Shown here: positions 1-37,199 of the stretch, one piece after another | How the letters are laid out: every line of letters begins with the position of its first letter | Position numbering within the stretch: the stretch's first letter is position 1 | Assembly: GCA_017988135.1 (NCBI GenBank) | Contig: JAGNSI010000005.1 | Coordinates: 1-37,199 of the forward strand | Origin: Pseudarcicella sp. | Lineage (GTDB): Bacteria; Bacteroidota; Bacteroidia; Cytophagales; Spirosomataceae | Reading direction: 5' to 3' | DNA length: 37,199 nt | Program-made: the position numbers and the translations under genes | Notes under the pieces: model-generated | What the model was told of the DNA's origin: nothing | Database searches by the model: none | What the model saw: only the letters and a program-made list of their open reading frames with translations

Positions 1-1
1 A

Positions 2-457
2 AACGCATTAGCCGAAGTGTTAGAAATAAAACTCATAGAAAAACTCCGTGAAGAAGAAGCTGGCGTATATGGTGTGGGTGTAAATAGCTCTAGTTCGACT
101 ATACCTGCCAAAAGATTCAAATTTGGGATTGGCTTCAATTGTGCCCCCGAAAATGTAGACAAACTGATAAACAAAACTTTAGAAGAAATAAAGTCGCTAC
201 AAACCAAAGGTGCTTTACAAATAGACATAGACAAATTCAAAACCGAAACCAAACGCCAAACCGAATTACAAATTCGAGAAAATGGCTTTTGGTTAGGTTA
301 CTTACAAAGCCAGTACGTAAACAAGTCAGACTTGAAAGATGTATTAAATGAAAATAAATTACTAGAAAAAATCACCCCAAAAAGCACTCAAAATGCAGCT
401 AATTTATACTTATCAAACAATAATATTCGTTTGATAATGTTACCAGAAAAACAATAA
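2..457 (+). CDS. M16 family zinc peptidase, C-terminal fragment (5' end outside window)
   Basis: The reading frame is open from the first bases of the window, so this is the 3' end of a longer gene and the GTG at 17 is not a convincing start. The roughly 150 visible residues look like the last subdomain of insulinase-like M16 peptidases: a REEEAGVYGVGV segment, then an alpha-helical stretch with FNCAPENVDKLI, and a C-terminal end near NNIRLIMLPEKQ. The zinc-binding HXXEH motif belongs in the missing N-terminal half and cannot be checked. In this phylum such proteins are usually periplasmic or secreted two-lobe peptidases of about 900 residues, but the length here is unknown. A strong terminator follows directly. 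The family call is by recognition of sequence character and is fairly confident; substrate is unknown. Confidence 0.75.
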   Translation, partial: NALAEVLEIKLIEKLREEEAGVYGVGVNSSSSTIPAKRFKFGIGFNCAPENVDKLINKTLEEIKSLQTKGALQIDIDKFKTETKRQTELQIRENGFWLGYLQSQYVNKSDLKDVLNENKLLEKITPKSTQNAANLYLSNNNIRLIMLPEKQ

Positions 458-461
458 TCAC

Positions 462-503
462 AAAAAAATCCCTGATTCTTATTTACGAATCAGGGATTTT
501 TTT
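462..503. terminator. Bidirectional intrinsic terminator
   Basis: Perfect 11-bp stem (468-478 with 487-497, ATCCCTGATTC) and an 8-nt loop. It is flanked by A-run 462-467 and T-run 498-503, so it has a U-tract in both directions. It lies between the convergent M16 peptidase and DUF805 genes and probably serves both. Confidence 0.9.
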
Positions 504-515
504 TATAAATTAAGA

Positions 516-875
516 TTAAAATTCTTCCTCTTTAGGATCTGGACCGTATTCATTTTCACCTACATCTCCCTCTGTGCACAATAAAACTAAACTGTAAATC
601 GGAATAAGCAAAAACCAACCACTTTTACCCACATCGTGCATCCTTCTTGCTCCAACAGCTAAAGATGGAATCAAAATCCCAAAAATAACCACAACAAATA
701 GTTCACTGCTACCCATATTAATTCTAACGCCTCCGCCACCGAACAGTAAGCCAATAAAAAATTTAAATAAAAATACCGCTAAAAACAAAAAAAGCTGAAA
801 ATACCAATATTCACTTCTTCTAGCTCTGCCTTTAAAATTGGCATAATTTCTAAAACATTTCAAAAAATAGTTCAT
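516..875 (-). CDS. DUF805 family membrane protein
   Basis: The 119-residue product fits the small DUF805 (YhaH-like) inner-membrane family. It starts with the typical FKGRARRSEYWYF stretch near residues 14-26. Hydrophobic segments follow around residues 27-46 and 59-75, then the conserved GARRMHDVGKSGWF motif near 76-89 and another hydrophobic segment. The C-terminus is short and acidic. Function is not established for the family; an envelope role is only a guess. The gene is monocistronic, convergent with the M16 gene across a shared terminator, and lies about 110 bp downstream of the MBL-fold gene on the same strand. A possible -7 box (TATTTTTG) lies at 957-964. Confidence 0.85.
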   Translation of the reverse strand: MNYFLKCFRNYANFKGRARRSEYWYFQLFLFLAVFLFKFFIGLLFGGGGVRINMGSSELFVVVIFGILIPSLAVGARRMHDVGKSGWFLLIPIYSLVLLCTEGDVGENEYGPDPKEEEF

Positions 876-956
876 ACAAAAAATAGTTAAATTACGACAT
901 TCCTACTCTTTTGGCTTTTCGGCTTCGCCCCGTTTTTGGTGTTGCTGGCTCACAAT

Positions 957-964
957 CAAAAATA
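957..964 (-). promoter_or_regulatory. Possible -7 box for the DUF805 gene
   Basis: Minus-strand TATTTTTG matches the Bacteroidetes TAnnTTTG -7 element about 80 bp upstream of the DUF805 start. No well-spaced -33 TTTG is present (the candidates lie 12 or 24 nt away), so this is weak. Confidence 0.3.
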
Positions 965-985
965 CTGATTTAATTCCAAAAAATA

Positions 986-2386
986 CTACAAAATAACCTC
1001 TTCTTGATGAGCAGGCATATACACATTGTCAAAACCCGCAACTTGTAATTTTTCTTTAAAAATAAGTTGCACATCAGGCTCTCCATGAACCAGAAAAAGC
1101 TTTTTCACTTTCTCTTTATCTTGGCAAGCCAAATAACCCAACATTTCGGAATAATCGGCATGTGCAGAAAACGAATCCATCACTATCACCTCAGCTCGTA
1201 CGTCAAGTTCTTTACCAAATATTTCTACTTTTTTGGCACCAGCCTTTAGTTGTCCACCCAAACTATTGGGCGTAGTATAACCCACCAACAACACCGCACA
1301 GCGAATATCTTCTATATGATTGGCAATATGATGTTTGATACGCCCAGCTTCCGCCATACCCGACGAAGAAATTATAATACATGGCTCATCAGACTCATTC
1401 AATTTTTTCGAATCTTCTGTGCTCGATACATATACCAAATTTTTGAAACCAAAAGCATCGCCATCACCACTGCTCATATATGCCAACACTTCGCTATTGA
1501 AACACTCAGGGTGTTTTTTCATCACCATAGTAGCGTTTACCGAAAGTGGCGAATCTACATATACTTTTATGGCTGGCAATTTACCTTCAGCTTCCAACTG
1601 ATCCAGAGCATATACCAATTCTTGCGTACGGTCTATCGAAAAAGCTGGCACCAGCAATTTACCTTTTTGTTCCACACACACTTTTTGCACAAAAGCCAAT
1701 AAATTTGCCTTTACGTCCAACTCCGAAGCGTGGAGCTTTGAGCCATAAGTTGACTCACAAATAATATAATCTGCTTGCGGAAAAGCCTCTGGCGATTTCA
1801 AAATTTTATCGTTTGGTCTACCAATATCTCCCGAAAAAAACACCTTCACATCTTTTCCATCCGACTCTTTTATGGTTAAGCTCATCGCTGCCGAGCCTAA
1901 AATATGCCCAGTGTCTGTAAAAAACACACTTACTTCATCATTTAGCCAAAAAGTTTCCCGAAAATTCACTGTTTCCATTTGACTAATAGTTTGTTCTACA
2001 TCATCCTGAGAATACAAGTTTTCAAAAAGCTCCTCTCCTCTTTTTGCCCTACGTTTGTTGATTCTTGCCAAATCTGACTCCTGAATTCGAGCCGAATCAC
2101 CCAACAAAATAGTACATAAATCTTTGGTAGCAGCTGTACAAAATATTTTACCTGTATATCCTTTTTTTACCAAACGTGGCAACAAGCCTGTGTGATCTAT
2201 ATGAGCATGCGACAAAATAACAAAATCGAGCTCCGCAGGATTAAAAGCAAAATTTTGATTCAATTCTTGCGTATTTATACCCTGAAACATACCGCAATCC
2301 AACAATATTTTTGTTCCTTTGTCTGTTATTAAAAGGTGTTTAGAACCTGTTACTCTTTGAGCAGCTCCGTGAAATTGTATTTTCAT
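986..2386 (-). CDS. MBL-fold/beta-CASP ribonuclease-like protein (YSH1/CPSF73-type)
   Basis: The 466-residue product carries the full metallo-beta-lactamase plus beta-CASP layout of prokaryotic RNA-processing hydrolases. The zinc motif SHAHIDHTG is near residues 58-66, followed by a metal-binding DTGHILGSA segment, FSGDIG with the bridging Asp, and the beta-CASP entry motif ESTYGSK. Beta-CASP motifs follow in SSSGMAEAGRIKHH and the C-terminal SAHADYSEM. A short RMMBL-like tail with VHGEP ends the protein. All metal ligands expected of an active enzyme appear present. The likely role is endo- or 5'-3' exonucleolytic RNA cleavage in the cytoplasm; the substrate cannot be read from sequence. The gene stands alone, divergent from the small secreted protein gene. 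Confidence 0.9.
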   Translation of the reverse strand: MKIQFHGAAQRVTGSKHLLITDKGTKILLDCGMFQGINTQELNQNFAFNPAELDFVILSHAHIDHTGLLPRLVKKGYTGKIFCTAATKDLCTILLGDSARIQESDLARINKRRAKRGEELFENLYSQDDVEQTISQMETVNFRETFWLNDEVSVFFTDTGHILGSAAMSLTIKESDGKDVKVFFSGDIGRPNDKILKSPEAFPQADYIICESTYGSKLHASELDVKANLLAFVQKVCVEQKGKLLVPAFSIDRTQELVYALDQLEAEGKLPAIKVYVDSPLSVNATMVMKKHPECFNSEVLAYMSSGDGDAFGFKNLVYVSSTEDSKKLNESDEPCIIISSSGMAEAGRIKHHIANHIEDIRCAVLLVGYTTPNSLGGQLKAGAKKVEIFGKELDVRAEVIVMDSFSAHADYSEMLGYLACQDKEKVKKLFLVHGEPDVQLIFKEKLQVAGFDNVYMPAHQEEVIL

Positions 2387-2443
2387 ATTTTCGACTAAAT
2401 ATTTTTTTTACTTTTAGTTTAAATTTCACACAATGATACAAAA

Positions 2444-2472
2444 AAAAGTCCAAAGCTAGGCTTCGGACTTTT
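2444..2472 (-). terminator. Terminator-like hairpin upstream of the MBL-fold gene
   Basis: Arms 2444-2456 and 2460-2472 are 13 bp with one mismatch, which becomes a G-U wobble in minus-strand RNA. The loop is 3 nt and a run of eight U follows on the minus strand. It has the shape of an intrinsic terminator but sits upstream of a gene start rather than after a gene. It overlaps a candidate promoter, so it may instead be an operator-like dyad, a leader attenuator, or a relic of a lost gene. Confidence 0.5.
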
Positions 2473-2480
2473 GCTGACAA
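2451..2480 (-). promoter_or_regulatory. Candidate promoter of the MBL-fold gene
   Basis: On the minus strand TTG (2478-2480), 19 nt, then TAGCTTTG (2451-2458) fits the Bacteroidetes -33/-7 pattern. The -7 box lies inside the inverted repeat at 2444-2472. The predicted leader is about 55-60 nt. Confidence 0.5.
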
Positions 2481-2594
2481 TTGAATGGCGGTTCATTATC
2501 AAAATTTGTTTAAACAATGTATTTTTATTGTTTAATGATTAAATATACTACAATAATTTTATTTTTACAAGAAAACATATAAATATTTCTTATA

Positions 2595-2981
2595 ATGAAA
2601 AAAATATTTCTCCTAAGTATCGTCTTTATCGGATTTCAAACTTTTGCAAAGCAACCTAAAACAGGCAAAAATACGCCCATTAAGCCCATAATTGAGTGTA
2701 AACAAGCAGACTCAACTGCTTACACAGACTATTACGGCAAATACAATATGCCAGCAAATCCATATATAAAATCCATACAAGTTTTCTTCCATAACAATCG
2801 ATTGGTGGGAAAAGCTAATGAATTTCCACAAATGGTAGAACTCAATCAAAACCAAATTGGCGACGAATTCGAGATTGAGCAATTTGGAGCAAAAGTAATT
2901 TTTATTCGAAAATCAGGTTTAGTTTCTGGTGCAAAAATCACCTTTCAAGGGCAAACAATAGAAGGCACCAAAGAAGACTAA
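2595..2981 (+). CDS. Small secreted protein of unknown function
   Basis: The product has 128 residues. Residues 1-19 form a clear Sec signal peptide: Lys-Lys after Met, a hydrophobic core, and probable cleavage after FQTFA. The mature part is basic at first, then has alternating beta-type stretches (IKSIQVFFHNNRLVGKA, EFEIEQFGAKVIFI) suggesting a small beta-rich fold. No lipobox, catalytic motif or known domain is recognised. The stop is 12 bp before the downstream exonuclease start, so the two are probably co-transcribed. That may be the only clue to its setting, since the neighbour should be cytoplasmic. Confidence 0.7.
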   Translation: MKKIFLLSIVFIGFQTFAKQPKTGKNTPIKPIIECKQADSTAYTDYYGKYNMPANPYIKSIQVFFHNNRLVGKANEFPQMVELNQNQIGDEFEIEQFGAKVIFIRKSGLVSGAKITFQGQTIEGTKED

Positions 2982-2993
2982 AGCAAAGTACCG

Positions 2994-3722
2994 ATGGACG
3001 ATTTTTTAAAATCATTAAAAAACACCCTTTTCATAGACATTGAAACCATTTCAGGCACACAGCATTTTAGCGAACTCAACGAACGCATGCAAGCCCAATG
3101 GCGTAGAAAAGCTAATTTTATAGACAACAAAACGCTACTTTCTGAAGAAGAAATGTATTTCGAAAGAGCTGGTATTTATGCCGAATTTGGAAAAATTATT
3201 GCAATTGGCATAGGTTTTATTCACGAAAACGAAGAAAAAGAACTGTCTTTGAAAGTAAAGTGTTTTGCAGGTGATGATGAAAAAAATGTACTTGAAGATT
3301 TTAAACTTTTGCTTGAAAAAAAGTTTAATGCAAAAAAACTAGTTCTTTGTGCACACAATGGCAAAGAGTTTGATTTTCCGTACATCTGCAGAAGAATGCT
3401 GGTAAATCAAATAAAATTACCCGAAACATTGCAGCTGTCAAACAAAAAACCATGGGAAATCATACACAAAGACACATTAGAAATGTGGAAATTTGGAGAT
3501 AAAAAGCACTATATTTCATTAGAATTATTAGCTTCGCTTTTCGATATTCAAAGTTCTAAACAAATACTAAGTGGCGACAAAGTAAACGAAACATATTATC
3601 GAGAAAATAACTTAGCTTTGATAGAAGAATACTGTTTAGAAGATATCATTGTGCTGGCACAGCTATATTTGAAATTCAACTTCCACGAAACGATAGCCGA
3701 AAACAACATTATAAAAACATAG
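2994..3722 (+). CDS. Predicted 3'-5' exonuclease, PolB-proofreading-like (DEDDy type)
   Basis: The 242-residue product shows the three exonuclease motifs of the DnaQ-like/PolB exonuclease superfamily. Exo I is FIDIET with D15 and E17, Exo II is HNGKEFD with N122 and D127, and Exo III is YCLED with Y213 and D217, the DEDDy arrangement. It lacks a polymerase domain and has the length of free-standing predicted PolB-like exonucleases. It is probably a cytoplasmic single-strand DNA or RNA 3'-5' exonuclease; substrate and pathway are unknown. It follows the secreted-protein gene by 12 bp and its stop is one base before the next ATG, so the three genes look like one operon. Confidence 0.85.
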   Translation: MDDFLKSLKNTLFIDIETISGTQHFSELNERMQAQWRRKANFIDNKTLLSEEEMYFERAGIYAEFGKIIAIGIGFIHENEEKELSLKVKCFAGDDEKNVLEDFKLLLEKKFNAKKLVLCAHNGKEFDFPYICRRMLVNQIKLPETLQLSNKKPWEIIHKDTLEMWKFGDKKHYISLELLASLFDIQSSKQILSGDKVNETYYRENNLALIEEYCLEDIIVLAQLYLKFNFHETIAENNIIKT

Positions 3723-3723
3723 A

Positions 3724-4017
3724 ATGGATTTATCAAATAACCATATCATCGAGAATTTTTACCGGCTTTTTCAAACCAAAATTGAAATCACAAAGCTAGA
3801 AATACAAGAAAAAGTAGAAAACACGAGCAAAAAACTCTTTTTAATAATCGCAATTGTTTCAATAGCTTTAATGTCTTTTTTATTTTTATTAATAGGAATA
3901 GCTTTGTACATAAATACCATCATCGGCAATCCATTTGGTGGTTTTTTAATAATAGCATTAATATTGGCATTGGCTAGCGGAATTTTTTACAATAAAAATA
4001 AGCATAATTTAAAATAA
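3724..4017 (+). CDS. Holin-X-like small membrane protein (phage_holin_3_6 type)
   Basis: The 97-residue product has an N-terminal amphipathic, Lys/Glu-rich helix (residues 13-37). Two hydrophobic segments follow (about 38-63 and 69-88), then a short basic tail. This is the layout of the Phage_holin_3_6 / holin-X superfamily, which despite its name is widespread as chromosomal genes of unknown role in Bacteroidetes. The start is one base after the exonuclease stop, indicating translational coupling. No lysis genes lie nearby, so a prophage origin is unlikely. Confidence 0.65.
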   Translation: MDLSNNHIIENFYRLFQTKIEITKLEIQEKVENTSKKLFLIIAIVSIALMSFLFLLIGIALYINTIIGNPFGGFLIIALILALASGIFYNKNKHNLK

Positions 4018-4081
4018 TTTCGTTTCAATTACATTCTTTTCAATATTTAACTTATTTTAGAGAATCACTAAAATTATTTCT

Positions 4082-4089
4082 TAATTTTG
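4082..4089 (+). promoter_or_regulatory. -7 promoter box before the Lys-rich membrane protein
   Basis: TAATTTTG is an exact TAnnTTTG match about 29 bp before the ATG at 4118. Only a degenerate T-rich -33 region (near 4055-4060) precedes it. It suggests a new transcription unit starting here. Confidence 0.45.
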
Positions 4090-4117
4090 TAATCATTACA
4101 AAAAATTATACAAAAAA

Positions 4118-4504
4118 ATGCCGTTAATCAATGTAATGCCAACATCAAAAGTTACCGAAAAGAAAAAAGAACTACTAAGGCACGAAAATGCCTATAAAAT
4201 CGCAATAAATCAGCAACTTATTACCTTGAAAAACCAAAGTCAAAAATGGGGAAAAATAGGAATAATTGCTATAGCTAGTTTAGGAAGTGCTTATTTAGTA
4301 TTCAATCTTTTAAGCGACAAAAAAAAGAAAAAGAAAGAAAAAAAAGAAAGCCCTAAAAGCTTATTGCCAGTAGTTACAAAAACAAAAGAAGACAAAACGT
4401 CATGGCTCGTTCAATCTATAAAAACTATGATGCTCAGCGTATTAATAGCTGTAGTAAAAGGAAAAATAGAAGAAGCACTTGAATATTTGAAAGAAAAAAA
4501 GTAA
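4118..4504 (+). CDS. Small Lys-rich membrane protein of unknown function
   Basis: The 128-residue product has a basic N-terminal segment, one transmembrane helix (about residues 46-66, GKIGIIAIASLGSAYLVFNL), a block of about 13 mostly Lys residues (69-83), and a second moderately hydrophobic helix (about 100-116) ahead of a charged tail. No family was recognised with confidence. The arrangement resembles small Bacteroidetes envelope proteins found next to holin-X-like genes. The poly-Lys block just after the membrane segment suggests a cytoplasmic side that could contact acidic lipids or nucleic acid, which is inference only. Confidence 0.6.
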   Translation: MPLINVMPTSKVTEKKKELLRHENAYKIAINQQLITLKNQSQKWGKIGIIAIASLGSAYLVFNLLSDKKKKKKEKKESPKSLLPVVTKTKEDKTSWLVQSIKTMMLSVLIAVVKGKIEEALEYLKEKK

Positions 4505-4542
4505 ATATTAATACAATAACAACAATCGAAAATTAAAAATTA

Positions 4543-5292
4543 ATGCTAATTGACCAGCTATATCAACAAAAAAATACCCATTCAAAATCTATCGCTATTT
4601 TGATAGATCCAGACAATGTTGATTTAGATAATTTATCATCACTTATCCATAAAGCCATCCAAAACGATGTTGATTATTTTTTTGTAGGAGGAAGCCTAAT
4701 TACGGGCAACCAAATGAAAAAAGTAATACAAAAAATAAAACAAGAAACACAAATACCCGTCATCATTTTCCCTGGCAACAGCTTGCATATCGAAAATAGT
4801 GCAGACGGAATTTTACTTTTATCATTGATTTCTGGTAGAAATCCAGAATTCTTGATTGGTCAGCATGTGATTTCAGCCCCAATTTTAAAACAAAGTGGCT
4901 TGGAAATACTTTCAACTGGTTATATTTTAGTAGATAGCGGCCGCCAAACTACCGTTTCCTACATTTCCAACACCACACCAATTCCTCATGACAAACCTGC
5001 GGTAGCAGCTTGCACGGCACTAGCTGGCGAACAATTGGGACTAAAACTCATTTACCTAGACGGTGGTAGTGGTGCCATAAATCCTGTTTCAGCCGAAATG
5101 ATACTTGCAGTCAAAAAAACCGTCGATTGCCCTGTAATAGTAGGCGGAGGCATAAACACTGTTCAAAAAGCAAAAAATGCATTAGAAGCTGGTGCAGACA
5201 TCATAGTAATAGGCAATGGCATAGAAAAAGACCCTAGCCTTCTCGAAAAAATTGCCATTGAAATAGGACAATTCAAAAAAATGAAAGCATAA
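4543..5292 (+). CDS. Geranylgeranylglyceryl/heptaprenylglyceryl phosphate synthase family protein
   Basis: The 249-residue TIM-barrel protein belongs to the GGGPS/PcrB family, which couples a long isoprenyl diphosphate to sn-glycerol-1-phosphate through an ether bond. Recognisable parts are AILIDPDN near residue 20 (substrate/Mg region), DYFFVGGSLI, the central LSLISGRNPEFLIG segment, YLDGGSGA, and the phosphate-binding loops VIVGGGI and IVIGNGIE. The length fits the Bacteroidetes type (group II) rather than the shorter Bacillus PcrB. This is the first committed step of archaeal-type lipids; its use in bacteria of this phylum is only partly understood. It ends four bases from the convergent mpl stop. 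Confidence 0.88.
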   Translation: MLIDQLYQQKNTHSKSIAILIDPDNVDLDNLSSLIHKAIQNDVDYFFVGGSLITGNQMKKVIQKIKQETQIPVIIFPGNSLHIENSADGILLLSLISGRNPEFLIGQHVISAPILKQSGLEILSTGYILVDSGRQTTVSYISNTTPIPHDKPAVAACTALAGEQLGLKLIYLDGGSGAINPVSAEMILAVKKTVDCPVIVGGGINTVQKAKNALEAGADIIVIGNGIEKDPSLLEKIAIEIGQFKKMKA

Positions 5293-5296
5293 AACA

Positions 5297-6661
5297 CTAA
5301 AGCTGATACATATTTTCTGCCAATTCTTTCAAGTTCATCCCTCCAAAAGTACCAGAAGACATTAAAAGTAAATTTTGATTAGTCCAATCTTGACTCAACA
5401 AAAAAGTGTTCAAATCTGAATTATCTACAAAAACAAGTAAATTATCATTCTTAAAAAAGTTTTTAATCTCACTTGGAAGAATAGTTTCCATATTTTTTTG
5501 CTTTAAAGTATTTGGACTAAAAAATACAATTGCAGTATCGGCACTATCCAACTTTCCAGCATATTCATCCAAAAACACTTTATTCAAACTACTAAAAGTA
5601 TGTAACTCAAAACATGCCACCAATTTCCTATTTGGAAATTGACTCTTAAAAGCCCTTGTAGTAGCTTCTATTTTAGAAGGAGCATGAGCAAAATCCAAAT
5701 AAAAAGCAGAGCTATCCGTTTCTTGAATCAACTGCAATCGCTTAGCGGCACCTTTGAAAGAAGCAATTGCCTCATAAAACTTATCTTCATCTACACCTAT
5801 TTGCTCAAGTACAAGTTTTGCACCCATCAAATTTTTAAGATTATGTTCTCCAAAAACACCTATTTCTACCGCATTTTTATCTTTTTTCAACAAAAAAGTC
5901 TTACCATTTTCTATTTTACTTGCATGCACTTGATAAGGCAGTTTCAGCAAATCACTTTTCAACGACTCGCCTATTTTTTTTACTTCAGCATCGGTTTCAT
6001 CATAAATCAAACAACCAGCCTTCGAAATCATAGACACTAAATTTCCAAATTGAGCTATATAGTCTTCAAAAGTAGGATATACATTAATATGATCCCAAGC
6101 AATACCCGAAATCAAAGCAACATGGGGGCGATAATGAACAAATTTTGGTCTTCTATCTATCGGAGAAGACAAATATTCATCACCTTCTAAAATAATCACT
6201 GGAGCGTCAGAAATTTTTGCCATCGTATCAAATCCATCAATCCTTGCTCCTACCATGTAATCAAAATCTCTTCCAAAAAATTTAAGTACATGCAAAATCA
6301 TAGCCGTAATAGTAGTTTTACCATGACTGCCTGCAATCACAATTCGATGCTTATGCTGAGATTGTAAATAAATAAACTCAGGGTACGAATAAATCTTCAA
6401 ACCAAGCTCTTGGGCTTTCAACAATTCAGGATTATCTATTTTAGCATGCATACCCAAAACAATCGCATCTAAATCAGACGTAATTTTTTCGGGAAACCAT
6501 CCAAACTCAACAGGCAAAAGACCCTTAGCTGCCAACAATGACTTTGAAGGCTCATAAATCTCATCATCAGAACCACTTACAATTACTCCTTTATTATGTA
6601 AATCAAGAGCTATATTATGCATAGCAGCCCCACCAATAGCAATAAAATGTACTTTATTCAT
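5297..6661 (-). CDS. mpl: UDP-N-acetylmuramate:tripeptide ligase (Mpl-like Mur ligase)
   Basis: The 454-residue product is an ATP-dependent Mur ligase of the Mpl branch, which attaches recycled L-Ala-gamma-D-Glu-meso-DAP tripeptide to UDP-MurNAc in the cytoplasm for peptidoglycan reuse. The N-terminal UDP-sugar-binding Rossmann motif is HFIAIGGAAMHNIA (residues 5-18). The ATP loop GSHGKTT is at 111-117. A middle ligase domain with GDEYLSS and a C-terminal domain with LDFAHAPSKIEATTRA follow. MurC is the nearest alternative, but the IGGAAMHN form and the SHGKTT loop favour Mpl. The gene is divergent from the arginine decarboxylase gene and overlaps nothing. Confidence 0.87.
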   Translation of the reverse strand: MNKVHFIAIGGAAMHNIALDLHNKGVIVSGSDDEIYEPSKSLLAAKGLLPVEFGWFPEKITSDLDAIVLGMHAKIDNPELLKAQELGLKIYSYPEFIYLQSQHKHRIVIAGSHGKTTITAMILHVLKFFGRDFDYMVGARIDGFDTMAKISDAPVIILEGDEYLSSPIDRRPKFVHYRPHVALISGIAWDHINVYPTFEDYIAQFGNLVSMISKAGCLIYDETDAEVKKIGESLKSDLLKLPYQVHASKIENGKTFLLKKDKNAVEIGVFGEHNLKNLMGAKLVLEQIGVDEDKFYEAIASFKGAAKRLQLIQETDSSAFYLDFAHAPSKIEATTRAFKSQFPNRKLVACFELHTFSSLNKVFLDEYAGKLDSADTAIVFFSPNTLKQKNMETILPSEIKNFFKNDNLLVFVDNSDLNTFLLSQDWTNQNLLLMSSGTFGGMNLKELAENMYQL

Positions 6662-6965
6662 TATTAAAATATAAAATTGAAAGCCTAAAATGAAACTTTA
6701 AGCTCTATTTTTCAAAACACAGAACCAAACTCAAAAAAGCAAAAAACAAAAAAGCATTATTTATGTTTTAATTACTTGCAAAGGTCATACTTTTAATGCA
6801 CTTTTACACGCTTTTTTGAGAACGAAAACAATAAAATTATGGCAAAATATTTGTGACAAAACAATTCAAAGATTTGAAACAAATAAATACTAAACTCAAA
6901 AAACAAAAGACAAAAATTTTACTAAAAACAAAAACGGCAATATTGTCATAAAATAAGCATAAAGA
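6662..6965. other. Divergent intergenic region between mpl and arginine decarboxylase
   Basis: About 300 bp of very A/T-rich sequence holding the two divergent promoters. No exact TTTG-N20-TAnnTTTG pair, hairpin or small ORF could be supported. A TATTTG at 6849-6854 and an AAAGGTCATA near 6780 are the nearest partial matches. Confidence 0.4.
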
Positions 6966-8453
6966 ATGAAAAACTATATTGATTTAATTGACCAAACAAT
7001 TGAGTTTCCAACATTAGAATTCAATATTGATCAAGAAAATGAGCTCCTATTCAACAATGTTCCCCTGATGGACATCATTAAAGAATATGGAACCCCACTC
7101 AAAATCACTTATTTACCCAAAATAGGAGAACATATAGAAAATGCCAAAAGACTATTCAAAAATGCTATCAAAAAATACAATTATAAAGGCAATTATACCT
7201 ATTGTTATTGCACAAAATCATCTCACTTCAAATTTATAGTAGAAGAAGTTCTGAGCCATAATGTACATATAGAAACGTCATCTGCCTTTGATATAACTAT
7301 AGTAAAATCGTTATTTGATGAAGGAAAAATAAACAAATCAACCTATATACTTTGCAACGGCTATAAGTTACCACTTTATACTCAATACATCAGCGAGCTT
7401 ATAAACGAAGGTTTCAACTGTATACCTATCTTAGATAATCTTAAAGAAATTGACTTTTATGACAAAACAGTCACAGCCGAAACAGTAAATCTGGGAATAA
7501 GAATAGCAACAGATGAAGAACCTGACTTTGCATTTTACACATCAAGATTAGGACTAAGATATTCTGATGTAATGGAGCTATACAAAAACAAAATACAAAA
7601 TAGCTCAAAATACAAGCTAAAAATGCTACATTTCTTTATCAATACAGGCATAAAAGACAGTGCTTACTATTGGTCAGAGCTTAGCCGTTTTATATACAAG
7701 TATTGTGAAATGAAAAAAATATGCCCCGAACTAGACTCTATAGACCTAGGAGGTGGCTTACCTATACAAACATCGCTACAATTCAACTACGACTATCAAG
7801 CAATGATAGATGAAATAGTAGAGTCTATATCATGGATTTGCAATAAAAGTAATGTACCAGTACCCAATCTTTTCACAGAATTTGGATCATTTACTGTTGG
7901 CGAAAGTGGAGCAGTGTTATATGAAATAATTGACCAAAAATTACAAAATGATAAAGAACTTTGGTACATGATAGACGGTTCATTTATCACTCAACTACCA
8001 GATTCATGGGGAATGAACCAAAAATACATAATGTTACCAGTAAACAACTGGGACTTCCCTTATCAAAAAGTAAACTTAGGAGGACTTACCTGCGACTCAA
8101 TGGATTTCTACAACACAGAAGCCCACAGTTCAGATTTATACCTACCAATATTTGAAGAAAATGCAGACAGGCAGTATGTAGGCTTTTTCCATACAGGAGC
8201 ATATCAAGAATCATTAGGAGGTTACGGTGGAATTCAACATTGCTTAATACCAGCCCCGAAACACGTATTAGTAGATAGATTAGAAGATGGAACTATCACA
8301 ACCAGACTATTTTCTGAAGAGCAAGGACAAAAAAGCATGATGGATATATTAGGCTATAATGAAAATAAAAACCAACACATTCAAGAAAGAAAAATAATCA
8401 TGAATGAAAAATCAGAAAAAATAGCACAAAACATATCAAACATAGAACAATAA
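6966..8453 (+). CDS. speA: Arginine decarboxylase, alanine-racemase fold (Bacteroidetes SpeA type)
   Basis: The 495-residue PLP enzyme converts arginine to agmatine, the entry to spermidine synthesis. The PLP lysine lies in YCYCTKSSHFKF (near residue 82). The alanine-racemase-like barrel carries HIETSSAFD and the GIRIA strand, then LDLGGGLP-type phosphate binding (SIDLGGGLPIQ). The beta domain has FTEFGSFTVGESG, LGGLTCDSMDFYN with the substrate-binding CDS motif, and GAYQESLGGYGGIQHCL. This matches the compact arginine decarboxylases of Bacteroidetes, shorter than E. coli SpeA. About 30 extra C-terminal residues after LGYNENKN are Lys/Glu-rich and lie beyond the usual end. A tiny lipoprotein gene follows. 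Confidence 0.88.
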   Translation: MKNYIDLIDQTIEFPTLEFNIDQENELLFNNVPLMDIIKEYGTPLKITYLPKIGEHIENAKRLFKNAIKKYNYKGNYTYCYCTKSSHFKFIVEEVLSHNVHIETSSAFDITIVKSLFDEGKINKSTYILCNGYKLPLYTQYISELINEGFNCIPILDNLKEIDFYDKTVTAETVNLGIRIATDEEPDFAFYTSRLGLRYSDVMELYKNKIQNSSKYKLKMLHFFINTGIKDSAYYWSELSRFIYKYCEMKKICPELDSIDLGGGLPIQTSLQFNYDYQAMIDEIVESISWICNKSNVPVPNLFTEFGSFTVGESGAVLYEIIDQKLQNDKELWYMIDGSFITQLPDSWGMNQKYIMLPVNNWDFPYQKVNLGGLTCDSMDFYNTEAHSSDLYLPIFEENADRQYVGFFHTGAYQESLGGYGGIQHCLIPAPKHVLVDRLEDGTITTRLFSEEQGQKSMMDILGYNENKNQHIQERKIIMNEKSEKIAQNISNIEQ

Positions 8454-8546
8454 GCTCAATTACAACACGTTATAAAATTAAATCTTAAAATCGGAATGAT
8501 TTTTGAAACAAAAAGAGAAATATAGAAACTCACAAATAAACAAAAA

Positions 8547-8666
8547 ATGAAACAATTATTAATAATAATAGGATTTATAGCTATATGTACATCATGTGCA
8601 AAAAAATCAACATGTAAAGCATACGGCGGAACTAGTATAGAAACAATAAACAAAAACAGAAATTAA
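8547..8666 (+). CDS. 39-residue putative lipoprotein with C-K-A-Y motif
   Basis: A very short ORF with ATG at 8547 and TAA at 8664-8666. The translation starts MKQLLIIIGFIAICTSC: a basic N-terminus, a hydrophobic core and a lipobox-like end with Cys17 as the likely acylated residue (the -3 position is Cys, so the lipobox is imperfect). The mature part, AKKSTCKAYGG onward, is about 22 residues with a single further Cys. Tiny lipoproteins with a C-x-A-Y motif are seen in this phylum, but no function is known to me. A good terminator 5 bp after the stop supports a real transcript end here. It probably shares the arginine decarboxylase transcript (93 bp spacing). Confidence 0.6.
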   Translation: MKQLLIIIGFIAICTSCAKKSTCKAYGGTSIETINKNRN

Positions 8667-8670
8667 ATAC

Positions 8671-8696
8671 AAAAGCTAGCATAAAAACTAGCTTTT
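8671..8696 (+). terminator. Terminator after the small lipoprotein gene
   Basis: Nine-bp perfect stem AAAAGCTAG/CTAGCTTTT (8671-8679 with 8688-8696), 8-nt loop, then T/A-rich sequence. It lies 5 bp after the stop codon. Confidence 0.75.
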
Positions 8697-8706
8697 TAAT
8701 AACACA

Positions 8707-8740
8707 AAAGAGGAGCAAATCAAATAGATTGCTCCTCTTT
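8707..8740. terminator. Bidirectional terminator between the decarboxylase unit and the ribosomal superoperon
   Basis: Twelve-bp perfect stem AAAGAGGAGCAA/TTGCTCCTCTTT (8707-8718 with 8729-8740) and a 10-nt loop. It closes the superoperon after rplQ on the minus strand and acts as a second stop for the plus-strand unit. Confidence 0.85.
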
Positions 8741-8764
8741 TATTATAATATAAAATAACAAAAA

Positions 8765-9286
8765 CTATTCAGCTTTATCAGTTTCAGGAAGAATAGTATC
8801 GTTATCAACAACTTCTGCAGAAGACTCTTCAGCAACAACATCAGTTGATGCAGTAGCATCTTTTTTGCCACCACGACGGCTTCTTCTTGTTTTAGAAGCA
8901 ACTTCTGTAGCAGAAGATAATAAAGTTTCATTGAAATCAACTAACTCAATCAAACACATCTCTGCATTATCACCAAGTCTGTTGCCCAATTTTATAATTC
9001 TTGTATAACCACCTGGTCTATTTGCAACTTTTTCAGCTACAATACCAAACAATTCTTTTATAGCTTCTTTATTTTGCAAATAAGAGAAAACAACTCTTCT
9101 GTTGTTTGTGCTATCGTTTTTTGATTTAGTAATCAAAGGTTCAGCATAAACCCTTAATTCTTTTGCTTTAGCAACTGTTGTTTGAATTCTTTTGTGCAAA
9201 AACAATGAAGATGCCATATTAGACAATAAAGCAGCTCTGTGAGAAGATGTTCTTCCCAAGTGGTTGAATTTTTTACCGTGTCTCAT
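8765..9286 (-). CDS. rplQ: 50S ribosomal protein L17
   Basis: The 173-residue protein starts [20 protein letters not shown], the invariant L17 N-terminus, and carries the conserved GGYTRI and [11 protein letters not shown] segments that end the core near residue 118. L17 sits on the large-subunit surface by the tunnel exit. The last roughly 50 residues are an added tail, first basic ([11 protein letters not shown]) and then acidic and Ser/Ala-rich, as is common in Bacteroidetes. It is the last gene of the superoperon, 84 bp after rpoA. Confidence 0.97.
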
Positions 9287-9370
9287 AAAAAAAAGTAAGT
9301 TAAAAGCAAATTGAATTGCTGCGGTTAAGGAAGCTCACGCCTGCTCACCTATTACATTAATAAAAATAAA

Positions 9371-10360
9371 TTAATCTTCGTCGATACGATATTTAGTAAC
9401 ATCCATACCGAATTGTAGACCTTTGTCTTCAATCAATTGTTCAAGCTCTGTCAATGATTTCTTACCAAAATTTCTAAATTTCATCATATCAGAAATTTCT
9501 AATCTTGCTAAATCACCTAAAGATTTAACTTCTGCAGATTTCAAACAATTATAAGCCCTAACTGACAAATCTAAATCTGCCAATGAAGTTTTTAATAGTT
9601 TTCTCATATGCAACATCTCCTCATCAACAACGTTTTCTTCTTCAGCTTTTTGGCTTTCAAAAGTCATTGTTTGATCAGAGAATAGCATAAAGTGTTGAAT
9701 CAAAATATATGCAGCTCCTTTCAAAGCATCTTCTGGATGAATAGAACCATCTGTTTCTATATCAAGAATCAACTTCTCATAATCTGTTTTTTGTTCAACA
9801 CGAGTATTTTCTACACTATATTTTACATTTTTAATTGGTGTAAAAATAGAGTCGATTGCAATATGACCAATAGTAGTTTCTTGATTTCTTGGTTCATCTG
9901 CAGGAACATATCCTCTACCCTTCTCAATAACTATTTCCATTTCAAAATCCTTAGATTCATCTAAATGGCAAATCACTAATTCAGGATTTAATATTTCAAA
10001 ATAAGGTGTAAAATTAGAAATATCACCAGCAGTAAGCGAAGTTTGATTTTTAACTTTTACTATAACTTTATTTTCAAGTATTTCTTGAGTTTTCTTAATT
10101 CTTACTTTTTTAAGATTAAGAATTATTTCAGATACATCCTCATGCACACCTTCAATAGAAGAGAATTCGTGTAATACACCAGAAATTTTTACACTTGTAA
10201 TCGCAAATCCTTCTAATGAAGAAAGTAAAATACGACGTAAAGCATTACCTATTGTAACTCCATAGCCTTTTTCTAGAGGCTTAAACTCAAATAACCCGTG
10301 AAAGTCGTCGGCTTTTTCCATTACAACTTTGTCGGGCATTTGGAATGCTAATATAGACAT
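9371..10360 (-). CDS. rpoA: RNA polymerase alpha subunit
   Basis: The 329-residue protein has the N-terminal assembly domain ([20 protein letters not shown], near residues 33-52, contacts beta and beta') and the C-terminal DNA- and activator-binding domain from about 245 on ([30 protein letters not shown]). Between them is an acidic linker (EEENVVDEE). The length is the family norm. It follows rpsD after an unusually long spacer of 199 bp that contains an A/T-only 16-bp dyad and a possible -7 box, so its expression could be partly uncoupled from the upstream genes. Confidence 0.98.
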
Positions 10361-10449
10361 ATTTTGAAGCTTATGTTGTTATTAAACTATAATTTAAATA
10401 AATAAAATTCAATATTTATACAATAAATTAGTCAATAATTTTTAAAATA

Positions 10450-10457
10450 CAAAATTA
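10450..10457 (-). promoter_or_regulatory. Possible internal -7 box before rpoA
   Basis: Minus-strand TAATTTTG matches TAnnTTTG about 90 bp before rpoA. The only TTTG-like partner is 12 nt away, too close, so the assignment is weak. Confidence 0.25.
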
Positions 10458-10486
10458 GAGAAATAAATGCAAATAATAATGAATTA

Positions 10487-10533
10487 TTAAAAATAAATTA
10501 ATAAACAATATATATTCATTAATTTATTTTTAA
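10487..10533 (-). other. Perfect 16-bp A/T-only inverted repeat in the rpsD-rpoA spacer
   Basis: Arms TTAAAAATAAATTAAT (10487-10502) and its exact reverse complement (10518-10533) flank a 15-nt loop. It can form a long hairpin in the message between rpsD and rpoA. No following U-run of terminator type is present, so an RNA stability or processing element fits better than a terminator. Confidence 0.55.
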
Positions 10534-10559
10534 ATTTTTCTACTAAATAACAAAAAATA

Positions 10560-11165
10560 TTATTTAGAGTAAAGCTCAACAATTGCTTGTTCGTTGAAGT
10601 TTTCAGGAATTTGATCCCTTTCTGGCATTGCAATGAAAGTACCTACAAGCGTAGAACCATCCCACTCTAACCAATTAAATTTCTTAGTTGCACGTCCTGC
10701 TAATGAGTGAGTAACAACCTCTAATGACTTAGATTTTTCACGAACACCTACAAATTGACCTGCTTTCAAAGAATAAGAAGGGATATTTACAACATCACCA
10801 TCTACAATAATATGTTTGTGTATAACCAATTGTCTAGCAGCGCGTCTAGTTGGAGCAATACCTAACCTGTAAACAACGTTATCCAATCTTGCTTCGCACA
10901 ATTTAATAAGGTTTTCACCAGTAATACCTTCTTTAACAGCTGCTTTATGAAATAGATTTTCAAATTGACGTTCTAATATACCATAAGTATATTTCACTTT
11001 TTGCTTTTCTTTCAATTGTAATGAATACTCAGATACTTTAGCACGCTTACCTTTACCGTGCATACCTGGAGCATAATTTTTACGAGCTAAAGCCTTGCTC
11101 GGACCTAAAATTGCTTCACCGAATCTACGTGCAATTTTAGACTTTGGACCTGTATATCTTGCCAT
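10560..11165 (-). CDS. rpsD: 30S ribosomal protein S4
   Basis: The 201-residue protein begins [20 protein letters not shown] and carries the S4 RNA-binding domain around residues 90-150 ([41 protein letters not shown]). It has no N-terminal Cys cluster, so it is the zinc-free form. S4 nucleates the 5' domain of 16S rRNA and in other bacteria represses its own operon, so the two hairpins between rpsK and rpsD are worth noting as possible targets. Confidence 0.98.
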
Positions 11166-11182
11166 TTGTTATAAAGTATAAG

Positions 11183-11202
11183 TCATTATGAAAACATAAT
11201 GA
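11183..11202 (-). other. Hairpin just upstream of rpsD
   Basis: Perfect 8-bp stem TCATTATG/CATAATGA with a 4-nt loop, 18 nt before the rpsD ATG on the minus strand. Confidence 0.5.
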
Positions 11203-11223
11203 AGTAATTATATATAGAAAAAA

Positions 11224-11253
11224 GACTGAATTATAATTACTAATAATTCAGTC
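11224..11253 (-). terminator. Terminator-like hairpin inside the superoperon (rpsK-rpsD)
   Basis: Perfect 11-bp stem GACTGAATTAT/ATAATTCAGTC (11224-11234 with 11243-11253), 8-nt loop, followed on the minus strand by six U. It lies between rpsK and rpsD and could cause partial termination or define an RNA 3' end. Confidence 0.55.
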
Positions 11254-11261
11254 AAAAAAAA

Positions 11262-11657
11262 TTAAACTCTTCTGCGTTTTGGAGGACGACAACCATTATG
11301 AGGCAATGGAGTGATATCTTTTATAAGCGTAACCTCAATTCCTGAATTTTGAATAGTTCTGATAGCAGACTCACGACCTGAACCTGGTCCTTTAACAAAT
11401 ACATCCGCTTTTTTCATACCAGCTTCAACTGCAACAGCAGCACAATTTGAAGCTGCCATTTGTGCAGCATATGGAGTATTTTTCTTAGAACCTCTAAAAC
11501 CCATTTTACCAGCAGATGCCCAAGAAATAACCTGTCCAGCATTGTTAGTAATAGATATAATAATATTATTGAAAGAGGCTTTGATATGAACTTGACCTAC
11601 TGGTTCAACAACGACAATTCTTTTTTTAGCTTTGTCTTTTCTTTTAGCTTGTGCCAT
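11262..11657 (-). CDS. rpsK: 30S ribosomal protein S11
   Basis: Read from the ATG at 11657, the 131-residue product starts [13 protein letters not shown], the usual length. An in-frame start 48 bp further up would add 16 residues with no family counterpart. Conserved parts are AHIKASFNN-like [27 protein letters not shown] and the invariant C-terminal [15 protein letters not shown]11 forms the 30S platform near the mRNA exit channel with S18. It lies 89 bp after rpsM. Confidence 0.97.
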
Positions 11658-11746
11658 TATAAAATTTTTGTTTGTAATACTATATATCGAGTTTTTTAGT
11701 TGCACTAAATCTTTGATACAGCGTTAGTATTAATTAAGCTAACTAA

Positions 11747-12124
11747 TTATTTAGTAGCTTTCTTTTTGTTAGCAATTGTTTTACGTTTTCCTTTACGAGT
11801 ACGAGAGTTATTTTTAGTACGCTGTCCCCTAACTGGTAAACCTTTACGGTGACGCAAACCTCTGTAACATCCAATATCCATCAAACGTTTGATATTCAAT
11901 TGTATTTCTGATTTTAACTGACCTTCTGTTTTGAATTCAGCAGCAATGATAGCACGAATAGCAGATGCTTCTTCGTCATTCCATTCCCCAGCTTTTTTAT
12001 CAAAAGAGATATTAGCTTTACTTAAAATCAATTGTGAAGTTGGACGACCTATACCAAAAATGTAAGTCAATGCAATTTCACCTCTTTTTTTGTCGGGTAT
12101 ATCTACCCCTGCAATACGAGCCAT
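11747..12124 (-). CDS. rpsM: 30S ribosomal protein S13
   Basis: The 125-residue protein starts [20 protein letters not shown] and has the helix-two-turns-helix core with the [10 protein letters not shown] motif. The conserved [17 protein letters not shown] segment near residues 90-106 contacts tRNA and bridges to the 50S subunit, and the tail is basic. It sits in the 30S head. It follows rpmJ by 54 bp, with no distinctive element in that spacer. Confidence 0.98.
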
Positions 12125-12178
12125 GTTGTTATAAGAACTTGTGTTTATGCCTAGTGAAAAAAATATACAACCAGACGA

Positions 12179-12295
12179 TTATCCTTGTCTTTGTTTGTAT
12201 TTAGGATTCTTTTTGTTAATAACATAAAGTTTACCGTGTCTACGTATTACTTTACATTCTATACTACGCTTTTTAATCGACGCTTTTACTTTCAT
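12179..12295 (-). CDS. rpmJ: 50S ribosomal protein L36 (zinc-free form)
   Basis: A 38-residue ORF reading [20 protein letters not shown] and ending [12 protein letters not shown], the classic L36 pattern. Only one Cys remains of the Cys3-His zinc set of the C+ form, and the expected C-terminal Cys and His positions are Asn and Tyr. This is therefore the C-minus form, as usual in Bacteroidetes. It binds 23S rRNA helices near the peptidyl transferase region. It lies in order between infA and rpsM. Confidence 0.95.
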
Positions 12296-12347
12296 TTTAT
12301 TTAATATTAAAAACTATTCTGATTTGTACAAAGATGATACCGAAACA

Positions 12348-12566
12348 TTATTTGTAACGATAAACAATTCTGGCTTTAGATAAATCGTAAGGTGACATTT
12401 CAAGTTTAACCTTATCACCTGGTAATATCTTAATATAGTTCATCCTCATTTTTCCCGATATATGAGCAATAACTTGATGCGTATTTTCGAGTTCAACCCT
12501 AAACATAGCATTTGATAAGGCTTCTAAGATAATACCGTCTACTTCTATAGATGACTGTTTGGCCAT
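12348..12566 (-). CDS. infA: Translation initiation factor IF-1
   Basis: The 72-residue single OB-fold protein starts [20 protein letters not shown] and carries the conserved [20 protein letters not shown] and [21 protein letters not shown] segments. It occupies the ribosomal A site during initiation together with IF-2 and IF-3. The length is exactly that of the family. It lies 24 bp after map and 52 bp before rpmJ, the standard spc/alpha boundary order. Confidence 0.98.
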
Positions 12567-12590
12567 TAACTAAATTTTAAAATATAAAAA

Positions 12591-13397
12591 TTAAATATTT
12601 ACTAAAATATCAGACTCTTTAATAACTTCTTCAATATATAGAAAAGTAGTAAGAATATCTGCTTGATTTTTACGAACTGCTACAGTATGTTCAAAATGAG
12701 CGGAAGGTAATTTATCTGAAGTACGTATTGTCCAACCGTCATTATCTTGAACAATTGACTTTTTACCAAGATTTATCATTGGCTCAATAGCAATAACAGT
12801 ATTAGATTTCAATTTTATTCCGTCACCTTTCCTTCCATAATTTGGAACTTCAGGAGATTCGTGCAAAGATTTACCAACTCCATGACCTACCAACTCCCTA
12901 ACAACAGTAAAATTTTTACTCTCACAAAAAGTTTGTATAGAATTACCTAAATCACCAATTCTCTTACCTTCAATTGCATTGTTTAAACCTACGTATAAAG
13001 ATTCTTTGGTAGTTTTCAAAAGCAATTGAACAGCCTCAGACACATTTCCAACTCCATAAGTATATGCACTATCTGCGTGATAACCATTGAGCTTAACTCC
13101 GCAATCTATAGAAATAATGTCACCATCTTTAATTTCATATAAACTAGGTATTCCATGAACAACTACATCATTAACAGAAATACATAAAGATGCAGGGTAT
13201 TTTCTACCGCCAACATTATAATTCAAAAAAGAAGGTATAGCTTTATTATCATTAATGAATTCAAAAGCTATATTATCTAATTTCTTTGTAGTAACACCAA
13301 TTGCAATACTCTTAGCTACTTCAGCGTGACATTTACCTAAAATAACAGCATTAGAGCGAATAATTTCAATTTCTTCGTCAGATTTAATCAATATCAT
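12591..13397 (-). CDS. map: Type I methionine aminopeptidase
   Basis: The 268-residue product removes the N-terminal Met from nascent proteins. The metal ligands are visible as SIDCGVKLNGYHADSAYTY (two Asp), VGHGVGKSLHE (His), AIEPMINLG (Glu) and the late FEHTVAV Glu; the substrate His lies in VVVHGIPS. The ATG at 13397 (MILIKSDEEIE) is chosen because the frame further up overlaps the end of secY with weak TTG/GTG starts. With this start the gap to the secY stop is only 4 bp, indicating coupling. It is in the normal spc-operon place. Confidence 0.96.
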   Translation of the reverse strand: MILIKSDEEIEIIRSNAVILGKCHAEVAKSIAIGVTTKKLDNIAFEFINDNKAIPSFLNYNVGGRKYPASLCISVNDVVVHGIPSLYEIKDGDIISIDCGVKLNGYHADSAYTYGVGNVSEAVQLLLKTTKESLYVGLNNAIEGKRIGDLGNSIQTFCESKNFTVVRELVGHGVGKSLHESPEVPNYGRKGDGIKLKSNTVIAIEPMINLGKKSIVQDNDGWTIRTSDKLPSAHFEHTVAVRKNQADILTTFLYIEEVIKESDILVNI

Positions 13398-13401
13398 AGA
13401 A

Positions 13402-14730
13402 CTAAGCACCAATTGTGGCTTCTGTCCTACCTTGAACTCTACCCGATTTCATTAAACCATCATATTTCAAAGTTAATAAATAACTTTCAATTTGTTGAAG
13501 AGTATCTAAAACTACACCAACTAATATCAACAATGAAGTACCTCCAAAAAATGATGCAAGACCACTTGTAATACCAAACAAGCTTGCTATTGCAGGTAAA
13601 ATTGCAATAATAGCTAACATAAAAGCTCCAGGTAAAGTAATTCTATCAAGAACAGTTGCTAAAAAATTAGAAGTTTCTTCCCCTGGCTTATAACCTGGTA
13701 CAAATCCATTACCTCTTTTCATATCATCTGAAATTTGAACAGGATTGATAGAAATTGCAGTATAAAAAAATGTAAAAACTATAATTAATGTTGCAAATAA
13801 TAGACTGTACTGCCAAGAAGAAAAATCAGAAAAAACTTGAGCTAAAGAAGCCATATTTTCATTTTTACCATCATTAGATAGCTTTGAAAACAATAAATTA
13901 GGCAAAAACATTAAAGCTTGAGCAAAAATTATTGGCATTACACCAGAAGCATTTAGCTTCAACGGTATATATTGACGCTCACCTCCAACCGAAAGTTTGT
14001 TACCAACAACCTGTTGTGCATACTGTACTGGTATTTTTCTTATAGCCTGAGTAATCATTACTGCAAAAATCACTATAAAAAATAAGGCAATCATTTCTAA
14101 AATAAACAATAAAGCTCCTTGAGTACCTCTACTATTAGCTTCAGCTAAAATAGAACTAGGCAATCTAGACACAATACCAATCATAATTAACATAGAAATA
14201 CCATTACCGATACCTTTATCAGTAATTTTTTCACCTAACCACATACTAAACATTGTACCTGCAACTAAAATAACCACAGAATACAATCTAAAAGAAACAG
14301 GATTAACTAAAATAGCTTCTGCTGGAATAGATGTTTGTATGTAAGTCAATGCTTGTGCAATAGTTACTAAAATAGTCAATACTCTTGTAATCTGATTTAA
14401 TTTTTTTCTACCAGATTCACCGTCTTTCTGCATCTTTTGAAAATAAGGCAAAGCAATAGTCAAAAGTTGTATTGCTATAGAAGCAGAAATATAAGGCATT
14501 ATTCCTAATGCTAAAATAGAGGCGTTATTAAAAGCACCTCCTGAAAACATATTTAGTAAACCTAAAAGGCCTCCGTCAGCCTTCTTTGCCAATTGTGAAG
14601 GATCTATACCAGGTAATACGATATACGAACCTAAACGAAAAAACATGATGAATAAGATGGTATTAAGAATACGACCTTTAAGTTCTTCTATTGAAAAAAT
14701 ATTTTTAATGGTTGTTATAAACTTATTCAT
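13402..14730 (-). CDS. secY: Preprotein translocase subunit SecY
   Basis: The 442-residue polytopic protein forms the channel of the SecYEG translocon in the inner membrane. About ten hydrophobic segments are visible. The plug and TM2 region (FSGGAFNNASILALGIMPYISASI, split here as FSGGAFNNAS and LGIMPYISAS), QLLTIALPYF, and the GIGNGIS loop are typical. The cytosolic loop with QYAQQVVG, and RGNGFVPGYKPGEETS near residue 340, confirm SecY rather than SecY2. It is co-transcribed after rplO (36 bp) and before map. Confidence 0.98.
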   Translation of the reverse strand: MNKFITTIKNIFSIEELKGRILNTILFIMFFRLGSYIVLPGIDPSQLAKKADGGLLGLLNMFSGGAFNNASILALGIMPYISASIAIQLLTIALPYFQKMQKDGESGRKKLNQITRVLTILVTIAQALTYIQTSIPAEAILVNPVSFRLYSVVILVAGTMFSMWLGEKITDKGIGNGISMLIMIGIVSRLPSSILAEANSRGTQGALLFILEMIALFFIVIFAVMITQAIRKIPVQYAQQVVGNKLSVGGERQYIPLKLNASGVMPIIFAQALMFLPNLLFSKLSNDGKNENMASLAQVFSDFSSWQYSLLFATLIIVFTFFYTAISINPVQISDDMKRGNGFVPGYKPGEETSNFLATVLDRITLPGAFMLAIIAILPAIASLFGITSGLASFFGGTSLLILVGVVLDTLQQIESYLLTLKYDGLMKSGRVQGRTEATIGA

Positions 14731-14766
14731 TACAGTTTTTATATAATTAATACAGGAATCTAGTTT

Positions 14767-15243
14767 TTATTGTACTCTTACAAATTTAGTTGGCTTAGGC
14801 AAAACAATTGCTTTACCACCAGCTTTCTCAATTGCAACTATTGCTGAAGAAGAGAAACCATCAGCATGAACTTCAACAGATGAAGAAATTTCACCACGAT
14901 TAAGTATTTTAACTAAATCATTTTTAGAAACCAATCCATTTGTGTAAAGAACTTCTTTTGTGATAACTGACAATTTTTCAGCTTCTGCTAAAGATTGTAA
15001 AGTATCCAAATTTATTGCTTTATACTCAATTCTATTGATATTTTTGAAACCAAACTTAGGAACACGTCTTTGTAAAGGCATTTGACCACCTTCAAAACCA
15101 CTTTTACGTGAATAACCAGATCTTGACTGTGCACCTTTATGACCTCGTGCAGAAGTTCCACCAAGGCCAGAACCCTGACCACGACCAACTCTTTTTCTTG
15201 TTTTTACTGAACCGAATGCCGGTTTTAATGAAGAAAGATTCAT
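14767..15243 (-). CDS. rplO: 50S ribosomal protein L15
   Basis: The 158-residue product begins [20 protein letters not shown] and has the long Gly/Arg-rich N-terminal extension ([20 protein letters not shown]) that threads into 23S rRNA. A globular C-terminal domain follows, with [20 protein letters not shown]. The length is slightly above the bacterial norm of about 145-150. It precedes secY by 36 bp. Confidence 0.98.
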
Positions 15244-15271
15244 TTTAAAAAATATTTAATAGTTGCTAATC

Positions 15272-15289
15272 GCTAGCCAACTGGCTAAC
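15272..15289 (-). other. Hairpin in the rpmD-rplO spacer
   Basis: Seven-bp stem on the minus strand (one G-U pair) around TAGCC/GGCTA with a 4-nt loop. It lies between the rpmD stop and the rplO start. Confidence 0.45.
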
Positions 15290-15301
15290 TCGCCTAAGGA
15301 A

Positions 15302-15481
15302 TTATATCCTTTCTACTGAAATCAAATGATTTACAGCTCTAATCATGCCTTCAATAGCAGGATTAGTTTCTTTTTCTACACTTTTATTAAGTTTACCTAA
15401 ACCTAAAGCTTTAATAGTTCTTTTTTGAACTTCTGGCTTTTTGATAGTACTCTTAACTTGTGTTATTATAACTTTTGACAT
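15302..15481 (-). CDS. rpmD: 50S ribosomal protein L30
   Basis: A 59-residue ORF starting MSKVIITQVKSTIKKPEVQK and continuing with RTIKALGLGKLNKS, the L30 signature, and a helix containing GMIRAVNHLI. L30 is a small ferredoxin-fold protein of the large subunit that also replaces the L7e family. The start is the ATG at 15481, 39 bp after the rpsE stop, and the position between rpsE and rplO is the expected one. Confidence 0.95.
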   Translation of the reverse strand: MSKVIITQVKSTIKKPEVQKRTIKALGLGKLNKSVEKETNPAIEGMIRAVNHLISVERI

Positions 15482-15520
15482 TATATTAATATTTAAATGT
15501 TTGTAATAAACATTATTAAA

Positions 15521-16039
15521 TTATCCGTTAAAAACTTTAGCTACAGAAATTCCTCTTTGAAATGCAATAGTATGTGGATTTCTCATTTTAACCAAAGCAT
15601 CAACAGTAGCCTTCACCACGTTGTGTGGATTAGATGAACCTTTAGATTTAGCAAGAATATCGTGAATACCTGCAGATTCCAAAACAGCACGCATTGCACC
15701 ACCAGCAATAAGACCAGTACCAGGAGCTGCTGGTTTCAATAAAACGAAACCGCCTGAAAACTTACCAATTTGCTCATGAGGAACAGTTGCTTTAAGTAAT
15801 GGAACAGCAAAAAGATTTTTCTTTGCATCTTCAATGCCTTTAGTAATTGCGTCAGTAACTTCATTGGCTTTACCTAATCCAAAACCAACAACACCATGAC
15901 CATCTCCAACTACTACAATAGCAGAAAAACTAAATCTACGACCACCTTTAACAACTTTAGCGACACGATTTATAGCTACTACCTTTTCTTTTAATTCTGC
16001 TTCATTAACCTTTACAGGTTTTGATTGTAATTTAGACAT
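15521..16039 (-). CDS. rpsE: 30S ribosomal protein S5
   Basis: The 172-residue protein has the N-terminal dsRBD-like domain ([20 protein letters not shown], then [10 protein letters not shown]) and the C-terminal S5 fold ([38 protein letters not shown]). S5 sits on the 30S body with S4 at the mRNA entry side and influences decoding accuracy. It follows rplR by only 6 bp. Confidence 0.98.
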
Positions 16040-16045
16040 ATAATT

Positions 16046-16393
16046 TTAGAATTTTAAACCACCTTCTCTAGCAGAATCAGCCAAAGATTTAATTTTACCA
16101 TGATATAAATAACCATTTCTATCGAAAACAACGCTAGAAATACCTGCTTCAAGAGCTAATTTTGCAATTTTCAATCCTACTTCTTTAGCAGAATTGATGT
16201 TTGCAGATTTCACGTCTTTAGCTTGAGAAGATGCTGCTACTAAAGTGCGTCCAATACTATCATCAACAATTTGAGCATAGATAGCAGTATTCGAACGAAA
16301 AACTGTCAATCTTGGTTTTGCTGTTGTTCCAGAAATTTTAGCTCTGATAGATTTTTTGATTCTATCTCTTCTTAATTCTTTTGAATTAGCCAT
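16046..16393 (-). CDS. rplR: 50S ribosomal protein L18
   Basis: From the ATG at 16393 the product is 115 residues, [20 protein letters not shown], exactly the family length. The open frame further up overlaps the end of rplF and codes no L18-like sequence, so it is not used. Conserved parts are [18 protein letters not shown] and [12 protein letters not shown] with the C-terminal REGGLKF. L18 binds 5S rRNA with L5 and anchors it to the central protuberance. A 19-nt repeated motif lies in the spacer just upstream. Confidence 0.97.
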
Positions 16394-16409
16394 TTGAATA
16401 AATATATTT

Positions 16410-16428
16410 TGTGGATTTCCGTCCCACG
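16410..16428 (-). repeat. Dispersed 19-nt motif, copy 1 (rplF-rplR spacer)
   Basis: Plus-strand TGTGGATTTCCGTCCCACG. The minus-strand RNA can form a short stem GUGGG/UCCAC with a 7-nt loop (ACGGAAA). A second copy with one change lies at 18482-18500 before rplE. Confidence 0.6.
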
Positions 16429-16472
16429 AATTTGAATAATATAAAATTGAAAAAAAGTAATAAAAGTAAATA

Positions 16473-17030
16473 CTATTTTTTACCTCCTGTTTTACCAGCT
16501 TTTCTTCTAACTTGCTCACCAATGAAGCGAATTCCTTTACCTTTGTAAGGTTCTACTTTACGTAGTGATTTGATTTTAGCAGCTACTTGACCTATCAATT
16601 GTTTGTCAATTCCTTCTAAAAATACTTTTGGATTTTGACCCTTATCCATAGATGTACTCACCTTAAGTTCTTCAGGGATAGCCATGAAAACTGCGTGAGA
16701 ATAACCTAAGTTAAGTTCTAAAATATTACCTTGATTGGCTGCTTTATAACCAACACCGATAATTTCCATTTCTCTTTTGTACCCTTCACTTACACCTACA
16801 ACCATGTTGTTGATAAGTGATCTATACAAACCATGAAGTGCTTTGTGTCTTTTTTGTTCGGTAGGACGTTTAACGACTAACTCAGAACCTTCAATATCAA
16901 CTGTGATATCAGGATTAATTACTTCAGATAATACTCCTTTAGGACCTTTTACAGTTACTGTGTTGTCAGAACTTACATCTACTGTAACGCCTGAAGGAAT
17001 AGTAATTAGTTTTTTGCCAATTCTTGACAT
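16473..17030 (-). CDS. rplF: 50S ribosomal protein L6
   Basis: The 185-residue product starts [20 protein letters not shown] and shows the two-repeat L6 fold, ending with the conserved [21 protein letters not shown] stretch (split here at KGKGIRF) that contacts the sarcin-ricin loop region of 23S rRNA. The length is standard. It lies 59 bp after rpsH, in a spacer with only short inverted repeats. Confidence 0.98.
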
Positions 17031-17089
17031 AAAAAATAAAATTTATAGCTTACATTATGCACAAAAAGTGCTTTTCAGCTGATTGAAAA

Positions 17090-17485
17090 TTAATAAATAT
17101 AACACAATACTTCACCACCAACATTAAGCACTTTGGCTTCTTTGTCAGTTATAACACCTTTTGAAGTAGAAAGTATTGCTATACCTAGTCCGTTCAATAC
17201 TCTTGGAAGCTCATCTGCTCCTTTGTATTTTCTAAGACCTGGTTTTGAAATTCTTGTTAAATTAACGATAGCTGGCTGTTTAGTAACAGGATTGTACTTA
17301 AGTGCTATTTTAATAGTACCTTGAACGGTAGTATCGTCAAATTTATAATTCTGTATATATCCTTTATCAAAAAGAACTTTAGTCATTTCTTTTTTGATAT
17401 TAGAAGCAGGAATTTCTACGATTCTATGGCGTGATTTTATTGCGTTTCTTAATCGTGTTAAGTAATCTGCTATTGGATCTGTCAT
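17090..17485 (-). CDS. rpsH: 30S ribosomal protein S8
   Basis: The 131-residue protein starts [20 protein letters not shown], the usual S8 N-terminus, and ends [18 protein letters not shown], then [13 protein letters not shown]8 binds the central domain of 16S rRNA, and in enterobacteria it represses the spc operon at the rplE region. It is separated from rpsN by 103 bp that hold a 9-bp perfect hairpin. Confidence 0.98.
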
Positions 17486-17504
17486 TTTTTTACTTTATTA
17501 GCAA

Positions 17505-17526
17505 CAAGCCAAAATAATTTGGCTTG
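17505..17526 (-). other. Hairpin in the rpsN-rpsH spacer
   Basis: Perfect 9-bp stem CAAGCCAAA/TTTGGCTTG with a 4-nt loop ATAA (TTAT in the message), about 20 nt before the rpsH start. Confidence 0.55.
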
Positions 17527-17588
17527 CAAAATTACGAAAATGAATTTATAAAAACAATCTTATTTAAGATTATTAAATTTTAAAAAAA

Positions 17589-17858
17589 TTACCAACTAGA
17601 CTTTGTAACTCCTGGTATTAAACCATCTGAGGCCATTTGTCTGAAAGTAACACGGTTTATACCAAATTTTCTCATATAACCACGTGGTCTTCCTGTTAAT
17701 TTACAACGATTGTGTAAACGTATAGGTGAGGCATTTTTAGGTAATTTATCTAATCCAACATAATCACCTGCTGCCTTAAGGGCAGCACGCTTTGCAGCAT
17801 ATTTGGCAACTGTTGCTTCTTTTTTTCTTTCTCTAGCTTTTACTGATTCTTTAGCCAT
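17589..17858 (-). CDS. rpsN: 30S ribosomal protein S14 (zinc-free long form)
   Basis: The 89-residue protein starts [20 protein letters not shown] and ends with RNRC-like [20 protein letters not shown] and TKSSW. It lacks the CXXC pairs of the short zinc-binding form, so it is the C-minus S14 of about 90-100 residues. It assembles late in the 30S head near S3 and S10. Confidence 0.98.
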
Positions 17859-17910
17859 TTTATTTTATTCTTTAATAGAAATAATATATTGATTTGAACA
17901 AATAGTAAAT

Positions 17911-18465
17911 TTATTTTTTACCGCTTACAAATGGCATTCCTAATTCTTTAAGTAAAGACAAGGATTCTTCATCTGTATTAGCATTGGTAACAAAAGTGAT
18001 ATCCATACCAGAGATCTTATTTACTTTATCAATAGATATTTCTGGAAATATAATTTGCTCTTTTACACCTAATGTATAGTTACCTCTTCCATCAAAACCT
18101 TTGTCTGAAATACCTTTAAAGTCTCTCACACGTGGTAATGAAATAGTAACTAAACGATCTAAAAATTCATACATTTTGTCGCCACGTAAAGTAACTTTTA
18201 CACCAATTGGCATATTTTCACGTAACTTAAAATTTGAAATAGCTTTTTTAGAAATAGTAGCTACAGCTTTTTGACCAGCTATTACTGTAATTTCTTCGAT
18301 ACCAATATCAACCAATTTTTTGTCAGATACGGCAGCGCCGATACCTTTGTTAATAACAATTTTAGTAAGCTTTGGTACTTGCATTACTGACTTGTATTGA
18401 AATTTTTCTTTTAATGCAGAAACAATTTCATTCGTATATTTTTCTTTTAACCTTGGAGTTGCCAT
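17911..18465 (-). CDS. rplE: 50S ribosomal protein L5
   Basis: The 184-residue product starts [20 protein letters not shown] and carries [17 protein letters not shown], then [15 protein letters not shown] and the RVRDFKGIS segment, all typical of L5. With L18 it binds 5S rRNA and makes the bridge to S13 in the 30S head. The spacer to rplX contains copy 2 of the 19-nt motif. Confidence 0.98.
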
Positions 18466-18481
18466 GATAAATTCTATGGTA

Positions 18482-18500
18482 TGTGGATTTCCGACCCACG
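18482..18500 (-). repeat. Dispersed 19-nt motif, copy 2 (rplX-rplE spacer)
   Basis: Plus-strand TGTGGATTTCCGACCCACG, identical to 16410-16428 except one base inside the predicted loop. It lies 17 bp upstream of the rplE start, just as copy 1 lies 17 bp upstream of the rplR start. Confidence 0.6.
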
Positions 18501-18539
18501 TAGATTATTGTAAATAATGTTAAAAATTACTAAGGTATT

Positions 18540-18872
18540 TTAAATAAAATTACCTGTAGCTTTTGAATATCTTTGTAATTTACCTTTTTCGTTCAATTTA
18601 CGACCTGTGCGAACTGCTTTGCCGTTTTCGAATATCATTAGGTTTGACAAATGAATTGAACCTTCTTTTTTAACTATTCCACCTTGTGGGTTATTTGCTG
18701 AAGGTTTAACGTGTTTTGTTTGAAGATTTACTCCTTCTACAATCGCACGATTTTTATCTACCAAAACTTGCTTGATTATGCCTGTTTTACCTTTAGAATT
18801 TCCTGAAATAACGATAACATTATCTCCAGATCTTACATGCAACTTTGGTTTATGATTAAGTTTTCTTTCCAT
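18540..18872 (-). CDS. rplX: 50S ribosomal protein L24
   Basis: The 110-residue protein carries the KOW motif near residues 13-40 ([19 protein letters not shown]) and the conserved [10 protein letters not shown] and [14 protein letters not shown] segments. L24 initiates 50S assembly and lies by the tunnel exit. It follows rplN by 14 bp. Confidence 0.98.
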
Positions 18873-18886
18873 GATAATTATTATTG

Positions 18887-19255
18887 TTATAGTACTTCAG
18901 GTGCCAATGAAACGATTTTCATAAAGCCTGCATCTCTTAACTCTCTAGCAACAGGCCCGAAGATACGAGTACCTCTTGGCTCATCATTATTGTTAAGTAA
19001 TACAGCAGCATTGTCTTCAAAACGAATATAAGAACCATCTTTACGACGAATTTCTTTTTTTGTTCTTACTACAACTGCTTTTGAAACTGTACCTTTTTTC
19101 ATACTTGAAGAAGAAAGTGCAGATTTTACTGAAACTACTACTTTATCTCCAATAGATGCATATCTTTTACCAGTACCACCTAATACTCTAATTACGAGTA
19201 CTTCTTTGGCTCCTGAGTTATCGGCTACGCCGAGTCTTGATTCTTGCTGTAACAT
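18887..19255 (-). CDS. rplN: 50S ribosomal protein L14
   Basis: The 122-residue product starts [20 protein letters not shown], invariant for L14. It contains [20 protein letters not shown] and ends LAPEVL at exactly the family length. L14 contacts L19 and the bridge to 16S helix 14 and is the docking site of the silencing factor RsfS. Confidence 0.98.
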
Positions 19256-19283
19256 ATTTTTAAATAAATTTATTTTTAATAAT

Positions 19284-19295
19284 TTGAACGTTCAA
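19284..19295. other. 12-bp perfect palindrome in the rpsQ-rplN spacer
   Basis: TTGAACGTTCAA lies 11 nt upstream on the plus strand beyond the rplN start-rpsQ gap centre. It shares the GTTCAA/TTGAAC half-sites with the palindrome at 24883-24902 in the rplC leader. Function unknown. Confidence 0.3.
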
Positions 19296-19322
19296 TAAAT
19301 ATTGAAGAAATAAACTATTAAA

Positions 19323-19580
19323 TTATTTCGCTTTTTCAATTATTTCAACCAATCTCCATCTTTTGTTTTTAGACAATGGACGAGTTTCCATAACTTTTAC
19401 AGTATCACCGATACCTACTTCATTTTTCTCATCATGAGCCATCAATTTGGTTGATTTTTTCATGAATTTTCCATACAATGGATGCTTTACTTTACGTTCA
19501 ACAACTAGGGTAAATGATTTGTCCATCAAGTTACTCACTACTTTGCCTACTCTTACTTTTCTTAGATTTCTCTCTTCCAT
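19323..19580 (-). CDS. rpsQ: 30S ribosomal protein S17
   Basis: The 85-residue OB-fold protein starts [20 protein letters not shown] and carries the S17 signature with [33 protein letters not shown] and WRLVEI. It is a primary binder of the 16S 5' domain. It lies 79 bp after rpmC, in a spacer with two small hairpins. Confidence 0.98.
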
Positions 19581-19610
19581 AAAATTTGATAAGAATTGGT
19601 TAAAAAAATT

Positions 19611-19637
19611 GACTTCAAGCTATATGTTGATGAAGTC
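19611..19637 (-). other. Hairpin in the rpmC-rpsQ spacer
   Basis: Perfect 7-bp stem GACTTCA/TGAAGTC with a 13-nt loop, 30 nt before the rpsQ start. Confidence 0.4.
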
Positions 19638-19643
19638 TGTTAT

Positions 19644-19659
19644 TTCTAGTAAACTAGAA
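19644..19659 (-). other. Hairpin directly after the rpmC stop
   Basis: Perfect 6-bp stem TTCTAG/CTAGAA with a 4-nt loop. It abuts the rpmC stop codon on the minus strand. Confidence 0.4.
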
Positions 19660-19845
19660 TTACTTTGTAGATGATATAGCAGTTTCCAAGCGAGCTATCA
19701 ATTTACGAGCTTGACGCAAACGTAAAGGATTTTCAATTGGAGAAATAGCATGAGCCATTTTCAAACGAGCATAAGCATCTTTTTCAGCACCGACTTGAGT
19801 TACCAGTTGGTCAAAAGTCATTTTTTGAATTTCTGCGTTTTTCAT
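19660..19845 (-). CDS. rpmC: 50S ribosomal protein L29
   Basis: The 61-residue protein is a two-helix hairpin with the expected KNAEIQKMTFDQL start and the C-terminal IENPLRLRQARKLIARLETA motif. L29 sits at the tunnel exit beside L23 and helps dock the signal recognition particle and trigger factor. Bracketed by hairpins on both sides. Confidence 0.97.
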   Translation of the reverse strand: MKNAEIQKMTFDQLVTQVGAEKDAYARLKMAHAISPIENPLRLRQARKLIARLETAISSTK

Positions 19846-19861
19846 TTTGTTATTAAAATTG

Positions 19862-19896
19862 GATATTATTAATGTTGTTTGGACATTAATAATATC
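19862..19896 (-). other. Strong perfect hairpin in the rplP-rpmC spacer
   Basis: Arms GATATTATTAATGT (19862-19875) and the exact reverse complement (19883-19896): 14 bp with a 7-nt loop, filling most of the 57-bp spacer. No U-run follows, so it is unlikely to be a terminator. Confidence 0.6.
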
Positions 19897-19902
19897 TATT
19901 TA

Positions 19903-20325
19903 CTATGATTCTTGATAATCTCTACGCACTACAAATGTAGTACGGCAAGGCAATTTTTGAGCTGCTAATCTTAAAGCTTCTTGAGCTACTGCTAAAGGTA
20001 CTCCAGCCGATTCGAATAAAATTGTTCCTGGCTTGATGTTAGCTACCCAGTACTCTGGAGCTCCTTTACCTTTACCCATACGAACCTCTGCAGGTTTTTT
20101 GGTAATAGGTTTGTCAGGGAATATACGAATCCAAACTTGACCTTCACGCTTCATTGCTCTAGTTACAGAGATACGAGCTGCTTCTAATTGACGAGCTGTA
20201 ATGCGACCTGGTTCTAGAGATTTTATAGCGAAAGATCCAAAGTCAATTTCATGACCACGAGTTGCTAAGCCTCTTACTCTACCTTTTTGTTGCTTACGAA
20301 ATTTCGTTCTTTTTGGTTGTAACAT
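19903..20325 (-). CDS. rplP: 50S ribosomal protein L16
   Basis: The 140-residue protein starts [20 protein letters not shown] and has the conserved [40 protein letters not shown] and GTILFE segments. The Arg in the [11 protein letters not shown] loop corresponds to the residue that can be hydroxylated in other bacteria. L16 lies by the A-site tRNA elbow and organises the peptidyl transferase centre. Confidence 0.98.
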
Positions 20326-20342
20326 TATCTTAAATTCTATAT

Positions 20343-20361
20343 GTTGAGTTTAGCACTCAAC
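20343..20361 (-). other. Hairpin in the rpsC-rplP spacer
   Basis: Perfect 7-bp stem GTTGAGT/ACTCAAC with a 5-nt loop, between the rpsC stop and the rplP start. Confidence 0.5.
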
Positions 20362-20370
20362 TAGTATTAA

Positions 20371-21240
20371 TTATTTTTTAGCTCCACCTCTGTTTGGACC
20401 ACCTGCTGATCCACCACGGTTGTTGTTTCCTCCACGAGAATTAGCTCCTCTTGAGTCAGCACCACCAGCATTAGCTGAATCGTTTCTTCCTCTTCCGCCT
20501 CTTCCACGCTTGTCATCATCACCACCACGTGGGTTACGTCCACCACGATCGTTTGGTCTTGCATCTGAAGCAGTTGCTTGAAGTCCCATGTTAGCATTTG
20601 GCGAAAGATCACGTTTTCCATAAACTTCTCCACGGAATACCCAAACTTTAATACCTATTTTACCATATACTGTCAAAGCTTCTGATATTGCATAGTCTAT
20701 ATCAGCTCTTAGTGTATGCAAAGGTATACGACCTTCTTTATAACCTTCAGAACGTGCCATTTCTGCACCTCCTAAACGACCTGACAATTTCAATTTAATT
20801 CCTTGTGCTCCAACACGCATAGCTGATGCTATAGCTTGTTTCATGGCACGACGGAAAGATATACGAGCTTGTAATTGTTGAGCAATTGCTTCGCCTATCA
20901 ATTTAGCGTCTATCTCTGGTCTTTTAATTTCAAATATATTTATTTGAACATCTTTACCAGTGATTTTTTTAAGCTCTTCTTTTACTTTATCTACCTCTTG
21001 ACCACCTTTACCAATTACTACTCCTGGACGAGCTGTATTGATTGTCAAAGTGATTCTCTTGAGTGTTCTTTCGATGATAACTTTAGAGATAGAAGCTTTC
21101 GGTATACGAGCAGCTATATATCTTCTGATTTTTTCATCTTCAACTAATTTATCTGAGAAAGTCTTCCCTCCGTACCAATTAGAGTCCCAACCTCTTACGA
21201 TACCAAGTCTAAAACCAATTGGGTTAATTTTTTGTCCCAT
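20371..21240 (-). CDS. rpsC: 30S ribosomal protein S3 with long RGG-rich C-terminal tail
   Basis: Residues 1-212 are a complete S3: [20 protein letters not shown], a type II KH domain with the IGKGG loop at residues 76-80, and the C-terminal domain with [31 protein letters not shown] and [20 protein letters not shown]3 shapes the mRNA entry channel and has helicase activity with S4. Residues 213-289 are an added low-complexity tail rich in Gly, Arg, Asn and Asp with six RGG triplets, which the standard protein (about 210-240 residues) lacks. The tail is probably disordered, and RNA binding is inferred by analogy with RGG boxes. Neighbours and start are normal. Confidence 0.97.
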
Positions 21241-21264
21241 TTTTTGATATTTGTCTTATATTGA

Positions 21265-21633
21265 TTATTCGGTTATAGCAACTGAAGGTGCATTTTTAGA
21301 ATCCAATACTAATGTAATGTGATTCGAGCGTTTCAAGATACGATGTCCTCTTCCTTGTGGAGCTGGACGAAGTCTTTTCAAAGCGGCACCACCATCAACA
21401 AAGATGGTTTTGATGTATAAATTGGCATCTTCTAAATTGATGTCTTGGTGTTTGTTTTGCCAGTTTGAAATGGCAGACAACAAGAGTTTCTCAATTGATT
21501 TAGCTCCAACTTTAGGCTCAAATTTAAGTATTCCTAAAGCTTTATTTATATTTTGACCTCTTACCATATCTGCAACTAAACGCATTTTTCTTGGTGAAGT
21601 AGGTACATTTCCTAATTTTGCAACTGATTCCAT
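21265..21633 (-). CDS. rplV: 50S ribosomal protein L22
   Basis: The 122-residue product has the L22 core with [20 protein letters not shown] and the beta-hairpin arm including [20 protein letters not shown], which lines the nascent-peptide tunnel and is where macrolide resistance changes arise in other bacteria. Length is at the short end of normal. It is 24 bp upstream of rpsC. Confidence 0.97.
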
Positions 21634-21651
21634 TTTATTTATAGAATAAAG

Positions 21652-21689
21652 ATTAATTAATTGGTTTTCTTTAAAAAACTGTAATTAAT
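21652..21689 (-). other. Two-part hairpin in the rpsS-rplV spacer
   Basis: Outer 8-bp stem ATTAATTA/TAATTAAT, small internal loop, inner 5-bp stem GTTTT/AAAAC. It is imperfect and A/T-rich. Confidence 0.35.
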
Positions 21690-21696
21690 AATCAAA

Positions 21697-21975
21697 TTAT
21701 CTTTTCCCTTTATCTTTTTTAGCGATATGACCTCTGAAGTTACGAGTAGGAGAAAATTCACCTAGTTTGTGACCCACCATATTTTCGGTGGCAAATACTG
21801 GAATGAATTTATTTCCGTTGTGTACAGCGAAGGTATGACCAACGAAATCTGGTGAAATCATTGAGCGCCTTGACCATGTTTTGATTATTGATTTCTTGCC
21901 TGAATCATTCATGGCTTGCACCTTGTTGTCAAGGCGGTAATCAATATAAGGACCTTTTTTTAGTGAACGTGCCAT
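21697..21975 (-). CDS. rpsS: 30S ribosomal protein S19
   Basis: The 92-residue protein starts [20 protein letters not shown] and has the invariant [20 protein letters not shown] and [16 protein letters not shown] segments. It sits in the 30S head next to S13. The start is 3 bp after the rplB stop, so translation is probably coupled. Confidence 0.98.
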
Positions 21976-21978
21976 TTA

Positions 21979-22806
21979 CTATTTTTTCTTTCTACTGATG
22001 ATAAGACGATTAGACTGTTTTTTTGGATTACGGGTCTTTTTACCTTTAGCCAACAAACCTTTACGTGAACGAGGGTGACCTCCTGATGAACGACCTTCAC
22101 CACCACCCATTGGGTGATCGACTGGGTTCATAACAACACCACGAACTCTTGGGCGACGTCCTAACCAACGGTGACGACCTGCTTTCCCTAAGTTTACGTT
22201 CATGTGATCTGAGTTAGATACTGTACCTACTGTAGCTATACATCTAGCTAGTACCATTCTCATTTCACCTGATGGTAATTTAAGTGTTGCGTATTTTCCT
22301 TCTCTTGCTAATAGCTGTGCATAAGTTCCTGCTGAACGAGCTAATTCTGCTCCTTTTCCTGGTATCAATTCAATTGCGTGAACAATTGTACCTAATGGAA
22401 TGTTTGCTAATGGAATAGCGTTTCCAACTTCTGGTGCTACTTTTTCGCCTGAGATGATTGTTTGACCAACTTTTATACCTTGTGGTGCTAGGATATACGA
22501 CTTTTCTCCGTCTGTATATTCTATCAAAGCTATACGAGCTGTTCTATTTGGATCGTATTCAACTGTCAATACAGTTGCTGAAACGTCAAATTTGTTTCTT
22601 TGGAAGTCGATTATACGATAACGACGTTTGTGACCTCCACCAATGTAGCGCATCGAACGGTGTCCGTCTGCATTACGACCACCCGTTCTTTTGATAGGCT
22701 CAAGTAATGGCTTGTACGGTTTTGAGGCTGTTATTTCCTCAAATGTAGGTGCTATTCTTTGGCGTTGCCCTGGGGTGATTGGTTTTATTTTTCTAATTGC
22801 TGCCAT
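21979..22806 (-). CDS. rplB: 50S ribosomal protein L2
   Basis: The 275-residue product has the N-terminal OB-like and SH3-like domains ([39 protein letters not shown]) and the C-terminal [20 protein letters not shown] motif, whose His is close to the peptidyl transferase centre. The tail is basic. It is the usual length. It follows rplW after a 97-bp spacer with a bulged hairpin. Confidence 0.98.
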
Positions 22807-22865
22807 TTAAAATGTTCATTTGTCGGGATGAACTCCCATAGTATACAGATAAATTATTTTTAAAT

Positions 22866-22895
22866 GCTTTTGATTTTATAATTTCAAATCAAAGC
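22866..22895 (-). other. Hairpin in the rplW-rplB spacer
   Basis: Ten-bp stem with one bulged T (22866-22876 with 22886-22895, GCTTTTGATTT/AAATCAAAGC) and a 9-nt loop. Confidence 0.5.
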
Positions 22896-22903
22896 TTCAA
22901 GAA

Positions 22904-23191
22904 TTATATTCCTGAGTAAAAGTCGATTATTTCGCCTGCGGCTAATGTTACGATCGCTTTTTTGAAAGTTGAAGTTTTACCCGTAGATACTTTTGTACGT
23001 GTACTTCTTGATTTTTTCTTACCTAATTGACGCATTGTCTGCACTGAAACTACCTCAACGTTAAACATTTTTTTAACTTCTTTGGCTATTTCAATTTTAT
23101 TGGCAGTTAGCTCTACAACAAAAGAATATTTCCCTTTGGCTTGCATGGCTTGCGACTTTTCTGTAAGTGCTGGCTTTTTGATAATGCTCAT
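22904..23191 (-). CDS. rplW: 50S ribosomal protein L23
   Basis: The 95-residue protein starts MSIIKKPALTEKSQAMQAKG and contains YSFVVELTANKIEIAKEVKK, then the internal loop with KKSRSTRTKV and the strand KKAIVTLAAGEIIDFYSGI. It provides the main docking site for trigger factor and SRP at the tunnel exit. It starts 4 bp after the rplD stop. Confidence 0.97.
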   Translation of the reverse strand: MSIIKKPALTEKSQAMQAKGKYSFVVELTANKIEIAKEVKKMFNVEVVSVQTMRQLGKKKSRSTRTKVSTGKTSTFKKAIVTLAAGEIIDFYSGI

Positions 23192-23195
23192 TTGC

Positions 23196-23825
23196 TTATT
23201 TGCTAAAAGATGATTCTATTTTTGAAATCGCACCTTCTGCTATTAAAAGTTGAGATGCATTTAATAAGTCATATGTATTGACTTGACCTGCCGTTGTTAC
23301 TTTAACTTTAGGTATGTTACGGCTAGATAGATACACATTTGTGTTTTCTTCTGGCAATATCAATAAAGTTTTAGTGTTTACTAACGATAGTGCGTTTAGA
23401 AGGGCTACATATGATTTTGTTTTTGGCGAATCAAATGTGAAGTCTTCTAATATGGTGATGTTGCTTGATTGTGCTTTTGAGGCATATACTGATTGACGTG
23501 CCAATGATTTCACTTTCTTGTTTAGCTTGAAGTGATAATCTCTTGGACGTGGACCGAATACACGACCACCACCTTTGAACAATGGTGATTTCATTGAACC
23601 TGCTCTTGCACCACCTGTTCCTTTTTGTTTTTTGATTTTGCGAGTAGAACGTGATACTTCAGCTCTCTCTTTTGATTTGTGTGTACCTTGACGTTGATTC
23701 GCCAAATACTGCTTAACATCCAAGTAAACAACGTGTTGATTCGGCTCAATACCGAAAACATCGTCAGAAAGGGTGGCTTTCTTACCTGTTTGTTTTCCTG
23801 CTATATTATATATTGATAATTCCAT
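23196..23825 (-). CDS. rplD: 50S ribosomal protein L4
   Basis: The 209-residue product has the extended tunnel loop (KIKKQKGTGGARAGSMKSPL, FKGGGRVFGPRPRDY) and the C-terminal alpha/beta domain with SLARQSVYASKAQ. In enterobacteria L4 represses its own S10 operon through the leader RNA. Here the long structured rplC leader makes the same kind of control conceivable, but that is inference. Confidence 0.97.
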   Translation of the reverse strand: MELSIYNIAGKQTGKKATLSDDVFGIEPNQHVVYLDVKQYLANQRQGTHKSKERAEVSRSTRKIKKQKGTGGARAGSMKSPLFKGGGRVFGPRPRDYHFKLNKKVKSLARQSVYASKAQSSNITILEDFTFDSPKTKSYVALLNALSLVNTKTLLILPEENTNVYLSSRNIPKVKVTTAGQVNTYDLLNASQLLIAEGAISKIESSFSK

Positions 23826-23852
23826 TTTTGTCTAAATTTTGAAAAGTGAATA

Positions 23853-23879
23853 GTTGAGTTTGATGTTTTTTCAAACAAC
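23853..23879 (-). other. Hairpin in the rplC-rplD spacer
   Basis: Six-bp stem GTTTGA/TCAAAC plus an outer GTT/AAC separated by a 2-nt bulge; 7-nt loop. Confidence 0.4.
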
Positions 23880-23886
23880 AAGCATT

Positions 23887-24504
23887 CTATTTTTCAAGGA
23901 TAATATATGAGTTTTTAGCACCTGGCACTGAACCTGATATAACGATAAGGTTTTTGTCAGAATATACTTTAAGTACTTGCAAGTTTTGAACTTTCACTCT
24001 GTTTCCTCCTGTACGTCCTGCCATGCGAAGACCTTTGAATACTCTTGATGGGAATGAACATGCTCCAATTGAACCTGGATGACGACCTCTATTGTGTTGT
24101 CCGTGTGTTTGACCTCCTACTCCTGAGAATCCGTGTCTTTTTACAACACCTTGAAAACCTTTACCTTTTGAGGTTCCGATGGCATCGATAAAGTCACCTT
24201 CTGCAAATAATGCTACGTCGATAACATCGCCTAGTGACAACTCTTGTTCGAATTCTCTGAATTCTACCAATTTCTTCTTAGGTGTTGTGTTGGCTTTTTT
24301 AAAGTGACCTGAAAGAGACTTTGTTGTATGTTTCTCTTTCTTTTCGCCATATCCTAATTGGATAGCGCTATAGCCTTCTTTAGCAACTGTTTTTACTTGC
24401 GTTACTACACAAGGACCGGCTTCAATCAGCGTACAAGGGACAGCGGTACCGTCTGCATTGTAGAGGCTGGTCATTCCGATTTTTTTTCCGATAATTCCAG
24501 ACAT
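23887..24504 (-). CDS. rplC: 50S ribosomal protein L3
   Basis: The 205-residue protein starts [20 protein letters not shown] and carries the [35 protein letters not shown] and [19 protein letters not shown] segments that reach the peptidyl transferase centre; the Gln of the GGQ-TH segment is a methylation site in other bacteria. It is the first gene of this operon. No rpsJ is found upstream, where most bacteria have it. Confidence 0.98.
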
Positions 24505-24682
24505 TTTACTTTAAATGATAAAACGTTAATAAAAAATAATTGATTTTCAACGATTTGAAGAACGCATATACGCAATTCTGCAATCGGACTGCAAAGGTCG
24601 GGCTAATATTTCATATAAACTATTATTTAATAAAATATTATGCTTTCAATAAAAAATTAGTGAAACATCAAGGAGTGCTGGG

Positions 24683-24734
24683 AAGGACAGTTTATTTTTA
24701 AATAAAAACAAACTGCAAAAACTAGTACTGTCTT
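24683..24734 (-). promoter_or_regulatory. Leader RNA element with two mutually exclusive hairpins
   Basis: Local hairpin: CAGTTT-A-TTTTT (24688-24699) pairs with AAAAA-C-AAACTG (24704-24715), 12 bp on the minus strand with the odd pair a G-U, and a 4-nt loop. Competing long-range helix: 24683-24691 pairs with 24727-24734 (ACTGTCTT), 8 bp with one bulge. The two share 24688-24691, so only one can form. It lies in the rplC leader about 180 nt before the start codon. Confidence 0.5.
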
Positions 24735-24882
24735 GTGTAGCTTAATATTTATACTATACGCTGGGCATTCAATCGTATAATCAATATCAGTTCTAACACT
24801 AAATAATCATTAACCTTTTAAATCAAAAAAATATTCATTTCAAACCAACCAGTAGAGTTTTGCCAACCCTTTTCTCAGTGGC

Positions 24883-24902
24883 GTTCAATTTGAAAATTGA
24901 AC
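24883..24902. promoter_or_regulatory. 20-bp palindrome in the rplC leader
   Basis: GTTCAATTT and AAATTGAAC separated by 2 bp, 9-bp perfect arms, centred about 50 bp downstream of the -7 box. As DNA it resembles an operator; as RNA it gives a 7-bp stem with a 6-nt loop. Confidence 0.45.
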
Positions 24903-24941
24903 AAAACTTAGTATTTTTAAGCATTTTCCTAAAACAGAACA

Positions 24942-24973
24942 CAAAGGTACAAAACTTTTTACGAGTGACCAAA
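24942..24973 (-). promoter_or_regulatory. Promoter of the S10-spc-alpha superoperon
   Basis: On the minus strand TTTG (24970-24973), 20 nt, TACCTTTG (24942-24949): an exact Bacteroidetes TTTG-N20-TAnnTTTG promoter. The predicted start near 24935 gives a leader of about 430 nt before rplC. It is the only exact match found upstream of rplC. Confidence 0.75.
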
Positions 24974-25092
24974 TGTTTTCTTTAAAATTATCACAAATTT
25001 ATTCTTATAATCTATTCAATGATAGAAACTTAGGCTACTGAATATTGCTTGCTATTGTTGAATAACTATACAGATGGTTTAGTTTAATTAAG

Positions 25093-25126
25093 ATGGGTTG
25101 TATTTGGTATTTTGTTTGTAATTTTG
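25093..25126 (+). promoter_or_regulatory. Promoter of gpmI
   Basis: TTTG (25093-25096), 22 nt, TAATTTTG (25119-25126). Expected transcription start near 25133, downstream of the TTG at 25112, which rules out that codon and supports the GTG at 25157. Confidence 0.6.
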
Positions 25127-25156
25127 GGCATATTTTTAAAAAACAAATTTCAAAAA

Positions 25157-26686
25157 GTGAACAAGAAAGTTATTTTGATGATTTTGGATGGTTGGGGAAT
25201 TGCAACTAATCCTAAAGTTTCTGCCATAGATGCAGCTAATACGCCTTTTATTGATGGGCTTTATGATAAATATCCTAACTCTAAACTAGAAGCCTCTGGA
25301 CTAGCAGTAGGTTTGCCTGAAGGACAAATGGGTAATTCTGAGGTAGGTCACATGAATTTAGGTGCTGGCAGGGTTGTGTACCAAGATTTGGTTAAAGTAA
25401 ATTTGGCTGTCAAAGACAATACGCTGAAAAACGAACCTGCTTTGGCTGAAGCACTCGATTATGCCAAAAACAATCATAAAAATGTTCATTTTATTGGTTT
25501 GGTTTCTGATGGTGGGGTTCATTCACACATAGAGCACCTCAAGGCTTTGTGCAGCATTGCCAATGAAAAAAATATTCAAAATACCTTTATTCATGCTTTT
25601 ACTGATGGTAGAGATACTGACCCTAAAGGTGGACTGGGCTATTTGACAGATTTACAAAACCATATCGCTGGCACAAATACCAAAATTGCTTCTATCACGG
25701 GAAGGTATTTTGCGATGGATAGAGACAACAGATGGGAAAGGGTAAAGCTAGCCTACGATGCCATGGTAAATGGTGTGGGCGAAAAATATATTCAAGGCAA
25801 TGAGATATTGACAGCCATTCAAAGTGAATATAACAATAATATTACTGACGAATTTATCAAACCTATTATTGTGACTGATAGCGAAAACAAAGCGATTGGA
25901 AAAATAGAAGAGGGCGATGTGGTACTGTGCTTTAATTTCAGAACAGACAGAGGACGTGAAATTACGCAAGCTCTGACCCAGAGCGATTTCCCTGAACAGC
26001 AAATGAAAAAATTGGACTTGCATTATTTGACAATGACAAATTATGACGACAAGTTCAAAAACGTAAATGTGATTTTCGACAAGGACAATCTATCTATGAC
26101 CTTGGGCGAGATGATTGCCAATGCTGGTAAAAAGCAAATAAGAATGGCGGAAACAGAAAAATATCCACACGTTACTTTTTTCTTTTCGGGCGGAAGAGAA
26201 GAACCTTTTGAAGGACAAAGCAATATCTTAAGAAACTCACCGAAAGTGGCAACGTATGACTTGCAACCTGAAATGTCGGCTGTTGAACTAAAAGATGCGT
26301 TGATACCTGAAATCAAAAAAGGTGAAGCCGATTTTGTATGCTTAAATTTTGCCAATACCGATATGGTAGGACATACGGGTGTGTTTTCGGCGGTAATGAA
26401 AGCAGCTGAGACCGTTGATAAATGTGCAGAAGAAATAGTAAAAGTGGGTCTTGAAAATAATTATACATTTATAATAATAGCCGACCATGGCAATGCCGAC
26501 TTTATGATCAATGAAGATGGCACTCCTAATACTGCACATACTACTAGCCTTGTACCTTGTATTTTGGTTGATAACGATTATTCAAAACCAATAAAAAATG
26601 GAAAATTAGGCGACATAGCCCCTACTGTTTTAGAATTGCTTGGCGTAAAACAACCAGAAGAAATGACAGGTGTTAGTTTATTGTAA
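25157..26686 (+). CDS. gpmI: 2,3-bisphosphoglycerate-independent phosphoglycerate mutase
   Basis: The 509-residue Mn-dependent enzyme interconverts 3- and 2-phosphoglycerate in glycolysis. It belongs to the alkaline phosphatase superfamily. D11 in ILDGWG and the catalytic S61 in GNSEVGHMNLGAGR mark the phosphatase half. SDGGVHSHI, FTDGRDTDP and GRYFAMDRDNRWER follow in the transferase half, then NTDMVGHTG and IADHGNAD supply the remaining metal ligands. The frame is open 15 codons further up (TTG at 25112), but that region holds the promoter. The GTG at 25157 gives MNKKVILMILDGWG, the family's usual N-terminus and length. It is monocistronic, closed by the terminator at 26705. Confidence 0.96.
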   Translation: MNKKVILMILDGWGIATNPKVSAIDAANTPFIDGLYDKYPNSKLEASGLAVGLPEGQMGNSEVGHMNLGAGRVVYQDLVKVNLAVKDNTLKNEPALAEALDYAKNNHKNVHFIGLVSDGGVHSHIEHLKALCSIANEKNIQNTFIHAFTDGRDTDPKGGLGYLTDLQNHIAGTNTKIASITGRYFAMDRDNRWERVKLAYDAMVNGVGEKYIQGNEILTAIQSEYNNNITDEFIKPIIVTDSENKAIGKIEEGDVVLCFNFRTDRGREITQALTQSDFPEQQMKKLDLHYLTMTNYDDKFKNVNVIFDKDNLSMTLGEMIANAGKKQIRMAETEKYPHVTFFFSGGREEPFEGQSNILRNSPKVATYDLQPEMSAVELKDALIPEIKKGEADFVCLNFANTDMVGHTGVFSAVMKAAETVDKCAEEIVKVGLENNYTFIIIADHGNADFMINEDGTPNTAHTTSLVPCILVDNDYSKPIKNGKLGDIAPTVLELLGVKQPEEMTGVSLL

Positions 26687-26704
26687 CAAATAAAATAGCC
26701 ATAC

Positions 26705-26742
26705 AAAAAGGGTTAATGAAACAAACATCATTAACCCTTTTT
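26705..26742 (+). terminator. Terminator of gpmI
   Basis: Fifteen-bp perfect stem AAAAAGGGTTAATGA/TCATTAACCCTTTTT (26705-26719 with 26728-26742), 8-nt loop, U-rich tail. The ATG inside it (26716) is not a gene start. Confidence 0.93.
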
Positions 26743-26744
26743 TA

Positions 26745-26776
26745 TTTGATACACAGACAAATAAAGCTTAAATTTG
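26745..26776 (+). promoter_or_regulatory. Promoter of the T9SS propeller protein
   Basis: TTTG (26745-26748), 20 nt, TAAATTTG (26769-26776): an exact consensus match. Expected start near 26783 leaves about 17 nt before the ATG at 26800. The -33 box begins 3 bp after the gpmI terminator stem. Confidence 0.75.
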
Positions 26777-26799
26777 CAAAAAATCATATATTTTTATAC

Positions 26800-29700
26800 A
26801 TGAAAACAAATACGATACAACTAAAAGCATTTAACTCACCTTACAGACATTGTAGAGCAACCATAAGGGGATTAGCGAGCTTATTATTCTTTTTATGGCT
26901 AGGTACTTTACAGACAAATGCCCAAGACTGGAACGCTATAATCAAACGTAGTGCTGGTAATCACGAAAACTCTAGTACCTCTGCAAGATCTGAAGAAGAC
27001 AATTTTGGAAGATCAGTAGCTATCTCTGGGGATATTGCTATTGTAGGGTCATATGGGGAAAATTATGATGCCAATGGAAAAGATTCATTGAAATATGCAG
27101 GTGCAGCGTACATTCTACAACGAGTGGAGGGCAATTGGACTCAAATTAAAATGATAACAGCACCTTATCGTGAAAGGACTGATTTCTTTGGAGTTTCAGT
27201 AGCTATTTCTGGGGATTATGCCATTGTGGGAGCAGATCATGAAGATGAAAATGTGAATGAACAAAATTCACTTAGTAATAGTGGCTCAGCTTATATATAC
27301 TACCGTAACCAAGGCGGAACAGATAACTGGGGACTACAAAAGAAAATCACTGAACCATATAGAAAAGAATATAACAAGTTTGGCTTGAAGGTAGCTATCT
27401 CAGGGAACTATGCTATTGTTGGTGTACATTATGATAAGTACGACACAAATGAGCAAAATGAAAAATATTTGGCAGGTTCTGCCTATATATTCTACCGCAA
27501 TCAAGGTGGAACAGACAAATGGGGAATGCAACAAAAAATTACTGCACCCATTCGTGAGGATGGTGATAATTTTGGCGAATCCGTAGCTATATCTGGAGAT
27601 TATGTCATTGTGGGAGCATATGGTGAAAGCGAAGATTCAAATGAACAAAATACAAAAACTATGGCTGGTTCTGCCTATATATTCTACCGTAACCAAGATG
27701 GGTCAAATAAATGGAAATTGCAACAAAAAATCACTGCACCCTATCGAAGAGATTTCAGCTATTTTGGTATTTCAGTCGCTATTTCAGGCGAACATATCAT
27801 TGTTGGAGCATCTGGAGAAGAAAAAGGTGCCTATATTTTTTACCGCAACCAAGGTGGGGCAGACAAATGGGGAATACAAAAAACAATTAGTGTTTATTAT
27901 AGAGAATCAACTGACTCTTTTGCACAGTCAGTTGATATTTCTGGAGATTATGCCATCGTAGGAGCCCCAAATGAAGATGAAGACGCAAATGAAAAGAATT
28001 ATATAAAAAATGCAGGCTCTGCCTATATATACTACCGCAACCAAGGGGGAACAAACAATTGGGATTTTCAAAAAAAAATCACAGCTCCAAAACGTTCCAT
28101 AGATGACATATTCGGCTTATCTGTTGCTATTTCAGGAGATTATGCCATAATAGGAGCCTTAAATGAAAATGAAGATGCAGATGAACTAAATGAAATAGAA
28201 AATGCAGGATCGGTATATTTTATGGAACGAAAAGGAATAAATATAATTAGAGAACCTGTGCAATACCGTAGCAATGCAAAGAGTCTATCTTTCTCTTCAG
28301 CTTCTGGATGGCAAAGCTCACCTAACGGAATTGATTGGAGCAATGCAACATTCCCTCCTTATGGTAATGAGTGTACTCTAGCTATTACAATACGCAATGG
28401 GCACAATGCTACAATAAGCTCTAACATAAAACTTGATCAACTCACTATTGAGAATGAAGGCAACATTACTATTGATGCTAATAAAACGCTCACTATAACT
28501 AATGATGCTGGAATAGATCTAGACATACAGGGCACAGGAAGTATTGTAGGAGCTGGAAATTTCACACTCTTAAGAGAAGCAACTTTCCGAAATTCTAATA
28601 CAAATGGCTTTAATGCTATAAATATAAAAGGGATAAAAACATTTGGTTCTTCTACAAACTATGAATTCAATGGTACTACTCTTCAAACTGTCAACAACCC
28701 GAAAGGCATATTTGCCCAAAACTTCACCATCAACAATGCTTTTGGAGCTAAATTAAGTAATGACATCGTTATTAAAGGCACACTTGCTACGAATTTAGGA
28801 GATTTAGATTTAAATGGTCATAATGTAGAGCTATATCATCAAGGGGGATTTTTGTCTGAAAATTTAGCTTTAAATCATATTGTAACAGATAACACAGCAA
28901 CAGACGAAAACAATCAAGGTGGAAGTATTATTTTATCAGCATATGTTTATAACATAGGCCAAAACATCAAAGGTACAGGGCTTTGGCTTCAAAGAAATGA
29001 TAAATTTGAAAAATCTATTGATATAGATATAATCAGAAAGCACTATAAGGTTGACTCAAAAACTTTTAAGCGTGTTTATAAAATATCTAATTATCCTTCA
29101 GATTCCACGGAAAATAAAAATATAACTATGCGCATCTACTATCCTGCTGAGGAAACCGCAGGTTCAACAAGTGGTTTTCGAATATTTCGTATGGAATCTG
29201 CTGTAGCTGGTTGGAAAAACGCTTCCAATATTGCTGCTGGATTTACTGATGGTACAAATGGGGCAGGTTATGTTGAAGCAACAAATATCAATATGTATTC
29301 TACTTGGACGGTTGGCCCAAAAAATATTAATTTGTCTACCACATTGCATTACCGTAGCAATGAAAGAAATGTATCTTTTTCTTCTGCAGTAGGCTGGCAA
29401 AGTTCAAATGACAATATCAATTGGAGTAATGCGACTCTACCTCCAGATGGCAATCAAAGTAAGCCTGTTATTACTATTCGCAACAACAATACCGCTTCCT
29501 TGAACTCTAACATTACACTTGAACAAATCAAAATAGAAAGTGGAGGTAGAATCACTATTGATGCCGGCAAAACGCTCACAATATCCAATGGTACAGACAT
29601 AGACCTTGACATACAAGGTACAGGAAGCATTACAGGAAATGGAAATCTCACACTCTTAAAAGGAGCTACTTTCCGTACTTCTCATACAAATGGTTTTAAT

Positions 29701-30687
29701 GCTATCAATGTAAAAGGTACAAAAACCTTTGAAACTGGAGCAAGCTATGAATTCAATGGCACTACATTACAAACTATCAATAACCCTGCAGGTATTTCTG
29801 CTAATAACTTCACCATTAACAATGCTTTAAGTGCAACGCTAAGTAATAACATAAGGATAAGTGGCACGCTTGCTACGAAATTAGGCGATTTAGATTTAAA
29901 TGGAAATAATATATACTTAGATGGAATAATGTCTGAAAATTTAGCTTCAAACCATATCGTAACTGACTACTCAGCCACAGGAGAAAAAAATCAAGGTGGA
30001 AGCATTATATTTTCTATTACAATTAGTCCATTTGGTTCTGACATCAAAGGTACAGGACTTTGGCTACTACAATATGAAGGAAATAATATTATCCTTAATG
30101 TAATACGTAAACACTATAAGGCAGGCAACAATGCTATTAAACGTGTTTATCAAATCGCTGGAAATTCTGCAGGTACGAATACAACTATGCGTATTTACTA
30201 TCCTACTGAAGAAATCGTAAGCATACAAGGTACCATTGGCTTGTTTCGATTGGATACTTCAAAAACTGGCTGGAAAAATGCTTTTGATATTGATGCTGGA
30301 TTTACAAATGGCATAAATGGAACAAATTATGTAGAAGCCAAAGACATTAATGATTTATCTCAATTATGGACAGTTGGTCCAAAAAATGCTAATTTATCAA
30401 CTATAACCAGTTTGGAATTGAGTGGTAAAAAATCGGAAGGAAAGGTGGCAATTTATCCCAACCCTGTAAAAGACGTGCTTACCATATCACTAGAGGGCAA
30501 TACTCAAAAAGAAATAGCTGTTACTTTGTTTGATGATCAAGGAAAATATTACTTACAACGTAACGTGGCCTTAAAGGCAGGAAAAGCCCTACTCAACCTG
30601 AAAAACATTCAAAAAAGTGGCTTGTATTTCTTGCGTATGCAAATAGGTAAAGATTGGGTTATGGAAAAAGTATTTATTGAGAGGTAA
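26800..30687 (+). CDS. T9SS-exported protein: seven FG-GAP-like repeats, duplicated beta-rich units, type A sorting domain
   Basis: Read from the ATG at 26800 (an in-frame ATG 84 bp up lies in the gpmI terminator), the product has 1295 residues. A long basic signal peptide (hydrophobic core GLASLLFFLWLGTLQTNA) is followed by seven repeats of about 61-64 residues (26998-28237) sharing DxFGxSVAISGDYAIVGA and AGSAYIFYRNQGG. Seven such units suit a seven-bladed propeller; repeat 5 lacks about 12 residues. Two related units of about 360 residues follow (28261 and 29347 onward, about 1086 bp apart), with ITIDAGKTLTISNGT and a beta-helix look. The end (VAIYPNPVKDVLTISL to VMEKVFIER) is a T9SS type A domain. 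It is secreted or surface-attached; binding or adhesion is inferred, and no catalytic motif was seen. Confidence 0.88.
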   Translation: MKTNTIQLKAFNSPYRHCRATIRGLASLLFFLWLGTLQTNAQDWNAIIKRSAGNHENSSTSARSEEDNFGRSVAISGDIAIVGSYGENYDANGKDSLKYAGAAYILQRVEGNWTQIKMITAPYRERTDFFGVSVAISGDYAIVGADHEDENVNEQNSLSNSGSAYIYYRNQGGTDNWGLQKKITEPYRKEYNKFGLKVAISGNYAIVGVHYDKYDTNEQNEKYLAGSAYIFYRNQGGTDKWGMQQKITAPIREDGDNFGESVAISGDYVIVGAYGESEDSNEQNTKTMAGSAYIFYRNQDGSNKWKLQQKITAPYRRDFSYFGISVAISGEHIIVGASGEEKGAYIFYRNQGGADKWGIQKTISVYYRESTDSFAQSVDISGDYAIVGAPNEDEDANEKNYIKNAGSAYIYYRNQGGTNNWDFQKKITAPKRSIDDIFGLSVAISGDYAIIGALNENEDADELNEIENAGSVYFMERKGINIIREPVQYRSNAKSLSFSSASGWQSSPNGIDWSNATFPPYGNECTLAITIRNGHNATISSNIKLDQLTIENEGNITIDANKTLTITNDAGIDLDIQGTGSIVGAGNFTLLREATFRNSNTNGFNAINIKGIKTFGSSTNYEFNGTTLQTVNNPKGIFAQNFTINNAFGAKLSNDIVIKGTLATNLGDLDLNGHNVELYHQGGFLSENLALNHIVTDNTATDENNQGGSIILSAYVYNIGQNIKGTGLWLQRNDKFEKSIDIDIIRKHYKVDSKTFKRVYKISNYPSDSTENKNITMRIYYPAEETAGSTSGFRIFRMESAVAGWKNASNIAAGFTDGTNGAGYVEATNINMYSTWTVGPKNINLSTTLHYRSNERNVSFSSAVGWQSSNDNINWSNATLPPDGNQSKPVITIRNNNTASLNSNITLEQIKIESGGRITIDAGKTLTISNGTDIDLDIQGTGSITGNGNLTLLKGATFRTSHTNGFNAINVKGTKTFETGASYEFNGTTLQTINNPAGISANNFTINNALSATLSNNIRISGTLATKLGDLDLNGNNIYLDGIMSENLASNHIVTDYSATGEKNQGGSIIFSITISPFGSDIKGTGLWLLQYEGNNIILNVIRKHYKAGNNAIKRVYQIAGNSAGTNTTMRIYYPTEEIVSIQGTIGLFRLDTSKTGWKNAFDIDAGFTNGINGTNYVEAKDINDLSQLWTVGPKNANLSTITSLELSGKKSEGKVAIYPNPVKDVLTISLEGNTQKEIAVTLFDDQGKYYLQRNVALKAGKALLNLKNIQKSGLYFLRMQIGKDWVMEKVFIER
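28261..30393 (+). repeat. Internal tandem duplication of about 1.08 kb in the T9SS protein gene
   Basis: Two units begin with matching YRSN sequence at 28261 and 29347. Both pass through VSFSSAxGWQSS-type, TLTITN/TLTISN, TLQTxNNP, LATxLGDLDLNG and IRKHYK segments before WTVGPKN. They are similar but clearly diverged in sequence and gaps, so the duplication is old. Confidence 0.8.
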
Positions 30688-30706
30688 ATTTTTCAAGATT
30701 TTCAAT

Positions 30707-30740
30707 AATAGGCTATCGATTTCGGTAGCCTATTTTTTTG
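30707..30740 (+). terminator. Terminator of the T9SS propeller protein gene
   Basis: Nine-bp perfect stem AATAGGCTA/TAGCCTATT (30707-30715 with 30726-30734), 10-nt loop, then a T-run. Confidence 0.88.
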
Positions 30741-30840
30741 TTTGGTAGTATAATACTGCAATTGTTTTGAAGTATTGTTTCTTTTTTATTTTAAACAAAA
30801 AAATAATTGTCATGTTTTGTTTAGAGAAACAAAAAAACGG

Positions 30841-32385
30841 ATGGCAAAAGAAAAAAAACTAAGGTTGATTTTGGGCGACCAATTGAATATACAGCATAGC
30901 TGGTTTGCGGAATCAAACAATGATGTATATTATGTATTGATGGAAATAAAAAGTGAAACAGATTATGTTTGTCATCATATTCAAAAGGTTTTGGGTATTT
31001 TTTCGGCGATGAGGGATTTTGCCGAAAAATTATCACAAATGGGACACTCAATAATTTATATCAAAATAAATGACACCGACAACCTGCATAGCTTCGATGA
31101 AAATTGCAAATTTTTAATAGAGAAACACTTGTTTACTCATTTTGAATATTTGATTCCCGATGAATATAGGGTGGATCTGTGTTTGAAAAAATTCGCTGAA
31201 CAACTCAACATCCCAAACGCTGCTTTCGATACTGAACATTTTTATACCAATAGAAACGAAATTGCCGATTTATTTAAAAACAAAAAGGTTTTTTTGATGG
31301 AAACTTTCTACAGATATATTCGGAAAAAACATGGCATTTTGATGGCGGATAGCGAAAAGCCAATGATGGAAAAATGGAATTTCGACCACGACAATAGAGA
31401 AAAATTACCTAAAAAACACTTCCCTCCTATTCCATTGGTGTTTTCGAATGACTTGAGTTCACTGCACGAAGAGATAAAAGCGGCAGGAATAAAAACAATT
31501 GGTTGGGTGAATTCAAAAGAATTTATTTGGCCTATCAATAGAAAACAATCGCTCGAACTACTTGATTTTTTTGTTGAAAATTGCTTGCCACTATTTGGCA
31601 CATTTCAAGACGCTATGGCCGTAAACGAATGGTCTATTTATCATTCAAGGCTGTCGTTTGCGATGAATATAAAATTGATATCGCCCAAAGAAGTAATATC
31701 AAAAGCTATTGAAATGTATGATGTTTCGGAAAACAAAATAGCATTCCATCAATTAGAAGGTTTTGTAAGGCAAATTGTAGGTTGGCGTGAATACATGAGA
31801 GGTATTTATTGGGCAAAAATGCCTGAGTTTGCTACATTGAATTATTTCGAAAATACGAAAAATCTACCTTCATGGTTTTGGACAGGAAAAACCAACATGA
31901 ATTGCCTTAAAAACAGCATTGAACAGTCATTAAACTATGCATATGCTCATCATATTCAAAGGCTAATGCTTACTGGAAACTTTGCTTTGTTGGCAGGAAT
32001 TTCTCCAGACGAAGTAGACAATTGGTACTTGGGAATATACATTGATGCTTTTGAGTGGGTAGAAATTACCAATACCCGTGGCATGAGCCAATATGCCGAT
32101 GGTGGTATTGTAGGCAGTAAACCTTATGTAAGCTCGGCTGCATATATTCATAAAATGAGTAACTATTGTGGTGATTGTTTTTATGATAAATCCATAAAAA
32201 CGGGAGATAAAGCTTGTCCGTTTAACAGTTTGTATTGGAACTTTTATCATCAAAACGAAGCCAAGCTAAAATCTAATCCAAGAATAGGTATGGCATATCA
32301 AACTTGGAAGAAAATGGATAATTTGAAAAAAGATGAATTGATTTTGCAAGCGGAAACTTACCTGAAAAATATTGAAAGTTTGTAG
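30841..32385 (+). CDS. Fe-S bacterial (6-4) photolyase / cryptochrome (PhrB/CryB family)
   Basis: The 514-residue flavoprotein starts at the ATG at 30841 (MAKEKKLRLILGDQLN); upstream codons are poor. The N-terminal LILGDQLN Rossmann domain is DPRP-like, and the C-terminal FAD domain has AMAVNEWSIYHSRLSFAMNI, VGWREYMRGIYW and TNTRGMSQYADGG. Cys355, Cys443, Cys446 and Cys459 have the same spacing (88, 3, 13) as the four [4Fe-4S] ligands recalled for Agrobacterium PhrB. His370 and His371 in YAHHIQRLM match the active-site pair. The protein probably repairs UV (6-4) photoproducts in DNA using light, although cryptochrome signalling is an alternative. The patatin-like gene follows on the same strand after 55 bp. 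Confidence 0.92.
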   Translation: MAKEKKLRLILGDQLNIQHSWFAESNNDVYYVLMEIKSETDYVCHHIQKVLGIFSAMRDFAEKLSQMGHSIIYIKINDTDNLHSFDENCKFLIEKHLFTHFEYLIPDEYRVDLCLKKFAEQLNIPNAAFDTEHFYTNRNEIADLFKNKKVFLMETFYRYIRKKHGILMADSEKPMMEKWNFDHDNREKLPKKHFPPIPLVFSNDLSSLHEEIKAAGIKTIGWVNSKEFIWPINRKQSLELLDFFVENCLPLFGTFQDAMAVNEWSIYHSRLSFAMNIKLISPKEVISKAIEMYDVSENKIAFHQLEGFVRQIVGWREYMRGIYWAKMPEFATLNYFENTKNLPSWFWTGKTNMNCLKNSIEQSLNYAYAHHIQRLMLTGNFALLAGISPDEVDNWYLGIYIDAFEWVEITNTRGMSQYADGGIVGSKPYVSSAAYIHKMSNYCGDCFYDKSIKTGDKACPFNSLYWNFYHQNEAKLKSNPRIGMAYQTWKKMDNLKKDELILQAETYLKNIESL

Positions 32386-32440
32386 TTATTTTTTTGCAAA
32401 AATAGTACCTTAAACTTTTAAGTTTTTTAAAATAAATGAA

Positions 32441-33199
32441 ATGACAATAGGTTTGGTTTTGTCTGGAGGTGGTGCCAGAGGAATTGCACATTTGGGCGTA
32501 CTAAAAGCAATTCAAGAAAAAGGCATTAAAATAGATGGAATCTCTGGCTGTAGTGCTGGATCTATAGCTGGGGCAATGTTTGCAGCGGGATATTCGCCAG
32601 AGCATATTCTCGAAATTGTGGTTTCGGCTAATACCCTAAAAGCCATGAGACCTTCTTGGAACAGAAGCGGTTTGTTGAAAATGAAAAAACTGGAGGAAGA
32701 ATATTTAAAGTATATTCCACACAATGATTTTGAGAAATTGCAAATCCCTTTAACAGTGAATGCTACAGACATTGAAGCGGGTGAAATTATATATTTTTCG
32801 AAAGGTGAAATCATAAAACCCGTAATGGCGTCATGTTGTATTCCTGGTTTGTTTGAACCTATTGTTTATCAGAAAAAAACTTTTGTTGATGGTGGAGTTT
32901 TAAACAATATGCCGGTAAGCCCTCTATTGGGAAAATATGATTTTATTATTGGTAGCCATTGTAATCCTTTTGGGTATCAAAAAAAAACAAAATCTATTAC
33001 GTCTATTTTTCAAAAATCTCTTTTTTTAGCCATCAACAACAATTCAAAAAATAGCCTAGAGCAATGTAACTTATTGATAGAACCTCCAGAACTGACTAAA
33101 TACGATCCTTTTGATATTAGAAAATCAAAAATCATATTTGAAATTGGTTATAAATTTGGATTGGCAAAATTGAACTCTCAAAAGTTGTTGAAACTTTGA
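32441..33199 (+). CDS. Patatin-like phospholipase family protein
   Basis: The 252-residue protein is a minimal patatin/RssA-type lipid acyl hydrolase. The oxyanion loop is SGGGARG (residues 8-14). The nucleophile is S38 in GCSAG, and the dyad Asp is D150 in FVDGGVLNN (DGG form). All catalytic residues are present, so it is probably active on membrane phospholipid or other acyl esters. It lacks a signal peptide and is expected in the cytoplasm. A basic C-terminal helix ends the protein. It follows the photolyase gene by 55 bp and may share its transcript. A 49-bp tandem repeat starts 11 bp after its stop. Confidence 0.93.
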   Translation: MTIGLVLSGGGARGIAHLGVLKAIQEKGIKIDGISGCSAGSIAGAMFAAGYSPEHILEIVVSANTLKAMRPSWNRSGLLKMKKLEEEYLKYIPHNDFEKLQIPLTVNATDIEAGEIIYFSKGEIIKPVMASCCIPGLFEPIVYQKKTFVDGGVLNNMPVSPLLGKYDFIIGSHCNPFGYQKKTKSITSIFQKSLFLAINNNSKNSLEQCNLLIEPPELTKYDPFDIRKSKIIFEIGYKFGLAKLNSQKLLKL

Positions 33200-33209
33200 T
33201 CTAGCAAAA

Positions 33210-33370
33210 CTACAATGGCAACCGAAAAGGCATTATTGAATTAAGAACAATATTAAAACAACAATGGCAACCAATTAGGCATTATTGAATTGAGAACAAA
33301 AATAAAACAACAATGGCAACCAATTAGGCATTATTGAATTGAGAACAAAAATAAAACAACAATGGCAACC
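33210..33370. repeat. 49-bp tandem repeat carrying a terminator arm
   Basis: Three full units (33210-33258, 33259-33307, 33308-33356) plus a 14-bp partial unit (33357-33370). Units 2 and 3 are identical; unit 1 differs at about 7 bases. Each begins CAACAATGGCAACC (CTACAATGG in unit 1), which is the left arm of the terminator at 33355-33391. There are no spacer differences as in CRISPR. Confidence 0.92.
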
Positions 33371-33391
33371 TTTTGGGTTGCCATTGTTGTT
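33355..33391. terminator. Bidirectional terminator between the patatin gene and the SdrD-repeat gene
   Basis: Sixteen-bp perfect stem AACAACAATGGCAACC/GGTTGCCATTGTTGTT (33355-33370 with 33376-33391) and a 5-nt loop. It serves two convergent genes. U-tracts are short. The left arm is also present in the tandem units upstream, so alternative pairings are possible. Confidence 0.8.
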
Positions 33392-33409
33392 AATCCCCAA
33401 AACTAAAAT

Positions 33410-36400
33410 CTATTGTTTTGTAAATTTAAGTGTATTGATTTTACCTTTGTTTAATACCCTTACGATATACGTGCCTGGGTTTAAACCTGTCAAATCTAAA
33501 GATAATCCTTTCTCTGTCATTGACATTTTAGGCTCAAACAATTTACCCGTCATGTCTATAATAGCTACTTTTGAATTTGATAAATCTTGATTGGTTATTT
33601 CTAAGTTTACTTTGTCCACTTTTGATGGATTTGGATAAATTTTAGCCAATTCTTTGATTTTAAACTCAACCAGCCTTATCGATGATAACGAACTAGAACC
33701 ATCTAAATCAATCATTTTTAAACGATAATAGTTTATGCCATTATTCGGTTTTGTATCTACAAAATTGTATTTACTGATAGATTTTGATTTATTTAAAGCC
33801 GATACATTATGTATGGTTTCAAAATTAACGCCATCTATACTTCTTTGTACTTCGAAACGATCAGCTCCAATTTCTTCACTTGTAGACCATTCTACTTGAG
33901 TAGAAACGTTGTCTTTAGTTTTAACATTAAAGCTACTCAATTTAACCAATAATGGACTACCTTGTATAAGACCTGCGTCAAGGTTATTGGTTTTTTGACC
34001 TCTTACTATTTCAAAAGAAGCTGTCACACCAGTTGTACTACCAGCTGGAATATCACTATTAGTCAAAGGATTTGAACCTGTAGCAGAAGTTGTAGTAGAA
34101 CCAGAAGGCAAGTTGGTAAACGTAATTGTATAACCAGTACCAGCAGGTACTTCGCTGATCAAATATTTACCATCTCCATCTGTAATGGCTGTACCTACTA
34201 CATCACCAGAGCTATTTTTCAATGTTACAAATACACCAGGAACAGCTGGTTCATTTGCGTCTCTTGAACCGTTCAAGTTGTTGTCATACCAAACATAATC
34301 GCCTACACTTCCCAACAATACTGGTCTCAAACCACCGTCTACGGTAAGGTCTATTTCTCCAGCAGAAAGTACCACTGTAGAAGTGATTGCTGTTGAAGGA
34401 CTTGCATCATTATTGGTATTGTCTTGATTATTGGTATTGTTTGGTGTAGTTTGTTGCGTAAATTCTAGCGCTGCAGGTACAGTTGTAAAGCCAACTTTAT
34501 AAGTACCTGGTTCTAAGTTTGCAAACAAATATTTACCATTTGCGTCAGTAATTGCACTTGCCAAAACAGTAACTCCATCAGCTTGATATAACGTAACAGT
34601 TACACCTGCAATTCCAGCTTCATTAACACCTTGTACTCCGTCTCCATCTGCATCATACCAAACTACATTTCCTAATGCTGCTTTGGTTGTAGTAAAGCCT
34701 GCATCTGTGTTGGCAACATTGGTATTTCCAGTAAGGGTAACCGACGGTGTTGTAGCTGAAATAGGATTAACATCACTATCATTTGTATCAGTACCTTGGT
34801 CTGCTGTTGTAAATGTAAACCCAACTGGTTTAACAAATTCTACACTATAAGTTCCATTTGGAAGGTTTCCGAAAAGGTATTGCCCAGTTTCGTCTGTTAA
34901 AATACTAGAAACTATATTTCCATTATCGTCTAACAAATTCACCGTAACACCTGGCAATCCTGGCTCTGTTCCGTTTTGAATACCATCACTTGCGATACCT
35001 GATCCGTCTCCGTTATCTAACCAAACTTTGTTACCAATACTATTGGTTGCCGAAACATTGAATATACCCAAATCTAGTGTTAAATTATCTTCGCCTTGTG
35101 CCAAAGTAAAGACTGGCGACAAACCTGACATCGGATCTGCATCTGAATCTTTTGCATCATCAGCACCTTGATCATTTTTAGCTGTTTGAATAGCATATCC
35201 ACTTGGTAAGCTCGAACTCACAAATTCAACTTGATAATTACCTGCATCTAAGTTTGTAAAAATGTAATTACCCAAAGAATTGGTTATTGTGGTTTCAAAT
35301 GGCGTAGTCAATTCAGTTCCTGAAATTAAGCCATCATTATCAGTATCCAACAACAAGTTTACTGTAACATTGCTCACCCCTTGCTCTCCGGTGTTTTGAA
35401 TTCCATCGTTATTGGCATCTACCCACACTAAATCTCCAACACTTCCTTTACCAGCAGGAATACTTGCTCTGATACCACCATCTACATTTGAAAAATCTGT
35501 AGAAGCTGGCAAAACAATCGGATTGGTAGTGCCCGAGGCTAGGTTTGCGTCACTATCAAGGTTATCGTTCGAACCAACATTTGACTTTGTAAATGTAGTA
35601 CCTTTAGGCAAATTAGTAAACACTATTTTGTATGTTCCTGCAGGTAAATCTACGAAGCTGTAATTACCATTTGCGTCAGTTACAACAACATATGGCTTAC
35701 CAGTTGCTGGATTATTTACTGGAACGTTTGATGCATCTACTAATGAAACTGTCACATTCGGAACACCCACTTCAGCGTTATTATCTAAACCATCGGCATT
35801 AATATCATTCCAAACTCTATTACCTAAACTTGACAAAGGAGTCACAGAATTATTAAATATTCCCAAGTCAATTCCAGGATAGTTCTGACCTTGAGATAAG
35901 TTATAAACTGCAGACAACAAAGTTCCAGTATTGAAATCACTATCCGTTGAATTATTATTTACACCACCTGGTGCTGTATCTTGCCCAGTTACATCATAAT
36001 TTACTGGCAAACCAGAAACCTCAACATAGTATTTCGCTGGATTTAATCCACTGAACAAATAATTACCCAAAGCATCAGAAACTACTACATATGGCTGAAC
36101 ACCTGCTATAAACGGATTATCTACATCAGTGTCATCTCCTCCACCTATTGCACCATCTGCACCTGCGTTTTTCAATTTCAAAGTTACATTCGGAACTACA
36201 GGCTCACCTGCATCTTGTTTACCATCTTTGTTTAAATCATTCCAAACCAAGTCTCCTAAACTAGCTTTAAGATCATCTTTCAAACCAGCATCTATTCCCG
36301 TAACAAATGTACCAGCAACTCCAGTATTAATCAAACCAGTCTTAGTAGTCGAAGTATCAGCATCACTATTGTTTGTACTTGAAGCAACACTTGTGCCATT

Positions 36401-37198
36401 GGTAGTTGTGAAAACAGTTCCTGGTTTTGGACTAAATCCAATAATGTAATCTGTATTTTCAGGTAAATTATTAAACAAATATTTGCCTGAAGCATCTGTT
36501 TTGGTAATAGCTACAACATTATTACCTGTTGCATCAAAAAGCGTAACCGTAACACCAGCCATAGGTGGTTCTACTGATGAGGCATCTTGTATTCCATCTT
36601 GATTGGCATCAAACCATACATAATCACCAATACTGTTTGGCGAAACTGATGTTTTGAAAATTATACCAGCATCAACATCAAGCTCTGTTTCATTACCTGA
36701 CAAATTGATAGTACCAGTTTTTCCTGATAAAATATTGGCATCACTGTTTAATAAATTACCATCGTCAGTACCTGAACTAATTGTAAATGAGTAATTAGCT
36801 GGCAAAGTAAAGGCAACATTATAATCGCCATTTGGTAAATGTTCAAACAAATATTTACCATAAGCATCTGTGGTAGTGCTTCCTACTAATATATCGTCTG
36901 AATCACCTGCTAATCCATTCACACCATTAGCAAATAAACTTACTGCAACATTTGCAACGCCTGGCTCTGTACCATTTTGAACACCATCTAGAGCAGTTCC
37001 TCCACCTGCACCCATGTCTAACCAAACTTTATCTCCAATAGCATTTTCAATATTCACCAAACCTGCATCAACATCATTTTCTGTTTCGCCAGCTGAAAGT
37101 GTTACTACATAACTTCTACCTGTAGTTTGATTTACATCACTACCTGTAGTTGCTGTACCAGTTTCGTTGTCGGCTGTATTGGTATTTGTTGAAAATAA
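33410..37198 (-). CDS. T9SS-exported SdrD_B-repeat protein, C-terminal part (5' end outside window)
   Basis: The frame is open to the window edge, so about 1262 residues are the C-terminal part of a larger protein. After the tail of one repeat come eight prealbumin/Cna-B-like SdrD_B domains of about 115-145 residues, starting near 37045, 36634, 36265, 35840, 35443, 35044, 34681 and 34311. Each has the SIGDxVWxDxNxDGxQ start, GVxVTLxxxxG and TDxxGxYLFxNLPxGxY strands, then a Ca-like NNSDxD loop and DxGL/DxGI end. A fibronectin-like domain (about 33940-33670, EEIGADRFEVQRS) and a T9SS type A domain (KIYPNPSKVDKVNLEI to TLKFTKQ) complete it. It is probably a surface stalk or adhesin, which is inference. 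It shares a terminator with the patatin gene. Confidence 0.9.
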   Translation of the reverse strand, partial: LFSTNTNTADNETGTATTGSDVNQTTGRSYVVTLSAGETENDVDAGLVNIENAIGDKVWLDMGAGGGTALDGVQNGTEPGVANVAVSLFANGVNGLAGDSDDILVGSTTTDAYGKYLFEHLPNGDYNVAFTLPANYSFTISSGTDDGNLLNSDANILSGKTGTINLSGNETELDVDAGIIFKTSVSPNSIGDYVWFDANQDGIQDASSVEPPMAGVTVTLFDATGNNVVAITKTDASGKYLFNNLPENTDYIIGFSPKPGTVFTTTNGTSVASSTNNSDADTSTTKTGLINTGVAGTFVTGIDAGLKDDLKASLGDLVWNDLNKDGKQDAGEPVVPNVTLKLKNAGADGAIGGGDDTDVDNPFIAGVQPYVVVSDALGNYLFSGLNPAKYYVEVSGLPVNYDVTGQDTAPGGVNNNSTDSDFNTGTLLSAVYNLSQGQNYPGIDLGIFNNSVTPLSSLGNRVWNDINADGLDNNAEVGVPNVTVSLVDASNVPVNNPATGKPYVVVTDANGNYSFVDLPAGTYKIVFTNLPKGTTFTKSNVGSNDNLDSDANLASGTTNPIVLPASTDFSNVDGGIRASIPAGKGSVGDLVWVDANNDGIQNTGEQGVSNVTVNLLLDTDNDGLISGTELTTPFETTITNSLGNYIFTNLDAGNYQVEFVSSSLPSGYAIQTAKNDQGADDAKDSDADPMSGLSPVFTLAQGEDNLTLDLGIFNVSATNSIGNKVWLDNGDGSGIASDGIQNGTEPGLPGVTVNLLDDNGNIVSSILTDETGQYLFGNLPNGTYSVEFVKPVGFTFTTADQGTDTNDSDVNPISATTPSVTLTGNTNVANTDAGFTTTKAALGNVVWYDADGDGVQGVNEAGIAGVTVTLYQADGVTVLASAITDANGKYLFANLEPGTYKVGFTTVPAALEFTQQTTPNNTNNQDNTNNDASPSTAITSTVVLSAGEIDLTVDGGLRPVLLGSVGDYVWYDNNLNGSRDANEPAVPGVFVTLKNSSGDVVGTAITDGDGKYLISEVPAGTGYTITFTNLPSGSTTTSATGSNPLTNSDIPAGSTTGVTASFEIVRGQKTNNLDAGLIQGSPLLVKLSSFNVKTKDNVSTQVEWSTSEEIGADRFEVQRSIDGVNFETIHNVSALNKSKSISKYNFVDTKPNNGINYYRLKMIDLDGSSSLSSIRLVEFKIKELAKIYPNPSKVDKVNLEITNQDLSNSKVAIIDMTGKLFEPKMSMTEKGLSLDLTGLNPGTYIVRVLNKGKINTLKFTKQ

Positions 37199-37199
37199 A

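Follow-up and report, generated by a model that had tools for sequence, protein, structure and literature searches.

Bacterial minisatellite or VNTR loci are short intergenic tandem arrays of near-identical units. REP and BIME elements are clustered palindromes, found chiefly 3′ of genes or where two genes converge, and some are repeated in tandem along with flanking DNA (PMC3733652). The PIT or TMECO intrastrand triplex element has the three-arm order L-R-R′, in which R′ is a direct repeat of R (PMC4666352). Template switching is known at quasipalindromes in E. coli (PMC7202029), and the homogenisation of arms together with inversion of the spacer is its published mark at inverted repeats (PMC8604942). 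Finally, the E. coli SbcCD nuclease cleaves hairpins that arise in replication, and the palindromes used in those studies are hundreds of bp long (PMC3315005, PMC4245961).

The window considered here, meaning the whole stretch of 37,199 nucleotides that was analysed, is contig C142 of a 2.70-Mb draft genome in 253 contigs, and unit counts in such a draft may be collapsed. Its T9SS domains, together with the properties of its relatives, make Bacteroidota, order Cytophagales, the probable lineage. It contains an array in which one arm of a terminator hairpin is multiplied. The units of the array run head to tail and fall within the 10-100 bp range of VNTR loci, as detected by TRF. REP and BIME elements place one palindrome sequence at many loci, while this array is unique in its genome and the spacers of comparable arrays are unrelated to one another. 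The arm, AACAACAATGGCAACC, is of mixed sequence and the spacer is ~33 nt, which sets the locus apart from the homopurine or homopyrimidine arms and short second loop of PIT/TMECO. On balance we favor the view that the array arose as a mutational by-product of the terminator palindrome, through a process that is at work across the genome.

Results

The array is a single tandem repeat at 33206-33370 (period 49, 3.4 copies, 93% matches by TRF), a start slightly upstream of the 33210 given in the original prediction. TRF and a repeat search resolve it into three spacers and four copies of one hairpin arm, at 33208-33223, 33257-33272, 33306-33321 and 33355-33370. The last of these pairs with the opposite arm, which is present once, at 33376-33391, to give a perfect 16-bp stem with a 5-nt loop. 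The full hairpin (33355-33391, 37 bp) folds at -26.4 kcal/mol on the plus strand and -25.0 kcal/mol on the minus strand, with z scores of -5.9 and -5.5, and 0 of 200 shuffles folded as well. The multiplied arm is the left arm when read on the plus strand and the right arm when read on the minus strand.

The original prediction, a tandem array that adds copies of one hairpin arm, is thus upheld by TRF, repeat search and folding, and the loops of 5, 54, 103 and 152 nt that it derived from four left arms are correct. The two units nearest the hairpin, units 2 and 3 (33255-33303 and 33304-33352), are identical, as had been noted. The 13-mer arm said to occur in each unit is not matched exactly by copy 1, which adjoins the patatin stop codon and reads TACAATGGCAACC, one base off. 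A recent expansion agrees with the identity of units 2 and 3. The unit of copy 1 is the most diverged of the array.

The array was seen once in the genome; the other match, on contig 238, is to a short and different terminator core. A 12-mer of the arm has one exact copy elsewhere, within coding sequence, plus matches with one mismatch. Among the genomic contigs searched, an exact 20-mer of the unit had one match, in a Melainabacteria assembly, which we take to be due to chance, and it was absent from the viral contigs searched. An Rfam search gave only matches far below gathering scores. No similar array was seen in the flanks of patatin relatives from other genera, a comparison that for minus-strand matches covered the upstream flank only.

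The array lies between two convergent genes identified from Pfam matches and open reading frames: a patatin-like phospholipase gene on the plus strand (32441-33199), and an SdrD_B-repeat gene with a Por_Secre_tail (T9SS sorting) domain on the minus strand (33410-37198), which is open at the contig end. The sequence that directly follows the stem is TTATTTTTGT on the minus strand, a U-tract at 33345-33354, and AATCCCC on the plus strand. The hairpin has the form of an intrinsic terminator on the minus strand, a stable stem of 16 bp with 7 G-C pairs followed by the U-tract, and a consensus terminator scan called it on that strand and not on the plus strand. The same scan found no matching U-tract for the patatin gene at this hairpin. 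Since the U-tract is on the minus strand only, the hairpin is the predicted terminator of the T9SS-tail gene, and the array therefore sits downstream of that gene's terminator. Read on the minus strand, each unit is one right arm and its U-tract. The description of four left arms sharing one right arm is a plus-strand view, in which no terminator-like tail follows. With the U-tract on the minus strand only, tuned termination of both convergent genes through the choice of left arm is possible but unsupported.

Two further features of the window were noted. A 192-bp repeat (27446-27819, 1.9 copies) lies inside an FG-GAP / Por_Secre_tail gene at 26716-30687 and presumably represents repeated FG-GAP domains. 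The minus strand at 12591-24504 carries a long stretch of mostly small open reading frames; only one of ten proteins scanned between 9374 and 24504 matched a phage family, weakly and of unknown function, so this run does not look like a prophage.

The pattern recurs in the same genome. We surveyed 1.17 Mb (43%) of the draft, a convenience sample of contigs, for hairpins whose arms are 14 bp or longer, and scored as positive those in which the 14 apical nt of one arm recur exactly no more than 150 nt away. Of 145 such long-stem hairpins, ten had an exact 14/14 extra arm copy: one in the window, and the others on contigs C12, C5, C8, C21, C23, C3, C29, C249 and C43. When each site was given the arms of other hairpins, this arm-swap null yielded 0.05 per set; at a looser cut of 12/14, 13 were observed against 2.2 by arm swap. 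All ten exact copies are on the arm's own side, at a spacing of 46-64 bp (mean 52, sd 5.5). The spacers and sequences of the loci are unrelated to one another. Their adjacent genes differ widely: among them are rpoC and the genes for pyruvate kinase, for a PurL-like enzyme and for an L31-like ribosomal protein (the last two named from their sequences). The same pattern at unrelated hairpins suggests that hairpins in general are prone to a copying error in this organism, and that this is not a quirk of one gene pair.

Several neighboring patterns were kept out of the count. Two arrays whose units contain whole small palindromes, one on C40 (period 44) and one on C250 (period 29), were excluded. 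The C40 array (1242-1357, with a further copy downstream at 1555-1582) consists of GGGGCGAATTGCATTTCGCCC palindromes with both arms and is a different, REP-like element. On C253, two complete terminators ~100 bp apart at 11527-11665, one for each of two convergent genes, have similar arms; the arm in common is imperfect (12/14) and the pair was left out. It is perhaps a duplicated whole terminator. A period-52 array at the start of contig C20 (63-253), with a T7 run per unit and no complete hairpin on the contig, is possibly another case truncated by assembly.

The extra copies have a consistent anatomy. Each retains one arm in full with its U-tract side, plus 0-8 bases from the apical end of the other, and at all seven loci detected by TRF the array edges lie no more than ~9 nt from the apex of the hairpin. 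In no copy could the outer part of the opposite arm be detected (P from 0.13 upward), on which ground we reject decayed full second terminators as a general account. At C23, C249 and C43 there is a single extra arm and the spacer is unrepeated. These three look like seeds, in which the segment of spacer plus arm could be amplified between two direct repeats. Unit identity drops away from the hairpin in five arrays; one array, on C5, is reversed, with a diverged unit at the hairpin end, and one is flat. Diverged units are 65-88% alike. In copy 1 of the window, the unit loop is the reverse complement of the full-hairpin loop at 6 of 7 positions, for which spacer shuffling gives P=0.003, and the loop is likewise inverted between units and full hairpin at C8. 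Perfected arms accompany the inversion at both loci; most other loci are without it.

For comparison, we used G035, G001 and G027, which represent three other genera of the family, and short loci from further relatives. Hairpins are about as dense in the relatives (~100-126 per Mb) as in this genome (124 per Mb), and an exact arm copy was found at 0 of their 98 hairpins (Fisher p=0.0065 against 10/145, where the ten include the window as the discovery case). Outgroup samples from Persicobacter, Fusobacterium and E. coli gave 14 long hairpins altogether, too few to inform. The best candidate among the relatives, a period-62 cluster in G035, was rejected: it is REP-like, with shared whole palindromes, and its pattern differs. 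The G035 clusters of GTAGCACGGGTTTCCAACCCGT-type palindromes, on contig C4 at 10323-10521, 15606-15726 and 16297-16576, adjoin an open reading frame (15746-16388) that is Y1 transposase-like by eye. SbcD and SbcC are both present in G035, G001 and G027. In this genome, estimated to be 100% complete, SbcD had no match and SbcC only a 25-bit match to its first 100 positions, which we do not call present. No SbcD was found in further genomes of the family (G011, G018, G020, G029, G033 and G013); the array survey compared this genome mainly with the three that bear SbcCD.

Discussion

Palindrome-driven template switching followed by slippage is the most likely origin of these arrays, in agreement with one suggestion of the original prediction, that slippage was seeded by the palindrome. 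While the hairpin is replicated, the nascent strand would misfold or switch template near the apex, and the product would be an extra copy of one arm, carrying no more than a few bases from the apex of the other, ~50 bp off on the same side. This would give the order L-loop-R-spacer-R′. As R and R′ are direct repeats of ~20 bp, slippage or recombination could then amplify the spacer-R segment to n+1 arms and n spacers, and the units beside the hairpin would tend to be the newest. The gene would retain its terminator throughout, because the stop-proximal copy retains both arms. The excess of arm copies over the arm-swap null, the single-arm seeds, the apex-bounded edges, the five arrays in which the nearest units are most alike and the lack of exact arm copies in the relatives sampled all argue for the by-product model, as does the inverted loop in the window and at C8, which matches the published mark of template switching. 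Because the loop is not inverted at most loci, fold-back copying would not be required everywhere. The model does not account for the ~50-bp spacing or for where the spacer came from, and it is drawn from one genome, a draft of 253 contigs, in which the diverged hairpin-end unit of C5 counts against it. Two other candidate causes were set aside: a reverse-transcriptase origin, as the genome has no RVT_1 match, and loss of mismatch repair, as MutS is present.

The lack of SbcCD may have mattered. It is tentatively possible that one-armed arrays build up at terminator hairpins in bacterial lineages that lack SbcCD. They would be a genome-wide record of an undescribed replication error, in which an arm is re-copied ~50 bp off and further units are then added at the hairpin end. 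The link between SbcCD absence and arrays is a correlation between one genome and three, a lead and not a demonstration, and the palindromes in the E. coli SbcCD studies are much longer than these hairpins.

The main rival is selection for extra termination. Each added right arm with its U-tract would serve as a backup terminator or transcription barrier, shielding the facing gene from RNA polymerase. We consider this unlikely, although the array does lie on the downstream, U-tract side of the terminator. Selection of this kind predicts functional stems in the units, and these are clear at C3 only, where the units have a fair stem followed by U8 (-9.9 kcal/mol). In the window, the full hairpin folds at ~-25 kcal/mol versus -5.7 kcal/mol for the repeat unit, and in eight of nine loci measured the extra units are weak (about -1 to -6 kcal/mol, against -19 to -27 kcal/mol for full hairpins). 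Eight of the ten loci lie between convergent genes, but this is not a significant excess over the 54 of 113 other intergenic long hairpins (p=0.095), and relatives with the same kind of terminators manage without arrays. The extra arms would also be unlikely to compete with the full hairpin: a fold of the whole region can pair the single arm of the window with copy 1 at the far end of the array, yet on the minus strand the neighboring arm is transcribed before it.

Quite unlikely, in our judgment, is the reverse order of events, in which the array came first and the hairpin second. A small tandem repeat with a short imperfect inverted repeat would have been perfected by template switching in its end unit, creating the terminator. 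Units at several loci do contain a short apical stem, the perfect long stem with an inverted loop is confined to the end unit in the window and at C8, and a yeast case took a 5-bp arm to 16 bp, with spacer inversion, in one step (PMC8604942). Single-extra-arm loci such as C23, C249 and C43 would be unexpected on this account, and the great majority of long perfect terminators are ordinary ones with no array (135/145).

A dispersed REP/BIME-like repeat family or an assembly artefact is highly improbable: the genome has two Y1-transposase matches (one above cut-off) and is a fragmented draft, but the arrays have no common sequence and the window array has no copy elsewhere in the genome (two observations that also led us to reject a shared mobile element), the REP-like cluster of G035 looks different in having whole palindromes of one shared sequence, and misassembly would hardly produce the diverged units.

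If the by-product model is true, ordinary terminator hairpins generate mutations of fixed geometry, with one arm copied on the same side, bounded by the apex and displaced by ~50 bp. The arrays of a genome would then be a record of the way it processes hairpins. A comparison of relatives that have SbcCD with others that lack it would make directly testable a long-standing question, what short chromosomal hairpins do without a hairpin nuclease. Our search of the literature on tandem repeats at terminators, minisatellites at convergent genes and hairpin-driven duplication found no one-armed arrays; this literature is limited, and the result is not proof of novelty.

Among known systems, minisatellite and VNTR loci resemble the arrays described here in being short, intergenic and tandem, with near-identical units, but here the array edge is at the apex of a terminator hairpin, the unit holds exactly one arm, and the pattern occurs at many loci. 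REP and BIME elements share the clustering of palindromes, the position downstream of genes or between convergent genes, and the occasional tandem arrangement with flanking DNA. They form one sequence family with both arms, whereas here the sequence is locus-specific and the extra copies are one-armed. TMECO has the same L-R-R′ order; in contrast to its homopurine arms, 3-nt second loop and shared consensus, the arms here are mixed, ~30 nt apart and locus-specific. Quasipalindrome template-switch mutation, in E. coli and yeast, has in common with these loci the inverted-repeat hotspots and, in the window and at C8, the perfected arms and the inversion of the loop (spacer). In those events a palindrome already in place is perfected or has its loop inverted, while here a whole arm is re-copied ~50 bp away and then amplified.
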